DNA of 64,000 nucleotides from Bradyrhizobium sp. CB1015 (GTDB lineage: Bacteria; Pseudomonadota; Alphaproteobacteria; Rhizobiales; Xanthobacteraceae): the NCBI RefSeq assembly GCF_025200925.1, contig NZ_CP104174.1:7130001-7194000 (forward strand), in the 5' to 3' direction. The notes under the pieces are model-generated. The model saw only the letters and a program-made list of their open reading frames with translations. It had not been told where the DNA came from and did not search any database. Positions 1 through 64,000 of this stretch are shown here, piece after piece (the stretch's first letter is position 1; the number at the start of each line of letters is the position of its first letter). Position numbers and translations under genes: made by a program.

Positions 1-18
1 TCTGAGGCAGAATTATGA

Positions 19-450
19 GTGGATGCGTATAGTTTGATGGTTGGGCTCCTCATCATATTTGTTCTGCTCGCGATTGGATTCGCGGCCGGCTACGGCACGC
101 GTGAGCTGATCTCTCGTAAGCGGCACGCCGAGTACTTGAACTTGCAGCCCTACGTTTCGCCCGCGCTCAGAACCAGGCCATCATCTTCGGATGAAAGCAC
201 CAGGATGCGGTACGCCACATCTCAACCCGCAATGACTGAGCAGACGAACCATGACATGCCTCAGTCGTTTCAACGCGTATCCATTCGGGAGCCGAAGCCA
301 GTGAGACCCGCCGGGCCTGCCGGGGCAAGCTTGCGTCTGATCGAGCCGCATTCCTCCAAGCCCGATACCGGATCCTTGCAGTCCGTGGACATTGAGCAGA
401 GCCTCGAAGAACTGGTCGGACTCCTGCTGCGCAAAAAACAGGGCGGTTAG
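19..450 (+). CDS. Small single-pass membrane protein, unknown function
   Basis: The predicted protein has 143 residues. Residues 5-26 form one hydrophobic membrane segment, followed at once by a basic patch (RELISRKRH), so the long Pro/Ser-rich tail is probably cytoplasmic. The C-terminus carries a short amphipathic acidic/leucine stretch ending in LLLRKKQGG. The start used is GTG, and an ATG six codons further in is an equally good choice. I recognise no family. It lies ahead of another small membrane protein on the same strand, at the edge of the polysaccharide locus. It could be an accessory membrane factor, but nothing in the sequence shows a role. Confidence 0.5.
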   Translation: MDAYSLMVGLLIIFVLLAIGFAAGYGTRELISRKRHAEYLNLQPYVSPALRTRPSSSDESTRMRYATSQPAMTEQTNHDMPQSFQRVSIREPKPVRPAGPAGASLRLIEPHSSKPDTGSLQSVDIEQSLEELVGLLLRKKQGG

Positions 451-754
451 GACCCCTTTCCTCCGAAGCGTCTGGTCACAAGCCTCTTGCCGCATTTACG
501 TGTCGGCCTGTTGCCGGAAAGTAAGCCCTGGAACCGAGAAGCACCCGGTTGTCAGCAGGAGAGCTCCGGGATCCCGGTAGAAATCCAGGGCACCGGGTCG
601 ATGACAGAGCACGTTTTACGGCGGAACCGCCCGCCCGCAGCACAGGCAGGTGTAAAGACTGGCCGGGGCCGCTTAAAAATGGTATGTTTTTAGCGGTTCT
701 GTGGCTACAATACGGCCCGTCACGCGTCCGGAGAGCAGGAGGGCAGATTTGGTT
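450..754. other. Intergenic stretch, possible promoter
   Basis: No convincing gene is visible. The only suggestive element is a TACAAT hexamer at 706-711 that would suit a -10 box for the next small gene, but no good -35 box sits upstream. Short open frames here have no ribosome-binding site and no recognisable product. Confidence 0.35.
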
Positions 755-1039
755 ATGCTGATGATCGCAAGCGCCGTGGCGGGTGTTCTTCTGGGGCGTT
801 TTCTTCGCGCATATGCCCTTATTCCCGCAACGATGCTAATCCTGGCTGCAGCATGGTATTTGGGCCTCGAGCACGGTTTCGCGACGGGCGCGATCGCATT
901 CGTCGCTAGCGCGGTGGTCTTGCAAGTCGTCTATTGCGCGAGCCTGCTGATCTATCTGCTCATCGCGAACCTCTCGGTGCTGGACCAGGTGCAGTCGGAG
1001 GCATCACCGCAGATGCCTGAATCGCAAATCGCAGCCTAA
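755..1039 (+). CDS. Small hydrophobic membrane protein
   Basis: The 94-residue product is hydrophobic over residues 1-80, with two or three membrane segments, and has a short polar tail rich in Gln, Ser and Pro. The open frame extends back to a GTG at 701. I prefer ATG 755 because AGGAGG lies at 737-742 and the upstream codons overlap a possible -10 box. A TTG at 749 has even better spacing (6 nt) and cannot be excluded. Pattern (LGRF, then YALIPA) resembles small hypothetical proteins common in rhizobial genomes. No function can be assigned. Confidence 0.5.
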   Translation: MLMIASAVAGVLLGRFLRAYALIPATMLILAAAWYLGLEHGFATGAIAFVASAVVLQVVYCASLLIYLLIANLSVLDQVQSEASPQMPESQIAA

Positions 1040-1650
1040 GACACCTATCCTGAGCGGCACCGAGAATGTTGTCGCAGGCCCGTACACTGTGACAACCTCC
1101 CGTAGAAGCGCCGCACCTGCTTAGTTCATGCAGACCATCCCGCAGGGCCGCACTCCTGCCGGTGTGTATGTGAACGCGTCGTTTAGGCGGCCTGATCCCC
1201 CTGCGCGCGTGATGCTCCGCTGAAGCTGTTGGCCGCAGCTCCAATCTGCTCAACGACAATATCTGCTACACCCAACTGAATGCGCGTGTGAATGCGTGGC
1301 GGAGGCTCTTCTTTGATTTTGATTTCGGCTCGTTGAAACTTCAGCGGAATGGCTGTGTTGCACCAAGTCGAGGGGCCAAATGCTTTTAGACGAGACGAAT
1401 CCGCGACCAGCTGACGCGACACAGTATGCTCAGGACGTTTGGGAATAAATGGCAACGCGATTTATTTGGAACCGACGCGAAGCGGCCGGCCGATATTCCT
1501 CGATTGCAAAGAAGAAGCGCAGATTTGTAGCTCGACACGGGCTTATCAGGTTAGATCAACCTGCTGAGACAACGTGACCGGCCATAGCACCTATATTCGC
1601 CGTCTTTTCGTCGATAATGCAGATGTGACCGGTTGGCTGGATAATCCAAA
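1040..1650. other. Long intergenic region with a short inverted repeat
   Basis: This 611-bp stretch holds no gene I can support. A minus-strand open frame at 1183-1455 would need a TTG start and has no homology I recognise. A perfect inverted repeat, CAGGTT-AGATC-AACCTG, lies at 1547-1563, about 90 bp upstream of the glycosyltransferase gene, and could be an operator for it. Confidence 0.35.
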
Positions 1651-2808
1651 ATGGAATTGCTGGCGAGAGCAGCGGCGGGCGACAACGGCGCGCAGAACGC
1701 GTTACAAGACTCGATCGTAAGCGGTCAAGCGGCTGTCGCTCTTATAACGCTAGTGCGATCACGGGGCAAGCAGCGTCCTGATCCGATCATTCACCGGATT
1801 GATACACGGCCGCTCGACTTCGGCTCCGATGAGATCGTGGCGGTCGGCAAGGTCCGCAACGAGATGTTGCGTTTACCCGAGTTCCTGCGCCATCATCGCC
1901 GACTCGGAGTCGGACGTTTCCTCGCGATCGATGACCGTTCGGATGACGGCACGCGAGCATTCCTGCTCGATCAGCCGGACGTTCATGTGTTCGAGATCCG
2001 GGAGCCCTTTGCAGAATCAAGTGGTGGCGCGCGTTGGACCAGCGCCGTGCTTGACCAATTCGCGCCTGGACGGTGGGCGCTGACGCTCGACGCCGACGAA
2101 CTCTTCGTCTATCCCGGTTGCGAAAATTTTGATCTTCGATGGCTGTGCCGATATCTGGAGAGCACCGGCGCGGATTGCATGACCGCGGAGATGGTCGATA
2201 TGTATCCACGCTGGCTCGGAGGCCCGGAGCGCTACCAACCCGGAGAGAGTCTGGTCGCGTTCTGCCCCTACTTCGATTCAGATACCTATGTGAAGCGCCG
2301 ACGGCGCGGCTTTCCGAACAGCTACCTGGTGGGCGGTGCGCGAGCGAGGCTGTTTTACGACGAACCGATACCGCCGAAGATCGCCCTTTATGACGCACTT
2401 GTACAGTTGCTTGAGCCATACGGGCTGGCGCGGCTGCTGCCTGCAATTAACATCACGCGCTGGCAGCCACCGCTGCTCACTAAAGTGCCGCTCGCGCGCT
2501 GGCTGCCCGGCCGGCGCTATATCGCCGCCGGTCACCTGATGGCTCCTCCGGGCAAGCCAGGCGATGTCACAGGCGCCCTGCTCCATTTCAAATTTCTCCA
2601 CGACTTCACCGATAAGGTCGCAATCGCGGTCAGTGAGGGGAATTATTATCTCGGATCGGTCGAGTATCAGCGCTACGCGGAGCGGCTCGATCAAAATCGG
2701 TCGTTCGAGCTCAGCTATCCGAAAAGCCTGATCTACCAATCATCCGACGACCTTGTCCGTTGCGGCCTGATGCGTCTCTCTCCGGCCTATCAGGCCGCGA
2801 TGCGATAA
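1651..2808 (+). CDS. GT2-type glycosyltransferase (Glyco_tranf_2_4-like)
   Basis: The 385-residue protein carries the GT-A pattern of the Glyco_tranf_2_4 group: VGKVRNEMLRLPEFL at about 66-79, IDDRSDDGT near 93-101, and a metal/nucleotide-binding DAD at about 147-149. Proteins of this group move a sugar from a nucleotide donor onto a glycan or lipid-linked acceptor on the cytoplasmic side. The start is fixed by an in-frame TAA just upstream (1642-1644); the ribosome-binding site is weak (GGAT). It stands alone on the plus strand and faces the DCC gene tail to tail. Acceptor and linkage are unknown. The C-terminal third has no recognised domain. Confidence 0.75.
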   Translation: MELLARAAAGDNGAQNALQDSIVSGQAAVALITLVRSRGKQRPDPIIHRIDTRPLDFGSDEIVAVGKVRNEMLRLPEFLRHHRRLGVGRFLAIDDRSDDGTRAFLLDQPDVHVFEIREPFAESSGGARWTSAVLDQFAPGRWALTLDADELFVYPGCENFDLRWLCRYLESTGADCMTAEMVDMYPRWLGGPERYQPGESLVAFCPYFDSDTYVKRRRRGFPNSYLVGGARARLFYDEPIPPKIALYDALVQLLEPYGLARLLPAINITRWQPPLLTKVPLARWLPGRRYIAAGHLMAPPGKPGDVTGALLHFKFLHDFTDKVAIAVSEGNYYLGSVEYQRYAERLDQNRSFELSYPKSLIYQSSDDLVRCGLMRLSPAYQAAMR

Positions 2809-2860
2809 CCTGCCCCACCGCTTCTTGTACACAGGGGGCGCTGGAGCCTGCCTCCAATCG

Positions 2861-3319
2861 TCACCGGACCCCGTCGTTGTGCTTGATGTTTTCGTCGGTA
2901 CGACCGACCGTTATCCGCTGTTCCGGAGCACTGATCTCATCGATCAGCTTGCGGCCGAGAAGCCGAAGGAGAAGCTTCCTTCCACGTACCAGTGCCGGAT
3001 AAAGTGCCCTTGCGAGGCGTGGCCGGGAGAACACCAGCCGATTGAGGCGATTGAAGGCAGTCGCCTCACCGGCAAGCGTTGCCAGCAGATGCATGGCATC
3101 GGCGCCATGGTAGTATCGCCCACGCCTGCGAACCACCATGCCTTCATTGAGATCGAGGTTGCGGGCGCGGATATCGCCGACGAGCGGATGCTCCGAACGC
3201 GCGTCGATCAGGTGAATGCGCTGCCCACGCTCCCGCAACTGGTACAGCAGAACATAGCGGCTGCATAGTGGGCATTCGCCGTCATAGACCACCCAGATCT
3301 CGTCATCACTATGGGTCAA
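2861..3319 (-). CDS. DCC-family thiol-disulfide oxidoreductase-like protein (DUF393)
   Basis: The YDGECPLCSRY motif near the N-terminus is the DxxCxxC signature of the DCC family (PF04134), predicted thiol-disulfide oxidoreductases of thioredoxin-like fold. The usual size is about 130-150 residues, so I take the TTG at 3319 as start (152 residues). Longer versions from ATG 3418 would run deep into the upstream gene. The start region overlaps the end of the HTTM gene by 11 nt, so the two are probably translationally coupled. DCC proteins are often encoded beside, or fused to, HTTM/gamma-carboxylase-like membrane proteins, which fits. Substrate unknown. Confidence 0.75.
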   Translation of the reverse strand: MTHSDDEIWVVYDGECPLCSRYVLLYQLRERGQRIHLIDARSEHPLVGDIRARNLDLNEGMVVRRRGRYYHGADAMHLLATLAGEATAFNRLNRLVFSRPRLARALYPALVRGRKLLLRLLGRKLIDEISAPEQRITVGRTDENIKHNDGVR

Positions 3320-4949
3320 TTCGATAATCCGTTCGCTTCCGAACGTCCCGCACAAGCTTGCCCTCCGCCAGGCCGAGGCATACTGAGTCCACCACATAGT
3401 GATAGGCGACGATATCATCCATGGTCAGCTTGTTGAATTCGCCATACAGCCATGGATTGGAGAGCATGTGGTGCGGATAGGCATAAAAGCTGTTGTTGTC
3501 CTTCACCCAGGGATAGATACGAAAAAAGCGATCCGTCTCGCGGACCAATTTTTCCACGGCTTCCATGGCTACGCCCGTGTCCTGACGCGGAAGGATCTCC
3601 GGGCCGCAGGTGGTCGCATCGTGCCAAGTCGCAAGATCGTGGTTGTTGCCGCCAACGCGAGCCCGGAAATGATTCTCAGGGATGTACATGGTTCCGGTCC
3701 CGATCATGTACGAGTAGATGCCGAAATACGTGGAAGGCGCGAGAACCTGGCGACCATCGCGAGTCTCGACGAAAAGCCGCGGGCTTGCCAGCTTCGGCCC
3801 GTCCAGCCATCCGAGGTGATTGGTGTAGAAGAAGAACCGGCCACAGATGACAGTCGCGACCATCACAACCTTCATCGCCGGGGTGAACCCATCACGCGGC
3901 AGCGTGCGTGCCGCAGCTACGATGAACAAGTTGAGCGCAATCCAGAAGAAGAACAGAGCCCCGAGAGTGAAGTATACGCCGATGTGGAAGACGTCGAACA
4001 GCAAGCAGAAGAACGACAGCGCGCGCGTCGAGACAGCAGCCAGGGGCGATAGGAGCTGAGCCCCCAACACGAAGACGTTGAAAATCAGCTGGTTACTCAC
4101 GATCGCGTCCCAGATCGTCTGCAACGCGCCCGGCCATAGGCCGAGCGGGGCGTCGCCGCGTTCGAGTCCCATCAGGATTGAGGTTTGCGTGGGATTTGCG
4201 AACAGCCAGGTCCATGGCTTCTCGCCACCAGCCTGCAGCTTTGCGATTCCCGACCAGAAATAGCTACCGACATGCGCCCCGACGGCGCACGCCCAAATCA
4301 ACCCATAGGCGCGGTCGCGAAGTTGCTTCACGTTATCTGCGGAAGCGAACAGGGTCCGCAGCCACGGCACGCGATCCATCACCCAGGCGCTGGTAAGGAC
4401 GATCGTGCCGAGCACGCCAAGGACGGCGAAGTTACCGACGTCGAGCATACCGAGATAATCGGTCTCCGTCACGAAGATGCCGGACACCACGCTCACCATT
4501 TCGCGCCACGCATGATAGAAGTAGAATAGCGGCACCAGAAATGAAGGACGCCAGATCGCGGCTATTCCTGCCACAACCGCAAGCACCGCACCGTAGCGGA
4601 AGAACAGAATCTTGTCGCCCGAACCGAACAGGATGTTGGGCGGCCCTGCGAAGGGCCCCAATGAATCGAACAGCAACTGCACGAAGATCGTCATTCCGAT
4701 CGCGAAGGCGGTGATCCGTAATGGCGGCGAGAAATCACGGTAGCGAATGGAGCTGAAGGCGAGCGCGCCGGCAAATGCCGAGCAAACCAGCACCAGAGCG
4801 TAAATGTCGGACCAGCGCGCGAGATGCGTGACGGCCCGCCGCGAAATCGCAGACAGAATGACGGCTACTGCAAGGAGGACGAGAGGTCCCGCAAGCGACG
4901 CGATGCCAGACCGCGCTCCTTGCCGTGATGCAACAGTATACAACGTCAT
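3309..4949 (-). CDS. HTTM-like multipass membrane protein (vitamin-K carboxylase-like)
   Basis: The product of about 546 residues has roughly ten to twelve membrane segments over residues 10-400 and a soluble C-terminal part rich in aromatic residues. Pairing with a DCC protein and motifs such as FYFYHAWREM and GSYFWSGIAKL place it with the HTTM superfamily, whose characterised relatives carboxylate glutamate with vitamin K. Whether bacterial members do this is unknown. ATG 4949 is preferred over GTG 4988 because GGAGG sits 11 nt upstream (plus-strand 4961-4965). It is divergent from the first flippase gene and overlaps the DCC gene. HTTM assignment is by pattern, not by catalytic residues. 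Confidence 0.65.
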   Translation of the reverse strand: MTLYTVASRQGARSGIASLAGPLVLLAVAVILSAISRRAVTHLARWSDIYALVLVCSAFAGALAFSSIRYRDFSPPLRITAFAIGMTIFVQLLFDSLGPFAGPPNILFGSGDKILFFRYGAVLAVVAGIAAIWRPSFLVPLFYFYHAWREMVSVVSGIFVTETDYLGMLDVGNFAVLGVLGTIVLTSAWVMDRVPWLRTLFASADNVKQLRDRAYGLIWACAVGAHVGSYFWSGIAKLQAGGEKPWTWLFANPTQTSILMGLERGDAPLGLWPGALQTIWDAIVSNQLIFNVFVLGAQLLSPLAAVSTRALSFFCLLFDVFHIGVYFTLGALFFFWIALNLFIVAAARTLPRDGFTPAMKVVMVATVICGRFFFYTNHLGWLDGPKLASPRLFVETRDGRQVLAPSTYFGIYSYMIGTGTMYIPENHFRARVGGNNHDLATWHDATTCGPEILPRQDTGVAMEAVEKLVRETDRFFRIYPWVKDNNSFYAYPHHMLSNPWLYGEFNKLTMDDIVAYHYVVDSVCLGLAEGKLVRDVRKRTDYRIDP

Positions 4950-5122
4950 CCCGTCTCGGACCTCCGGAGCTTCGCCATCGAGATCCACTGAACTTTATAG
5001 AATGACTAGCGGTCTGCAAACATCGCAAGCGCAGCCCGCCCTGCTGGTGTGAGTGCTCACAAAATCATCTCACGGGAACCTCAGCACTGCGAATCCAAAT
5101 GTGACAAACTGCGGGCATTGAT

Positions 5123-6835
5123 GTGACCACAAGTGTCCGCATTGACATTGGTGACGTCCGGCCATCGCTTCAAATCAGTTTCGAGCAGGCTCGCCCAGGT
5201 ACCCCGATCCCGCATCGTCTGGTCACGTCTTCCGTTCGTCTCGAGACCAAGCTAAAAGTCGGAGACGATCGGAATCACCATCGTGCAGCGCGCTGGATTC
5301 CCGCAGCATTTGCTGGCAGGCGCAAGACCGCGCAAGAGGTGTTTGAGATCGCGGGGGTGAGCTCGTTGGACAAAGACAGCAAGTCACGGGCCGTAACCAA
5401 CATCCTCATAACGGGCGGGTCACAGGCTTGGAAACTGTCGGCCGGTTTTGTCCTGACGATATTCTCGACGCGGAATCTTGCCCCGTCCGACTTCGGCCTG
5501 CTCGCCATGTCTGCGACGGCTGCAACGTTCCTCGGGCTCATCAAGGACGTCGGCGTTGGACAGGCCATCATTCAACGCACGGAAATCGCCAAGGGCCAGA
5601 TCGATGCGCTGTTCTGGCTGTCGGTGCTCGCTTCCGCGGCATCTGCTCTCATTCTGACGTTGAGCGCGCATCCGGTTGCGCTGTTCTACGGCGATGCGAG
5701 GCTTCAACAGCTCATGATCGCAATTGCCGGCCTAAGTTTCATTGCTGGCCTTCAGACCGTTCCGACGGCGCTGCTTGCCAGAGAATCCCAGTTCAAGGCC
5801 CTGGCAATCCTGGATGTCGCTGCGACAACCGCTTCCGTTGGCGCGGGAATCGCCGCCGTGATCGTCTTGAGAGACTATTGGGCACTTTACCTGTCCACGC
5901 TCGTTCTCACGGTCATTTCGACAGTCGGGATCTGGGCCTATTCCGGTTATCGCCCTGGATATCCCGATCTGGACAGCGAGACGCGACACATGGCGCGATT
6001 TGGCCTGCACGTGTCAGGATTCAACCTCGTCAACTATCTCTCGAGAAATGCGGATAACATTCTCATCGGCAAATTTCGAGGCGGCGAGGAGCTCGGCCTG
6101 TACGATCGGGCCTATAAGCTGTTGCTGCTGCCGATCGTCCAATTGCACAACCCGATCGGCCAGGTGATTGTCCCGCTGCTTTCGCGGCTTCGTTTCGATA
6201 AGGAGAGATATCTCAGCACCTACAGCGATGCCCTTTCCATGATTATGTTCATATGTCAGCCAGGCATCGTATTCGCCATCCTGCTCTCGGAGCCGCTCTT
6301 CAGAGTTCTCCTTGGCGAGCAGTGGGTGGGTGCAGCCACGATTTTTTCCTGGCTTGGTGTTGCGGGCTTGATCCAGGTCGCAACCGCGACAGCAGCTTGG
6401 CTGTTCCTCAGTCAAGGCCGTGGCCACGAGTACTTCAGGCTCGGCGTTTGGACCGCCCTGATCAACGTGACCTCATTCCTCGTCGGTCTTCCCTGGGGCG
6501 CGCTTGGCATCGCGGCGGCGTATACGCTGGTGAACTGCACCGTCGTGCTGCCGCTTTACGCGATATCTATCGGTCGTCATGGCCCGGTGACGACCAGGAG
6601 CCTGGTCCAGACGACTGTCCCACATTGGATCAGTTGTGGCGTTGCGGCGGCCGTCACAAGGATTTCGATGATCTCATTGCTGGATGGAAACTGTTTCGCT
6701 GGGCTGGTTACGCTGCTGGCGCTTGCCTATGCATCGTATCTCCTCGCCATGATCTTCTTCGCGCGGAAACGGGAACTTGCGAAACGCGTAGTACGCAACG
6801 TTGTTCGAAAGGCAAAGACCTTCAGCGAAGCATGA
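5123..6835 (+). CDS. Wzx-type polysaccharide flippase (MOP superfamily)
   Basis: From about residue 88 onward this is a multipass protein of the MOP exporter superfamily, like WzxC and AmsL, which flip undecaprenyl-linked repeat units across the inner membrane. Family-like motifs include LAPSDFGLLAMSATAATF and IIQRTEI in the N-terminal half, with up to 14 hydrophobic segments. The first 85 or so residues are polar and atypical. GTG at 5123, 5339 or 5357 and TTG at 5366 are in frame, and none has a strong ribosome-binding site, so the true start may be near 5357. The 3' end overlaps the convergent RTX/GH16 gene by 14 bp. It is one of two flippases in the locus. Confidence 0.85.
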   Translation: MTTSVRIDIGDVRPSLQISFEQARPGTPIPHRLVTSSVRLETKLKVGDDRNHHRAARWIPAAFAGRRKTAQEVFEIAGVSSLDKDSKSRAVTNILITGGSQAWKLSAGFVLTIFSTRNLAPSDFGLLAMSATAATFLGLIKDVGVGQAIIQRTEIAKGQIDALFWLSVLASAASALILTLSAHPVALFYGDARLQQLMIAIAGLSFIAGLQTVPTALLARESQFKALAILDVAATTASVGAGIAAVIVLRDYWALYLSTLVLTVISTVGIWAYSGYRPGYPDLDSETRHMARFGLHVSGFNLVNYLSRNADNILIGKFRGGEELGLYDRAYKLLLLPIVQLHNPIGQVIVPLLSRLRFDKERYLSTYSDALSMIMFICQPGIVFAILLSEPLFRVLLGEQWVGAATIFSWLGVAGLIQVATATAAWLFLSQGRGHEYFRLGVWTALINVTSFLVGLPWGALGIAAAYTLVNCTVVLPLYAISIGRHGPVTTRSLVQTTVPHWISCGVAAAVTRISMISLLDGNCFAGLVTLLALAYASYLLAMIFFARKRELAKRVVRNVVRKAKTFSEA

Positions 6836-9800
6836 AGTCATGCAACTCCGCCCGATGGACATCAATGGGGGTTACCGCGTGAACGGCGTCGACCGGATGA
6901 AGGCTCGAGTCAACATCTGGATAAGTGATGGCCACGAGGAGCCCTGCCTTGGCCGATTCATGAAAAGCCTCGTTGATTACCTCATATGCGGTGGGGATAG
7001 CGGACTGCTCGAACACGAACCCGTCGTCTCCCAGGCGCGCGGTGCCGACGGCCGGTGCGGTAGGAGGAGGCTGCGACGGCGCAACCGTCGAAAAATCAAA
7101 GCCGGCCTTCGGAGGGTCGATGACCAGCGTGCCCCCGGATCCGTCGCTCGAGAGATTGAAGGTCGACTTGGTATAGTCCCCAACGAGCGAGATATGTGCC
7201 GTGTGATTTTGAGCATCCACCACAGTCAACACGCCACCGGCTGTATCGCCAGAAAAGGACGCCCACGTTCCCGCTCCGTACGCGATATCCTTCAGGTCGA
7301 TATGATTGGAATTGGACGCGGTGCCGTCACCTGTCAGGCCGATGAGCGTTCCCGTAAATTGCGACGCGTGGTCCAACACCAGATTGCCGGTCGACGCCTT
7401 GAAGGTGATCGACCCGGAAGCGGCGCCGGACAATTCGAGCGTGGCGCCGGGGTCGACCGTCGCGGCCTGTGACATATTGCCGAGATTCAATACGACATTT
7501 CCGGAGATCTTGAGGATGGTCGATGACGTATTGATTACACCATCGCCGTTGAGGTCCTGATAAAACGTCGTCTCGACCGCTTTAAGAGCAGGATCGGTCG
7601 GGGACACCTTGTTCAGGAGGTTCGATACATAGTTGCCATTGCTGTCCGTCGTCCACACACAGAGTTCGCCGGTGGCCGGAATCTTCCAGGCCACCTCATA
7701 GCCGCTGGTCGTTTGCTCCACGCCCACCGGCGTCCAAGCGCCGAACTGTCCCGACACAACCGCTACGCCGCCGTACTTCAAGGTCGGTCCCGCGCCGCTG
7801 GCGCTCGCGTCGAGCAGATAATTCGAGCCGATCTGAACCAGGCTGGTAGAGCCGGACGCCTCGATTGTCGTGCCTGAAACCTTCTGGGGCGTTGGTGGAA
7901 GACCAATCACGCCATCACCGTTGAGATCCTGGTGAAATAGGATCTCGCTCGACTCAAGTGCCGGGTCGGTGCCGGACACCTTGTTCAGATAGTTGGATGC
8001 GAAATTGCCGTTGCTGTCGGTGCTCCAGACCGCGAACTGGCCCGTCGAGGAGATCTTCCACGCGACGAGATAGCCGTTCGACGACGCTTCCGCAGCCACC
8101 GGCACCCATGCGCCAAGCTGCCCCGCGACAACCGCCGTTCCGCCATTCTTCAAGATCACCGATGAGCCGGCCGTCGAAAGGTAGAAATTGCCTCCCGACT
8201 TGATGAGCGCTGTCGTGCCGGTCGCTTCGATCACTGTACCGACGGCGGCGCTGAAAGCGCTCGAAAGCTGGCTCAAATTGCCGGCGATGTCGGTGGCGGT
8301 CGCGGTGAAGCTGTGTTGCCCTGCCGTGAGCGATCCGGTGGTGACGCTCCAGGCCCCATTCGTCGCAGCGACGCCCGTGCCGAGCAAGGTCGAGCCTTCG
8401 TACAGCCGGACAGTGCTTCCGGCTTCTGCCGTGCCGGATACGATTATCGCGCTCGAAGCTCCAGGTGCGCCCGAGGTCAGGACAGGTGCAACCGGGGCAC
8501 GCGTATCGACCGTGACGTTCAACGCACCGGAGGAAGCGCTGACGTTGCCGGCGGCGTCCGCGGTCTTGCCGGTAAAGGTGTGATTGCCGTCCGCCAACGT
8601 TGCGGTAGCAAAGGACCAGGCTCCGTTGGTATCGGCAATCGCCGTTCCGATCATCGTCGCGCCGTCGAAGACCTGCACCGTGCTCCCGGCGTCCGCGGTT
8701 CCAGTCAAACTCACGTGGTTGACATTGGTGACGCCATCGCCGGCAACGTTGCTGTCTGGCGAGAACGACGCGAGCTTGGGCACGTTCGGGGCGACCGTAT
8801 CGACGGTGACATTCACCCCGGCTGAGAGCGCGGTGAGATTGCCGACACCGTCCATCGCCGCGGCGGCAAAGGCGTGGCCGCCTTCGGCCAGCATTGTGGT
8901 CGCCATGCTCCAGTTGCCGTTACCGTCGGCGATCGCCGTGCCGATCTGAGTTGTCCCGTCGAAAACCTTGACGGTTACACCTGCCTGCGCGCGACCGGTG
9001 AGGATCAGATGATTTGTATTGGTGAGGCCCGACACGATCGCGCCGCTGTCGTTGACAGCCGAGATCGTCGGCACGGCGATAGATGTCATCGCCATCGGCG
9101 AATTCGTCGCGGAAACGAATGAATAGTCGGCCGACGTCAAGCTGGTTACGCCCGCGATGCGCAGCGTGTCCGCTCCACCCGCGTAGTGAACGGTCCAAAC
9201 GTCGTTCACATGGGTCAAATAGGCGCCGCTATCGTAGCCTTTCAGAATCAGCTTGTCATGTTCGGCAGTCGCGCTCGTGAACACGTGGAAATCGGCGACC
9301 GTATCGTTGCCGCTGGCTACATTGTAGATGAACGTATCGTTTCCGGCTCCTCCGGAAAGCCAGTCATTCCCGCCCGCGCCATCCAGGAAATCGTCGCCGC
9401 TCGAGCCGACCATACGGTTTGCCGTTTGGTTGCCGACGCCCGCAAGCCCGCCCATCATCAACGTCAGGTTTTCGACGTTTGCCGACAACGTGTACGACGT
9501 CCACGCCTCCACGCTGTCAACGCCGCCGCCGGGATTTTCGACGATTTTCTGGTTCGCGCCTCCGATGACGTAGGTATCGTCGCCGTTCCATCCGACGAGC
9601 GTATCATCGATATTGACCGCCGAGAGCTTGTCGTTGGCCGCGGTGCCGTACACCATGCGGCTGCTCGCCTTCCCGCTGATCCACGACGTGATCGTCCCGC
9701 CGACCGGGAGTGTTGCTGGCAATTGGAAATCGTCGCTGGTGAATGCCGAGACCGTCGTGTTGCGGAACACCAGGGTGTCCTGGCTGGTCAACTTCAGGCA

Positions 9801-12059
9801 GACGTCGCTTCCGACCTGGGTCATCGCCGCCCGCACGTCGGCGAATGAGGTGAAGGCAAAGCCGTTGAGCTGGACGACATCGTGTCCGGCGCCTGATCCC
9901 GGCGAAAAGTCGGTTATGATGTCCGAACCGTCGCCGGAGTTGACCACGAAACTATCCACACCGCCGCCGCCGGTCAGGATATCATTGCCGAGCCCGCCGG
10001 TGATCACGTTTGCCGCGGCATTGCCGATGATGATGTTGGACTGAATATTGCCGGTGGCGTTGATGGCGGCCGAACCGGTGAGGGTCAGATTCTCGACGTA
10101 GCTCGAAAGCGTATAGCTCACCGAGGCGTTTACCGTGTCGATGCCTCCGCCATAGGCTTCGATAACCTTCGCACCGGAATCGGTGACGACATAAGTGTCG
10201 TCGCCGGCACCGCCGGTCATGACATCGTTGCCTCCTGCACCACCGATCAGGTCATTGCCGGACGTGCCGCTCAGCGTGTCCGCAGCTGCGCTTCCCGCGA
10301 TCGTGTTGGTCGGCGTGCCACTCGTGAGCAGGGTGTAGTTCGCAAGCGTGTACTCCGGCAATTGATAGGCTTTGATCGAATCGATGGTCATCGTCGCCGT
10401 CGATCCTGGAGCGGCGTTGCCGGGCCAGCTCCCGCCCATCGCCAGATTGGCGATCATGTACATCGCCGTATTCATGTCGGCGGGCGTGGCCTGCTGCGCG
10501 ACCTCGTTCCCGTCGACGAAGAATGTCAAGTCGTAAGGCGTCCATTTGAGCGCGAACGTGTGTTCTCCAGTGGTCAGGTTGGCTGTATTTGCCCAGCCCC
10601 CATTGGTCGCCGGCGCGTAGGGCGAGTGAATGGCCCAATGCGCCTGGTCAGGATCCTGACCAAAGGCTTCGAGCACATCGATCTCAGTATTGAGGTTATT
10701 GGCCGTGCTGGGCAGCATCCAGAACGCCGGCCACGCACCGCTTGTGCTGGGCAGCGTGGCTGTCATCTCGAAATAGCCGTAGGTCTGGGTAAAGCTGTTC
10801 TGGGTTGAGATCATGCCCGACGAAAATATGGCACTGCCCGTATAGGGCGTTGCGCTCGCAGGCAACGGTTGCGCCGTGATGACGAGGTGACCGTCCTGAA
10901 TCGAGAACGGATTGAGCCCGAGCGACGTTGATGCCTGGGCGGCCGGCAGCCCGGAAAAGCTGGGATCGACATACACCTCCTGTTCGCCGGCCAGCCCGTA
11001 CCCTGCGGCTCCGCTCCAGGCATAGCTCGTGCGCCAGGTCAGGCTCGGATCCTGACCGGCGGAGAGCGTGTTGAAGTCGTCGTTGAAGGTCTGGACCAGT
11101 CCGGTCAGGGGACTGACGATGTTTATATTGGCGGCCGTGAGATTCTGAAGGCTGGTGTTTTCAAGCGTTATCGTTTCGCCGCCAGCGATCGTCAGGACAA
11201 GGTCGGTGCCCACCGGCTTCATGGCCGCCGTGACGTCGGCGAACGTCTTGAAGCCGGTGTTGTTGAGCTGCAGGATGTCCCCGCCCGCGCCGGCCCGAAA
11301 GTCGGTGACAATGTCGTTGCCGTTGCTCGCTCTCACGATAAAAGTGTCGCGACCGGCCCCACCGGTCAGCACATCGTTGCCTCGCCCGCCGTCGATCACG
11401 TTGTCGCCGGCATTGCCGGCAATGAAGTTGTTGAGATCATTGCCGGTGGCGGGAGACGGAACGCTATCTGTCAGGACAAGATTTTCGACGTTCGGCGCAT
11501 TGACGAGGCTGTATCCGTTAATGTTCCAGACACGGATCGTATCGATACCCTCTCCGGCCTGCTCGACGACCTTGGTGTTGTGGTCATAGACATAGTAGGT
11601 GTCGTCACCTGCTCCGCCGATCAGCGTGACGCCCGTGCCGCCGGCCTCCATGCCGTCATTTGTCACACCGGTCGTCAGCGTACCGCCCGCGGCGACGGTA
11701 CCCGCCCAGTTCCATGCCGTTCCGCTCGCTGGCAGCGGATTGTCCAGCGCGACATTGCTTGGAACCAACGTCGAAAGCGCAACGTTCTGCAGCGTCAGGG
11801 TTTCGGTCGACGACAGCGTTACGACCGTATCGGAGCCCACTTGGGTGGCCGCTGCCAGCAAACTGGCGAACGTCGCAAAGCCGTAGTTTTGCAATCGCAA
11901 CACATCGCCGCCCAAGCCCGCCTGAAAATCAGTGACGGTATCGGAGCCGTATCCCTTCGAGACAACGAAAGTATCGCTGCCTGCGCCTCCGGTCAGAACA
12001 TCGTTTCCGGTACCGCCAAACAGAACGTCAGTACCGGCGCTTCCATTGATAATGGTCAT
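6822..12059 (-). CDS. Giant secreted RTX protein with GH16 glycanase domain (ExsH-like)
   Basis: The 1745-residue product is modular. RTX calcium-binding blocks (GGxGNDxLxGG) lie near 10-45, 150-240, 590-720 and 800-910. A family 16 glycoside hydrolase domain spans about 324-567 with catalytic EIDVLE (E459, D461, E464). Three bacterial Ig-like repeats cover about 998-1274 and two W_rich_C-type repeats with DLNGDG calcium loops about 1276-1509. There is no N-terminal signal peptide, as expected for type I secretion. S. meliloti ExsH has a comparable RTX plus GH16 layout and cleaves succinoglycan. ATG 12059 is chosen because AGGAG lies 13 nt upstream. The substrate is probably the local exopolysaccharide. 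No HlyD-type adaptor is nearby. Confidence 0.88.
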   Translation of the reverse strand: MTIINGSAGTDVLFGGTGNDVLTGGAGSDTFVVSKGYGSDTVTDFQAGLGGDVLRLQNYGFATFASLLAAATQVGSDTVVTLSSTETLTLQNVALSTLVPSNVALDNPLPASGTAWNWAGTVAAGGTLTTGVTNDGMEAGGTGVTLIGGAGDDTYYVYDHNTKVVEQAGEGIDTIRVWNINGYSLVNAPNVENLVLTDSVPSPATGNDLNNFIAGNAGDNVIDGGRGNDVLTGGAGRDTFIVRASNGNDIVTDFRAGAGGDILQLNNTGFKTFADVTAAMKPVGTDLVLTIAGGETITLENTSLQNLTAANINIVSPLTGLVQTFNDDFNTLSAGQDPSLTWRTSYAWSGAAGYGLAGEQEVYVDPSFSGLPAAQASTSLGLNPFSIQDGHLVITAQPLPASATPYTGSAIFSSGMISTQNSFTQTYGYFEMTATLPSTSGAWPAFWMLPSTANNLNTEIDVLEAFGQDPDQAHWAIHSPYAPATNGGWANTANLTTGEHTFALKWTPYDLTFFVDGNEVAQQATPADMNTAMYMIANLAMGGSWPGNAAPGSTATMTIDSIKAYQLPEYTLANYTLLTSGTPTNTIAGSAAADTLSGTSGNDLIGGAGGNDVMTGGAGDDTYVVTDSGAKVIEAYGGGIDTVNASVSYTLSSYVENLTLTGSAAINATGNIQSNIIIGNAAANVITGGLGNDILTGGGGVDSFVVNSGDGSDIITDFSPGSGAGHDVVQLNGFAFTSFADVRAAMTQVGSDVCLKLTSQDTLVFRNTTVSAFTSDDFQLPATLPVGGTITSWISGKASSRMVYGTAANDKLSAVNIDDTLVGWNGDDTYVIGGANQKIVENPGGGVDSVEAWTSYTLSANVENLTLMMGGLAGVGNQTANRMVGSSGDDFLDGAGGNDWLSGGAGNDTFIYNVASGNDTVADFHVFTSATAEHDKLILKGYDSGAYLTHVNDVWTVHYAGGADTLRIAGVTSLTSADYSFVSATNSPMAMTSIAVPTISAVNDSGAIVSGLTNTNHLILTGRAQAGVTVKVFDGTTQIGTAIADGNGNWSMATTMLAEGGHAFAAAAMDGVGNLTALSAGVNVTVDTVAPNVPKLASFSPDSNVAGDGVTNVNHVSLTGTADAGSTVQVFDGATMIGTAIADTNGAWSFATATLADGNHTFTGKTADAAGNVSASSGALNVTVDTRAPVAPVLTSGAPGASSAIIVSGTAEAGSTVRLYEGSTLLGTGVAATNGAWSVTTGSLTAGQHSFTATATDIAGNLSQLSSAFSAAVGTVIEATGTTALIKSGGNFYLSTAGSSVILKNGGTAVVAGQLGAWVPVAAEASSNGYLVAWKISSTGQFAVWSTDSNGNFASNYLNKVSGTDPALESSEILFHQDLNGDGVIGLPPTPQKVSGTTIEASGSTSLVQIGSNYLLDASASGAGPTLKYGGVAVVSGQFGAWTPVGVEQTTSGYEVAWKIPATGELCVWTTDSNGNYVSNLLNKVSPTDPALKAVETTFYQDLNGDGVINTSSTILKISGNVVLNLGNMSQAATVDPGATLELSGAASGSITFKASTGNLVLDHASQFTGTLIGLTGDGTASNSNHIDLKDIAYGAGTWASFSGDTAGGVLTVVDAQNHTAHISLVGDYTKSTFNLSSDGSGGTLVIDPPKAGFDFSTVAPSQPPPTAPAVGTARLGDDGFVFEQSAIPTAYEVINEAFHESAKAGLLVAITYPDVDSSLHPVDAVHAVTPIDVHRAELHDFMLR
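7533..8234 (-). repeat. Two tandem W_rich_C-type repeats inside the RTX gene
   Basis: Two consecutive units of roughly 330 bp encode about 110 residues each. Shared landmarks in order are G(Q)xGAWxPV, YxVAWKI, VWxTDSNGN, LNKVSxTDPAL and DLNGDGVI. The pattern matches the tryptophan-rich C-terminal domain family (PF07483) and each unit ends in an EF-hand-like calcium loop. They likely arose by internal duplication and may bind glycan or calcium. Confidence 0.7.
8238..9068 (-). repeat. Three tandem bacterial Ig-like repeats inside the RTX gene
   Basis: Three units of about 90-98 codons share the pattern SG-(T/R)AxAGxTVxV(F/Y)(D/E)G, GTxxADxNGxWS, LxxGxHxFT and TVDTxAP. This is the bacterial Ig-like (Big) spacer type common in large type I secreted adhesins. 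They probably extend the enzyme domain away from the cell or bind calcium. Confidence 0.75.
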
Positions 12060-12185
12060 GATGGATTGCGTGCTCCTTTTACGTGCACACAACTATGCAC
12101 GCGTTCAAAAGAGCCTTATGGATTCGACGCAATTTGACCCATGACGCGAGAATCAGCTGACGGCCTGGAGATTTCTGCGGAGACA

Positions 12186-12199
12186 CCGTAGTGCTACGG
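12186..12199. promoter_or_regulatory. Inverted repeat upstream of the RTX/GH16 gene
   Basis: CCGTAG-tg-CTACGG is a perfect 6+6 inverted repeat about 130 bp upstream of the chosen RTX start, in the 219-bp gap that should hold that gene's promoter. It could be an operator or a hairpin at the end of the upstream operon. There is no T-run after it. No regulator is encoded nearby. Confidence 0.25.
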
Positions 12200-12278
12200 G
12201 CTGACGTGAAGTCCGCGCTGATCTGCAACAAGCACGCTCAGGGCAGTACCGGTCATTCACCGGGCGAGCAGGTTCCGG

Positions 12279-14126
12279 CTATGGAACCGTGTTCCGCATC
12301 CGATATGTGAGCACTTCATCTTGCGAAGTGCCTGTTACGCACGCTCCTCGACTCGCCAGGACTTTCGCCGGAGGACCCTCAGCGCGAACCCGGCCGTTTT
12401 CAATGCACACCACGTGGTCCGCATCGCGCACTGAATCCAGGCGATGTGTTATCAGCAACAAGGTTCGGTTCTTGAATTGTAGCTGGATCGCGCGTCGAAT
12501 GCTGTCCTCGAGCGTCAGATCGAGGGCGCTCATCGCTTCGTCCAGGATGAGGAACTTCGGATTGCGCACGATCGCTCGGGCAAGACCAAGGCGCTGCCGC
12601 TGACCGCCTGAGAAGCGCAGGCCGTGCTGTCCGATCCAGGTGTCGTATTTGTCCGGCAAGGCCTCGACGACCTCTGAAACGCCCGCGACCTGTAGCGCCC
12701 GCCGAACCTCTTCCTCGGAGGCGTCGTTCTTGGCCATCCGAACGTTCTCGATCACCGTGCCTTCGATCAGGTCCACATCCTGCCCCGCAATCGCGAGCAT
12801 GCCGAGCCAATCGGTTCGCCGAACGTCTTCGATGGATCGCCCATCAACCCGTATGATACCCTCGTTTGCCGAATAGAGCCGCAACAATAGATTTACGATC
12901 GTGGTCTTACCCGCTCCACTGGCTCCGATGAGCGCAGTGGTCTTGCCCGCAGGAATGTCAAACGAAGCATCCAAAAGAGCGGGGTCGGTACCGGCATCAT
13001 AGCGGAACGTCACGTTGCGAAATGAGATGCCGTTCTCCAGTTTAGCCACGGCGACGTGCCCGGCGGTCGGATACTCCTTGTCACCTGTCGAGAGCATGTG
13101 TCTGATGGACCGAAGCTGCGGCTCGATCTGCGCCATATACAGCAAGTTCCCTTCCAGATCTCGCATATGCGGCTGCAATCGATAGAGCAACGCGACCGCG
13201 GTCAGGCTGGTCGCGAAGCCGATTCCCCATAGATCAGCGAACGCGATTACGAGAAACAGCACGAAAAGATACCCCACCTCCGTCAGAGGCGAGACCAGGG
13301 CGGATAGGCGCGCAAGGCGCAGCGCGACCTCTCGGGCCTGCGCCGAAGCCTGCTCGAAGCGCTTTTGGTGAATCTCCTCCTGGCCATACGCGCGGATCGT
13401 TCGCATGCCCTGGAGTGTCATCAGCATATGCTCACCCAGCTTTTGATGAACCAGCTTTACGCCGGCACCCAATCGCTGCATTGGCAGCGAAAGATGGCGC
13501 AATCCCGCCGATATGATCATCGAGGCGACGAGGGCGACGACCGTTACCTTGATCGAGAGCGCCAACAGAAAAGATGCGAAGAGAAAAACCGAACACGAAC
13601 TCACGACAATGCGGGTCAGACTGGCGTATGCCCCGGAGATCACCCATGTCTCGGTTCCCAACACCTCCATGAGATAGGCTTCGTCATGGCGTTGGAAGAA
13701 CGAATACGAAGTTGACAGATATTGCAGATGAACGCGGTTGCGCGCGACTTCATTGATCTTCTCTCCGACACGCGCACTGATCAATGTGTTGACAAAGGAA
13801 AGAGCACCGCGAGAAATGATGAGAAGGAGCAGCACGAGGGCAGTTTCGGTCGAGCTGTGAAACCAGTTCGCCGCATATCGAAGCGCTTCGCCCAGCAGGC
13901 CGCTGGTCGACGTTGCAAGCTCCACCTGACCCATGGCGAAATAGAAGAACAGGAGCACGAGAGTAATCCCGACCGTCTCCGCCAACGATGTCGCCAGGCC
14001 AAGGACGATCAGCGCGGGCGTCACCCAGCCGGGCAGTGGAGCAAGCTTGAGCAGCTTGAACAGTTCGACCAATGCAGCGCGGCGAGCAGCTCTCGGACTT
14101 CGTGTGTTGTTCGCGTGCTCTGTCAT
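12279..14126 (-). CDS. ABC exporter, fused membrane and ATPase domains (MsbA-like)
   Basis: The 615-residue half-transporter has six membrane segments in residues 20-320 and an ATPase domain from about 370. Walker A GASGAGKTT, signature FSGGQRQRLGLARA and Walker B FLILDEAMSALD are all intact, as is the H-loop (LLITHRLDS). It should act as a homodimer at the inner membrane. Similar proteins export lipids, lipid-linked glycans (PglK type) or exopolysaccharide (ExsA type). There is no peptidase or accessory N-domain of protein exporters, so glycan export is more likely than RTX export. ATG 14126 overlaps the upstream stop as ATGA, making it the last gene of the galE operon. Confidence 0.85.
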   Translation of the reverse strand: MTEHANNTRSPRAARRAALVELFKLLKLAPLPGWVTPALIVLGLATSLAETVGITLVLLFFYFAMGQVELATSTSGLLGEALRYAANWFHSSTETALVLLLLIISRGALSFVNTLISARVGEKINEVARNRVHLQYLSTSYSFFQRHDEAYLMEVLGTETWVISGAYASLTRIVVSSCSVFLFASFLLALSIKVTVVALVASMIISAGLRHLSLPMQRLGAGVKLVHQKLGEHMLMTLQGMRTIRAYGQEEIHQKRFEQASAQAREVALRLARLSALVSPLTEVGYLFVLFLVIAFADLWGIGFATSLTAVALLYRLQPHMRDLEGNLLYMAQIEPQLRSIRHMLSTGDKEYPTAGHVAVAKLENGISFRNVTFRYDAGTDPALLDASFDIPAGKTTALIGASGAGKTTIVNLLLRLYSANEGIIRVDGRSIEDVRRTDWLGMLAIAGQDVDLIEGTVIENVRMAKNDASEEEVRRALQVAGVSEVVEALPDKYDTWIGQHGLRFSGGQRQRLGLARAIVRNPKFLILDEAMSALDLTLEDSIRRAIQLQFKNRTLLLITHRLDSVRDADHVVCIENGRVRAEGPPAKVLASRGACVTGTSQDEVLTYRMRNTVP

Positions 14127-15118
14127 CGCGATTGACTCGGATCGCCGATGGCAAATAACGAAGCCGGGGGTCGGACCACCTTGCGACGCTGATGACGCCA
14201 TTTCCACCGGACTTCCAAGACGGTATCCCGCGGCACATCGTGCACGGCGACCCTGAGCGCCAGCAAGGGATTCCGTCTGCAAAGCTGTCCAAGGATTGAG
14301 ACGAAGTACCACAACTGACCGCCCGTCAGAGCTCTCCGAAGCAGCCAACGCGCATAGTTTCTGAAGCCCAGGTCGAGGAGCGCCATGCGCTCTGGGTGCC
14401 GCGCCATGATCTCATCGGCGACCAGCATCCAGGACCGGAACATCCGGGGCATGTTGCTTGACATGTTGTTCGGAAGGTAGCGGTAGCCGATCTGGTACTC
14501 GGGCACGACCGCGAAGTGGTACGCCTCCGCGACACGGCAATAGAACAGCAGATCTTCGCAGCCTTCTGCCCCCGACGCCCTGAGTCCGCTCTCGAAACCT
14601 TTTGCAGCTGTGAGGGCTTCCCGGCGAACTAGCGCCGAGCTGCCGTTGCCAATGAAATTTCCCTGACAGAGATAGTCCAGCACCTCGCCTGCATGAAAGA
14701 CGGGGTCGGACCTGGCACTTACGCGACTATCGGCATCGATCCAGTCATACCAGCTGTAAACCAGACCAGTCCGCTCCCCTGCATCAAGCAAGGCTTGAAG
14801 CTGTTGCTCAATCTTGCGAGGCGTCCAGAGATCATCGGCATCAATGAACGCGACGAAGTCCGCGCGCGCGGCCTGCCAGCCCGCATTCCGGGCGGCTGCC
14901 ACCCCTGCATTACGCTGTTCTATGATTGTTACGCGAGAATCCTGAACCAGATGCCGCTGGACAACTGCGACCGTGTTGTCTGTGGAGCCGTCGTCCACGA
15001 CAATGATTTCCAGCTCGCGGTGCGACTGGGATCTGACGCTGCGAAGCGTCTCATCGATCGTTGCACTGGCGTTGAAGGCGGGAATAACCACACTGACCAG
15101 CAGCGCACCGCTACTCAT
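14123..15118 (-). CDS. GT2 glycosyltransferase
   Basis: The 331-residue protein is a typical GT-A family 2 transferase. SVVIPAFNASATIDETLRS opens the fold at about 9-27, VVDDGSTD follows near 40-47, the donor/metal motif DADD lies near 94-97, and the ED pair near EGCEDLLFYC would supply the base. It has no membrane domain and should act in the cytosol on a lipid-linked acceptor. Both ends overlap neighbours by 4 nt (ATGA), so translation is coupled to the fusion gene upstream and the ABC exporter downstream. The sugar transferred cannot be read from the sequence. Confidence 0.85.
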   Translation of the reverse strand: MSSGALLVSVVIPAFNASATIDETLRSVRSQSHRELEIIVVDDGSTDNTVAVVQRHLVQDSRVTIIEQRNAGVAAARNAGWQAARADFVAFIDADDLWTPRKIEQQLQALLDAGERTGLVYSWYDWIDADSRVSARSDPVFHAGEVLDYLCQGNFIGNGSSALVRREALTAAKGFESGLRASGAEGCEDLLFYCRVAEAYHFAVVPEYQIGYRYLPNNMSSNMPRMFRSWMLVADEIMARHPERMALLDLGFRNYARWLLRRALTGGQLWYFVSILGQLCRRNPLLALRVAVHDVPRDTVLEVRWKWRHQRRKVVRPPASLFAIGDPSQSR

Positions 15119-18045
15119 TGATACTGCTCCAGGCAGCGCGCGAATGTGTCCAGCGTGAAATCGCCTCTGACCTCAATTCGCGGCAGGTCCAACAGATTGT
15201 CCTTCAGTGTTGCGGCCCGGCTGACCGTGTTGAACACGGTCTTGTAGCCGCATTCGGCTGCGAGGATTCCAAGCCGCTGATTGGTAGAGCCAAAAGGCGC
15301 AGCAAGCGACGTTATCGAGCGCCCAAGCCATCGCTCCAACTGTGCACGGGATCGCGTCAGTTCCTCGGCGAGAGTCCAGGTCGCAAGTTCCTGGCCGCGC
15401 GGGTGGCTCGCCAAATGGCTACCAAAGGATACGCCCTCGGCGGCAAGCCCGGCGATCCTGGCCGCATCGAGCAGCGAAGCGGGCTCTCCAAACGGCGCAT
15501 CCCATTCAGCCCGCTTTCCCACGAAATCGGTCGCAATGAACACCTCCGCCGAGAAATCGTTTGCCTGCAAGATCGGCCATGCATACTCGGCAAAGTCCTG
15601 GTAGCCATCGTCGAAGGTGATCAGCACCGGCCTGCCCACGAACGGATGATTGCTTGCTACGAACCAGGCGAGCTGATCCGAATTGATCGTGTGGTAGCCA
15701 TTGCGGCGAAGCCACAGCATCTGCTGCCCGAACGCATCCGGAGACAAGCGGTACCGCGCCAGTTCGTCTGGTCCTTCTGTCGCAATTCGGTGATACATCA
15801 GGACCGGAGCGTGCGTTCGTCTTTCGCATTGCGCGACGTCAAACCTGCGCGCCACGGCCCCGCCCCACACGATGGATCGCGCAAGCTCGACCTCAATCGG
15901 CGCGTCGATAGTCGCGCATTTCACCTGTATGTCAGGGGCGGCTTCGCCCGGGAGTAACCGCCTGAACCGATCGATACGGTAAAGCTCCGTCTCGATCGAT
16001 GTCTCCAGGGCGAGCCCGGGCACGCCCTGGAGAATCCGCCTAATCGTCTCCGCCCCATACGGACTCTCCCAGTCGAGGCCCGTTCGCGACATGTTGTCCT
16101 TCAGCACAAAGGCATGGGCCGCCACCAGGTGACCGCCAGGACGCAGCGCCTGCACCAGTCGCTTCGCGACCGATTCTAGTTCGGCCTCGTCATTAAGGTA
16201 GTAAAGGACCTCGGAGCAGACGATCAGATCAGTGTCCTGTGGGAGCGGATCGGCGGACAAATCCAATTGAGTGAATTCGATATTCTGATGGCCATTGCAT
16301 CGAATACGGGCGCGATCGAGCGCCTTGGTCGAGATATCGGCGGCCCTGAGGCGCTTGACCTTGGGTGCCAATTGCCATGTGAAATGTCCCTCCGCACACG
16401 CAAGCTCAAGCGCGTGATCCACTGGCCGGTCAGGCAGGAGCTCGAGCTGCCGGCTATACTTTTCCTGTTCATATGGCGAACCGTAGTTCCAGGGATCCTC
16501 TTGCTCGAAGAAACCCTCCCAAAATTTCTTGCGCGCGGTGTCTCGAGATCTTCTGACACATGGCATAGGACTGCTCGAAGCGGAGATGCCCGAGATGGCT
16601 CGCGACCGCGCCTCACGTGAGGCCCGCGAGGCCAACTCGCGTAGCCGCCCCCGGTGAGTATCTCGGCCGTCTCGCATGAAGGATTGAAGTCGTTCTGTCC
16701 GCTTGTGGAGTGCGATTTTTGCCCGAACCAGCCTTCCGATCTGGTCTTTGACCTGCAAATGAACGAGGCCATGGGCGGCCAGCGCGATCCAGAAGCGGTT
16801 GTTGACAGTGCCGAGGGCACCAATATCGAGCAGCGTCAGGATGCGAGGCCCGTCACAGAGATAGACATACAATCGATCGACAGTCCCGATCGGCCTGATG
16901 GTATCGATACGGCGAAGGTCAACGCGCGTGCCGAACGTCAACGTGAGGACCCTGGGCGCCGAAAGGTCGTCATAGTCGAGCACTTTTCGCTCAAAGCGGT
17001 ATTGACACTTTCGCCCTGCCGCCAGGTCGCTCCATGCGTGCCCCATTGCTGAAATGAGGCTGGTTACGCCCTTCCCGTATTGCGGCCACCGTTCCGCCAG
17101 CCTGGCGGGCACCGTTCTTGCCCCGACCATCACGGCATCGAGCAAAACAGAGGCAACGAAGTCCGCCGTTGTCTCGGTGTTTGGAATGTCGCTGAGCGTT
17201 TCCGGCGATGGATCGCTGGCATTCTGGCGGCCGCAGTCAAATCCGGCACACCAGAGGGCGAAATACGCGTACGCCGCCGCGGCGCTGCCGGATGCAGTTG
17301 ACGCTCCAGCTTGATGTGCGGGTGCCGGCTCGCTGACGCGGTCGTCACTCGAAAATCCGCGTGCAATAACCACACGCGCGTCGGCCAGCATCCGTTTGAC
17401 ATCTTGCGTCAGTGAACGGTCGCTTGTCCGGTAATAGCTCAATTTCTCGTCGACATGGATCCACCTACCGCCGCAGCGGGCGATCCGTTGCCACAGGTCC
17501 CAATCCTCGCACGTGCGGAGGCTGGTCTCAAAGCCGCCGACCTTTGCAACCGCGCTCTTCAAGACGAGCACGCCATGGATGAACGTGGCACACGTCCGAG
17601 CGAAACGCTCGAAGGCGTTGTCCTGGATGGCCGGATCGCAGCGAACGGGAGTTTCACTGCCGTCAGGCATAACCCGGCAACAGTTGCAGTAGGCCGCCAC
17701 CGCCGAGGGGTCGCGATCCAGCGCAGCATTCATCTGCGCAAGAAAGGATCGATCAATCCAATCGTCACTGTCCAGGAACAGTATTCGTTCGCCGCGCGCG
17801 CTGGCAATTCCCTTGTTGCGGGCACTGGAAGCGCCTGCTCCGTCAGACTGTAGAACCCGAAAGCGGGAATCCCGCGCCGCGTATTCAGCAACGATCTCGG
17901 CCGTGGCATCGATCGAACCGTCATCCACGACAAGCGCCTCCCAGGAGGGGGCGCTCTGCGCGAGCAGGCTGTCAAGCGTTTCAGCAAGGGTTCCCGCAGC
18001 GTCGCGGGCGGCGATCACGACGGACGTACGCGGATGGGCTGTCAT
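15115..18045 (-). CDS. Trifunctional GT2 / NodS-like methyltransferase / polysaccharide deacetylase
   Basis: The 976-residue protein joins three enzymes. Residues 6-215 are a GT2 domain (VVDDGSID, then DSDDW near 92-96). Residues 260-480 are of unknown type. Residues 506-690 are a class I SAM methyltransferase of NodS-like pattern (ALELACAEGHFTW at 545-557). Residues 748-970 are a NodB-type polysaccharide deacetylase with TFDDGY at 810-815 and the metal site SHLASHP at 876-882. All key residues are present, so each domain may be active. The start overlaps the upstream stop as ATGA, and a longer frame to 18171 is unlikely. Probable role: add, N- or O-methylate, and deacetylate an amino-sugar unit. 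Substrate unproven. Confidence 0.82.
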   Translation of the reverse strand: MTAHPRTSVVIAARDAAGTLAETLDSLLAQSAPSWEALVVDDGSIDATAEIVAEYAARDSRFRVLQSDGAGASSARNKGIASARGERILFLDSDDWIDRSFLAQMNAALDRDPSAVAAYCNCCRVMPDGSETPVRCDPAIQDNAFERFARTCATFIHGVLVLKSAVAKVGGFETSLRTCEDWDLWQRIARCGGRWIHVDEKLSYYRTSDRSLTQDVKRMLADARVVIARGFSSDDRVSEPAPAHQAGASTASGSAAAAYAYFALWCAGFDCGRQNASDPSPETLSDIPNTETTADFVASVLLDAVMVGARTVPARLAERWPQYGKGVTSLISAMGHAWSDLAAGRKCQYRFERKVLDYDDLSAPRVLTLTFGTRVDLRRIDTIRPIGTVDRLYVYLCDGPRILTLLDIGALGTVNNRFWIALAAHGLVHLQVKDQIGRLVRAKIALHKRTERLQSFMRDGRDTHRGRLRELASRASREARSRAISGISASSSPMPCVRRSRDTARKKFWEGFFEQEDPWNYGSPYEQEKYSRQLELLPDRPVDHALELACAEGHFTWQLAPKVKRLRAADISTKALDRARIRCNGHQNIEFTQLDLSADPLPQDTDLIVCSEVLYYLNDEAELESVAKRLVQALRPGGHLVAAHAFVLKDNMSRTGLDWESPYGAETIRRILQGVPGLALETSIETELYRIDRFRRLLPGEAAPDIQVKCATIDAPIEVELARSIVWGGAVARRFDVAQCERRTHAPVLMYHRIATEGPDELARYRLSPDAFGQQMLWLRRNGYHTINSDQLAWFVASNHPFVGRPVLITFDDGYQDFAEYAWPILQANDFSAEVFIATDFVGKRAEWDAPFGEPASLLDAARIAGLAAEGVSFGSHLASHPRGQELATWTLAEELTRSRAQLERWLGRSITSLAAPFGSTNQRLGILAAECGYKTVFNTVSRAATLKDNLLDLPRIEVRGDFTLDTFARCLEQYQ

Positions 18046-19202
18046 CTGCGAAATCTTTGGCGATGATAGAACAGCAATCCGGCGAGATATCCGGTCACCT
18101 CCTCCTTCAGGAAGCGGTCGCGAATGCTGTCTCCTTCCATTGCTTTCCGGAGCAGCCGAGCGAGGTACCAACGCGGCTTGTGATAGTAGGCCAGACGCCG
18201 GTTCGCCGAGATGCCGGTTCGCTCATACTGCACCAAAAGTGCGGCCGCATGACCGCGCATGTAATGATAGATCTGGCTGGCCAGTCCATCCATTGTCCTG
18301 CGGTGAAAATGGAATGCGACTGACGCCGGAGTGTAACGACACGTGTAGCCGCCCGCCAGCAATCGATACCAATACTCCGAGTCGCCCGAGCAGCCGGCCT
18401 GACCGACGTCCAGGCGCTCATCAAAGAGCCCGACGGCCTGAAACACCTCACGCCGGAACGCCATGCTCGCTCCGGCGCCGAGGTCCCACGCGGGAAGGAC
18501 CTGGCCGTGATGCGATCGGAAGGCTGCGCTGTCGTAATCCTGTTCGCGATAGCCCTTGCCGAATCCCCAATACGTCTCGAAGTGCCGTTGCGCCTCGGTC
18601 GCGAGCTCGGCGGGAAGCACAAGCCCAGTCACCGCGCCGACCTCGGGAGAGTCAAACGCACATGTCAGTTGCTCCAGCCAGCGCGGGTGAAGCAGCACAT
18701 CGTCATCCGTATAGGCGACAATATCTCCAGTCGCCTGGAGCGCGCCGGCATTGCGCGCAATGTCCAAGCCGGATCGGTCCTCCCGAATGTAGGTTGCTGC
18801 CGCGGCCAACGCGACATCCCGGGTCCGCCGATCGCGCGATGCATTGTCTACGACGATGATTTCTCGCGGAGGACGGGTCTGCTGCGGCAGCGACGACAAG
18901 CATTTGCTCAGCTCGTCCGGACGGTCGCGCGTGCAGATCACCACGCTCGCCGAGAGCCTCACTTTCGTCGGGGTTCGCACTTGGGAATCGACGGCTGACA
19001 GGAAGGTGTCGTCGATATGATCGATCCTGGCGTCCGTTATCTGGCCTTCATGCATTAGCACATGGCCGATCGGCTGGTCGGCGCGCCAGAACACCGTCAT
19101 GCCCTCGATCAATGTCGTTTCCGCAACATCGGACGCCGACGTCACGGAGACATGCGCCACGCCTCTTCCCAGTCCAATTCCTGCGAATCGCGTATCGATC
19201 AT
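18042..19202 (-). CDS. GT2 glycosyltransferase with N-terminal extension
   Basis: The 386-residue protein begins with about 80 residues of unrecognised type, then a GT2 domain: SVVICTRDRPDELSKCL, VVDNASRD and the donor motif TDDDV. The sequence QAGCSGDSEYWYRLL would hold the catalytic acidic pair. A C-terminal segment has several aromatic/basic stretches but no clear membrane span. It is the second gene of the operon, 12 bp after galE, and its stop overlaps the next start by 4 nt. Some relatives with this layout are O-antigen or mycofactocin-type transferases. The exact reaction is unknown. Confidence 0.8.
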   Translation of the reverse strand: MIDTRFAGIGLGRGVAHVSVTSASDVAETTLIEGMTVFWRADQPIGHVLMHEGQITDARIDHIDDTFLSAVDSQVRTPTKVRLSASVVICTRDRPDELSKCLSSLPQQTRPPREIIVVDNASRDRRTRDVALAAAATYIREDRSGLDIARNAGALQATGDIVAYTDDDVLLHPRWLEQLTCAFDSPEVGAVTGLVLPAELATEAQRHFETYWGFGKGYREQDYDSAAFRSHHGQVLPAWDLGAGASMAFRREVFQAVGLFDERLDVGQAGCSGDSEYWYRLLAGGYTCRYTPASVAFHFHRRTMDGLASQIYHYMRGHAAALLVQYERTGISANRRLAYYHKPRWYLARLLRKAMEGDSIRDRFLKEEVTGYLAGLLFYHRQRFRR

Positions 19203-19214
19203 CTTCGTGCGAAA

Positions 19215-20198
19215 TCATGCCGGCGGGTTGCTATCGCTCCACCTCAGTGCAGTCTCAATAATGAAATCGATCTCGGATTGCCGCGGGCTCCAACCGAGCT
19301 CCCGCTTGGCCTTGGCAAAGGAGGCGACGAGCGTGGGCGGGTCGCCCGCGCGGCGTGGGCCGCGGCGGACGACCGGATCATTTCCGGAGACACGCCTCAC
19401 TGCCTTTATTAGTTCGATCACACTCGTGCCAACCCCTGTACCGAGATTGAAGATATGAGTACCACCTCGCGCCACCAGCATGTCACCTGCGAGAAGGTGC
19501 GCCTGCGCCAGGTCGTTGACGTGGATATAATCCCTGATTGCACTGCCATCCGGCGTCGGAAAGTCCGTTCCCAGAATGGTGAAAGGCCGATCGGGTCGGC
19601 GCACAGCTTCGATCGCCAGCGGAATGGCATGGGTTTCCGGTTCGTGGCGCTCGCCGATCTCTCCGTCCGGATCACAGCCCGCCGCGTTGAAATAGCGCAG
19701 CGAAACCGACGACATCTCGTACGCGCGGCCAAAGTCCTCCAGCATGCGCTCGATGATCATCTTGGACCAACCATAGGGATTGATCGGCGCCTGCGGATGT
19801 GTTTCGTCTATCGGGGTCTGCTTGGGAATTCCGTAACTGGCACACGTGCTGGAAAAGAGCACGCGCGAACAGCCGGTCGCTCGCATTGCCTCCAGCAGCG
19901 CAAGCGTTCCTCTCGTGTTATTGTCGTAATAGATAGCGGGATCAGCCACGGATTCGCCGACATAAGCCAGTGCCGCAAAGTGCGCGACAAGGTCCGGCTT
20001 GTAGGTGTCCAGCGCTGCGCGAACGCCGGCTGAATTGCGAATATCGCACTCGACCAACGGTCCCCAGCGCACCGCATCGCGCCAGCCTCGGGAAAGATTG
20101 TCGAGCGTCACGACATTCCAGCCCGCCATTGCAAACGCCTTGCAGCAATGCGAGCCGACGTAGCCGGCACCGCCGGTGACCAGAACGGTCTTTTTCAT
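19215..20198 (-). CDS. galE: UDP-glucose 4-epimerase
   Basis: The 327-residue short-chain dehydrogenase-like enzyme interconverts UDP-glucose and UDP-galactose in the cytosol. The Rossmann motif VTGGAGYVGSH is at residues 7-17, the catalytic tyrosine and lysine are in YGWSK, and SSTCASYG supplies the serine/threonine. Length and the LRYFNAAGCDPDGEIGE block match GalE/ExoB closely. It heads the operon that continues into two GT2 proteins, the trifunctional enzyme and the ABC exporter, suggesting that galactose (or GalNAc) enters that glycan. The 291-bp gap upstream should hold the operon promoter. Confidence 0.93.
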   Translation of the reverse strand: MKKTVLVTGGAGYVGSHCCKAFAMAGWNVVTLDNLSRGWRDAVRWGPLVECDIRNSAGVRAALDTYKPDLVAHFAALAYVGESVADPAIYYDNNTRGTLALLEAMRATGCSRVLFSSTCASYGIPKQTPIDETHPQAPINPYGWSKMIIERMLEDFGRAYEMSSVSLRYFNAAGCDPDGEIGERHEPETHAIPLAIEAVRRPDRPFTILGTDFPTPDGSAIRDYIHVNDLAQAHLLAGDMLVARGGTHIFNLGTGVGTSVIELIKAVRRVSGNDPVVRRGPRRAGDPPTLVASFAKAKRELGWSPRQSEIDFIIETALRWSDSNPPA

Positions 20199-20489
20199 CT
20201 CGCCGCGCTCGCGCGTTGCGCATCGATCGGAGCTGGGACACTACCGAGATTTGTCGGGTCGGCGAAATCGTTACGCTTCCTTATCAACCTTCGCACCAAC
20301 AACATTCAACTCCTTGTCCCGAAAGCATGAACTTGTTCTTAATCTCCAACCTTCCAAACCCATCAATTCATATCTAGATGGATTGTGGCTTCATTCGTAC
20401 GATCGAACGGCGGCGCGCAGACGCGTGAAGCTGCCACGCGCAGTTGCAAAGGACCGAAATGGTGCAATCCGTGGATTGATGTTGCGAAA

Positions 20490-20876
20490 TTATTGCTTCG
20501 CTGCGGTCTCGTCCGCGGGATAGAAACGCGCCTGATGCGCTTCGGTTAGAACCTGTCCCGTCGATGATTTCACGAGGGCAGTCCATTCATACACACCCGG
20601 CTTGCAAGGACCAAATGTCCGGATCGTCCCCGATGGCACGACACCATTGCTCGGAACCGGAATGTTCTGGCCTCCCATCTCGCGAGTGCCTTCTGCAAGT
20701 GTGAGCGTCACCGACGTGGCACCGGCGGGAATATTGCGCAGACGCATCTCCGGATTTGGGAACAGCGTGACACAGCCGCGTACCCCGCGCCATGAAAAAT
20801 CCAACGTCATCGGATCGGCCGATGCAGGATGACAGGCCGCCAGCAACAAAGGGAAGGCAACAACAACAGCTCTCAC
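20490..20876 (-). CDS. Small predicted lipoprotein, PEBP-like pattern
   Basis: The 128-residue product starts with a lipoprotein signal ending in LLLAAC, so the mature protein would be lipid-anchored at cysteine 15. The mature part contains RNIPAGATSVTLTL and GPCKPGVYEWTALV, which recall the phosphatidylethanolamine-binding (YbhB/PEBP) fold, but it is shorter than usual for that family. The start is GTG with GGAG six bases upstream. It is monocistronic and divergent from the exoA-like gene. Function unknown; the PEBP link is tentative. Confidence 0.6.
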   Translation of the reverse strand: MRAVVVAFPLLLAACHPASADPMTLDFSWRGVRGCVTLFPNPEMRLRNIPAGATSVTLTLAEGTREMGGQNIPVPSNGVVPSGTIRTFGPCKPGVYEWTALVKSSTGQVLTEAHQARFYPADETAAKQ

Positions 20877-20900
20877 ATATTGCTCCGATCAGTTTCGCTT

Positions 20901-20919
20901 CCGATCTTCGCGCGATCGG
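20901..20919. promoter_or_regulatory. Inverted repeat in the divergent promoter region
   Basis: CCGATC-ttcgcgc-GATCGG forms a 6-bp stem just 25 bp upstream of the lipoprotein start, within the 250-bp divergent gap facing the exoA-like gene. It could act on either gene as an operator or as a 5' hairpin. No known consensus is matched. Confidence 0.2.
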
Positions 20920-21126
20920 GGCACGCACTATTCACGATTCACGCAGACTAGATCGCCCATTCTAAGGCGCCATCGGTAAGCCCACTTGCAACCGATGCAT
21001 CAAAAGAAGCAGCCACGAGTTGGCCATTTTTTTGACGGATCGTCGGGACCTCCTTTGGCGTGCATCAACGACCATTCCCGCGCCTGCCAACGGATTGAGC
21101 AAACAAGGGCAAGTGGCAGCTAAACC

Positions 21127-22125
21127 GTGTCCAGAAACGTCCTGATCGTCGTACCCGTTTTGAACGAGGCTTCCCATATCGAGACCGTTGTCCGCAATCT
21201 GGCGCGGGACAGTCTCGACGACGATCGCACGATAGTGGTTGCAGATGGCGGCAGCACCGATGGGACGCCTGAGATTGTTCGCCAGCTCGGCAAGGAGATT
21301 CGCGGCGTCCATCTGTTGCGCAATCCCCAGCGGCTGCAGAGTGCCGGGGTCAATCTAGCCGTACAAGTCTTTGGTGCTGCGGCGGAGGTCCTGGTGCGGT
21401 GTGACGCCCATTGCGAATATCCATCGGATTATGTTTCGAGCCTCCTCAAGACTCTCAACGAGCGCAAGGCCGACTCGGTCGTGGTCCCCATGGACTCTCG
21501 TGGCGAGGGTTGCTTGCAGAAAGCCGTCGCCTGGGTCTCTGACACCAAGGTCGGTTCGGGCGGATCGGCACATCGCGGCGGAAAGCAAAGCGGCTTTGTC
21601 GATCACGGGCACCATGCCGCGATGACCATCGATGCCTTTCGCAGGGCCGGTGGTTACGACGAAACCTTCACTCACAATGAAGATGCAGAGTTTGACTGCA
21701 GGCTCCGTGCACTCGGCGGCCGGATTTTTCTGGATTCGGACATCCGCCTTTCATATCGACCGCGGTCGAGTTTTCTGAGCCTGGCGAAGCAGTACTTCAA
21801 CTACGGGCGTGGTCGATCGAGAACGGTGAGACGGCATCCAGGATCGTTGCGACTGCGTCAATTCCTGGTGCCCACTCATGTTTCATTGACGCTCGGCGCC
21901 ATCGTGCTGTCGCCGGCTGCGCCGCTGCTGTTGACCTGGCCGGCGGCCTATCTGGCGATACTGGCCCTGACCGCAATGATGATTGCAGTAAAACATCACT
22001 CAATTTGCGGGCTGCTTGCACTGCCGGCTGCCGTCGTGATGCACTTCGCGTGGGCACTTGGCTTTTTCTGGGGCATCCTGTCGATCCGCCAGACCACCTG
22101 GCAGATGACCCCTTCAGTTTCCTGA
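21127..22125 (+). CDS. exoA: ExoA-like GT2 glycosyltransferase
   Basis: The 332-residue protein closely follows succinoglycan ExoA: VVPVLNEASHIE at the start, VADGGSTDGT, DAHCEYP in place of a standard DxD, HRGGKQSGFVDHGHHAAM, HNEDAEFDCRL, and QYFNYGRGRSRT. Two or three C-terminal membrane segments (about 255-320) anchor it to the inner membrane. ExoA adds a beta-1,3-linked glucose to a lipid-linked disaccharide in S. meliloti; the same linkage here is an inference. The start is GTG. The last 12 bp overlap the convergent GT4 gene. Confidence 0.85.
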   Translation: MSRNVLIVVPVLNEASHIETVVRNLARDSLDDDRTIVVADGGSTDGTPEIVRQLGKEIRGVHLLRNPQRLQSAGVNLAVQVFGAAAEVLVRCDAHCEYPSDYVSSLLKTLNERKADSVVVPMDSRGEGCLQKAVAWVSDTKVGSGGSAHRGGKQSGFVDHGHHAAMTIDAFRRAGGYDETFTHNEDAEFDCRLRALGGRIFLDSDIRLSYRPRSSFLSLAKQYFNYGRGRSRTVRRHPGSLRLRQFLVPTHVSLTLGAIVLSPAAPLLLTWPAAYLAILALTAMMIAVKHHSICGLLALPAAVVMHFAWALGFFWGILSIRQTTWQMTPSVS

Positions 22126-23310
22126 ACGCTGCAGAACCTCGGCACTGGCCGGCGCGCCCACACGCCGGCCGGCCTTCGCATAGGCGGCCTCGGTCAGGCG
22201 GGCAATCGAGGTCCACGTCGGCACGGAGTCCCGCAGATCCAGCATTCCTTGACTCTTGGCGTTTCGATAGTCGGGGTCGCTGATCAAGCGATCGAGCGAC
22301 CGTGACAATGCGGCGGGATCACCTGGAGGAACGAGCGTCCCCTCCGCCCGATCGCTCAGCCATTCCGAAAACGTTCCAAGGTTCGAAGCGACGATCGGAC
22401 GTCCCGCCGCGATCGCCAGCATCAGCACACCGGATGCGTCGATATCCCGGTACGGAAAAGCCAGGATGTCAGCGCGCGCGACCAGCGAGGTTACTTCGTC
22501 TTCCGGAATGAACCGCAGGTCGAATTCGACATGGTCCTCGAGCTGCAGATCCTTCACCATCGCAAACAGCGGCTCCATCGGCATTTCGGGCCAGCCCACG
22601 ATCTTCGCCACGCAACGTGCCCTGACCTCTCGGGGAAGCAATGCAAGCGCGCGAAGCATGACGTCGATGCCCTTGTAGGGCTTTATCTTGCCGAACAAGA
22701 GTATTTGAACGCGCCCGTCCGCGGCCGCGGACTCGTCGACAGGTCGGGCGATGTGATCCGTCAGCAATCCGTGCGCGATAACGGAAATCTTCTCGTCCGG
22801 AATACCAACGCGCAGCAGGCGATCACGTGCAACGGTCGTATGAACGATAAGATGGTCGAAGCAATGCAGAATCTTGAACGCGCCGATTCGCTGTATCCGC
22901 GAGCTCGGATTGTTATTGAACGGATTCGAGTCATGAACGGTCAGAACCGTCGGCGCGACCCTCCTGAACTTGGGAATGAACTGGCTGTCGACGATCGCCA
23001 GCGGTGCCCATTGAAAATGGATCACATCTGGCGGCGTCTTCCTGAAGCGCCTGATCAGCCGTGTCATTGATTCGGCGTGACTGAGTCCCTTCAGCCCCAG
23101 CTGCACGTTGCGCGGAAGTTTCTTGAAAAAGCGCGACTGCAATCCCGGATAAAAATGCCGGTCAAGGAACAGGTCTTCATCAATGGAAGGCTTCTGCCCA
23201 AGCTGTCGCCCGACAATGCTGGCTGCATGCCCAATATCGTTCAATCCTTTGGCTAATTTAAGATCATATGGCCACGTAAACAGTGACGGATCGATCAGAG
23301 CGATTTTCAT
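22114..23310 (-). CDS. GT4 glycosyltransferase
   Basis: The 398-residue protein has the two-domain GT-B layout. The N-terminal half contains PDVIHFQWAPLAI and VLTVHDSNPF, and the C-terminal half LLFGKIKPYKGIDVMLRAL followed by DIDASGVLMLAIAAGRPIV. In most GT4 enzymes the last motif has two glutamates (EX7E). Here the first position is Asp and the second is not clearly acidic, as in some divergent members. It should use a nucleotide sugar with retention of configuration. It is divergent from the next GT2 gene across 108 bp and overlaps the tail of the exoA-like gene. Confidence 0.8.
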   Translation of the reverse strand: MKIALIDPSLFTWPYDLKLAKGLNDIGHAASIVGRQLGQKPSIDEDLFLDRHFYPGLQSRFFKKLPRNVQLGLKGLSHAESMTRLIRRFRKTPPDVIHFQWAPLAIVDSQFIPKFRRVAPTVLTVHDSNPFNNNPSSRIQRIGAFKILHCFDHLIVHTTVARDRLLRVGIPDEKISVIAHGLLTDHIARPVDESAAADGRVQILLFGKIKPYKGIDVMLRALALLPREVRARCVAKIVGWPEMPMEPLFAMVKDLQLEDHVEFDLRFIPEDEVTSLVARADILAFPYRDIDASGVLMLAIAAGRPIVASNLGTFSEWLSDRAEGTLVPPGDPAALSRSLDRLISDPDYRNAKSQGMLDLRDSVPTWTSIARLTEAAYAKAGRRVGAPASAEVLQRSGN

Positions 23311-23418
23311 GCGATTGCCTCACCAATCATGCTTTGCGGACCCCGAAATTACTTCTGGCTCATCAAGGCATAGATTGATAGCCTCTTTTGCCACCTGCAA
23401 ATTTGTGAGCGACACGCG

Positions 23419-24468
23419 TTGAAGATTAGCATCGTCATAACAGTCTACAATTACGAACGGTATGTCGGATTGGCAATCGACAGCGCGTTGAATCAGACCC
23501 GTCCGGCGGACGAGATCGTCGTCGTCGACGACGGATCGATCGACGGTTCCCGCCGGATCATTGCCGGCTATGGTGACAGGATTCGAGCCATATTTCAGGC
23601 AAATCAGGGCAACATCGCAGCATTCGAAGTTGGGTATCGCGCAGCGACAGGCGACGTACTGCTGTTCCTCGATGCGGATGACATCCTGATGCCGACGGCG
23701 GTCGAAAACGTTGCTGCGCACTGCCGCGAAGGTGTTTCGAAAGTTCAGTTCAATCTGGATATCATCGATGACGCCGGCAGGCGACTTGGGCGTTCGTTCT
23801 GTGCGTTTCCCAAATCCTACGCGCCGGACGATGTGCACGCAGAATTTAGCCGGTCGGGAACGTACATCTGGCCAGTCATGTCGGGAAATGCGTACTCCCG
23901 AGAGTTTCTTCGACAGGTCATCCCGCTCAATCCGCCCGTGGGATACGACGGCGCCCTCAACACGATCGCGCCTCTTTACGGAGACGTGGTCACGGTGCAG
24001 GAAACCCTCGGGCAATATCGGCTCCATGGCAAAAACATCAGCCGAAATGACGCGAAGGGCCGGGCGCAGCGGTTTCCGGATTTTCCCAGGCAGATCGGGT
24101 TCCGCATCGCAGAGTTCGACATCCTGAAGGCACATTGCGACAGGAAGTCCATGCACGTGCAAGCGGCACGGCCGATCGATAACGAGATCGTCTTTGTCAA
24201 CTATCGCCTCGCGTCCCGTAAACTGGGACTGCGCTATGTTGGGCAGGACGCGGACACGTCGAGTTCACTTCTGCGCCGTGGGATATGGCTTGCGCTGACC
24301 ACGACCACACATTGGCGCGCCGCCGCCTCTCATATCGTCTGGTTCACAGGGTTGTTCTTGAGCCCTTCCTGGCTTGCGTACCAGCTGATCATGCTCCGCT
24401 TCAACAGGGCAGAACTCCTGAGGCCGCTCGTCAAGTTCGGAAGTGTCATCCGGCGCAAGCCCGCCTGA
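23419..24468 (+). CDS. GT2 glycosyltransferase
   Basis: The 349-residue protein opens directly with ISIVITVYNYERYVGLAIDS, then VVDDGSIDGS and the donor motif LDADDILMP, all classic GT2. TTG at 23419 is the only reasonable start because the fold begins within two codons and no ATG or GTG lies in frame before it. The middle carries SGNAYSREFL and YDGALNTIAP, shared with the GT2 protein at 38.8-39.9 kb; the two look like paralogues. A hydrophobic C-terminal stretch may associate with the membrane. Sugar unknown. Confidence 0.85.
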   Translation: MKISIVITVYNYERYVGLAIDSALNQTRPADEIVVVDDGSIDGSRRIIAGYGDRIRAIFQANQGNIAAFEVGYRAATGDVLLFLDADDILMPTAVENVAAHCREGVSKVQFNLDIIDDAGRRLGRSFCAFPKSYAPDDVHAEFSRSGTYIWPVMSGNAYSREFLRQVIPLNPPVGYDGALNTIAPLYGDVVTVQETLGQYRLHGKNISRNDAKGRAQRFPDFPRQIGFRIAEFDILKAHCDRKSMHVQAARPIDNEIVFVNYRLASRKLGLRYVGQDADTSSSLLRRGIWLALTTTTHWRAAASHIVWFTGLFLSPSWLAYQLIMLRFNRAELLRPLVKFGSVIRRKPA

Positions 24469-24531
24469 GCGGGCCACGGGGCAAACGTAACCCGCCTCGT
24501 CAAATCTCGTGCCGCGCCCTCAAGGCGTCAA

Positions 24532-25350
24532 TCACATGCTTTCGATCGTACGAATTGTCTCCGGCATTGGCGCGGAAAGACTGCTTGCGCCGGCGAGGCG
24601 GACGCGAATCCGCCTGTCGGACTGTCGAAGGCGGATATTTTCCGACAGGCGCAGAACATATTCCTTTGATTTCCACGCAAACCGAGCCGCCCTGTCAAAC
24701 GCAGTAGGCTCGCGGACCGACTCCGCCGCCTTTGCGATCGAAGATGTCAGCGTCAGCTCAAGGCACGGAAAAGGAAACAAGGCATAATTGTGGAGGCCAT
24801 TTGCCCAGAAGCGGTCCATCTCCCAGTCGATCGGCCGATGAATAGTTGTCACGCTGTCGATGAACCGACGCGCGGCATGGCCGGAGATCAGATAGGCCTG
24901 CGTTCCCATTGGCGCACGCTCAAACCGCACCAATTCCCGCTGATCCAGCCAGGCCACGTGCTTGCACGGCGCCATGTGTCGCCCATACAGCCGGAGATAA
25001 CCGATCTCGGCAGCCTTGCAGATGTCCGGAAGCGATCGAAAGCTGAACCCGGCATCGAGAATGACGTCGTCTTCGATCACAAGTGTCCATGAATTGTCGG
25101 CGTCTGACGCTGCCACCTGCGCCATGATGCTCATATGACTAGCTGCGCAGCCGATCTCGGCACGTGAAAGGCCCCTGCCCCAAAAGCGGATGGCCAGCGC
25201 CTCATCATATTGCGGGAGCCCCTTGGCGGGCACACGCAAGGCATCAAAGAAGGCCCATGGAATCTCAAGCGACTCCAGATTTGCACTCGCGCGCTCGCGG
25301 CGCGCGGAACCGACCAAGCTAATCGCCACAATTTTGAGATTGCTGCCCAT
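24532..25350 (-). CDS. GT25 glycosyltransferase (LPS-type)
   Basis: The 272-residue protein fits glycosyltransferase family 25 (LgtB/LpsA type). Markers in order are VAISLVGSARRERA at the N-terminus, RGLSRAEIGCAASH, the acidic triad in VIEDDVIL, and GTQAYLISGHAARRF. Many members transfer galactose or glucose to lipooligosaccharide or a polysaccharide. ATG 25350 is chosen because the conserved fold starts eight residues later; frames extending to 25476 add 42 unlike residues. It is convergent with the GT2 gene and divergent from the secreted GH16-like gene. Confidence 0.85.
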   Translation of the reverse strand: MGSNLKIVAISLVGSARRERASANLESLEIPWAFFDALRVPAKGLPQYDEALAIRFWGRGLSRAEIGCAASHMSIMAQVAASDADNSWTLVIEDDVILDAGFSFRSLPDICKAAEIGYLRLYGRHMAPCKHVAWLDQRELVRFERAPMGTQAYLISGHAARRFIDSVTTIHRPIDWEMDRFWANGLHNYALFPFPCLELTLTSSIAKAAESVREPTAFDRAARFAWKSKEYVLRLSENIRLRQSDRRIRVRLAGASSLSAPMPETIRTIESM

Positions 25351-25630
25351 TGATTGATCAGTCCGACGCGTTGATTGGGAACCGTATTGCACGTGATCTC
25401 CAAAACGATTACCGCGAACTTGTCGCTGCTGACAAGGACGCGGCACGCGCCCAGCGGCTGCCATCCTGGTGGCCATTTCACGGTCATGTTTCGTAACGCA
25501 CGGCGAAATCTGCGGCTACACCTAAGGCGACCGGCATTTCGGACGCCTTGCACCGAACCGACGCTTCCTCAGCGACGAGTGACTATGTACCTGCCGAAAC
25601 TCGCGGCGGTCTCGAGTAGGAGAGTAGTGG

Positions 25631-27301
25631 ATGTCATCAAAGCGTCGAATGAACAGCACCATTGCAGCACTGTTCGTCGCATCATTGACTGTCATTGGCT
25701 CAGCCCTTTATCTTGGCCTGAGCAACGATGGTTTGCGACAGCGCCTGCAATTCATCCCGCTGTTTGAGGAACGCAGCCAAATCGTCGGCGGCGCGGTCAT
25801 CGGCCAGAATGGCAGTGGGTTGTATGCGGGCTATACGCTGTCGTGGGGAGATGAATTCAACTCTCTCGATATCGTGGGTCCGGCAAACGCTCGCGGCAAG
25901 TTCTTCCCGACTGGCGCCTATCATCCGGGTATCCGCGGCAATACCACGTCGCTCGGGACAGCTTTTGATGCCGACCCGCTGACCACAGGCTACAAGGACC
26001 GCAACCGCGGCGTCGCGGTTGGCTTCGACAATATGTCGATCTCCGGCTCGGTGCTGCGCCTCGCCGCGCGCAAGGCAACAACCCGCGAGCAGACATTCCT
26101 TACGCCGACCGACCGATCCATCAACGGAGGCGTGCGGTCGCACCTCTCCGCGATGATCCATACCGCCGGGGCGTTTGCATACTACCCGACGGCCAACGCC
26201 GTCATTATCGAGATCCGCGCCCGGTTCAGCCCCAGGCTTACAAATCCGGCCGGCTTTCATCCCGCGTTCTGGACCTATTCGGTCGCACCCGTGCTCAATC
26301 CAACAGGCAACGAGTGGGATCTGGAATGCAACTCCCAAGGGATGCACTTCAGCAATATCGTCCATACCTCGGGGAAAATCTCGACCGACAACAGCGCCGG
26401 ACCATTCGACTATATGGACGGCACGTTCCACGTCTTCAGTTTTGTCTTTCGAAACGGCGGAAACACCCAACTCTACGTCGATGGTGCCCTTCGATCCCAG
26501 TTTGCCGGCGTGGATTCCAATACGAAGAATATGCCCTCATTTGTGTTGCTGACGTCACACATATTCAATAACACGTTCGCGGGCGAGGCGTACGACGCTG
26601 CAGCGTGGGCCAGCTCGGCGACCGGCGCCTATCTCGATGTCGACTGGATCCGCGGCTGGCGGACGACGGGCGTCAAGCATTGGAAGCCGCTGGTTTCGGT
26701 CGCAGATCTCAATATCGATTACGACGGCAACGGCACGATTGTGCTGCCGAGCGCCAAGGCGCTCTGGGGTGATGCGAGCGTTACTGAATTCGTCCAGGCC
26801 GTACCCTATGACAGCTCCGAACCGGGTATGACGGAGCAGACGACGTTTACGCAATTCCCGGAAGGAATTTCGTACGATCCGGCGTCCCGCACGATCAACG
26901 CGGACTTCACCGCCGGCAACGGCAATGCCGGACGCTCTCATGTCGTCGTTTATGGCTACAAACCTGATGGCTCAACGATGGAGCCGCTGCGATTCTCCAT
27001 CAATCGCGGCCCGCACGTGATGACGCGCTCTCTTTCAGCCGCCGCAGGCGACAGCTACCGCCACGACATCTATGGGGAGTGCGATGTCGGAGTCATGATG
27101 CCGAAGATCTTCTCCGTCAAAGGCCTGCCGCAGGGGCTCGCCTTCGACCGTTCCACCGGGCTGATCAGTGGCACCCCAACGGCAACAGGGGTGAGCAACC
27201 TGACAATCTCCTGCGCAAACAATGCGGGCCAGACCACAAACAGGACCACAACGTTGACCGTCCACGCGCACGATCCGGCGGGCCGCCCGAACGGTGGATG
27301 A
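25631..27301 (+). CDS. Exported GH16-like protein with C-terminal putative Ig domain
   Basis: The 556-residue product has an N-terminal signal anchor or signal peptide (residues 8-30). A GH16-like beta-jelly-roll covers about 65-345: SWGDEFNSLD, then GFHPAFWTY and the catalytic-type motif NEWDLEC, in which E228, D230 and E232 keep the E-x-D-x-E arrangement. After an unassigned segment comes a putative Ig domain (He_PIG type) around 465-545: FSVKGLPQGLAFDRSTGLISG then PTATG. TAGGAG seven bases ahead supports the start. Likely a periplasmic or surface glycanase for the local polysaccharide. It is divergent from typical GH16, so activity is less certain. Confidence 0.72.
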   Translation: MSSKRRMNSTIAALFVASLTVIGSALYLGLSNDGLRQRLQFIPLFEERSQIVGGAVIGQNGSGLYAGYTLSWGDEFNSLDIVGPANARGKFFPTGAYHPGIRGNTTSLGTAFDADPLTTGYKDRNRGVAVGFDNMSISGSVLRLAARKATTREQTFLTPTDRSINGGVRSHLSAMIHTAGAFAYYPTANAVIIEIRARFSPRLTNPAGFHPAFWTYSVAPVLNPTGNEWDLECNSQGMHFSNIVHTSGKISTDNSAGPFDYMDGTFHVFSFVFRNGGNTQLYVDGALRSQFAGVDSNTKNMPSFVLLTSHIFNNTFAGEAYDAAAWASSATGAYLDVDWIRGWRTTGVKHWKPLVSVADLNIDYDGNGTIVLPSAKALWGDASVTEFVQAVPYDSSEPGMTEQTTFTQFPEGISYDPASRTINADFTAGNGNAGRSHVVVYGYKPDGSTMEPLRFSINRGPHVMTRSLSAAAGDSYRHDIYGECDVGVMMPKIFSVKGLPQGLAFDRSTGLISGTPTATGVSNLTISCANNAGQTTNRTTTLTVHAHDPAGRPNGG

Positions 27302-27311
27302 TACTCGACCC

Positions 27312-28367
27312 TCAACCTCGATCCGGCGGGGCCGAACTGCCCTGGCAGATGTCCAGAAAGTTTGCGAGGGCGTCGTCCACACTGGTGCTCAATGGCCGAC
27401 CCAGCTTTTCGAAGGGCTTGCTCCACGCGTCGACGAACGTGCTGATTTTGCCATAGTTGTTGTCAAGGACCGAGTGCGGAACATTCAACAACACGCAAAA
27501 GATGTGGGTGTGAAGCCGGTCCGTGATCACGTAGGCCGACGATCCAACCTGCCTCATGCCACGGGCTACACGGTTCGACGCGAGAAGGTGAAACCACCGA
27601 ATGCGCACGTCGAGCTCCGATGGCGTCCTGCCCTTGAGCACGAGGAGCGCCGTCTCAAGCAGCGCCTTGACAAACAACCACTTTCCCAAGCCTCGCTGTT
27701 CGATGAGCCAGTCCTCGACAACTGCAAAGTTTGGGAGCGGCGGAAAACGCTTCTGCTCCACCTTCTCGTGATCAGTTCGGAGCAGCAGCAACAGTTTCCT
27801 GGTTATTGCCGCTGGCGACCTCTGCGCCCCCAGACAGAAAGCCATGTCCGGACAGAGATCGACGGGCGCCGTGAATTCCTTTGTCGCGATATTCAAACTT
27901 TGCACGTCGCGGACAAGAATCCGGAACTTTTTGTGCGAGTTGATGATCTCCGCGGCGCGCTTGAGACTTGCCGTCGAGGAGAAGTGTATGGTTTGCGGCA
28001 ACTGGATGATCTGGCGATCCGGAAACTCCGACAGAAGCCTGAGCCGAAACTCCTGATGGCTGGGCCACAGGTCTCCGAAATTTCCCCCACCATGGATAAG
28101 TATAGGTCCGGCAGGAACGGCTCTTTCAAACTCTTCCTTTGACCAGGTGTCATAGGTGCAGACGTAGGACGGTGCTCGGCCTAGCTTCTTCTGCAGATAG
28201 GTCTCTTCACCCAACCATATGGCGCTGTCGCCCACATTTGAGTGGTTGGGGAAATCCACCAGCGCAAACTTCTCGACACCCTCCAGATGAGGCCCGATGA
28301 CCTTTTCGATCTCATCCTGCATTTCTGCAATGAGTGTACGAGAATCCTTCATGGGAATTTCGGCCAT
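27312..28367 (-). CDS. Polysaccharide pyruvyl transferase family protein
   Basis: The protein of about 351 residues belongs to the polysaccharide pyruvyl transferase family (PF04230), which adds ketal pyruvate from phosphoenolpyruvate to sugars, as ExoV and EpsO do. Typical motifs are SNVGDSAIWLGEE, ILIHGGGNFGDLWP and the late VITDRLHTHIFCVLLNVPH followed by LDNNYGK. ATG 28367 has AGGA four bases upstream; ATG 28352 is an alternative, and a frame back to 28472 adds unlike residues. It ends 10 bp from the convergent GH16-like gene. Pyruvylation would add negative charge to the polymer. Confidence 0.85.
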   Translation of the reverse strand: MAEIPMKDSRTLIAEMQDEIEKVIGPHLEGVEKFALVDFPNHSNVGDSAIWLGEETYLQKKLGRAPSYVCTYDTWSKEEFERAVPAGPILIHGGGNFGDLWPSHQEFRLRLLSEFPDRQIIQLPQTIHFSSTASLKRAAEIINSHKKFRILVRDVQSLNIATKEFTAPVDLCPDMAFCLGAQRSPAAITRKLLLLLRTDHEKVEQKRFPPLPNFAVVEDWLIEQRGLGKWLFVKALLETALLVLKGRTPSELDVRIRWFHLLASNRVARGMRQVGSSAYVITDRLHTHIFCVLLNVPHSVLDNNYGKISTFVDAWSKPFEKLGRPLSTSVDDALANFLDICQGSSAPPDRG

Positions 28368-28735
28368 CGTCCTGAGTTCGGTCCCGTCGGTCGCATCACA
28401 GCATCGAACGGTTTTCGATGCATCGGCAAAACTTCTCATTCGACTAATCCACTTCTGCCATTGCCGCGCCAAGGACGCGCGCTACGGTTGCGCGAACGAC
28501 GCATCTGCGTGCCGGCAGCGAGAACGCCGGACGTTTGCTGCGAGCTTCCCGCGCCAGTCATTCGATCTTTCGCGCTCAGCCGGCTTCTGCCTCTTTCACG
28601 CTCTCGTGCCTCTCTGGGTGTCCCCCTCGCCGATGCGGAAAGCTGATCGGGTTCCAGACACGGAATAGATCGGCTTAGCAGCCAAAAGGCAAGTCTCGGC
28701 AGCGCTGCCGATTAGCGACAACACCGCACATATTC
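28368..28735. other. Divergent intergenic region
   Basis: This gap separates the pyruvyl transferase and FkbM genes, which point away from each other, and should hold promoters for both. No gene, clear -35/-10 pair or strong inverted repeat is visible. Overlapping open frames lack ribosome-binding sites. Confidence 0.35.
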
Positions 28736-28870
28736 ATGACAAGAATCGAATCTATTGAAGTCCTAAGGCAGGCAAATGAGTTGATCGCAACGTACATAGG
28801 CAGCGAGCCTACGGGAATGCCGCTTCTGGCAGCAAGCCTGCACCCAGGTGCGTTAGCGAGCTCGGAGTAA
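28736..28870 (+). CDS. Possible 44-residue small protein ahead of the FkbM gene
   Basis: An ATG-to-TAA frame of 44 codons (starting MTRIESIEVLRQANELIA, then IGSEPTG) ends five bases before the FkbM start. The first 20 residues could form an amphipathic helix. It could be a real small gene, a leader peptide that couples translation to the methyltransferase, or chance. Its own ribosome-binding site is poor, whereas GGAG for the next gene overlaps its last codons. I recognise no family. Confidence 0.25.
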   Translation: MTRIESIEVLRQANELIATYIGSEPTGMPLLAASLHPGALASSE

Positions 28871-28875
28871 ACCGC

Positions 28876-29676
28876 ATGATCGGTTTGTTGAAAGACTACG
28901 TAAAGGCTCGCCTGCTCGATAACGACTTTATGATATCCGGCACCTCAAAGGAGGAGGAGCTCAGGGAGTTCTTCCGGGACCTTTTTCCTGTCGTGACGGA
29001 CAAGAAATTGATTCGACTGGGCGGATCGGCTGATGGCGGCTATCTGGTTCCGGACGATCTGGATGGATGCGTCGGCTGCTTTTCGCCCGGCGTCTACAAC
29101 GTCTCTGACTTCGAGCTCGGCCTTGCCGAACGCGGCATCCCGTGTTTCCTCGCTGACTTCTCGGTGGATGCACCCGCGATCCACAATGACCTGCTCGATT
29201 TCGAAAAGAAATTCCTCGGAAACGAAAACAACGCCAGGTTCATGACTCTAGAGAACTGGATGTCGAGGAAGGGCCCTCAGACCGGCGATCTCATCCTCCA
29301 GATGGACATTGAAGGCGGCGAATACGAGGTTCTCATCGAGACGAGCTGCGACAACCTGAAGCGCTTCAGGATCATAATCATCGAGTTCCATTCCTTGGAC
29401 AGAATTCTCAATCCGATCGGTCTCACGCTGATCGGCGCTGTTTTCAAGAAGATCACCAAGCACTTCGACGTCGTACACATTCATCCAAACAATTACTTCA
29501 AACCCATCGAGTACAGGGGCTTCAAGGTCCCGCCGATCATGGAATTCTCGTTCTTGCGCAAGGATCGCGTTTCTCGACGGACCCCTGCGAGAACGTTTCC
29601 TCACGAGCTCGACAGGAGAAACGTCGCCGACAGGGATGATGTCGTGCTGCCGAAATGCTGGGTCGCTCCAGAGTGA
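28876..29676 (+). CDS. FkbM-family SAM-dependent methyltransferase
   Basis: The 266-residue protein matches the FkbM methyltransferase group (PF05050). RLGGSADGGYLVPDD carries the SAM-site glycines, TGDLILQMDIEGGEYEVL holds the acidic D-E pair typical of the family, and IIEFHSLDRI follows. FkbM-type enzymes O-methylate sugars or polyketides; here a sugar of the exopolysaccharide is the likely target. About 35 basic residues after the fold have no counterpart in the core family. GGAG nine bases upstream supports the start. It is the only plus-strand gene between the pyruvyl transferase and the fucose genes. Confidence 0.85.
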   Translation: MIGLLKDYVKARLLDNDFMISGTSKEEELREFFRDLFPVVTDKKLIRLGGSADGGYLVPDDLDGCVGCFSPGVYNVSDFELGLAERGIPCFLADFSVDAPAIHNDLLDFEKKFLGNENNARFMTLENWMSRKGPQTGDLILQMDIEGGEYEVLIETSCDNLKRFRIIIIEFHSLDRILNPIGLTLIGAVFKKITKHFDVVHIHPNNYFKPIEYRGFKVPPIMEFSFLRKDRVSRRTPARTFPHELDRRNVADRDDVVLPKCWVAPE

Positions 29677-29740
29677 TCGCCCCGTGGCTGCACCGATGAA
29701 TCGCGCCAGCCGCTGAAAACGGGCGCGCCGATGCGCGATG

Positions 29741-29782
29741 GTTGGCTCGCAATGACGAGGCGGGGTCCCTACTCCCCCGCCT
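29741..29782. terminator. Hairpin with flanking REP-like sequence at the end of the fucose operon
   Basis: AGGCGGGG and CCCCGCCT (29758-29765 and 29775-29782) form a perfect 8-bp GC-rich stem with a 9-nt loop that contains the fcl stop codon. No U-tract follows on either strand. Just left, 29741-29757 reads GTTGGCTCGCAATGACG, which resembles the TCGCAATGACG end of short dispersed repeats common in Bradyrhizobium and Rhodopseudomonas. It may be a degenerate REP-type element acting as a bidirectional terminator. Confidence 0.35.
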
Positions 29783-30725
29783 GACGGTTCTCGCTAAGAT
29801 ATGCCTGATAGGCCAATTTGAGCCCATCCTCGAGCGAGGTCTTGGCCCGCCAACCCAGTTTCGCCAACCGGTTGACCTCGAGCAATTTGCGCGGGGTGCC
29901 GTCGGGGCGCGAGGTGTCAAAGCTGATCTCGCCGGAATAGCCGACGGTCGCCGCGACTAGACGGGCAAATTCGGCGATCGCAATGTCCACGCCGGTGCCG
30001 ATGTTGACGAGCTCGCCGCTCGAATAGGTTTTCATCAGATGGATGCAGGCGTCCGCAAGATCGTCGACAAAGAGGAATTCGCGCCGCGGCGTGCCGGTGC
30101 CCCATACCACGACATTCTTCGCCCCCGACGTCTTGGCCTCATGGAAGCGGCGGATCAACGCCGCGACGACGTGACTGTATTCGGGATGATAATTGTCGCC
30201 GCGACCGTAAAGGTTGGTCGGCATTACACTGATGAAGTTTAAACCGTACTGGCTGCGATAGGCCTCGACCATCTTGATGCCGGCGATCTTGGCGATCGCG
30301 TAGGGTTCGTTGGTCGGCTCCAACGGGCCAGTCAGCATCGACTCTTCGCGCAGCGGCTGGACTGCCAGTTTGGGGTAGATGCAGGAGGAGCCAAAGAACA
30401 TCAGCTTCTCGCATCGATTGACATGCGCAGCGTGAATAACGTTGGTCGCAATCGCGAGGTTTTCGTAGAGGAACTCGGCGCGCAGCGTATTGTTGGCGAC
30501 GATGCCGCCGACCTTGGCGGCAGCAAGGAACACTGCCTGCGGACGCCTTGCAGCAAACCATCTATCGACGGCGGCCTGATCACGCAGGTCGACTTCGCTC
30601 CGCGACACCGTCAGCAGCTCGACATTTTCCTGCGCAAGCCGCCTCACCAACGCGGAGCCAACCATGCCGCGATGGCCGGCTACGAAGACGGTCTTGCCGG
30701 CCAGCTCAAATGGATTGCTTGCCAT
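29769..30725 (-). CDS. fcl: GDP-L-fucose synthase
   Basis: The 318-residue epimerase/reductase converts GDP-4-keto-6-deoxymannose to GDP-L-fucose with NADPH. The nucleotide-binding motif [16 protein letters not shown] is near 14-29; SSCIYP and YAIAK provide the catalytic Ser, Tyr and Lys; [14 protein letters not shown] is diagnostic for Fcl/WcaG. AGAGG six bases before the ATG sets the start. Its 5' end overlaps gmd by 20 bp, so the two successive pathway enzymes are co-translated. GDP-L-fucose would be the donor for a fucosyl residue in the local glycan. Confidence 0.95.
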
Positions 30726-31788
30726 TGGTGACCTCTCGCCTGGCCTCGAGCAGATCGGAAGCCACCATTTCCTTAACGAGTTGCGCGAACGGGGTTCTGG
30801 ATTTCCAGCCGAGCTTCTCGCGCGCCTTACTGGGGTCGCCGATCAGAAGATCGACCTCGGTGGGACGGAAATAGGTCGGATCGATTCGCACGACGATCCT
30901 GCCTGACTTCTTGTCGATTCCGGTTTCCTCGACGCCCTTGCCCCGCCATTCGACTTTGCGGCCGACTTCGGCAAAGGCGAGCTCCACGAACTCGCGCACC
31001 GAGCGGGTCTCTCCGGTTGCCAGTACGAAATCGTCGGGCCGGTCGGCCTGCAGGACCATGTGCATGCCTTCGACATAATCCCTGGCATGGCCCCAGTCGC
31101 GCTTGGCCTCGAGATTCCCGAGATACAACGTCCCTTCGAGGCCGGTCTCGATGCGGGCAACGGCACGTGTGATCTTGCGGGTGACGAAGGTTTCGCCGCG
31201 GATCGGGCTCTCGTGGTTGAAGAGAATACCATTCGAGGCGAAGATGCCGTAGGCCTCGCGGTAGTTCACCGTAATCCAATAGGCATAGAGCTTCGCCACC
31301 GCGTAAGGGGAGCGCGGATAGAAGGGAGTCGTTTCCTTCTGCGGGACTTCCTGCACGAGGCCATAGAGCTCGGAGGTGGACGCCTGATAGAACCGCGTCT
31401 CCTTTTCCATGCCAAGAATGCGGATCGCCTCCAAAAGCCGCAGCGTTCCGATCGCGTCGGCGTTCGCGGTGTACTCCGGGCTCTCGAAACTGACCGCCAC
31501 ATGGCTCTGTGCAGCCAGATTGTAGATCTCGGTTGGCCGGATCTGCTGCATCAGGCGGATCAGGTTTGTCGAATCCGTCATGTCGCCGTAATGCATCAGG
31601 AACGGCACATCGCCGGCATGCGGATCCTGATAAAGATGATCGACACGGGCCGTGTTGAAGGACGACGACCGCCGCTTGATGCCGTGGACGATGTAGCCCC
31701 GGCCGATCAGATACTCGGCGAGATAGGCACCGTCCTGACCGGTGACGCCCGTAATCAGCGCGACGCGGCGCTTCGACTTTTCATTCAT
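30706..31788 (-). CDS. gmd: GDP-mannose 4,6-dehydratase
   Basis: The enzyme (about 360 residues) makes GDP-4-keto-6-deoxymannose from GDP-mannose, the substrate for the adjacent Fcl. Diagnostic blocks are [42 protein letters not shown], the [10 protein letters not shown] catalytic pair, [17 protein letters not shown] and [18 protein letters not shown] 31788 is preferred for its GGGTGA site, with GTG 31797 also possible. Its start lies within the last codons of the flippase gene. No ManC or ManB is present in the window, so GDP-mannose must come from elsewhere. Confidence 0.96.
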
Positions 31789-33340
31789 ATTGCTCACCCG
31801 ACTGCTTAATTGTCATCGACGATTTTCCCATTTTCCCGAACCTGTTGGCGATTGCGCCGAGGATACGCAGGATCTCACGCTCGGGCCCGGCCGGCGAGCC
31901 TGCCGCTCGCCAGAATCCAAAGAGTGACCCGACATAGGCAAGCGCACTCACAAGAACAACAGCGACCAACCGAGCATAGACGTGAGACTCATGGCCAACC
32001 GATGTGGTGAAGACCCAATTGGTCAGAAGACCGACAATGATCATCGTGCAGGTGGACAAAGCGGTCCTCAGATTCACGAGAAATTGCCGGGAGACAGAGG
32101 TGTCGATCAACTCGCGGACCAGGACCATGTTGTAGACGACACCGCCGAGCGTAACCGCCACGCGAGCGACCAGCAGGCCAAGTAACCCTCCTACCCACAG
32201 GCCCGCAACAATGACAGGCAGCCTCACGATCAGGATCGCAACGTCGCGATGAAATAACCTGCGCGTCTGCCCAAGCGCCAGACCAAGGGGTTGGACGGTC
32301 GCGCTGAGCGTATGCAACGCGATTGCACCACCGAGGAGCTGGATCACGATTGTCGCGCCTGCCCAGGCCTCACCCAGCGCGAGCGGAACGAATTGATCGG
32401 CGATCAACGCGAAACCGAACCCGGCCGGAAAGGCGATCGCACACAGCATTGCTTGGGCCGACAGATAAGCTCGTTGAAGGGCGGCTTTGTCGTCCCTCAG
32501 CCTCACGAACGCCGGAAACAGCGTCCCGGCAAGCGGATTTGTTGCTTCGCGTGTCGGCGTCGCGGCCAGGTCGCTGCCCAGCACATATCCACCCAGGGCG
32601 GATTTCCCGAGGAAATATCCGATGATGATCTGGTCGAAACGCCAGTTCAGCGTGCTGACGGCCTGTCCGAGCGATAGCCACACAGAGAACGAGAATAGAG
32701 TGCGGCTGCCCTTTATCCGGAATTTCGGCCGGAACGGCTGGATCAGATAAGAGGCGACGACATCGATGAAGTTGGCGACGACGGCTCCGGCGATCAGCGC
32801 CCAGTAGCTCCTGAAGCAGATAGCGATCCCGGAGGAGACGAGGATGGTAGCGAGCGCCCGGCTGCTGCTCGTCACAAATTCCTGCCAGAAGACGAGTTGA
32901 CGCTGCATCATCGCAAGCATCGGGTTTCGAAGGCCGGATATCACAATCGAACAGCTCAGGACCAACAGAATCGGAATCAAACGTTCATCGCCGTAGGACA
33001 CTGACACCGGATAGGCGAGCAACGACAGCAAGAGTGCGAGCAAGCAGGCGCGAGCCAGGCTCAGCGTCCACGCGGCGTGGAATTGATCTTCACTTGGATC
33101 CTTGTGGTGAATGAGTGCCGATGCCAGGGACAGTTCCGTCATCGACGTCAGAACAGCAATGATGGCCGTCGCGACGGCAACCAGGCCGAAATCTTCCGGC
33201 GTGAGCATTCTCGCCAATATGAGGGTGTTCAGGAAGCCGAGAATGGCAACCACCAGCCGGCTGACGCCGATCCAGGCAGCTCCGATGGCGATTGAATTTT
33301 TCGACAAAGGAGGCGCCGTACGCGCACCAATACCGACCAT
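31781..33340 (-). CDS. Wzx-type polysaccharide flippase (second copy)
   Basis: The 519-residue multipass protein of the MOP superfamily has a WzxC/AmsL-like start: [19 protein letters not shown], then [19 protein letters not shown]. About 12-14 hydrophobic segments run to the end. It would flip lipid-linked repeats to the periplasm. ATG 33340 is chosen: it lies 13 bp after the upstream GT61 stop, and longer frames lack a start codon with a binding site. The 3' end overlaps gmd, so GT61, wzx, gmd and fcl form one operon. This suggests a flippase dedicated to a fucose-containing unit. Confidence 0.85.
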
Positions 33341-33353
33341 TTTCAATGCTCGT

Positions 33354-34454
33354 TCATTGACAGATGGCCTCCAGTGCGCGCTCCAAAATGTCAGGCGCAA
33401 CCTTGAAATCGAATGGACTTGGCCCAAACGCTCCCTGCGGGCGCGTCCCGTGACTGTCCCCCACGATGTAAGAATAGTCCGCGCCCGCGGAGGTTGCGAT
33501 CGTGTAGTAGTAGGGGTGCACGTGGTCTGAAGGAATCAGTTCCAGCACTTTGGTTCCAGGCGAGCAGAATACGAGATTGGTCAGGCCCGCACCATGTGGG
33601 CCAACGACAATCGAGCATTCGGAGAAAAACGCCGCTTCATCCTCGACATCATCAAAATTGTAAATCTGGAAGCCGAACTTCTTCAATGTAGGCATCAGCT
33701 CTTGTTCATTGGCGACCTTCCTTTGCCCTTTGCGTGGAACGTATACGCGTCTGTCGTGACGAAGCGGCGACTTGGCGACCTGCAAGCGGAAGAACTCCGT
33801 AAGCCATGGCGCGTAATTCCGTCGCAAGCCTGGAAACGAAGTGCCGATCACGAGATCGGCCTGGATATCCTCCTGGCCTGCCCACACGCACTTGTGCATT
33901 GGAATTCCAAGCCGGCGAACGAGTTTGGTTGCCGTGTCGGACGCAGGCTTGGGCAAATAGACATAATCGACGTCGTCGAGCGACAGGCCACTTTTCTGAA
34001 ATAGCGCCAATCGTCCCAGGCAATCGAGCAGGAAGTGCCCATAGTTTCCTCCGGCGAAATCACTCGCCAGCGAGAGACAGGTGCCACCTAGCGGCAGCGG
34101 CGTCCCGTAGGCAATTGATCGTGGATGGCGCGAGAACGACGATCCGTACCAGGTGCTCTCGTAGAGCAGCGATCCATCCTCCGTCACGAGCCAGCCGTCG
34201 GGACCGAGGATGCGAGCCTTGTCCAGGCGGAGAATGCCCAGCTCGGGCATTCTGTTTTCAACAGTTTCACCAAAACCTGCGTCGCGGCTGCCGAATCGAA
34301 CCGGCGCCTTCCGCGCCAGGACCTCTTCCTCGACGGCAGTCAGCCAAGTATGCGGATGTTCACTTCGCCACGCGCGATGATCACAAAGCCGGCTCGGGCT
34401 GCCGCGCAACGCACCACGGAGGATTTGCCTGACGGCGCGAACCTTTGAGTTCAT
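33354..34454 (-). CDS. GT61 family glycosyltransferase (DUF563)
   Basis: The 366-residue protein has the GT61 hallmarks: ASDFAGGNYGHFLLDCLGRL in the middle and VVGPHGAGLTNLVFCSPGTK near the C-terminus, with the RRVYVPRKGQRKVANE segment between. Family members, known mainly from eukaryotic xylosyl- and GlcNAc-transferases and many bacterial capsule loci, use inverting GT-B chemistry. It has no membrane segment. As first gene of the wzx-gmd-fcl operon it is the best local candidate to add the 6-deoxy sugar, but this rests on position only. Confidence 0.8.
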   Translation of the reverse strand: MNSKVRAVRQILRGALRGSPSRLCDHRAWRSEHPHTWLTAVEEEVLARKAPVRFGSRDAGFGETVENRMPELGILRLDKARILGPDGWLVTEDGSLLYESTWYGSSFSRHPRSIAYGTPLPLGGTCLSLASDFAGGNYGHFLLDCLGRLALFQKSGLSLDDVDYVYLPKPASDTATKLVRRLGIPMHKCVWAGQEDIQADLVIGTSFPGLRRNYAPWLTEFFRLQVAKSPLRHDRRVYVPRKGQRKVANEQELMPTLKKFGFQIYNFDDVEDEAAFFSECSIVVGPHGAGLTNLVFCSPGTKVLELIPSDHVHPYYYTIATSAGADYSYIVGDSHGTRPQGAFGPSPFDFKVAPDILERALEAICQ

Positions 34455-34631
34455 GGACGACTACCCATGCAAGAGACACCGACCGTGACTGGCAAGCCGC
34501 ATGACGGCTCACCTGCCACAGCCAAAGCAAAATTCAGACCGACCTTCGGACAGCGCGCCGATCGCAATCAGCGGTACTCGGCTTGACCCAGATCACACCG
34601 AGTTGTGCTCACGCTGGATGCAGGCCTGCGA

Positions 34632-35978
34632 TCAGCGGCGCACATGCAGCGACAATAGACGGCAAGATCTGGCTTTTTTTGGTTGGACCATCGCGGTGTC
34701 GCAAGCAACTGGGACTTCTTTGGGGCCGATCTCGCCCGCGACTTCAGCCGTCAGTTTGCTGCCCAGCAGATAGTTCCCTTCCCGCGGCACGGCCGGCAGC
34801 CCAAATTCGATCACGCTGACGCCATCTTCCCCTTGCTTGCGAGAGACCTGTTGCAGCGGCTTCTTTGCCGATGCGACCATAGCGCCGGTTGTTGCGTCGA
34901 AGACGTACGCATGAAGCGTTCGATTTGTCGGGTAGTCGTCCGGAATCTTGATCGGAATTTCGACCTTGAGCGGATCGGTTGTGCTCAGCGGCAATACTCC
35001 CGCATTCGGCTTTTTGTCCGCTACTGCATTCGTAACGTCGAGGAATGTTGGCTTCGGCATGTCGTTGAGCGCTGCCCTATATCCAAACTCATTCGGGTCC
35101 GGCGTCATGTCGCTCGGACCGCATTGTCGGCTTCCCCGCTCGGAGGACGTGAACTGGCAGACGCGAACGTAGTCGATCTTGAACGTCTGCGGGAAAGCCG
35201 CGTCATCGATCCCATGCCGGCCGGCCCAGGCTGCTCCGCCGATGGCGTAATTGAGATCAATGTGCGCCGGCGGCCCCAGTTGGCCATCCTTCCTGAGCCA
35301 CTGGTACATGCGCGTGTAGACGAGACGGCCGTCCCAGAAGAACGAGATGCGGTCGGGAGCCCAAACGAAGCCGGCAATATGCCAGTCCTTGTTCAGATCC
35401 TCCTTGCTGACCAAGTCCTGAAACCGGAGCACGAACGAGCTGTCCACATAAGTGTAGGACTGCGGCGTCCACTTATCTTTACTCATGGCATTCGAGTGCA
35501 GCATGTTCGGCTTGTCTTCCACGCCATTGATGACGTACTCGAAAATGTCGATCTCCGGCGGATGCCAGAACTTTCCATCGATGTCGTAATCGGCCTCGAG
35601 CCAGAATGCCGGCCACGATCCCCGCGCATTCGGAAGAAAGACCCGGGCTTCATAGTAGCCGTAGTAGAATGTCTGATGGCTCCGGATCATCGCGGAATCG
35701 AACGTGTCGGTCCCCTCATTCTTCTTTGCAGTCAGGTTCAGCGCACCCTCGGACAACACGTGGTTGTCGCGGTAACGCTGCTTTTCGTCGTTGAACCGAT
35801 CCATCGTCTCATTGTTATAGATGTACCGGGTGGCCCATTTGGTTCGATCAAGCTTGTCGCCGTTGAACTCATCCGAAAAAACCAGCTCCCAGCCAGCACA
35901 CCAGGCCGGCGTTGCGGATCCGAGTGCAACGATTAGCGAGGCGACACAAAGGACTTGCTTGCCCACGGCTTCGATCAT
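34632..35978 (-). CDS. Secreted GH16 glycanase with C-terminal extension
   Basis: The 448-residue preprotein has a Sec signal peptide (1-28, cut after WCA). The GH16 domain spans about 30-290: LVFSDEFNGDKLD, YYGYYEARVFLPNARGSW, PAFWLEAD and catalytic EIDIFE (E142, D144, E147). It resembles ExoK and other beta-1,3/1,4-glucanases that trim exopolysaccharide. The last 140 or so residues look like a beta-rich accessory domain and end in a basic tail. ATG 35978 is supported by AAGGA nine bases upstream and the signal peptide right after it. It is the third GH16-fold protein in the locus. Confidence 0.88.
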   Translation of the reverse strand: MIEAVGKQVLCVASLIVALGSATPAWCAGWELVFSDEFNGDKLDRTKWATRYIYNNETMDRFNDEKQRYRDNHVLSEGALNLTAKKNEGTDTFDSAMIRSHQTFYYGYYEARVFLPNARGSWPAFWLEADYDIDGKFWHPPEIDIFEYVINGVEDKPNMLHSNAMSKDKWTPQSYTYVDSSFVLRFQDLVSKEDLNKDWHIAGFVWAPDRISFFWDGRLVYTRMYQWLRKDGQLGPPAHIDLNYAIGGAAWAGRHGIDDAAFPQTFKIDYVRVCQFTSSERGSRQCGPSDMTPDPNEFGYRAALNDMPKPTFLDVTNAVADKKPNAGVLPLSTTDPLKVEIPIKIPDDYPTNRTLHAYVFDATTGAMVASAKKPLQQVSRKQGEDGVSVIEFGLPAVPREGNYLLGSKLTAEVAGEIGPKEVPVACDTAMVQPKKARSCRLLSLHVRR

Positions 35979-36120
35979 CAACGAGATCCTTTCGGTTCGG
36001 CTGTTGGCCCGGCCGGGAAACGCTGTGCCGGCCCAATGCGCAAGACGATGGCAGCGGTCACGCTGCCACGTCGCCGGCACAATCAAGCGCACGGCTCTGC
36101 GGCATTTCCCGAGTAGACAG

Positions 36121-37314
36121 TCAACTTGCGATCGTTTTGGGGCGGTGACTTGTCGAACAATCAAGAACATTTGACTGTTCCCCGATCAGGCTCCCTCCTT
36201 CGGTGCCGTCGAGTGCTTGACTGATCGGCCGGACCGCCGGTTTCGCTTGAGAGGTCCTGTCGAGCCGTTTTCGAATCTGTCCCGTCACCTTCACTTCAAG
36301 GAAGCGATGACTGATCGTCGCAACGATAAGCGACGGAGGAAGCGAGACCAGGAGGAAAAACAGTTGCGATCCGCTCCCCAATGCGTCGACGACGCCCGTT
36401 CGGTACATGATCAGCTTGACCCCGGCCATGACGATCGGCGGCCAGAGATAAAAACTGAAGCTGATCGTTCCCAGCCATTGCATCACCTGCCAACGCAGCA
36501 TTCTTCCGAACAGCCCGTTTCCTCGGGACAAGCCAAGCAGGAAAATTGTCCCGAAGACGCCACCAAGGACAACAACTGGAAAAGCAGAGATCCAGTCATG
36601 GAATGACAAATATGCCGGCGTGACAAAGCCAACGTAGTCTGTTGCGCTGGCAAGCTCGAGGCCTCTCCAGACAGTCAGGAACAGCACGAAGAAGATCGCC
36701 GGGTACTTCGCCAGCGATTGCAACAGGGTCGACGATAGGTACTTCTCCGCAATGAGCACGCCACCGATCATTAGGAGCGCGCGGGGATAGTACACGAGCA
36801 AGATCAGCGAACTGACGGCCAATGCCAGCGCCAGCGGCCGACTGACGCCGCTGATCAGGAAAACGATGGCACATACTCCATAGAACAGGAATTCGTATCC
36901 GAGCGACCACGCGGCTGGATTTATCTGGATGATGTCGATGAATGGAGGCGGCGCCAACAGATTTGCCCCGACCAGCAGCAGACCTGGACCCTTTCCTGAA
37001 AGCCAGCCAAAAATCGCGATCGCGATCACGGTCGCCCAGAGCACAGGAAGAATCCTGGCATAACGATCAAGAATAAAAGTCATGACCGAGGATGCCCGAT
37101 ACAGGCTTGGCAGAATCACGATTCCACTGATGCCGAAGAAGAACTCGACACCGAATTTGCCGGTCTGCAGCGCTTCTCCCAACAGCCCCTTGGCAAAAAG
37201 ATCGAACGTGGGCAGTCCGGAATGAACGACGTGATAGACGAATACCATGAGGCAAAACAAACCTCTGGCACCATGAACGTAAGGGTTAATTCTGGCGCTG
37301 GCGTTGTGTTCCAT
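36121..37314 (-). CDS. Acyltransferase-3 family membrane protein (ExoZ/OatA-like)
   Basis: The 397-residue protein has about ten membrane segments and the acyltransferase-3 (PF01757) start: RINPYVHGARGLFCLMVFVYHV, with the catalytic-type histidine in VYHV. FFFGISGIVI and DRYARILPVLWATV follow as usual. Members transfer acetyl or other acyl groups to sugars at the membrane; ExoZ acetylates succinoglycan. The final 60 residues are polar and cytoplasmic. It is divergent from the polymerase gene across 138 bp and lies 142 bp from the GH16 gene upstream, perhaps with its own promoter. The acyl group and target sugar are unknown. Confidence 0.87.
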   Translation of the reverse strand: MEHNASARINPYVHGARGLFCLMVFVYHVVHSGLPTFDLFAKGLLGEALQTGKFGVEFFFGISGIVILPSLYRASSVMTFILDRYARILPVLWATVIAIAIFGWLSGKGPGLLLVGANLLAPPPFIDIIQINPAAWSLGYEFLFYGVCAIVFLISGVSRPLALALAVSSLILLVYYPRALLMIGGVLIAEKYLSSTLLQSLAKYPAIFFVLFLTVWRGLELASATDYVGFVTPAYLSFHDWISAFPVVVLGGVFGTIFLLGLSRGNGLFGRMLRWQVMQWLGTISFSFYLWPPIVMAGVKLIMYRTGVVDALGSGSQLFFLLVSLPPSLIVATISHRFLEVKVTGQIRKRLDRTSQAKPAVRPISQALDGTEGGSLIGEQSNVLDCSTSHRPKTIAS

Positions 37315-37452
37315 GTGGGAAGTCGCTACAGGCTCTAGTATAGAGGGTGAACAGCCTCACGAGGGAGACCAAGGTCGATCGCGATCGTTCCGCTGCGCCC
37401 AGACGCACCCACCAACCGAGGCGCCAAGAAACAGTAATCGACGAGTCCCAAC

Positions 37453-38733
37453 ATGGTGAGCCTCGACACATTCCCAGCCAGAACCTCGTCTAACAAGCGC
37501 GCTGCAGTAGCGTCAAGCGACGAGACCAACAGCGTCATTTTCGCGCATATCGCCTTCATTCTGTGCATTTGCATGCAGCGCTTCGGACTCCTCATCGGAA
37601 CCGGACAGATCTTCTTTTCGCTGTTCGGATTCTTCGCGCTCGTCGCGTGGGGATGGCGGGTTGGCGTGGTGAGCATTCGCGGGCCGCAGACTCTCGCATT
37701 CGGACTCGTCGTCGTCTGGTTTCTCTTCAGCGCGGTCGCCGCAGCCGAATCTCCCGATCGCGGTGTGGAGACCAGCCCGGCATCACTTGCGATGGTTCTT
37801 GTCACGAATTCGCTCTTCCTGTTCGGACCCTCGACGAGATTCTCGAACCAGGCGGTCCTTCCCGTCTTCCTGTTCTATGTTCGCCTGTGCGCCGTTCTGG
37901 CGATCGTCCAGATCGTTCTTCAATTCGGCGGAATACGCATCTTCTCGTTCAAGGATGCAATCCCGGCGCTCGATCCGGTCCTCGTCGAGTCCGCCTACAA
38001 TCAAAATGCGGTGGAATTTTATGGGTCGTTGAATCGGCGCGCGAACGGGTTTTTCCCGATGGAGCCCGGAGCGCTGTCCCAATTGCTCGCTATAGGTGTG
38101 GTCGTCGATGTGTTCATTTTGCGGCGACTTGCCTATCTTCCGCTATATGCCATCTCGTACGTGCTCACTCGGTCCGGATCGGGCCTCCTGGTGCTCGTCG
38201 TGTCCCTCGGTGTCTATCCCCTGATCGCTCCGCTCAAATCACTGCGGGTTATCGCCATCGGGGCGGCCGTTGCCTTGATGATCGGCACAACGTACCTCGT
38301 TGCACCGGAACCTTTTGATCCCATCGTTGGCAGGCTTGATGAATTCAGTTCAACCAAGTCGAGCGGCTATGCTCGCTACGTGGCGCAACTACAGACCTGG
38401 GACTATCTCTTTAAGACCGACAGAGTGCTCATCGGCTCGGGGCCCGGCGGATTGGAACGCTCGCCCGCCTACTTTGGCGGCAGCGGAAATCCCGTTCTCA
38501 AACTCGTCGCGGATTACGGGATTATCGGGCTAGTGATTTTCCTGTTCTATCTCATCCTCTCGATATTCAGGAAAGACAACTCGATGCTCGCATTGACGAT
38601 GCTGGCGTGCTATCAGCTCGGCGGCGGCAATCTCGCCATGGCTCCATTCCTGATCATGATGGCGATGCTGTGCGTATGGTCGCAGCCGCCAGGCGCCGGC
38701 CTGACGTCGATCCGTCGCAAAGCTGCCGTCTGA
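37453..38733 (+). CDS. Wzy polymerase / O-antigen ligase-like membrane protein
   Basis: The 426-residue protein is strongly hydrophobic with about ten membrane segments. The periplasmic loop has LNRRANGFFPMEPGALSQ and the C-terminal part IGSGPGGLERSPA, then NPVLKLVADYGIIGL, both typical of the Wzy/O-antigen ligase superfamily. Such proteins join flipped repeat units into a chain in the periplasm. Polymerase and ligase cannot be told apart from sequence alone. Given the ExoP-like protein and flippases in the locus, polymerase is more likely. It faces a GT2 gene tail to tail. Confidence 0.75.
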   Translation: MVSLDTFPARTSSNKRAAVASSDETNSVIFAHIAFILCICMQRFGLLIGTGQIFFSLFGFFALVAWGWRVGVVSIRGPQTLAFGLVVVWFLFSAVAAAESPDRGVETSPASLAMVLVTNSLFLFGPSTRFSNQAVLPVFLFYVRLCAVLAIVQIVLQFGGIRIFSFKDAIPALDPVLVESAYNQNAVEFYGSLNRRANGFFPMEPGALSQLLAIGVVVDVFILRRLAYLPLYAISYVLTRSGSGLLVLVVSLGVYPLIAPLKSLRVIAIGAAVALMIGTTYLVAPEPFDPIVGRLDEFSSTKSSGYARYVAQLQTWDYLFKTDRVLIGSGPGGLERSPAYFGGSGNPVLKLVADYGIIGLVIFLFYLILSIFRKDNSMLALTMLACYQLGGGNLAMAPFLIMMAMLCVWSQPPGAGLTSIRRKAAV

Positions 38734-38754
38734 CCTGTCCCGGCCCTGCCCTGA

Positions 38755-39930
38755 TCATCGAATGATGCGGAATCGGCCGAGCAACGCGCGTAACCATTTC
38801 GGCCGCTGGGCGGGCACGTAGCGCAAACTCACCAGGGCCCGACGGAAGTACTGCGGACTGACCAGGATGCAGAAGATCCAAGCCAGCAGCGATATGCGCT
38901 GCGATCTTGAGAAACCTTGCGGCGACGCAGCCGCCCCAAGCGCATCGACAGCGATGCTCAATGAACTATCCGCCGCGATTGGATGAAGGTCCGGCCGCAG
39001 CTTGAAGGACGCTATCCGCAAACAAAGAAATATCAAATTGCTCTTGAGCGCATCGGGCGCAACCGGCAGCCTCTCCATGCGCGCGACCTCGGAAAAGAAC
39101 TTGTACCGCCTCCGCGTGAGGTCGATCTCTCTCGCAAAGCGGGTATCGTCGAGTTGAAGGAAAGCCCCATGATTGAGGCCGTGCACGCGATAATCCGCCA
39201 ACTGTTTGGTGATCGTCACGATCTCGCCACAGGCAGGAGCGGCCGCCAAAAGATAGCTGTCCGGAGCCCGATCAACGAAGTCGGACTCAAAGCCGAAGAC
39301 ACGCTCGACAAACCATCTCGGGTAGGCATTTCCTGACCCGGGCGGCGTCGGATAAGCGCCGGTGGTTGCCATCCACTTGCGGACATCCTCCGAGGACGGG
39401 CAGGAGAAGTACTGCGGCAGGACATTTCCGGTCGGCTGCCCGTCGGCATCGATCACGCGCATCTGAAACTGATATTTGCTCGCGGCTTTGGACCAGACAG
39501 ATACTATCTCCGTCATGACATCAGGATGCAAGGCATCGTCCGAGTCGAGAAATATGATGATATCGCCGGACGATCTGCGAAAGCCGTTCACACAGGAGGT
39601 CATCTGCCCGGCGTTCGCTTGGCTGATGATTGTGACTTCGCCTGCAAATTCGTTGATGACGTCGAGTGAATGGTCCGTCGACCCGTCATCGACGACGATC
39701 ACCTCGACCTGCGGCCATCGTATGTCCAGCGCGCTGCGGATCGCGAATCCCACGTAAGCTGCGTAATTGTGGTTTGGAATGACGACCGAGAGGCGCGGCA
39801 GAATTGCCGGTTCGACGTCCGGCAACACAGCGTGTCTTGGTATCTCCTTCAACATTCGCCCGCCTAGAATACTCTCGTTGTAAGTAGGTCGCACGACGGT
39901 CGACAGAACATCACAGTCGACGGACGTCAT
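38755..39930 (-). CDS. GT2 glycosyltransferase
   Basis: The protein of about 391 residues has a 50-residue lead, then a GT2 domain: RLSVVIPNHNYAAYVGFAIR, VVDDGSTDHS and donor motif LDSDDALHP. GSGNAYPRWFV, ADYRVHGLNHGA and the C-terminal layout mirror the GT2 protein at 23.4-24.5 kb, so the two are probably paralogues acting in the same pathway. ATG 39930 has GGGGA four bases upstream; 39855 and 39975 are alternatives. The gene is divergent from the small secreted protein. Confidence 0.82.
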   Translation of the reverse strand: MTSVDCDVLSTVVRPTYNESILGGRMLKEIPRHAVLPDVEPAILPRLSVVIPNHNYAAYVGFAIRSALDIRWPQVEVIVVDDGSTDHSLDVINEFAGEVTIISQANAGQMTSCVNGFRRSSGDIIIFLDSDDALHPDVMTEIVSVWSKAASKYQFQMRVIDADGQPTGNVLPQYFSCPSSEDVRKWMATTGAYPTPPGSGNAYPRWFVERVFGFESDFVDRAPDSYLLAAAPACGEIVTITKQLADYRVHGLNHGAFLQLDDTRFAREIDLTRRRYKFFSEVARMERLPVAPDALKSNLIFLCLRIASFKLRPDLHPIAADSSLSIAVDALGAAASPQGFSRSQRISLLAWIFCILVSPQYFRRALVSLRYVPAQRPKWLRALLGRFRIIR

Positions 39931-40120
39931 CCAATCCCCGAACGTGCAGCCTCTAGCACGTGTTTTCAAGCGCAAGGAAGAGGCAATTCTCCCCCTGCAA
40001 GCTCGGGAACCATTTCACCTGTCATTCTGTTGCCGCAACTGCAACTCTATCCTGCCGCCAACAATTGCGGCTTGTTTCGAGAGCTGGCCCCAACCATCAT
40101 GGATGTGCAGAGCAGTGAAG

Positions 40121-40573
40121 ATGCACGATAACCGATCTAGGCGCTCAGACGGTTATGTGGCGATATGTGCAGCGATCGCTGCATCGCTCCTCGCAACGAC
40201 GGCCGATGCTCAAACTTCCGGCTTCGGCCGTACATCTCCTCCGATGTATGGCGGCTCCGGCATTTCGACTCGGCCTTCGAGTTCGATTCGACCGATGGAA
40301 GGTACTTTCGCGCCAAATCACACGACAGTGGACGGAAAGCTTTGTATATCAGTCAACCCGTTGACGCATCCACAAGCCAACAACCCCAAGATCATCGAGC
40401 AGATTGTGCTGGTTCAAAACATTTGCGGTCAATCGATCAGGGTTCGGGTTTGCTACGCGGGAAGTTCCGATTGCATTGTCGTTCCGCTCGCGGGCTACCA
40501 GAAGTTGCAACGCGTACTGGGGATTGCGGCCGGATCGACGAGCTTTCAATTTGAGTATCGCGAGCTCTATTGA
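40121..40573 (+). CDS. Small secreted protein, unknown function
   Basis: The 150-residue product has a signal peptide (about 13-29: YVAICAAIAASLLA, then TTADA/Q). The mature part has a Ser/Gly/Pro-rich linker and then a compact region with four cysteines (LCISV, NICGQ, RVCYAG, DCIVV) that may form two disulfides, consistent with export. No family is recognised. ATG 40121 is chosen because the signal peptide follows; the frame extends back to 39944. Its place between GT and epimerase genes hints at a surface or EPS-associated role, which is inference. Confidence 0.55.
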   Translation: MHDNRSRRSDGYVAICAAIAASLLATTADAQTSGFGRTSPPMYGGSGISTRPSSSIRPMEGTFAPNHTTVDGKLCISVNPLTHPQANNPKIIEQIVLVQNICGQSIRVRVCYAGSSDCIVVPLAGYQKLQRVLGIAAGSTSFQFEYRELY

Positions 40574-40967
40574 CGTCATTCAGACGAACATCCTCTGGTT
40601 GAACGCTCACAAGACATGTGGGCGTTGCCGCTTGAACCAAGCCACCGCATTCGGGATCGCCAAGATGGAACTGATGACTCCGCGTTCGCACGTGCTGCCT
40701 ATAACGATCTTGTTATCGCCGTATCAAAAACGCACGACTAGCCAATTGCTGCCCCGATTTGCCCGCTTCATTGATATCCAGCAGCGAAAACGCTGGCGGG
40801 CGCGAGCGGGCGTGCTGCGCCTCAAGCGATCCCTTGTCCGGCAGGCACAACTCTTGCAACGAGGGGGCGTGCAGTTTTTCCAATGCGCACGCTCGATCAC
40901 CAGCAAGCCTTGACCGAAGTTCGTCGCAGTAGATTCACCACGTTCACTCACGTTGACCCTCGCGCAC
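40574..40967. other. Intergenic region without a clear gene
   Basis: I see no supported gene, strong inverted repeat or clear promoter. A plus-strand frame crosses it but is a continuation of an out-of-frame reading of the secreted protein gene. Confidence 0.35.
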
Positions 40968-41951
40968 ATGTCCCATCCCACCCAGGCTATTGTATTCGGA
41001 GGCGCAGGCTTCATCGGTACACATCTGATGACGCGGATGCTCGCTTCCGGCCGCTACGACCGGATCGTCTCAGTGGATATCGGGAAGCCCAGGGCTCATG
41101 TCGAAGGCGTCGAATATGTCCATCACGATGTCCGTGAGCCAATCGAGCCGAAGCTCGGCGGCGGGGTGCCTTCCGACATCTTCAACCTGGCCGCGGTCCA
41201 TGTCACCCCGGGTCATCCGGACGGAGACTATTATTACACAAACGTGCTAGGTGCGGTGCACGTCTGCCGATTTGCGAAAGAAACTGGCAGCCGGAATATC
41301 GTCTTTACCAGTTCGATATCGGTCTACGGTCCGACGGAGACCCCACTTACCGAAGATGCGACGCCGGTCCCGGTCAGTGCCTATGGACGTTCCAAACTCT
41401 CGGCCGAAGCAATCCATCGTCTGTGGCAGTCCGAGGACCCGGACAGGCGGCTGACCATCGTGCGCCCCGCCGTCATCTATGGGCGCTACGAGCGAGGCAA
41501 TTTCACGCGATTGTCGAGGCTTCTCGAGAGGCGGGCCTTCGTCTATCCCGGCCGAACCGACACCATCAAGTCGTGCGGCTACGTAAAGGACCTGGTCTCA
41601 TCGATGCTCTTCATGGCCTCTCGCAACGACAGCCTGTCGATCTACAATTTCTGCTATGAACACCGTTACACCATCAGCGAGATTTGCTCCGCCTTCTCGC
41701 AAGCTGCCAAATACCCCACGCCGACAATGACGATCCCGGTGTGGCTCATGAATCTCGCCGTGCTTCCATTCGAGGTGCTGCAGGCTGTCGGGATCAAGAC
41801 CGGCATCAATCGCGATCGGATCAAGAAGTTGTGGTTTTCTACGAACATTCTGCCGAAGCACCTGATCGCAAGCGGGTTCAAGTTCGACTACGATCTCGCA
41901 AGCTCGCTGGTGGATTGGAATCGGGAATCCTCCATCAAGGATTTTGATTGA
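40968..41951 (+). CDS. NAD-dependent sugar-nucleotide epimerase/dehydratase
   Basis: The 327-residue extended short-chain dehydrogenase has the NAD motif VFGGAGFIGTH near residues 8-18, a serine in FTSSISVYG and the catalytic pair in YGRSK. C-terminal residues 230-300 include a hydrophobic patch (IPVWLMNLAVLPFEVLQAVG), as in several membrane-associated epimerases of the WbpV/WcaG-like group. The substrate cannot be named: UDP-glucose, UDP-GlcNAc or UDP-uronate epimerisation are all possible. ATG 40968 precedes the fold; a TTG at 40953 is possible. It is monocistronic. Confidence 0.8.
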   Translation: MSHPTQAIVFGGAGFIGTHLMTRMLASGRYDRIVSVDIGKPRAHVEGVEYVHHDVREPIEPKLGGGVPSDIFNLAAVHVTPGHPDGDYYYTNVLGAVHVCRFAKETGSRNIVFTSSISVYGPTETPLTEDATPVPVSAYGRSKLSAEAIHRLWQSEDPDRRLTIVRPAVIYGRYERGNFTRLSRLLERRAFVYPGRTDTIKSCGYVKDLVSSMLFMASRNDSLSIYNFCYEHRYTISEICSAFSQAAKYPTPTMTIPVWLMNLAVLPFEVLQAVGIKTGINRDRIKKLWFSTNILPKHLIASGFKFDYDLASSLVDWNRESSIKDFD

Positions 41952-42592
41952 GGTCTCGTGCTTGATGTGCCCAATCGAGCGGAGATTCATCGGTTGGAAC
42001 TCCAAGGCCGACCCTCGCCACCATAGCGGATGCGCTGAGACCAGACTGGTTGCGTTCCGGCGTATCGTGCTCGGTCGTAACCGCGATAGCGTGATCGCCT
42101 GGCCTGTGGCAGTTGCTCGATCCCCATGCTCGTCCGTCACACTCAGGCCGATATTGCATCGCAGAATTCGCGGCCGGTCGGGCGCTGTTCCACCGGGTCG
42201 GCACGCGGGATTCCCGGCAACCTGCCCAATTCGTGGGCGAACAATGATCTTCTCAGGCGGCGTAAATTGCGCAGGTCTAGAAAGTCGCTTTTTTTGGCAA
42301 AGTTGACGGAGATGGCATTATGACGATTTTACGGCGAGCGGCACCGACAATGGCCCAGCAGCGTTGCCGAAACTTTCTCTGACAACAACGTGCCGAACGA
42401 TCCGACTAGGTGTTTCGCCGAGGCTTCGATGGGAATGGTCAACTCTCGAGAGTCGCGATCTCGATCACGCAGCCGGCATGTCGAATTCTGCCAACGTGCA
42501 ACTTCTACGCGGCAATTTGCAATTCACGAATTCAGCGCGGCGGCAAGGCCAGCCTGATGCCGCATTCACAGAGATTTAGGTAGGCGGGCCGG
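41952..42592. other. Long leader region upstream of the exoP-like gene
   Basis: No gene is supported in these 641 bp. They include a run of seven T at about 42285-42295, a TTGACG at 42303-42308, and a perfect 12-bp palindrome (42442-42453). The region before exoP also has an unusual cluster of A/T-rich words (GCAATTTGCAATT, two GAATTC). It probably contains the promoter and possibly a regulator-binding site for the exoP transcript. Confidence 0.4.
42442..42453. promoter_or_regulatory. Perfect 12-bp palindrome upstream of exoP
   Basis: ACTCTCGAGAGT is fully self-complementary and lies 140 bp ahead of the exoP start, in a gene-free region. It has the size of a dimeric repressor or activator half-site pair. 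It matches no consensus I know. Confidence 0.25.
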
Positions 42593-45007
42593 ATGCTTCA
42601 AAAGATCACATCTCGCGAGATTGAAACCGCTGCGCCAGAGACTCCATCGCTGGAGCAGACCGTCTCCTCTGCGCTTGCGCTGGTGAGCCGCCAGTATCCA
42701 GTGATGATTTTCACGCTGCTCCTGTGCATCTGTCTTGCCGGCGTTTACGTGTTCACGGCCCCGAAGCGATATACCGGAACGGCCATCCTGATGATCGACA
42801 GCCGCAAGATGCAGGGCCTGCAGACGCAAGCGCCCGCGAGCGGCGCAGACAACCCGATCGACTCGGCGATGGTCGACAGTCAGGTCGAACTTCTCAAGTC
42901 CGAAGCGATCGCCTCCAAAGTCATCAAGGACCTGAAACTTGCGGACTCATCAGACTTCATGAGCGACGGTGGCGGATTGCTCAGCAGCATAAGTACCGCG
43001 ATTACCGGAATATTCTCCGAGCCGACCCCGCCCACGGAGGAGCAAATACTGCGCGCGGCACTCGCCCGCTTTGCGAGCGGCCTCAGCATCAAGCGCGTCG
43101 GCGTGAGCTATGTTATCGAGATCTCCTTTCAGGCATTATCGCAGGAGCTAGCAGCGCGGATCGCCAATGCGGTCGCCGACGGCTATATCGTGGACTCGTT
43201 GGAATCGAAATATCAGGCCTCGAGACGGGCGGCGGTATGGCTGCAGGACCGATTGAAGGAACTGCGATCGCAGGCGTCTTCCGCTGAACGTACCGTTGCG
43301 GATTTCAAGGCCAAGAACAACATCGTGGACGCCGGCGGGCGACTGCTCACCGAGCAGCAACTCGCTGAAATCAACACTTCGCTGACGGCCGCGCGTAGCC
43401 AGCGTGCGGAGGCACAAGCCAAGCTCGAACGTATCACCGCGATCTTGAATGCGGACAGCGACGATTCCAAGGTCATTCTGAATGACCTGGCGACGGTGAG
43501 CGAGACGATGGCGAACCCGGTCATCACCAAATTGCGCCAGACCTATCTCGAGTACGCGGCCAAGCAGGCCGATTGGTCGAACCGGTATGGATCGACACAT
43601 TTGGCGGTTGTCAATTTACGCAACCAGATGCGTGAAATCCGACGCTCGATCATTGACGAACTGCGACGCACGGCCGAGGTCTACAAGAGTGACCTTGAAA
43701 TTGCCAAGGCGCGCGAAGAGTCCAGCCAGAAGAGCTTGAACGATACGATCGCGGTCTCGAATAATACGAGCCAGGCCCAGATCATCCTGAGAGATCTGGA
43801 AAGCAACGCTCAGAGCGCCCGCGCATTGTCTGACAACTTCCTACAACTGTACATGGTCTCGGTTCAGCAGCAGTCGTTCCCCATTACTGAAGCGAGGGTG
43901 ATCAGCCAGGCCGCGTCGACTCTTCCCAACAAGACGTCGCCAAGAACGACACTCATCCTGCTTGCGGCGATCGTGGGCGGGTCGATTCTCGCAGCTCTCG
44001 TCGCAATTCTGCTTGATATGATGGATCGCGTCTTCCGTACCGTTTCGCAGGTCGAGCAGTTCGTGGATACCCGCTGTCTCGCTTCAATTCCAGTAATAGA
44101 ACAGGGTGCCATTAAGGCGAGTTCCGCTCAATCGGGCAAAGCAACCTGGCGATTCGCCAAACGCGACAAGCTCAAACCGCAGCGGGCCTCACCGAGTCAC
44201 GGGGGATCCGGCACGACGTTGCCACTCCACGGGGCCGCGCCCGGGTTCAGCCACCAGCAGTTGCATCACGGCCGTCTGCTTTCAATTGAGGATAGCGTCG
44301 GGCGGCACGTGATCAATGCCCCGTTTTCACGCTTCGCAGAGGGATTTCGGTCGATCAAGCTAGCCAGCGATTTTGCGAATTTCGGTGCAGGGTCCAACAA
44401 GGTCCTGGGGATTACCTCCGCTCTTCCGAACGAGGGAAAGTCAACCGTCAGCGAAGCGCTGGCCCAGACCTTAGCGCAAAGCGGGTGCCGTACGCTGCTG
44501 ATCGATGGCGACATCCGCAACCCAAGCCTCACCGCAAGGCTTACGCCGGCTGCGCAGGAGGGCTTGATCCATGTCGTCATCGGTCAAGCCGACTGGCGGA
44601 ACGTGGTCTGGATCGACCCGCAGACAAATCTACATTTTCTTCCTTGTGCCATCACATCCCGCTTCTCGAATTCGAGCGACCTGCTGGCCTCGCAACAGAT
44701 GGAAGACCTGTTCCAGCAACTACGGCAGCACTTTGATCGCATCGTCCTCGATCTTAGCCCGCTGGCGCCGGTGGTCGACGTTCGGGCGACCAGGGGCCTG
44801 GCTGATTCCTATATCCTCGTCATCGAATGGGCGAAGTCGAAAATCGATATCGTCGAGCGCGTGCTGGGCGAAACCCCGGTTGTGCGCGAGCGGATGCTCG
44901 GTGCGGTTCTTAACAAGGTGAACGTGTCGGTGATGAGCCGCTACGATACGTACGGCGCAGCCTACTATCGCAATCGATACTACAAGAGGTATGGCTACGT
45001 CGATTGA
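42593..45007 (+). CDS. exoP: ExoP-like polysaccharide co-polymerase with BY-kinase domain
   Basis: The 804-residue inner-membrane protein joins a Wzz chain-length domain (membrane segments near 36-56 and 450-475 around a long periplasmic coiled coil) to a cytoplasmic bacterial tyrosine kinase (about 575-780). The kinase has Walker A SALPNEGKSTVSEAL near 608, Walker A' LLIDGDIRNPSL near 635 and Walker B RIVLDLSP near 714. The last 22 residues hold eight tyrosines, the usual autophosphorylation cluster. Such proteins set chain length and couple polymerisation to export with an outer-membrane channel, which is not in this window. A basic linker of about 90 residues joins the two halves. Confidence 0.93.
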   Translation: MLQKITSREIETAAPETPSLEQTVSSALALVSRQYPVMIFTLLLCICLAGVYVFTAPKRYTGTAILMIDSRKMQGLQTQAPASGADNPIDSAMVDSQVELLKSEAIASKVIKDLKLADSSDFMSDGGGLLSSISTAITGIFSEPTPPTEEQILRAALARFASGLSIKRVGVSYVIEISFQALSQELAARIANAVADGYIVDSLESKYQASRRAAVWLQDRLKELRSQASSAERTVADFKAKNNIVDAGGRLLTEQQLAEINTSLTAARSQRAEAQAKLERITAILNADSDDSKVILNDLATVSETMANPVITKLRQTYLEYAAKQADWSNRYGSTHLAVVNLRNQMREIRRSIIDELRRTAEVYKSDLEIAKAREESSQKSLNDTIAVSNNTSQAQIILRDLESNAQSARALSDNFLQLYMVSVQQQSFPITEARVISQAASTLPNKTSPRTTLILLAAIVGGSILAALVAILLDMMDRVFRTVSQVEQFVDTRCLASIPVIEQGAIKASSAQSGKATWRFAKRDKLKPQRASPSHGGSGTTLPLHGAAPGFSHQQLHHGRLLSIEDSVGRHVINAPFSRFAEGFRSIKLASDFANFGAGSNKVLGITSALPNEGKSTVSEALAQTLAQSGCRTLLIDGDIRNPSLTARLTPAAQEGLIHVVIGQADWRNVVWIDPQTNLHFLPCAITSRFSNSSDLLASQQMEDLFQQLRQHFDRIVLDLSPLAPVVDVRATRGLADSYILVIEWAKSKIDIVERVLGETPVVRERMLGAVLNKVNVSVMSRYDTYGAAYYRNRYYKRYGYVD

Positions 45008-45075
45008 CGACAGATGCTTGTCCGGAGCGGTGGGCAGCGCTTGCAGGACTTTTGGCAGGGCCCTTGGATGCAAAC

Positions 45076-45723
45076 ATGAATGATTTGGCGCTAGCGCATG
45101 TTAGGTCAGCGCTTCTGATGGCGCACTCAGTTCTGCTCGGTGCTGGTCTCGTGATGACGGCGGCTCCCGGCCGAGCCGAGCCCGTGCGTCCGGGCATTCT
45201 GAACTGCGGGTCTGGCATCAGCGCCGAGCAGCGTCGACGTTGCGACGAAGAGGCGTTCAAGCAGATCGAGTCCGGCAGCCAATCGACACAGCTTGAGGGC
45301 GGATGGCGACTGGTGAAGAGCAAAAATCCCGACGGCGGAGCCGATGCCATTTCGGTGATGCATGTCGTCGATAGTGCCAAGTCGGATACGCGCCTTGCTG
45401 GACTGAGCTTGCAATGCGGGAAGGGTGGCCTCGAAATTGTCCTCATTGTACTCGAGCCACTGTCGCGCTCGGCACGACCGAACGTAACCCTCATAGCAGG
45501 AGAGAAGCGCGCGGAGTTCCAGACATCCGTGGTCCAGGGCGGCGTGTCGCTCCTACTACCCGCCGACGCCTCGAAGCTTGCTGCAAGCGACTGGCAAACC
45601 GCAAACGAGCTTGTTGTTGAAATTGGGACCACACCGAGCGCGATCCACGGCGCGGTGCCGATGGCCGGACTGGCGACGGCTCTGCGTTACTTGTCGCAGT
45701 ACTGTTATGCTCGACAGTTTTAG
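45076..45723 (+). CDS. Secreted protein downstream of exoP, unknown function
   Basis: The 215-residue product has a signal peptide (about 8-33, ending PGRA/EP) and a mature domain with cysteines at CGSGI, RRCDEE, LQCGKG and SQYC that could pair. The order W(R)LV, LSLQCGKGGLEIVLIV, VSLLLPADASKLAASDW and a C-terminal GLATALRYLSQYC recalls IalB- or VasI-like periplasmic proteins, but only loosely. The frame is open back to a TTG at 45004 that overlaps the exoP stop. ATG 45076 better fits the signal peptide. Co-transcription with exoP is likely. Confidence 0.55.
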   Translation: MNDLALAHVRSALLMAHSVLLGAGLVMTAAPGRAEPVRPGILNCGSGISAEQRRRCDEEAFKQIESGSQSTQLEGGWRLVKSKNPDGGADAISVMHVVDSAKSDTRLAGLSLQCGKGGLEIVLIVLEPLSRSARPNVTLIAGEKRAEFQTSVVQGGVSLLLPADASKLAASDWQTANELVVEIGTTPSAIHGAVPMAGLATALRYLSQYCYARQF

Positions 45724-45856
45724 CCGGTCACGGAACTGTCATGCCGGGCGAATCCCGCAAATCGATTGCATGTGACCAGTTGGCAAGATGCGTTGTGATG
45801 ATGCGTCATAGTGGCAACTATCCGGCCATCCATCACCGAGACGACGGTGATGTTGC

Positions 45857-47266
45857 ATGCTCGGCTATGCAACACGAATCGGTGTCCCGCTTGTGCAATG
45901 CTGCACTCCATTCCCGCTCCCACATCTCACGGTTCCTCGGTTGCTCATCGCTTCCTGGCTTTTGATTGCATTGGTGGCCGCGACTCCGATCTTGGCCATC
46001 ACAAGCGGCTCTTTCGCACAGCATGTGATTTCACTTGCTGCTGCGATGATGATGGCCATGGCAATAAGAGGTCCGGAGGCGCAAATCGCATCGGCCGCGC
46101 AGTTGCTGAAGCAATTTCTCCTTATAATCTTGCTTCCGGTCGTCTGGATGGCGTTGCAAATCTTTCCGCTATCTGCTTCTTCGCTGGCGAACCCGATCTG
46201 GTCCGCGACTTCGATCGCATTGAATCAGCCATCGCTGCCGGGGCGCATCAGCGTTGATCCCGGCGCAACGTTGCAAAGCCTGTTCCTCTATCTGGTTAAT
46301 GTGTCGCTCCTGGTGTCGACCGTCATCATCACCAGGGATCGTCGTACGGCCGAGACGATTCTGTTCGTCTTGAGCGCAGTGACGACCTTCATATCATTCG
46401 AGTTCCTACTTGGCCGGCTCGATTCATTCGCCGGAATTATTCCCTCGACAGGCGCGAGGAATCTGTTTCCGGCAGCAGCCGCTCTTGCGATATTGACAAA
46501 TGGCGCGCTCGTCGCCCGGGCACTCGAACGCCACCTGCACCAGCAGAACATCCACAATCTGGCCTCACCCCGACTGTGGGTCGGCGTTTTCTGTGGCCTA
46601 TTAGGCATTGCAGTCGCATTGGCCGCACTTGCGGCCCTCAAACAACACAAATTAGTGGTGGTTACTGGCTGCGGATTGATGGTCCTCGTGTTCATAGCCG
46701 CTGTCCGGCGCTTGGGATTTCGGTCTTGGCCTTCGGCGCTATTGCTCTTTGTCCTTGCAGCAATGACCAGCGCGATGGCTGTGCCGCACTCTCTATCCGG
46801 AGGCTTGGGCCTCCTTGGATTCGTCAGCCTCCCCCCGGAAGCAGCTTCGCCAGCAAAGCACCTGCTCTCTGATGCACCGATGTGGGGGAATGGTCTCGGA
46901 ACCTTTAGGCTGACTTCGAGAGCCTATCAGGAGTTCGGCGCTGCGCTGGCGGACCCTCCCTCCACCGCAGTCTTGATGGCTGTCGAGGCGGGAAGATTGG
47001 CGAGCGCCATCCTGGCAGTCTTCGCCGCCCAGTTCTTCCTCGTTAGCTTTCGCGGCGCCGTTCGGCGAGGACGCGATTCCTTTTTTGCGGCCGCCGCGGC
47101 CGCCGCCGTGGTCGTTGTTCTGTGCGAGAGCTTTCTTGATTCAAGCCTCTCAAATCCCACCATTCAAGCGATCGTGGCGGTGATGGTCGGAGTTGGACTC
47201 GCGCAATCGATGGGACGGACCAGCGGCGCCCAACCAGGCGGCGGCACGGCTGTTACATTGAACTAA
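45857..47266 (+). CDS. O-antigen ligase / polymerase-like membrane protein
   Basis: The 469-residue protein has about eleven membrane segments. SAVTTFISFEFLLGRLDSFAG and the C-terminal WGNGLGTFRLTSRAYQEFG resemble the ligase/polymerase superfamily (Wzy_C, PF04932), in which the second stretch ends the periplasmic loop. It is the second such protein in the locus. GGTGA eight bases upstream supports ATG 45857. The next gene follows after 10 bp, so they are likely one operon. Whether it polymerises the same glycan as the 37.5-kb protein or a different one is open. Confidence 0.7.
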   Translation: MLGYATRIGVPLVQCCTPFPLPHLTVPRLLIASWLLIALVAATPILAITSGSFAQHVISLAAAMMMAMAIRGPEAQIASAAQLLKQFLLIILLPVVWMALQIFPLSASSLANPIWSATSIALNQPSLPGRISVDPGATLQSLFLYLVNVSLLVSTVIITRDRRTAETILFVLSAVTTFISFEFLLGRLDSFAGIIPSTGARNLFPAAAALAILTNGALVARALERHLHQQNIHNLASPRLWVGVFCGLLGIAVALAALAALKQHKLVVVTGCGLMVLVFIAAVRRLGFRSWPSALLLFVLAAMTSAMAVPHSLSGGLGLLGFVSLPPEAASPAKHLLSDAPMWGNGLGTFRLTSRAYQEFGAALADPPSTAVLMAVEAGRLASAILAVFAAQFFLVSFRGAVRRGRDSFFAAAAAAAVVVVLCESFLDSSLSNPTIQAIVAVMVGVGLAQSMGRTSGAQPGGGTAVTLN

Positions 47267-47276
47267 TGCATCGAAA

Positions 47277-47948
47277 ATGAGTTCATCGGGCATCTTTCGC
47301 ATTCTCTTGATGGCGTTGGCCGTGACGGTCGGATCCTATGCGATTGTGTCGGCCGTAGCGGAGGTGACGGCGCTGGGGCGGACAACATTTCCCGCAGATG
47401 CGGCCGAGATTGGGGCGCGATGGACTGGAGACGCGCCTTCATTGTTGGGAACGCGCTCGCCGTTTGGATTGGAGCTGGAGCACAACCATGCCTTCTTCGG
47501 CGCGCTGCAGACAATTGAGTCCGGTCAGCAAAGGTCCACGATCCTGCGATCAATAGCGCGTACCGACGCTCTCAGCCGGGTCCCGCGGACGCTGTCGACC
47601 TCTCCTTACAATCCTGAACTATGGCTGGCGCTAGCGCTACTTCAGGTCCAGCGCGACCCGCACGATCCGGTCGTGGCCGAGGCCCTGAAGATGGCATATT
47701 TCGTCGCACCAAACGACGCACGATTGATGCCGACGCGGGTCAGCATTGCTACCCGTTTCGACGCACTCGCCCTTCCCGATGTCAAGGACCTCGTACGCAA
47801 TGACGTTCGGCTCATCCTGATGCGCCGACCTGGGTCGAGATCGACACTCGTGTCCGCTTATCGTAGGGCATCAATTCTGGGCAAGGCTTTCCTGGAAGAT
47901 GCAGTTGAATCGATCGACCCGTCCTTCCTGGCGACACTGCGCAGTTGA
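47277..47948 (+). CDS. Membrane-anchored helical protein, EPS accessory candidate
   Basis: The 223-residue product has one N-terminal membrane anchor (about 7-29) and a mostly helical periplasmic part. The region from about 105 (PYNPELWLALALLQVQRDPHDPV, in two pieces, then ALKMAYFVAPNDARLMP) looks like a single degenerate TPR-type helical hairpin pair. It starts 10 bp after the polymerase-like gene and may partner with it. TPR-like proteins often aid chain-length or export in polysaccharide loci, but I do not recognise this one. Confidence 0.55.
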   Translation: MSSSGIFRILLMALAVTVGSYAIVSAVAEVTALGRTTFPADAAEIGARWTGDAPSLLGTRSPFGLELEHNHAFFGALQTIESGQQRSTILRSIARTDALSRVPRTLSTSPYNPELWLALALLQVQRDPHDPVVAEALKMAYFVAPNDARLMPTRVSIATRFDALALPDVKDLVRNDVRLILMRRPGSRSTLVSAYRRASILGKAFLEDAVESIDPSFLATLRS

Positions 47949-48249
47949 ACATCCGCTTCGCCTCGAACGCCGAGCGATCCTGCGCAGGGCGCTTCCTGCG
48001 ACTTTGCGCTCGCGCGATCCATGGTTCCAGCGCCGACCGTAGTCGTACGGAGTCCACAAACGACGACCATTATCGTAGCGGATTTTGCACGGATTGACGG
48101 AGGCACGCGTGAGATCGAGATCGAGTATCTCGGGAGCTCGTCGGCTGGAAGGCGCCGGCCGACACCCCACGCGGTTTTGCACCCTTCCCTTTTGAGGTTC
48201 CGAGGGTTAATCTAACCCCATACTTGAACTTGCATTTCGGTGGGACTGG
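47949..48249. other. Intergenic region, nothing recognised
   Basis: These 301 bp separate the TPR-like gene from a small membrane-protein gene. No gene, terminator with a T-run or strong repeat is visible. A short plus-strand frame near 48021 has no ribosome-binding site. Confidence 0.35.
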
Positions 48250-48531
48250 ATGACGGTACTTGCCATATTAAGCATCTGGCTGCTGCTCAACGTTTTATTC
48301 GTGCTCATCGTGGTTCCTGCCCGCGGGTCGCGATCGCGGCTCAACAGGTCAGGAAGGATCCTTGCGCCGGCCCCGATCGAAAAGCATCAAGACCAGTTCG
48401 ATCACAACGAACAATTCTCCCTTCGCCACGCTCTCGGATCACTCGCAACGGGAGTCATTTTTGTCCTGATGCCCCGGCTACGGGAGGCCGTCGTGCGGCT
48501 CTGGAACAGGATGCGTAGGCATAAGACCTAA
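48250..48531 (+). CDS. Small single-pass membrane protein
   Basis: The 93-residue product has a strong membrane segment at residues 2-22 (LAILSIWLLLNVLFVLIVV) followed by basic residues, a polar His/Asp/Gln-rich stretch and a second weakly hydrophobic region near 62-75. The tail is very basic (RLWNRMRRHKT). GGTGGGA upstream gives a plausible binding site. I recognise no family. It ends 73 bp from the convergent sugar-phosphate transferase gene. Confidence 0.5.
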   Translation: MTVLAILSIWLLLNVLFVLIVVPARGSRSRLNRSGRILAPAPIEKHQDQFDHNEQFSLRHALGSLATGVIFVLMPRLREAVVRLWNRMRRHKT

Positions 48532-48604
48532 GACTCTCGCCTCAATCCGCATCTAGCTCAGCGCTATGAGTCTGCGCCGCGCCACCACGGCCACGTGCGC
48601 TGAT

Positions 48605-50032
48605 CTAGTACGCCTCCTGGGAAATGACGGTAGCTGCCGTGCGCGCCATGATTTTCAGGTCGAGCCAAATGCTCCAATTCCTTACATACCAAACGTCATA
48701 TTCTACCCGCTTTTCCATCAGGTCGATGGTCGGCGTTTCGCCCCGGAAACCGTTAACCTGAGCCCAGCCTGTGAGGCCCGGCTTCATGTGGTGGCGGTAT
48801 ACGTAATTGCTGATGATCTCGTCGTAATAGTTGTCGTGGGCAAGCGCATGTGGGCGCGGTCCGACCAACGACATGTCGCCGCGCAGCACGTTCCAGAGCT
48901 GGGGCAACTCGTCAATGCTGGTCATCCGGAGGAAGCGCCCAATCCTCGTGACGCGTGCGTCCCTCTTGGTTGCCTGAGCAATCGAATGACCATTTTCGCA
49001 CACGTACATGCTGCGAAATTTCCAGATGTCAAACGGCTTGCCGTTGAAGCCGCGGCGCGACTGCCGAAAGATCACGCGCCCAGGCGAATCCAGCTTGATC
49101 AGAATGGAGACGGTGATCAGCACCGGCGCCAGGGCCACTAGCGAAAACAACGCCAGACCGATGTCGAGGCAGCGCTTCTGGAGACGTTCAAACACGCTGA
49201 GCGGTGGTCGCTGAATCTCGATTGCCACCGTGCCGCTGACCGGCAAAAACGGGCGCGATACCAGATCAGCGATCGAATTATCCGGCAGGAGACGGATCGG
49301 CTGTGGTACAGCGCGCAAGTGCAGTTCGAGTTGCTGCAACAATGGCAGCTCGTTCCAATCAACCGCCAACAGGTACTCCTCGACATCTGCTGCACGGGAT
49401 TGGAGAATGACGTCGCGGATTTGCCTCTCCCAGCCGGTCCCATGGCTGTTGGCGGGAAGCACGAAATGGCAAACCACGTCGAATCCGTTCTTGCGCAGGT
49501 CCTTGAAACGGCTCGAGGTGAAATCAAGCGGCTTCAGGCTGAGCAGGGCAACCTTGCGATCGACCAATCGACCCTTGGCAAAGCTCGTGCCGAGCACCCA
49601 CTGCCACGCGAAGCGCAGGCTGAGCAACCCAATGCCGCCGACTCCGGTGAAGATGAGGAACGTGCCGCGGGACAGATTGTCCGACGATTTCAATAGAAAC
49701 GCAGCAACCGCAAGGAGTGTCAGTGATACCAGCCAGATGATCACCGCTTTGCGCAATTGCCAGACCAGACTAAGCAAGCGGTGCGTTGCATACACACCCT
49801 GAAAATAGGCAATTGCAACGAACAGTGCGCTGACGATCAGTCCGGCACCAATGGGCGCTCCGTCTCCAGATGACGGCGTGGCGACCTTATAGAGTTCCGA
49901 CGCCAGCGCGTAGCAGAGCAAGATCAGCAAAACGTCGGCTGCGATGACGAGGAGCTGAAAAGGCTTCTGAAGAGCCGTGCCCCGTGCGGAGGACACATAC
50001 GTGCTATCAGAGCTATAAGTGGCAACAACCAT
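48605..50032 (-). CDS. Undecaprenyl-phosphate glycosyl-1-phosphate transferase (WcaJ/ExoY-type)
   Basis: The 475-residue polyprenyl-phosphate sugar-1-phosphate transferase would start each repeat unit by loading a hexose-1-phosphate (glucose or galactose likely) on undecaprenyl phosphate. The N-terminal half has four or five membrane segments and a CoA_binding_3-type domain. The C-terminal catalytic domain has [45 protein letters not shown] and [20 protein letters not shown] 50032 is chosen for AGAGG six bases upstream; the frame is open to 50398. It is the only initiating transferase seen, so all local repeats may depend on it. It is divergent from a phosphatase gene. Confidence 0.92.
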
Positions 50033-50618
50033 TCGATCCTCTACGTGTGGAGAGTGCCTGGCGGTCATTGTGGATTTACCGCTTCCCGAACGAAGGGTGT
50101 TAAGTGATCGCAGCGACATTGTGGCACTGCATGCAAAACTTTTGCGATGCACGAATGACGTGTCGCGTCGAAATGCGGATCGACAAATCGACGCGCTGAA
50201 AATCTCGTCACAGTGCTCACATATCAGCGACGGGCTGCCGTATTTGGAATCAAGTTCCATATTGTAATGATGCTTTGCAGCCACGCGAGCGCGTCTTCGC
50301 TCATCTTTGAGGCCAATCCTGCCGCGAAGAGCGCGAGACACTTGCGGGAACATGGATGTTCTACCTGCGGATGCTTCACGAAATTTGCACTGAGGCATGC
50401 ATCTTTGCCGCGCTATGCAGCTCAGCGCTGCAATTTCGGCGGACCGGTCTTCTTGGAACCCGTCGCGACAGGAAAGGCACCAAGTTCCGCCCTTCTTTTG
50501 GCGTGATCAAGCCGGAGAACGAGGACGCTACTCATCCACTGCACATTGTTCGCATCAGATGGGGAGTGCTCAGGTGCCGGACTTGGGGAAATCTCGACCA
50601 CCTGATCGATTGTGCGCC
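50033..50618. other. Divergent intergenic region between the initiating transferase and phosphatase
   Basis: Open frames from both flanking genes extend into it but without ribosome-binding sites. It contains the inverted repeat GCAAAA-C-TTTTGC at 50133-50145. It should include promoters of both genes. Confidence 0.35.
50133..50145. promoter_or_regulatory. Inverted repeat upstream of the initiating transferase gene
   Basis: GCAAAA-C-TTTTGC is a perfect 6+6 repeat with one central base, about 100 bp from the transferase start. Partial symmetry continues outward (CAT before, GATG after). It is AT-rich in a GC-rich region and could be a regulator site controlling chain initiation. Confidence 0.3.
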
Positions 50619-51356
50619 ATGATATCTTTCGCCCGACGACGTCGGTCCATCCACAAGCCGCACCTGCCGGAGGGAGTTCGCATCTATGCGATCTCGGATA
50701 TTCACGGCTGTGCGCATCTGCTCCAGCCGATGTTGCGGGTGATCGACGCCGACGTTGCTCGCAGTCGCCCGTGCTATGCGATCGAGGTTTTCATGGGCGA
50801 TTACATCGATCGCGGCCCGGATACGCGCGCCACCCTCGACATCCTGGTCGAGCGGAGCAACCGGGGCAATGCGGTCTTCCTCAAGGGTAATCACGAGGCA
50901 TTTCTGGTAAGCGTGTTCGAAGACCCTTCACTGTTCGAGGACTGGATTGCCGTCGGAGGGACCCAGACATTGATCTCTTACGGGCTCGCCCCGCCGGATC
51001 TGAAGCGCGACGAGCCGACATCGATCTTGCGTGATTTGATTCGCGCAATGCCGACTGAGCATCTGGAATTCCTGGACAATCTGCGGCTGAGCTTCACGTG
51101 CGGGGATTTTTTCTTCGTGCATGCGGGCGTTCGACCGGGCGTGCCGCTATCCGAACAGCAGGAGAACGATCTTTTGTGGATTCGCAAGGAGTTCTTGGAG
51201 AGCAAAAAGCATTTCGGCAAGTATGTCGTGCACGGTCACACGCCGGTGCGGAGCGCCGATGTACGAAATAATCGCGCCAACATCGACACCGGCGCCTATG
51301 CTACCGGCAATCTCACGCTGATGAGTATCCAGGGAAGCAGCATGCTCGCGGTGTGA
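50619..51356 (+). CDS. Serine/threonine-type metallophosphoesterase
   Basis: The 245-residue calcineurin-like phosphatase has the full metal-site set: SDIHG near 25, GDYIDRGPDT near 58, GNHE near 88, HAGV and GHTPV near the C-terminus. It matches the PrpA/PphA/lambda-phosphatase group of bacterial Ser/Thr phosphatases, usually Mn-dependent. ATG 50619 is used since upstream codons to 50397 show no family pattern. It is divergent from the initiating transferase. A role in dephosphorylating an EPS regulator or ExoP is possible but not shown; tyrosine activity is known for some relatives. Confidence 0.82.
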   Translation: MISFARRRRSIHKPHLPEGVRIYAISDIHGCAHLLQPMLRVIDADVARSRPCYAIEVFMGDYIDRGPDTRATLDILVERSNRGNAVFLKGNHEAFLVSVFEDPSLFEDWIAVGGTQTLISYGLAPPDLKRDEPTSILRDLIRAMPTEHLEFLDNLRLSFTCGDFFFVHAGVRPGVPLSEQQENDLLWIRKEFLESKKHFGKYVVHGHTPVRSADVRNNRANIDTGAYATGNLTLMSIQGSSMLAV

Positions 51357-51437
51357 CATCGCGGCAACCGCCTGCCACCAACGCGCGAGACGGCTTCCAA
51401 GTGAAACGGCCGGCGGTCGCACGTTTCCAATCAACTT

Positions 51438-51716
51438 CTAGTTAAGCCCTATCGTTCTCTCCCGCCGCGCACGCGTCTGGGCCATCCAGTCACTCCAGGC
51501 TCGCTCGTGCTTGACGTAGAGCTCCACCCAACGTTCGCCATGCCTGGCCTCGCGGACCCGCGCCGCCTCGCCGAGCATCTCGGCGCCGGGACGGGTATCC
51601 GGCTTGTCCAGTGCCTCGAACTCGATCGTTTCCGATATCGTCAGACCGACCAGCACGCGCTGTCCGGCGCAGTCCACGATATAGCGTCGCGGGGCATCCT
51701 TCTTGGGCTCACTCAT
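51438..51716 (-). CDS. Small conserved-looking hypothetical protein
   Basis: The 92-residue product is soluble, with a beta-rich start (RYIVDCAGQRVLVGLTIS, ETIEFEALD) and a long amphipathic C-terminal helix rich in Arg, Glu and Trp. ATG 51716 has GGGA upstream and is favoured over 51731 and the longer 51884 frame. It lies 59 bp after a possible 58-residue membrane protein on the same strand. No function is recognised. Confidence 0.55.
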   Translation of the reverse strand: MSEPKKDAPRRYIVDCAGQRVLVGLTISETIEFEALDKPDTRPGAEMLGEAARVREARHGERWVELYVKHERAWSDWMAQTRARRERTIGLN

Positions 51717-51775
51717 GTCATCATGTCCCATCGGTTCGGTGTGAAGCTGGATGCCGCCATCGAACGGGACGATGC

Positions 51776-51952
51776 CTAAAAGGCTCGACGGGCGTGGCCG
51801 AACGTCGAGGTCGGAGCGGCGGCCCGCGACGCCCGGCGCGAGGCGCCGCTGGATGAGTTCACAGCTCTTCGTTCGACGCGCCACGCGCGCAGCGCGTATC
51901 CGAGAATGAGGCCAGCGCCGAAAATGAAAGCGGAGACAAACGTAGAAGTCAT
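51776..51952 (-). CDS. Possible 58-residue membrane protein
   Basis: A frame from ATG 51952 to TAG encodes residues 2-20 as one hydrophobic segment (FVSAFIFGAGLILGYAL), then a basic Arg/Ser/Ala-rich tail. AGGA lies eight bases upstream, at good distance. The next gene on the strand starts 59 bp later, so the two may be an operon. Type II-like topology with a positive tail is common among small membrane proteins. Evidence is limited to binding site and composition. Confidence 0.45.
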   Translation of the reverse strand: MTSTFVSAFIFGAGLILGYALRAWRVERRAVNSSSGASRRASRAAAPTSTFGHARRAF

Positions 51953-52341
51953 GGGAGCGTCCTGGATCGTGCGTCTCCTATCAAGAGTGAGCAGTGTGTC
52001 GACATCATGGTTCGAGAGGACTCGGGGGCGCCGAAAAAATGTTCAAGGTTCGGTCTCCTTTGCATGCATGCCGCGTGCGTGCCAAAGCTGCCGACCTCTG
52101 CCTGATCTCGTCTCGGCCGGCGGTGATCATCGAACACTCTCTAGATATGGCGACCACATATCCAAGAGACGTTCTCGCAGCCCGATGCATCAAGGCCCGT
52201 CGCGGTCGGGCCGACGCGCCTCGGCGAGACCATGCGCCCCCGCAACCGGAAATTGGGCGTCAACCGGCCAGCCCGTACCCTTGCAACCATCCGGAACCCG
52301 TCGCATTATCGCGCATCGCATTTGATGAGGGATTCAATCCA
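51953..52341. other. Divergent intergenic region
   Basis: This gap separates the 58-residue membrane protein and the small exported protein and should hold promoters for both. Frames in it lack binding sites and recognisable products. Nothing else stands out. Confidence 0.3.
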
Positions 52342-52605
52342 ATGAACTTCCGGCCCCTTATTCCATCCATTGCCCTGTCTGCTCTCGGCCTCACCCTGGC
52401 GACATCCATGGCGCCGGCCGCCGAGCTCGCACTTGCTCCGTCACACCGGGCGGCCGCCGTCCAGGGCGGGCTTGTGCTGTGGGATGATGTTTACCCGCCG
52501 GCGGTCTATGGCCCGCAGCTTCGTCCTGCCGAGGAGGTCGCGGCCATGAAGGCACAGGCACGGCCGGTATCCCAGCGCTGGTGGGGATATTGGTACGTGC
52601 GGTAG
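52342..52605 (+). CDS. Small exported protein, unknown function
   Basis: The 87-residue product has a signal peptide (about 1-27, ending PAA/E). The mature part is short, with VLWDDVYPPAVYGPQLRP and a C-terminal SQRWWGYWYVR rich in aromatic residues. GAGGGA nine bases upstream supports the start. It is monocistronic and followed by a hairpin terminator. I do not recognise the family. Confidence 0.6.
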   Translation: MNFRPLIPSIALSALGLTLATSMAPAAELALAPSHRAAAVQGGLVLWDDVYPPAVYGPQLRPAEEVAAMKAQARPVSQRWWGYWYVR

Positions 52606-52645
52606 ACGCGCCGGCGCGGTCGGAGCCGCGCTTCGTTCAATCGTG

Positions 52646-52686
52646 AACCGCCGCAATGTGGGCAAAAGCTGGCGGCGGTTTCGTTT
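52646..52686 (+). terminator. Rho-independent terminator-like hairpin
   Basis: AACCGCCGC at 52646-52654 pairs perfectly with GCGGCGGTT at 52672-52680, with a 17-nt loop, and TCGTTT follows. It lies 41 bp after the small exported protein's stop codon, as expected for its terminator. Confidence 0.5.
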
Positions 52687-52802
52687 GTCCATCCCGCTAA
52701 CGGCGCGGCGCCGATGGGGTGACCTGAATGCGCTGCGGCCCACAGTGCAGGGCCCGATGCATTAGATTGTCAGCTACGGCTCTCCGATCTCGACGGCCTT
52801 CG

Positions 52803-52819
52803 ACCGATCCGGGATCGGT
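52803..52819. terminator. Palindrome next to the tadD stop codon
   Basis: ACCGATCC-G-GGATCGGT is perfectly self-complementary about a central G. TTCTTCTT-like sequence follows on the plus strand. Read on the minus strand it lies just after tadD but has no U-tract. It could end transcripts arriving from either side or bind a protein. Confidence 0.35.
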
Positions 52820-52824
52820 TCTTC

Positions 52825-53361
52825 TTACGGCTGATTATTTGGCGGCCTTTCAATGAAGCGCCGGCTGCCGTTGAGAAGCTCAAGGTTATTCGCGATAACC
52901 GGGTTGCCTGGATCGAGCGAATAGGCCTTCTCAAACTTTCGCCGCGCCGCGCTCAGATTGCCGCGGAGCATGTACGAATATCCCTGGTCATTCAGGACTT
53001 GCACAGTTTCGCCGCCGAGCCGGATCGCTCGGGCATAGGCTTGGTCAGCCAGATCAAACCGACGTATCCGATCATAGCTCGCCGCGAGTCCAATCCAGGC
53101 CGTCACGTCCTTCGGCGATTTCTCGACAGCATCCCTGAAATAGCGATTAGCAATTCCGTAACTGCCGCGGTTGAAATGCTCCAGCCCCAGCCGTACCGGC
53201 TCGTCCGACGGATAATATTTGACATCTGTCGGCTCCTGCACGGGGTCCCCGCCAGGCGGCTCGACGGGAGCCACGACAGCAGCCTCCCTGAGCGTCTGAT
53301 CGCACCCCGCAAGGCCTATCCCCAACCAGCAACAGGTCAGCATTAGAATGAGACGCCGCAT
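52825..53361 (-). CDS. tadD: TadD-like TPR lipoprotein of the Flp pilus locus
   Basis: The 178-residue lipoprotein has a signal ending LAGC (lipid on Cys 20). Residues 55-160 form about three TPR units: LGLEHFNRGSYGIANRYFRD, AVEKSPKDVTAWIGLAASYD and NDQGYSYMLRGNLSAARRKF. TadD-type proteins are pilotins or assembly factors for the secretin of Flp pili. It is last on the strand after cpaC and a small lipoprotein, consistent with that role. An 83-bp gap precedes it, so it may have partly separate expression. Confidence 0.8.
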   Translation of the reverse strand: MRRLILMLTCCWLGIGLAGCDQTLREAAVVAPVEPPGGDPVQEPTDVKYYPSDEPVRLGLEHFNRGSYGIANRYFRDAVEKSPKDVTAWIGLAASYDRIRRFDLADQAYARAIRLGGETVQVLNDQGYSYMLRGNLSAARRKFEKAYSLDPGNPVIANNLELLNGSRRFIERPPNNQP

Positions 53362-53444
53362 AAACCTTAGTCCCCCGCGCGGCCCAGCAGACTCACTGCA
53401 CCGTTCGTAAAAAAATCACCACCAATTCTACTTACCAAAACCAG

Positions 53445-53843
53445 TTACCTATTCGCCGCGCCACCAACCGGCACTGATACTCCAGCAGTCGATCCAGCCC
53501 CCAATCCTTCTATGTTGACGTTCTGGGTTGGGGCAGTCCGCACGCCCATTTGTTTCGTCGCATCGCCAATGTCGGGAAGCTGATCCACCGGCTGCTTCGT
53601 GTTGCCATAGCGCGTTACGGCGGCACCCACGCGCCGGGCGTCGTAAGCGATCCTGCGATCACCGACGTTGCGCGGCCACGGATGGATGGTGTGGGTGACG
53701 GCGTTGACCTCCTTGGCGTTGCCGGCACTCATCGTGATGGTGTCGGAACGCTGGAAGTAGCGGTCCACCTCGTCATGACCGGCGACCCCGTAACAGCCCC
53801 CGAGCAGGAGCGGCGCGAACAGAGCCAGATACCTGATGGTCAT
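53445..53843 (-). CDS. Small lipoprotein in the pilus locus
   Basis: The 132-residue product has a lipoprotein signal (LLLGGC; lipid on Cys 17). The mature part is polar with repeated Asn/Thr/Arg stretches, including HTIHPWPRNVGDRRIAYDARR, and no clear domain. It is shorter than typical CpaD (about 200 residues) and lacks its usual pattern, so I do not call it CpaD. It starts 14 bp after the cpaC stop, in the place where CpaD would be expected, so it may serve as the secretin partner. Confidence 0.6.
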   Translation of the reverse strand: MTIRYLALFAPLLLGGCYGVAGHDEVDRYFQRSDTITMSAGNAKEVNAVTHTIHPWPRNVGDRRIAYDARRVGAAVTRYGNTKQPVDQLPDIGDATKQMGVRTAPTQNVNIEGLGAGSTAGVSVPVGGAANR

Positions 53844-53857
53844 CTCCCGCTTCCTTC

Positions 53858-55531
53858 TCAGTTGAGCGTTTTCACGACCGGCTGGTTCGCAGCGGCCGGT
53901 GCCGGAATGGTCGCAGTGACCTCGGGAGCGATGATGTGACCATAGGGCCCTTTAACGTCGCCGCCGGAGTTGACGTAGTCATTGTAACGCTTGCGGACTT
54001 CCATCTGGCCATTGAGGAAGAAATCGACGTCGTTGGCTGGAAGGCGGGAGTCGAGCGGCGACGCCAATTGCTGACCGGGTGCGGCCGGCGCGACCAGGCG
54101 CGGCGTCACGATGATGACGAGATCGGTTTCCTCCTGCTGGTACGACTTGCTGCTGAACAAAGCTCCCAGCACAGGCACCGAGCCGATCCAGGGCAACTGC
54201 GAAACGTCCTGACGGTTGCGGGTTTGCAGCAAGCCGGCGATCGCAAAGCTCTGGCCGTCCCGCAGCTCCACCGTGGTGCGTGCATCGCGGCGGGTCAACG
54301 CCGGAACTGTCGTCCCCTGAATCGTCACCGCATTGGCGAAATCAAGCTCGCTGACCGACGGCTCGACACGAAGATTGATCACACCGCGCGAGAGCACGGT
54401 GGGCACAAAGGCCAGTTCGACACCGAACTTCTTGTAGTCGATCGTGATGGTCGGAAAGCCGTTCGCCGTCGTGTTCGGTATCGGCACCGGAAATTCACCA
54501 CCCGCCAGGAAGCGCGCCGCATCGCCGGAAAGCGTAGTCAAGTTCGGCTCGGCCAGCCGGCGCGCCAATCCTTTGGTCTCAAGCGCTGAGATCAACAGGT
54601 CTACCGAGCCCCCATTGCTCGTTCTGACGATGCTGGTCAATAAGCTTCCGAAAGGGACCGGAGCTATGCCGCCCGCGGTTCCTAAGAGCGTTCCTACCGT
54701 TCCGAGTATCGGAAGACTGCCCGCTGGATTTGCGCCAACGGCAGTGCTGCTGGGACTAAGTGCGCTAGTATTGCCGGTGGTAGGTACCCTAGTAAGACCA
54801 TTAACGCCGCCGATGGGTGCCCGCCCGACGGCCGTTGTTGAACCAAGACCGGTATTCCCCACGTTGGTGCCATTAGCATTCGCCGCATACAGATTGACGC
54901 CCAGGTTGCGGCCGGCATCCCGGGTGACCTCGAGAAAGCGCACCTCCAGCATCACCTGCTGCGGCGCCGCGACACTCATCGCGTTGACGACAGTGCCCCC
55001 CTTCGCGACTGTGCTGGTGGCGATCGCCATGGCCCGCTCGGCTGTAACCGCATCGGCGGCCGTTCCGCTAAGCACCACCTGGCCCTCGGAAGCCGAGACG
55101 CGGATCCCGTTCCCGCCAGTGCTGCTGCGGATGTTCTGCTGGAGATTGCCGGTATCGATCACGACTTCGACGTCGAGGATGCCGATCTGCTTCATCGAGG
55201 AATCGAGCAGGATGACATTGGTGGTGCCGGTCTGCTTGCCCTGGACGTAGATCAGGTGATCGCTGAGCGACTTCACGTCCACAATATCAGGCGAGCCGGC
55301 CACGATAGTTGCGAAAGCCGTATCGACCTTGAAGGTACGTGACTTGTTGACGACCACCTTGACCCGCTGGACGTCGTTCATTTCGCTGACGAAGACGCCG
55401 CCGGAGGAGCCCCGCCGGTCTGCCGCCGTCGCGCGGTCAGCGGACGCAAAGGAGGCGAGCGCAGCGCCAAGCCCCATCACGCTGAAGGCGAGAAGCCCCC
55501 CTATCCTACCCGAAATGCGACCGCCACCCAT
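53858..55531 (-). CDS. cpaC: Flp pilus outer-membrane secretin CpaC/RcpA
   Basis: The 557-residue protein forms the outer-membrane channel for the Flp pilus. It has a signal peptide (about 10-35), an N-terminal pilus/secretin domain (residues 50-120: VNKSRTFKVDTAFATIVAG), a BON-like segment (GIRVSASEGQVVLSGTAADA) and the secretin core from about 190: VMLEVRFLEVTRDAGRNLGV, RLAEPNLTTLSGDAARFLAG and LRDGQSFAIAGLL. The gene follows a 435-bp gap after the tadE-like genes and so may have its own promoter. Length is usual for the family. Confidence 0.92.
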   Translation of the reverse strand: MGGGRISGRIGGLLAFSVMGLGAALASFASADRATAADRRGSSGGVFVSEMNDVQRVKVVVNKSRTFKVDTAFATIVAGSPDIVDVKSLSDHLIYVQGKQTGTTNVILLDSSMKQIGILDVEVVIDTGNLQQNIRSSTGGNGIRVSASEGQVVLSGTAADAVTAERAMAIATSTVAKGGTVVNAMSVAAPQQVMLEVRFLEVTRDAGRNLGVNLYAANANGTNVGNTGLGSTTAVGRAPIGGVNGLTRVPTTGNTSALSPSSTAVGANPAGSLPILGTVGTLLGTAGGIAPVPFGSLLTSIVRTSNGGSVDLLISALETKGLARRLAEPNLTTLSGDAARFLAGGEFPVPIPNTTANGFPTITIDYKKFGVELAFVPTVLSRGVINLRVEPSVSELDFANAVTIQGTTVPALTRRDARTTVELRDGQSFAIAGLLQTRNRQDVSQLPWIGSVPVLGALFSSKSYQQEETDLVIIVTPRLVAPAAPGQQLASPLDSRLPANDVDFFLNGQMEVRKRYNDYVNSGGDVKGPYGHIIAPEVTATIPAPAAANQPVVKTLN

Positions 55532-55966
55532 TCGAGTCCCCCCACTGCGATCCGCGGCATCTCCGCAAATCTACGCGCTCGATATCCCCGACAGTTCCCC
55601 TCTGCGCACCACGTCGCAGAGCTTACAAGTTGTCCAACTACAATTCGTTACTTCGCGTTTCCAAGATCATCGTCCGTCATGCTGCCTGCTTGCAAGAAGA
55701 GAAGGTGACCTCACAGCCTCAAGTGGCAAAGAAAACTTTGCAATGTTGCCACCGAGCATCATTTCCTCTGGTTCCGTTGTCGAATGTCGCTGGCTGAAAC
55801 GGATGGAGATGCCAACGCGCTCGCCAGCTCGACCGGCGTAGCTGCGAGGCGGCGTTGGGCAAAAAGCGTAAGGTATGCTGCCATATTGGGTTGGACCGAG
55901 CCGTCCTCGGCATTGTCGCCGTCCCTTGGGCGGTCGGGTTGCCTCATGGGCTGATGCTCGGGAGGG
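55532..55966. other. Gap inside the tad locus
   Basis: No gene here has support. A minus-strand frame at 55759-56001 overlaps the tadE-like end and has no recognisable product. The gap probably holds the cpaC promoter. It breaks the otherwise tightly packed minus-strand operon. Confidence 0.35.
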
Positions 55967-56386
55967 CTAAAAGGGAATTTGCGTTGACGCGCTCGGCGCA
56001 TTGAGTGTCGTACCCCATATCGGCATCAGCATGGTGAAGCCTGCTTGAGAAGCAGTCACGGTCAAATTGCTGCCGCTGGCTGCCACGCTCAGCGTCGGCG
56101 TGAGACCGCCGCGATACAGGAACGGCGCTGCATTCTGCTTTGCGGTCGTGGACATGGGATCGCCCGCGCAGCTTGACGGCGACTGAGGCGGGCTTTGAAG
56201 CATGGCAGGCGTGTAGCAATTGATCATGACCGCTCGGGCCCCGGCGCTCGCGAGCGTCCGCAAGGACTGCATCGTGATCGCATAGCGTCCGAGATCGAAG
56301 ATGGCGAAGATCAACATGAAAAGGGACACGAAGGCGAGGATGAATTCGAACGATGCTATGCCGCGATTGTCGAGCATTCTCATCAT
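55967..56386 (-). CDS. TadE-like pseudopilin
   Basis: The 139-residue protein starts with a short basic leader and a TadE-type segment: DNRGIASFEFILAFVSLFML, where the glutamate at position +5 after the likely prepilin cleavage site is present. The soluble part has two cysteines (INCYTP, SSCAGD) that could pair. TadE-like proteins are minor pilins needed for Flp pilus assembly. Its ATG overlaps the tadG-like stop by ATGA. It is the last gene before the gap. Confidence 0.8.
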   Translation of the reverse strand: MMRMLDNRGIASFEFILAFVSLFMLIFAIFDLGRYAITMQSLRTLASAGARAVMINCYTPAMLQSPPQSPSSCAGDPMSTTAKQNAAPFLYRGGLTPTLSVAASGSNLTVTASQAGFTMLMPIWGTTLNAPSASTQIPF

Positions 56387-57720
56387 TGCACCAAAGCGAC
56401 CATTTGAGTGTAGACGATAGTCGACGGAGCACACCCCTCCGTGCTCAAGTAGGCGCCGCCGCTCATGTCGAGTGTTTTGGCGATCACCTGCGAACAGGTC
56501 GTATTGGCGCTGGCAGTCGTTCCAGCCCAGCTAACGTCGACCTTGGGGAAATACAGGGCCCCGCCCAGACTAACTTGACCGCCACCGTTGATGGTGACCT
56601 TGTTGCTGGTCTTGGTCGGAGCCTGATCATCGATCAGGACGCCATTCAGATCAGAAGAGAACGCGTTCGTAGCAGGTGCAGAGAGATCAACGGTCCCCCC
56701 GTTGATGGTAAGCTGCGAGTCTCCGAGCAAGACGAGGGTTACGCCTGTGCCTTTCAGTTCTCCGCCGGTCATTTTTATATTTGCTTTGTAGAAGAAGTAA
56801 GTTCCTGGGTCCAAAACGTACTTGTCCCCGTTCTGGATCGTGAAACTACCGTAAGCTCCAGTCCCCGCGCTATTTGGCGCGCAATGCTTCCACCCATCCG
56901 CCTGAAGGGTGCATGGCATGTTTGTATTGCCAGTCCTGCTGTTGAACGATTCCGTATCCAGTTTACTGAGCGGATTGCTCGCATACGTCATGAAGTAGTT
57001 GTGCGGCACGCCAAGACTGCTGCAGGTGCCTGACGGGGTGCAGCCACTGACGCCATAAACCGCCCATCCCGAACCGGTGAAAGATGGAGTGCTGGCAAGT
57101 TGGACACTCGTATCCGACATCAGCGCGCATCCAGTTCCGTTGTTGCTGAGGCTGCCGGCAAGCTTGAGTGCGCCTGAATCAGGTCCAAGCGCGAGAACGC
57201 ACGCCTTGGTCGGCTGCTGCACCAGCGCAATAGCTTGGGCGGGAATGCTGACGGTCGTCAAACCCAGTACTGCAGACAAGTACGCCGGTTGCTGTTGGCT
57301 GACCCTGGCGCGCACCGCGTTGCCGGTACCTGTTGGGGGCGTTGTGAACGTGCCCGCACTGTAGGTGCCGATATCGATCTGCACGGCTCGCGAGACTCTG
57401 ATCGGAAGGCTGGGCGGACACTGGTTGCCGGGATAAGGCGTGCTGTCTTTCGGACTCGAGTTGCAAAACCCGTTCTGTGCCGCGAATTCCTTCCCACGAT
57501 AATCCACCGATTGTACGTCGCAGGCCGCTCCAGCCATCGTGCATGAAAGTCGCAAGGCGCCCGAGAAGGCTGCCGAGTCGGCGGCGTTCTGTGCGTGCTT
57601 GTGGGTGACGTACCACGAACCGGCCTCGACCCCGAGCGCGACGACTCCGATGAGCGGCACGAGGGCGATGACGGTTGCGAGTGCGGCCGAGCCTCGTCGG
57701 GAACGGAGCGGATTACGCAT
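56383..57720 (-). CDS. tadG: TadG-like pilus assembly protein
   Basis: The 445-residue protein has the TadG start: RSRRGSAALATVIALVPLIG with one membrane segment, then a large periplasmic part with KHAQNAADSAAFSGALRLS, as in the Flp-associated TadE/G-like family. The C-terminal half has a repetitive beta pattern (GGGQVSLGGALYFP). ATG 57720 sits eight bases after the tadE stop; the longer frame to 57888 is unlikely. TadG is thought to anchor or initiate the pilus, and its exact role is unclear. Confidence 0.82.
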   Translation of the reverse strand: MRNPLRSRRGSAALATVIALVPLIGVVALGVEAGSWYVTHKHAQNAADSAAFSGALRLSCTMAGAACDVQSVDYRGKEFAAQNGFCNSSPKDSTPYPGNQCPPSLPIRVSRAVQIDIGTYSAGTFTTPPTGTGNAVRARVSQQQPAYLSAVLGLTTVSIPAQAIALVQQPTKACVLALGPDSGALKLAGSLSNNGTGCALMSDTSVQLASTPSFTGSGWAVYGVSGCTPSGTCSSLGVPHNYFMTYASNPLSKLDTESFNSRTGNTNMPCTLQADGWKHCAPNSAGTGAYGSFTIQNGDKYVLDPGTYFFYKANIKMTGGELKGTGVTLVLLGDSQLTINGGTVDLSAPATNAFSSDLNGVLIDDQAPTKTSNKVTINGGGQVSLGGALYFPKVDVSWAGTTASANTTCSQVIAKTLDMSGGAYLSTEGCAPSTIVYTQMVALVQ

Positions 57721-57728
57721 GGAAACAC

Positions 57729-58163
57729 CTACTGGAAGCGCTCTGAGTAAGACAGCGTGTATGTACAACTGCTGGGACAGAGCACCGACGTCAACACAAT
57801 CGGCGCCAACGTGACGGTCGTCGAAAACGTAATGTACTTGGGAGAAGCAATATTGCCCGGCGAGCAGGCAGCACCGGCGTCTCCGCATAAGACCTGGATG
57901 TTGCCGATCGCATGACCTGCAACCGTTGTCTGAAGCCCTGACCTCCAGGTCACCGTGCCGTCGGGGCCGAGCGGATTATAGTACTGAACATATTGCCCGA
58001 AGGACCGCAGCGCCGACCACGCGGAGATAAACCGGAAACCCGCGGCAGCGACGTCGGCGAGCGGCATCAGCAGGCTCGCCACCATGAAAATGTAGACGAT
58101 GACTGTCTCGAACGCGACGGCGCCGCGCTGATCGGCGATGAAGGACCCTCTACGGCCACGCAT
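57729..58163 (-). CDS. tadE: TadE-like pseudopilin
   Basis: The protein of about 144 residues has a basic leader (RGRRGSFIADQRG) and the segment AVAFETVIVYIFMVASLLM with the conserved glutamate near the cut site. The rest is a small beta-rich domain with four cysteines. ATG 58163 follows the methyltransferase stop by five bases with GGTGAG ahead; GTG 58196 would overlap. It would be processed by a prepilin peptidase encoded elsewhere. Confidence 0.82.
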   Translation of the reverse strand: MRGRRGSFIADQRGAVAFETVIVYIFMVASLLMPLADVAAAGFRFISAWSALRSFGQYVQYYNPLGPDGTVTWRSGLQTTVAGHAIGNIQVLCGDAGAACSPGNIASPKYITFSTTVTLAPIVLTSVLCPSSCTYTLSYSERFQ

Positions 58164-58168
58164 AGCGC

Positions 58169-58816
58169 TCACCAAACGTAAGGAATCACTCGCCAACGTG
58201 ATGCTTCGTAACTCGAATACTCAGGGCAATTGCGCCGAAGCAGGTCTTCTTCGTAAAGGATTCGGCAGACCTGAATGCCTATATGCAGGACCAGTACGAT
58301 CACCGTAACCGGTGTCAGATATTGCAGCACGACGCCCAGCACCACGATTTCTTCTGCGACATAGAGCGGGTGCTTGATCCATCGATACGGGCCGGTCTGA
58401 ACCACCGAGCGCGCCTGCGGCACCAGGCTGAACGACCGACCCAGATGTCGGATCGTGACAAGCATCATGATCGTGCCGACCAGCACGCAGGCCGTCGATG
58501 CCAGGTTGGGCAGCGTGTCGTCGGTTTTGCCGAGGAAGCTGATCGTCCAAGGCAGATAGCTGCCGACGAAGGCAGCTATTCTTGGAAGCAGGCCGTCTGC
58601 ATGCGCCTTTGCCGGTGAGCGCGTCATGATCAACAACGCCAGGAGCATGTAGAAGATGCCAAGGCAAAAGCTCGACAAGAGCGAGGGCCATGGATCGGTC
58701 AGCGACGCCCCGATTCTGACGGCGACGCAAAGTGCCAGCAACAAGAACCACGTGCTGCCGAGCAGCCGCATGATCCGGTCGTAAGATCCGTTCCTAGAGA
58801 GGGCAATTGTGCTCAT
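58169..58816 (-). CDS. Isoprenylcysteine methyltransferase-like membrane protein in the tad operon
   Basis: The 215-residue protein has five or so membrane segments and the ICMT/PEMT-type motif TGPYRWIKHPLYVAEE with later EEDLLRRNCPEYSSYEAS, the usual C-terminal block of this family. Related bacterial proteins methylate lipids, isoprenoids or small thiols, though most are uncharacterised. It starts two bases after tadC and ends five before tadE, so it is embedded in the pilus operon. Its role there, for example methylating a pilin-like N-terminus or a membrane lipid, is speculative. N-methylation of pilins is normally done by the prepilin peptidase itself. Confidence 0.75.
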   Translation of the reverse strand: MSTIALSRNGSYDRIMRLLGSTWFLLLALCVAVRIGASLTDPWPSLLSSFCLGIFYMLLALLIMTRSPAKAHADGLLPRIAAFVGSYLPWTISFLGKTDDTLPNLASTACVLVGTIMMLVTIRHLGRSFSLVPQARSVVQTGPYRWIKHPLYVAEEIVVLGVVLQYLTPVTVIVLVLHIGIQVCRILYEEDLLRRNCPEYSSYEASRWRVIPYVW

Positions 58817-58818
58817 GG

Positions 58819-59727
58819 TTACTTTCCGAAGCTGGCGAACGAACGCACGAGGTGCAGAACGGGACTTCCTCCCATGATGACGAACATGGCTGGGAGCAGG
58901 AACAGCACCATCGGAATGGTCAGCTTGGCGCCCAACTTGTGCGCCCTTTCTTCCAGCTTGGTGATACGTTCCCGCCGCAGGTCGAGCGCGATACTGCGTA
59001 GCGCCTGGCCCAACGGCGTTCCGTATTGCAGGCTCTGGCTGATCATCGTGCCGAATCGGCGAAGACCATCCGAAGTGGCCGCCAAGTTCTCGAATGCCTC
59101 GACGCGACTTGGCAGTATCCGGAGATCATCAAGAAGACGGTGCAGCACCCAGGCCATAGCAGGATTGGTCGACTTCATTTCTTCGGCGACACGCCCCAGC
59201 CCGCTTTCCAGGCCCATTCCCGCCTCGCTGCATACGATCAGCAAATCGATCATGTCGGGCGTGCCCAGCCGAATGGCAGCATCAAAGCGCCGCTTCATCA
59301 CCGACAGAGCCAATCGCGGACCCAAGATTCCGATCACCACACCCATCAGCGTGAAGACCAGCACGTCGGCGGGTCCCCTTCCCGAAAGTTGCGCCAGAAG
59401 CAGCGCAATGACCGGCAGCGCGACCATGCTGACGACCTTGATGCCGATCCAGATCGGCAAGGTTCTATGATGGTTGAAACCAGATGAGTGGAGGATCGTT
59501 CGGAGCTCCTCCAGATTCTCCTCGGCGTAAAAGCGCCGATACCGCATGCCCAGCCATGAAAACCAACCGGTCAGGTCTTTGAAGGGGGCTGACCGGTAAG
59601 GGATACCCATCACGGCGTTTGAGACCCGCGTGTCCAATGCACGGACATGTAGTTCGCGGATGAGCAACATGCAGGCCGCAGTCCCGGCTGCGACTGCGAG
59701 GGCCACCAGACTGAGACCAAAAGTCAT
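58819..59727 (-). CDS. tadC: TadC, type II secretion F-type membrane protein
   Basis: The 302-residue inner-membrane protein has the T2SSF domain (about 155-285) with MIDLLIVCSEAGMGLESGLG, FENLAATSDGLRRFGTMISQ and SLQYGTPLGQALRSIALDLR, and four membrane segments. With TadB it forms the platform turned by the TadA ATPase. ATG 59727 overlaps the tadB stop by ATGA. Two bases separate it from the methyltransferase gene. Confidence 0.92.
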   Translation of the reverse strand: MTFGLSLVALAVAAGTAACMLLIRELHVRALDTRVSNAVMGIPYRSAPFKDLTGWFSWLGMRYRRFYAEENLEELRTILHSSGFNHHRTLPIWIGIKVVSMVALPVIALLLAQLSGRGPADVLVFTLMGVVIGILGPRLALSVMKRRFDAAIRLGTPDMIDLLIVCSEAGMGLESGLGRVAEEMKSTNPAMAWVLHRLLDDLRILPSRVEAFENLAATSDGLRRFGTMISQSLQYGTPLGQALRSIALDLRRERITKLEERAHKLGAKLTIPMVLFLLPAMFVIMGGSPVLHLVRSFASFGK

Positions 59728-60656
59728 AGTTCCGTTTCCCGCCTGACCATCCAACTTATCACCAGATGCCCGACGAGCACCGAGACTATCGCGTAAGCCA
59801 GAAGCTTGTTTCCAGTCGGATCAGTGAACAGCAGATCGACATTCTGCGGATTGGCCGCGTACAGCAATGCTCCGGCAATCAGGGGCGATATCGTGAGTGC
59901 TCGCGAGGAAAAGATCACTTCTCCCGCCAACGCCTTGGCGCGAGCAGCGAGCGCAACACGCTGACTCACGGTGTCGCCCAGCGTCTGCAAGGTCTCGGCC
60001 AAGCTGCCGCCGGACTTCAACTGGACTGCAAGCGTCACCGCGAACATCGCATACTCTGCCACTTGCGTTCGCCGATAGACGGCTTCGACGGCTTCCTCCG
60101 GAGGTCTTCCCAGATTCACTTCGCTGCATACGATTGCAAACTGCCCAGACGTCGGTTGCGGCATCTCGCGCGCGATGGTGCGAAATGCTTCGTGCACAGG
60201 CAGACCCGATCGAACCGTACTCGTCACCAGCTGAATGGCGTCAGGCAGCTGCCGGAACAGTTGACTCGCGAAGCGACGTTGCTGCCAACCAAACAGACCT
60301 CGTACGACCACCACGGCGGCAATTGCAGCCGCGACAGACACGTAGAAAACGGAAAATCCCAGCAGGCGATTGGCGTAGAAGATCGCGGCTACGGTGATGG
60401 CAGCAGCAAGCAGCACATACGCCGGATGCCAGGCGTGAACCATCTCGGGCCTGTAATTGGCCAAACGGTGGAGAAGCAGATACCGGGATCCGGTCTCCGC
60501 CCGGCGAATCGATGGCAGGCTGGCGGGATGGGAGGCCGGTAGAGCGACCGCCAGCCGGCGGTCCATGCGTCGCTCCCGGCCGTCGAGCCACAAGGCGCTG
60601 GCGGCTGCGCACATCGCAAGCACCAGAACAGCGACGATCAGGGACTCAGGTATCAT
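59724..60656 (-). CDS. tadB: TadB, type II secretion F-type membrane protein
   Basis: The 310-residue inner-membrane platform protein has an N-terminal membrane segment, a cytoplasmic stretch, and the T2SSF domain (about 140-265): LPDAIQLVTSTVRSGLPVHE, FRTIAREMPQPTSG and LKSGGSLAETLQTLGDTVSQ. Start and stop overlap the neighbours by 4 nt. TadB and TadC paralogues work together, as in other Flp systems. Confidence 0.93.
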   Translation of the reverse strand: MIPESLIVAVLVLAMCAAASALWLDGRERRMDRRLAVALPASHPASLPSIRRAETGSRYLLLHRLANYRPEMVHAWHPAYVLLAAAITVAAIFYANRLLGFSVFYVSVAAAIAAVVVVRGLFGWQQRRFASQLFRQLPDAIQLVTSTVRSGLPVHEAFRTIAREMPQPTSGQFAIVCSEVNLGRPPEEAVEAVYRRTQVAEYAMFAVTLAVQLKSGGSLAETLQTLGDTVSQRVALAARAKALAGEVIFSSRALTISPLIAGALLYAANPQNVDLLFTDPTGNKLLAYAIVSVLVGHLVISWMVRRETEL

Positions 60657-62035
60657 ATCTGCCTCACTGCCTCGGCCCAGGCGCGATCGAGCCCGAAATA
60701 GACAAGACGGCTTTTGAATTTCGGGACTGCAAGAGTGGCCCTGTAGCTGCCCGAGATCCGCCCATGCTCATCCTCCTCCTCGTATTCGAAGGTTGCGATG
60801 TCATTGGTGGTGATCACATCCGATTCCAGCCCCATCACCTCGCTGATCTGGACAATGCGACGTTGCCCATCGCGCATGCGTTCGACTTGCACGATGAGAT
60901 CCAGCGCAGCGACGATCTGAGTTCGAATGGCTCGCGACGGCAGATTCACCTGCCCCATCTGCACCATGTTCTCGATGCGGGTCAGGGCATCGCGGGCACT
61001 ATTGGCATGGACCGTGGAGATCGAACCATCATGGCCGGTGTTCATCGCCTGCAGCATGTCGAACGCTTCAGCGCCGCGCACCTCGCCCACGACGATCCGG
61101 TCGGGACGCATGCGCAGCGCATTCCACAAGAGATCGCGCTGTGTCACCTGCCCCGTGCCTTCTAGGCTCGGAGGCCGGGTCTCCAGGCTGATCACGTGCG
61201 GCTGCTGAAGCTGCAACTCTGCCGCATCCTCGATGGTGACGACGCGTTCGCTGTGATCGATGAACTGGCTCATGGCGTTGAGCAGCGTCGTCTTGCCGGA
61301 CCCGGTGCCGCCGGAGACCAGAACATTGAGCCGACACCGGGCGGCGATCTCCAGCAATTGTCCGATGGCCGCGGTCATCGAGCCGTTTTCGACCATTGCG
61401 GCGATATCCAAACGGCGGCTCGGGAACTTTCGAATCGAAATGCAGGGGCTGTGGATCGACAGCGGCGGGAAGATGATGTTGACGCGGCTGCCATCGGGCA
61501 AACGGCAATCCACCATCGGGCTGGATTCATCGATGCGCCGGCCGACTTGCGCGGCAATTTTCTGGGCCACCGATGCAATGTGATCATTGTCGCGGAAGCG
61601 CACCGCGATCCGCTCCAGCTTGCCGGCTCGTTCGACATAAACGTTGCTCGGTCCGTTGATCATGATGTCGTTGATTGACTGATCGAGCAGAAGCGGACGC
61701 AGCGGCCCATAGCCGGTCATGTCGTCCGCAATCTCATCCGCCAGTTGAAGCTGCTCGCGACCCGACAGTTCGAGCCGTTCCTCATTGGCGATTCCATGGA
61801 TGATTTCCTCGATCTGCCGCCGAAGGATATCACGCGAAACAGTTGCGGCCACCGATGGCTCAATCTGCTCGATGACGCGTTCGCGCAGTGAAGCTGGCAT
61901 CACTGGCCGGTCAATCGGAGGTTCGTCGCGCCTTGACGTTGATGCAGGCACGCTTGGCGTCGATGCAGCCAAGCTTGGCGTCAATGCAGGCAACCGAACC
62001 GACGTTTCCTCGTCGCGCCTACCAAACTTTCTCAT
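60653..62035 (-). CDS. cpaF: Flp pilus ATPase CpaF/TadA
   Basis: The 460-residue secretion ATPase powers Flp pilus assembly. The N-terminal domain has LLLDQSINDIMINGPSNVYVE. The P-loop is SGGTGSGKTTLLNAM; the Asp box, Walker B and His box follow as RVVTIEDAAELQL, PDRIVVGEVRGAEAFDMLQA and NTGHDGSISTVHAN. All catalytic residues are present. The first 30 residues are a low-complexity Pro/Ser/Thr stretch encoded by a 21-bp repeat. ATG overlaps the cpaE stop by ATGA. Confidence 0.95.
   Translation of the reverse strand: MRKFGRRDEETSVRLPALTPSLAASTPSVPASTSRRDEPPIDRPVMPASLRERVIEQIEPSVAATVSRDILRRQIEEIIHGIANEERLELSGREQLQLADEIADDMTGYGPLRPLLLDQSINDIMINGPSNVYVERAGKLERIAVRFRDNDHIASVAQKIAAQVGRRIDESSPMVDCRLPDGSRVNIIFPPLSIHSPCISIRKFPSRRLDIAAMVENGSMTAAIGQLLEIAARCRLNVLVSGGTGSGKTTLLNAMSQFIDHSERVVTIEDAAELQLQQPHVISLETRPPSLEGTGQVTQRDLLWNALRMRPDRIVVGEVRGAEAFDMLQAMNTGHDGSISTVHANSARDALTRIENMVQMGQVNLPSRAIRTQIVAALDLIVQVERMRDGQRRIVQISEVMGLESDVITTNDIATFEYEEEDEHGRISGSYRATLAVPKFKSRLVYFGLDRAWAEAVRQI
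61932..61994 (-). repeat. 21-bp tandem repeat in the 5' part of cpaF
   Basis: Three imperfect 21-bp units (cores CTTGACGTTGATGCAG, CTTGGCGTCGATGCAG and CTTGGCGTCAATGCAG) lie in frame, encoding seven-residue Ser/Pro/Thr-rich repeats of the flexible ATPase N-terminus. Copy number could vary between strains without shifting the frame. Confidence 0.6.
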
Positions 62036-63234
62036 AGCCCCAGCAGCCTCCTCAGCCGTCCCTTCTGCTCGACGCCGAGCCCCGTGATCTCCCGCACGAT
62101 CGGGGCGAGATGGCGTCGCAGTGCTGATACGTGCTTCAGCGCGGGAATTCCGAGATTGACCGCCTGGGTCATGCCCTTCCCAAGATCGGGTACAACCATG
62201 TCAGGCTCTGTCCCCAACGCCTTGACCACCGCGGCCCTGGGAAGGCCGCCGGGGCGATTGGCACGGTTCAGCAAGGTGAAGACCCGATCCCTGCCGGCAA
62301 TGTTGGTGACGGCGGTCCGCAGTGCATGAGCATTGCGCAGTCCGGTCACCTCTGCCTCCAACAGCACCATCACGTGCCGGGAAAGAGAGATCACCGGATG
62401 GATGGATGGCGGAAACGGGACCGGGACATCGACAACAATGTAATTGAATCGTTGGCGGAGCAGACCAAGGACGTGCCTCACGCCCGCTTCGGTGATATCG
62501 AGCTGAGCATCCAGCTCCTCATCGGCGGAAATCAGGCTAACTCGCTCGTTGACTGCAATTGCGGCACGCTCGAGGAACAACGTGTCCGCGCGCATCGGGT
62601 TCTCCAGGGCGATGCGCAAGCCTGGTCCGGGCTGAACACCCAACATCACGGCTGTTTCGCCGCCTTGAAGATGAAGGTCGAGCAGCGCGACCTTGGCCTT
62701 GGTGGTCTCGGCCAGTTGCAGCGCGAGATTGATGGCGATGCTCGTTGCGCCGGCACCGCCCTGCGCGCCGCAGATCGAGATCACATGCCCGCCTCGGTCG
62801 GTCGGTCCTGGCGCACGATCGCCAAGCAGCTTTGGACGCAGCTGGTCCAGCACCATGTCCCGCGTGATCGGCCGCGGCAGGTACTCGGTCAAGCCGAGCT
62901 CCATAAGCGCGCGGTAGAAGGTGATTTCCCTGCTTTCACCGATCAGAGCCACCCGGACATCCGGCGGACAGACGCCGGCCAGCTTCTCCAGTTCGGCAAA
63001 TGGATCATCGATACCACTGATGTCCGTCACCAAGGCGCATAATTCGGTGTCCGTTTCGAGCATCCGTATGGCATTGCGGATCGTGCCACGCTTGATCGAA
63101 ATGTTGCTGCCTTCGAGGCCCTTGCGCAGAGCCGCAGCACTCAGCTCGTCATTTACGAAGCAGACGATTCGATTGCGCGCGATGGCAGACGTCGCTTCTT
63201 CAGGCGGACTGACGGCCGCTATGTTGACGCTCAT
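62032..63234 (-). CDS. cpaE: CpaE/TadZ-type pilus localisation protein
   Basis: The 400-residue protein has an atypical receiver-like N-terminal domain (about 20-140) and a MinD/ParA-like ATPase domain with the deviant Walker A CGAQGGAGATSIAINLA near 155-171, where the usual lysine is replaced; this occurs in some TadZ proteins. NYIVVDVPVPF marks the Walker B region. It should position the pilus machine at a pole or patch. Start and stop overlap cpaB and cpaF by 4 nt. Confidence 0.9.
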   Translation of the reverse strand: MSVNIAAVSPPEEATSAIARNRIVCFVNDELSAAALRKGLEGSNISIKRGTIRNAIRMLETDTELCALVTDISGIDDPFAELEKLAGVCPPDVRVALIGESREITFYRALMELGLTEYLPRPITRDMVLDQLRPKLLGDRAPGPTDRGGHVISICGAQGGAGATSIAINLALQLAETTKAKVALLDLHLQGGETAVMLGVQPGPGLRIALENPMRADTLFLERAAIAVNERVSLISADEELDAQLDITEAGVRHVLGLLRQRFNYIVVDVPVPFPPSIHPVISLSRHVMVLLEAEVTGLRNAHALRTAVTNIAGRDRVFTLLNRANRPGGLPRAAVVKALGTEPDMVVPDLGKGMTQAVNLGIPALKHVSALRRHLAPIVREITGLGVEQKGRLRRLLGL

Positions 63235-64000
63235 TGACGTTTCTCCAGCAACTTGCCTGCCTGAACCACCATCGTCGCCCCGCGGCGGGACACTTCCGAC
63301 CCGTCGCAGCTGATCAGCGTGTCGCCGTCAGCAGATTCCTGTTTCCTGACGGAGTATTGCTTTATCTGACCACCAGAATGAACGACGACCGCCGCAGTTC
63401 GACCGGCAATCGCATTCTGGCGGGCGATTTCCGGCGACACATCGCAGCTGGACATGGCGCCAGTGTCCGCCGTATCCCACTGCTCGACTGCGGCTCGTAC
63501 CGCGAGGGAAAGCGTTCCCAGCTGCCTTGCGACCGTGATCTTCTTCACCTGATCCGGGGCAAGCTCCAACGACACAGTCTGCGTTTGCTTGCCCGCCACC
63601 GAGCCGGCCACCGAGCTTACGGTTCGGCCGCCCTGCATGATTTCCTGATCAATCGCGATGACTCGAACGTTGCCTAGAACGGTCTCGCTCAAGGCCCGGC
63701 GCGCGGGATCCGCCTTCTCGAACACCTGGGTCAACAAAACATCGACATGATCGCCCGGTCTGATCAGCCCCGACACGCCGGACTCCTCGTCCACCTTGAT
63801 GCTGATTGCGCGGCTATCCGGTGCCAAGACGCTGGCCAGGAATCCCTTATCTCGAGGCCGCAACACGTCCTGCAAGGTGATCGGACTGCCAGCGTCGACG
63901 AACTTGCGAATCAGAGAGCCGGGAAGCCCAGCCTTCGATTCGGGTGTTTCTAGAATCGCCCCTGCAGGAAGGCGTTCAGGCGCCACCCAGCGCACGGTGA
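63231..64000 (-). CDS. cpaB: CpaB/RcpC pilus assembly protein, 5' end beyond the window
   Basis: The visible 256 codons read in without a clear start: a GTG at 63995 is inside the SAF-like domain, and the N-terminal membrane anchor normal for CpaB is missing, so the gene continues past position 64000. RWVAPERLPAGAILE begins the SAF domain, then GLIRPGDHVDVLLTQVFEK and the RcpC/CpaB domain with NVRVIAIDQEIMQGG, VSLELAPDQVKKITVAR and LGTLSLAVR. CpaB stabilises the secretin in the periplasm. The stop overlaps the cpaE start by 4 nt. Confidence 0.92.
   Translation of the reverse strand, partial: TVRWVAPERLPAGAILETPESKAGLPGSLIRKFVDAGSPITLQDVLRPRDKGFLASVLAPDSRAISIKVDEESGVSGLIRPGDHVDVLLTQVFEKADPARRALSETVLGNVRVIAIDQEIMQGGRTVSSVAGSVAGKQTQTVSLELAPDQVKKITVARQLGTLSLAVRAAVEQWDTADTGAMSSCDVSPEIARQNAIAGRTAAVVVHSGGQIKQYSVRKQESADGDTLISCDGSEVSRRGATMVVQAGKLLEKRQ

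Follow-up and report, generated by a model that had tools for sequence, protein, structure and literature searches.

Glycosyltransferase, methyltransferase and deacetylase signatures occur together in one protein, here termed TRI, encoded in a 64,000-nucleotide stretch of the Bradyrhizobium sp. CB1015 genome (the window). What does such a protein make, and how is it related to the Nod proteins that it partly resembles?

Domain structure of TRI

TRI is a single open frame of 976 residues, with an ATG start and a TGA stop. A sequence-only reading of this DNA had recognized the single frame, but the coding strand has to be corrected to minus: the corresponding frame on the plus strand is interrupted by stops. 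The translation is organized as follows.

15115..18045, minus strand: TRI, 976 residues; GT2, middle module, NodS-family methyltransferase, CE4 deacetylase
17326..18045, minus strand: GT2 domain, residues 1-240; catalytic DSDDW and E180
16600..17340, minus strand: middle module, residues 236-482; a small sheet between helices
15841..16530, minus strand: NodS-family methyltransferase domain, residues 506-735
15118..15840, minus strand: CE4 deacetylase domain of the PgaB/IcaB/PplD type, residues 736-976

The motifs that had suggested three enzymes in one chain (DSDDW, LELACAEG, TFDDGY and SHLASH) are all present, and each domain scores above its curated Pfam cut-off: Glycos_transf_2 with 99.5 bits (residues 8-119), NodS (PF05401) with 85.8 bits against a gathering cut-off of 24 (residues 514-670), and Polysacc_deac_1 with 68.6 bits (residues 805-937). 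Chance matches are excluded by these scores. Assignment of the first domain to GT2 is supported by profile, fold, and the DxD and catalytic acidic residues. The catalytic residues of all three domains are invariant in 60 aligned homologues; the Asp-Asp and His-x3-His residues of the CE4 domain (D812, D813, H877, H881) are found in 60 of 60.

The structure model of TRI is confidently folded, with a single disordered linker. The middle module, previously unassigned, has a confident predicted fold that matched none of the solved structures. Hydropathy scanning revealed no hydrophobic segment (top 19-residue mean 1.53), making a membrane helix in TRI unlikely.

The operon and its neighbourhood

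TRI lies in an exopolysaccharide region, within a coupled operon comprising galE, two further GT2 genes (GTA and GTB) and an ABC exporter.

19215..20198, minus strand: galE, UDP-glucose 4-epimerase (389 bits, cut-off 262)
18042..19202, minus strand: GTA, GT2 upstream of TRI, overlapping it by 4 bases
14123..15118, minus strand: GTB, GT2 downstream of TRI, overlapping it by 4 bases
12279..14126, minus strand: ABC exporter (top-scoring NCBIfam models are HepA and MsbA, neither reaching its cut-off)
6822..12092, minus strand: GH16, Ig-like, RTX and W_rich_C protein (coordinates of the open frame, not of a called start)

The exporter starts with an ATG at 14126, and so overlaps GTB by 4 bases; its Walker A, Walker B and FSGGQ signature motifs are all present. 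The GT2-TRI-GT2-ABC arrangement recurs in 15 of 83 loci, while 60 of the 83, at least 41 of them from Mesorhizobium, have TRI without GTA, GTB and the exporter beside it. Matches to the GH16/Ig-like/RTX/W_rich_C frame adjoin the cassette in all seven Bradyrhizobium genome-contig loci.

A widespread family with the TRI architecture

Such fusions are found elsewhere too, as a widespread family already named by NCBI as 'trifunctional glycosyltransferase/class I SAM-dependent methyltransferase/polysaccharide deacetylase'. TRI, with its order of GT2, class I SAM methyltransferase and CE4 domains, is a member of this group, matching it in domains and order over its full length and differing in nothing essential. 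A literature search found no functional study of, or experiment on, the family. Relatives occur in many genomes of several phyla, including cyanobacteria, Verrucomicrobiota and Planctomycetota, and the domain order is conserved across phyla.

Across 93 loci searched with BLASTP, 85 of the 86 open frames matching the deacetylase domain carry all three domains (59 with a BLASTP-recognizable middle and 26 without); the 86th joins only glycosyltransferase and deacetylase. Full-length homologues of 91-51% identity align along the entire chain. Both observations make it improbable that the fusion arose from a frameshift or an assembly error, and we reject this explanation, the frame being intact in many genomes. 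Four relatives have no methyltransferase, three of these with intact deacetylase motifs, so that methylation is optional, and the methyltransferase and deacetylase remain joined where the GT2 domain is absent or relocated. A match to the methyltransferase only was found in 91 of 343 retrieved proteins, an unsorted set in which many may be fragments.

Relationship to the Nod proteins

The strain has a nodABCSUIJ set near 1.72 Mb, on the same contig as TRI, which lies near 7.15 Mb and outside the nod locus. Because this separate set is millions of bases away, TRI is not the strain's Nod-factor machinery. TRI falls below the equivalog cut-offs for NodS (NF041650; 104.3 against 300 bits) and NodC (TIGR04242; 25.7 against 550 bits), the latter agreeing with the hydropathy scan and with the earlier proposal that the GT2 domain lacks NodC-type membrane segments.

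The proposed likeness of the methyltransferase to NodS is upheld by Pfam and by its fold. With the Nod-factor N-methyltransferase NodS (3ofj/3ofk) it shares the fold, N-terminal PW..E residues and the E612/Y615 motif, but it differs in being fused, in its subthreshold score, in lying away from the nod locus and in falling outside the NodS group of our tree. Position 644 is mostly H in TRI and S in the 14 NodS rows.

The proposed likeness of the deacetylase to NodB, in contrast, does not hold. NodB, a chitooligosaccharide deacetylase, shares the CE4 fold class with TRI in general terms, but its equivalog model (TIGR04243, cut-off 240 bits) gave no TRI match up to E 1; the strain's own NodB scores 340 bits. 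We reject a NodB relationship on these model scores. NodB was also absent among the 50 VIA rows listed for the whole TRI model, which in itself does not exclude it. The nearest relatives in fold and sequence, judged from solved structures and NCBIfam models, are PplD, PgaB and IcaB, although TRI scores below the PgaB equivalog cut-off (TIGR03938; 87.5 against 321.9 bits). These deacetylases are extracytoplasmic, whereas that of TRI is fused, in a chain with no likely membrane helix.

In the tree NodS sits on a long branch and groups with free-standing methyltransferases (SH-aLRT 99), and no TRI row falls in the group holding NodS; direct derivation of NodS from TRI is thus not supported. The TRI rows require three label changes, so the tree does not show a single TRI clade. 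It is a quick LG+G4 tree with no bootstrap and several long branches; those of L091_solo219 and P0343 are very long, and these two proteins may be unrelated to the rest. It took 55 of 86 TRI rows (85 loci plus the window), with 31 Mesorhizobium rows dropped as thinning, and 19 free-standing rows hand-picked from 110. NodS rows were labelled by gene order; L104 and L108 lacked such order and were labelled solo, yet fall among NodS. Fourteen of the 18 fetched stretches read as nod loci (L104, L108, L110 and L111 did not), a gene-by-gene comparison with models being confined to L094.

Free-standing relatives of the methyltransferase

Some free-standing relatives carry the GO term nodulation in their database records, a caution that Nod-based labels mislead. 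Using one Deinococcus protein, chosen with N-deacetylase-methyltransferase clusters in view, we matched 72 plasmid records, of which 40 were listed and 10 opened, a sample that favours one lineage. An N-deacetylase gene lies near the methyltransferase in all ten opened loci, and an annotated glycosyltransferase gene in five. Like TRI, these clusters of PIG-L deacetylase, NodS-family methyltransferase and acyl-CoA dehydrogenase pair an N-deacetylase with a NodS-family methyltransferase, but as separate genes, with an unrelated deacetylase fold and the additional dehydrogenase. Some unopened Deinococcus plasmid records also showed PIG-L among the matches listed. Near a chromosomal free-standing gene (G238) an acyl-CoA dehydrogenase is present and no deacetylase was found in the fetched stretch; none of the eight matches in the draw that included it lay near a PIG-L match among those listed.

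Proposed function

On balance we think it probable, though by no means certain, that TRI works in the cytoplasm and carries out, within one chain, the successive steps that place an N-methylated amino sugar in a surface glycan. The GT2 domain would extend a growing glycan, probably lipid-linked, by an N-acetylated hexosamine: either GlcNAc or, with the adjacent galE contributing to its synthesis, GalNAc. Removal of the N-acetyl group would then fall to the CE4 domain, after which the NodS-type domain would methylate the freed amine using SAM. GTA and GTB may attach adjacent sugars, and export of the product across the inner membrane may be the task of the ABC exporter. Heparan N-deacetylase/N-sulfotransferase likewise frees and then modifies a hexosamine amine in one chain, but by sulfation rather than methylation, with no GT2 domain and with unrelated sequences. 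PMC13353177 is a paper on a related subject.

An unlikely but serious alternative is that the three steps belong to one pathway in which the NodS-type domain O-methylates a sugar, for example as a cap, and the deacetylase acts independently on N- or O-acetyl groups. Rhizobial polysaccharides commonly contain O-methyl sugars, and the placement of the TRI methyltransferase outside the NodS group and the residue at position 644 fit this reading. So does MMAR_2193 of Mycobacterium marinum, an O-methyltransferase that its authors aligned with proteins named NodS-like (PMC8730385). N-methylation is favoured by the proximity of free-standing relatives to N-deacetylases of unrelated fold in the opened plasmid loci, and by the persistence of the methyltransferase-deacetylase pair where GT2 is missing or has moved.

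Less likely still, the domains could serve different glycans or residues, the fusion merely co-expressing three enzymes of one cluster. Cassette neighbours can indeed fuse, as in P0108, where TRI is joined to a relative of GTA (59% across 355 residues), and glycosyltransferase-deacetylase forms lacking the methyltransferase exist, but the constant domain order across phyla and the confidently folded model with its one disordered linker argue against this. That TRI stands in for NodC, NodB and NodS by making or tailoring a chitin oligomer or Nod factor, as its NodS-family domain and the nod genes of its host might suggest, is strongly disfavoured, indeed barely credible, given the separate nodABCSUIJ set, the scores against all three Nod models and the relatives in cyanobacteria, Verrucomicrobiota and Planctomycetota.

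More tentatively, single chains that combine glycosyl transfer with N-deacetylation and N-methylation may be a widespread, unrecognized bacterial route to N-methyl-hexosamines (secondary amines) in exported surface glycans. In that case, the N-methylation of Nod factors would be a specialized use of an older chemistry also run with PIG-L, and the middle module might be a fold with no solved example that passes the glycan between active sites.

If the N-methylation reading is correct, one gene would equip an envelope glycan or exopolysaccharide of many soil, plant-associated and aquatic bacteria with an amino sugar that is both charged and methylated. This would explain an annotated family that the literature search found unstudied, offer a compact enzyme for producing N-methylated amino glycans, and give the NodS family a role beyond nodulation.

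TRI is an intact and widespread three-enzyme protein

The reading frame of TRI is real and intact, translating from ATG to TGA on the minus strand of the window (15115-18045) into 976 residues. All three domains previously proposed to share this one chain score above the curated Pfam cut-offs:

TRI residues 8-119, Glycos_transf_2 (GT2), 99.5 bits
TRI residues 514-670, NodS PF05401 (methyltransferase), 85.8 bits
TRI residues 805-937, Polysacc_deac_1 (deacetylase), 68.6 bits

No loss of catalytic residues is seen on alignment. Among 60 sequences, with the remaining rows 51-91% identical to the first, the GT2 positions D92, D94, D95 and E180, the methyltransferase positions E547, D570, E612 and Y615, and the deacetylase positions D812, D813, H877 and H881 are identical in every row; we take their catalytic roles from the respective families. 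The view that the GT2 lacks NodC-type membrane segments also holds, with no membrane helix likely anywhere in TRI (maximum 19-residue hydropathy mean 1.53).

The domain labels of the sequence-only reading fared unequally. The methyltransferase is NodS-like, with NodS as its top solved relative (3ofj, E 1.1e-21; runner-up 3.5e-10) and its top NCBIfam model (6.4e-30 versus 1.7e-7 for the next), at 104 bits against a model cut-off of 300. The deacetylase is closest to PplD (6dq3) and PgaB; the NCBIfam PgaB and IcaB models match it at 87.5 and 42.6 bits and the NodB model gives no match up to E 1, so that calling it 'NodB-like' is inaccurate in detail. Chondroitin and heparosan synthases are among the many GT2s that the GT2 domain resembles, and sequence does not reveal its sugar.

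By homology, the fusion is not unique to this strain. A protein search with TRI returned 1132 proteins at E ≤0.001 (best 120 of 1132 listed), and a genome scan gave 185 pattern matches, 176 of them relatives, from which 79 distinct loci were retained. These loci come from Bradyrhizobium, Mesorhizobium, Rhizobium, Sphingobium, Novosphingobium, Caulobacter, Acetobacteraceae, Methylococcaceae, Maritimibacter, cyanobacteria, Brocadia, Calditrichia, Ignavibacteriales and Haloferula. Across 195 genomes of Bradyrhizobium, the host genus judging by the nearest named relatives, long DNA matches to the TRI gene occur in 14 and short ones only in 12 more; full-length matches are found in 6 genomes (7 copies). 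TRI is a well-conserved three-enzyme protein whose homologues NCBI already names 'trifunctional glycosyltransferase/class I SAM-dependent methyltransferase/polysaccharide deacetylase'. No relevant study of its function was found in the open-licence literature, and the fusion is not described in passages of two papers on cyanobacterial NodB-like proteins (PMC6963936, PMC9620832).

All four parts (GT2, middle module, methyltransferase and deacetylase) are present in 118 of 343 retrieved proteins. Methyltransferase and deacetylase occur without a recognised GT2 in 88, and in 36 more that have the middle module, many of these GT2-less proteins coming from short contigs and being perhaps truncated. 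The GT2 is placed behind the other two enzymes in three proteins. Four combine GT2, middle and deacetylase without a methyltransferase, with deacetylase motifs intact in three; the one with Asn at the first Asp of the TFDDGY motif is P0045. Three consist of middle and methyltransferase only, and 91 match by the methyltransferase only, single-domain proteins and fragments being counted together. TPR or DUF4214 domains occur in some variants, and one carries a relative of GTA, a GT2 encoded beside TRI, fused in front. In a cyanobacterium, a further, distant GT2-deacetylase protein of 981 residues (L078_10, 16300-19245) is encoded near a TRI gene.

Genomic setting of TRI

TRI is the third of five consecutive minus-strand genes, the others being:

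19215-20198, minus strand, galE
18042-19202, minus strand, GTA
14123-15118, minus strand, GTB, a second flanking GT2 gene
12279-14126, minus strand, ABC exporter

Four-base overlaps join GTA to TRI, TRI to GTB and GTB to the exporter, and 12 bases separate galE from GTA. The exporter has Walker A, Walker B and FSGGQ signature motifs. Its top NCBIfam models, HepA (331 of 725 bits) and MsbA (298 of 602), both fall below cut-off and its best solved-structure matches are ABCB1-type transporters; its cargo is therefore not settled by sequence. Adjoining it is a 1756-residue ORF (6822-12092, minus strand) with GH16, Ig-like and RTX repeat regions and two W_rich_C stretches, which reaches 668 bits with the EglC glycanase model (cut-off 700); it may be secreted and depolymerise the local polysaccharide. 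Nearby genes encode a GDP-mannose dehydratase and an epimerase, a priming sugar transferase, two flippases of the Wzx type and a Wzz/ATPase protein, and one further gene gives a Wzy-like match just below cut-off; together they mark an exopolysaccharide region. Tad/Flp pilus-type genes adjoin this region (53858-62035: a secretin, T2SSE, two T2SSF and a TadG-like gene), and longer ORFs of the cluster at 23320-24162 (minus), 27294-28142 (plus) and 3309-4988 (minus), whose coding strand is not certain, have no Pfam match at E 0.001.

We searched 83 loci of TRI relatives (79 genome, 4 plasmid) for GTA upstream and GTB and the exporter downstream on the same strand. The complete set flanks the relative in 15 loci, GTB and the exporter only in 2 (both near a contig end) and GTA alone in 6; all are absent in 60, at least 41 of them Mesorhizobium. 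GH16-RTX matches lie beside the cassette in all seven Bradyrhizobium loci of the genome_contigs set. One Bradyrhizobium genome (G110) has two cassette copies about 3.4 Mb apart, one (L129) beside a GH16-RTX match and the second (L130) without one in the fetched stretch. From this distribution, the cassette looks like a movable module.

A possible N-methylated amino-sugar pathway

Many glucosamine-bearing products (for example mycothiol, bacillithiol, GPI and glucosaminyl hopanoids) arise by transfer of an N-acetylated sugar that is then deacetylated, and NodB followed by NodS is the known case of deacetylation then N-methylation. In TRI, the GT2 would transfer an N-acetylated sugar, the CE4 domain would deacetylate it and the NodS-type domain would N-methylate it, so that steps performed by separate enzymes in the NodB/NodS pathway would be held on one chain. 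The domain set for such a pathway, as proposed earlier, is present, and on balance we lean towards the ordered scheme.

It is possible, but rather unlikely, that the NodS-type domain O-methylates instead. Family membership alone is insufficient proof of N-methylation, and a mycobacterial enzyme compared with NodS-like proteins by its authors is an O-methyltransferase (PMC8730385). The TRI methyltransferase differs from NodS at several positions. In a quick tree with long-branch warnings, the group holding NodS and most free-standing relatives (single NodS-family methyltransferases) contains none of the TRI rows, and NodS has a long branch. Against O-methylation stands the company of the free-standing relatives. 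If a NodS-type domain acts on an amine, amine-freeing enzymes should be encoded nearby; gene clusters that pair PIG-L deacetylases with methyltransferases of this type were the starting point for a plasmid test. A search with one Deinococcus relative (P0303) matched 72 plasmid records (40 of them listed), of which 10 loci were opened, one per genus from ten genera (L116-L125). N-deacetylases are near the methyltransferase in all ten. A PIG-L gene lies beside it in eight, seven by annotation and one, in Nostoc, by weak tblastn similarity (27%, E 1e-8); on the Deinococcus radiodurans plasmid PIG-L is about 2.8 kb away beyond a helicase gene, and in Rubrobacter (L118) a CE4 polysaccharide deacetylase is one gene away. 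Acyl-CoA dehydrogenase occurs in all ten loci and an annotated glycosyltransferase in five, and several of the methyltransferases carry the GO term nodulation.

A less selected check of 60 Pseudomonadota genomes gave eight PF05401 matches at E 1e-12 in five genomes. Three are nodS (the host's own, one in G021 with the same gene clusters, and one in G252 with NodB and NodC by tblastn) and four are TRI-type; the last, in G238, adjoins an acyl-CoA dehydrogenase, and a deacetylase was not found in the fetched stretch. PIG-L is sparse in this set (29 matches, spread over 23 of the 60 genomes), which should make chance neighbours rare, but none of the eight PF05401 genes is near any listed PIG-L match. 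No relevant paper on PIG-L/methyltransferase clusters was found in the open-licence literature.

Less probable again than O-methylation is that the fused domains act on independent substrates. Least likely is a role in Nod-factor synthesis, since the genome has a separate set in which NodA, NodB, NodC, NodS, NodU, NodI and NodJ each exceed their NCBIfam cut-offs:

G000:C1:1718500-1730500, nodABCSUIJ set (locus L094), LysR-type gene beside it

The host thus probably nodulates. On a single 8.41-Mb contig the set is found near 1.72 Mb and TRI near 7.15 Mb, a distance of 5.4 Mb, or of about 3 Mb in the other direction if the contig is circular. The host's PF05401 ranking is led by nodS at 353.6 bits, with the TRI methyltransferase second at 89.5. 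It is thus very unlikely that TRI serves as the strain's Nod-factor enzyme.

Our analysis adds the cassette, corrects the deacetylase subtype, sets TRI apart from the nod genes of the strain and shows that, in the opened loci, free-standing methyltransferases of the NodS family are paired with N-deacetylases. The product of the PIG-L/methyltransferase/acyl-CoA dehydrogenase clusters seems worth separate study.
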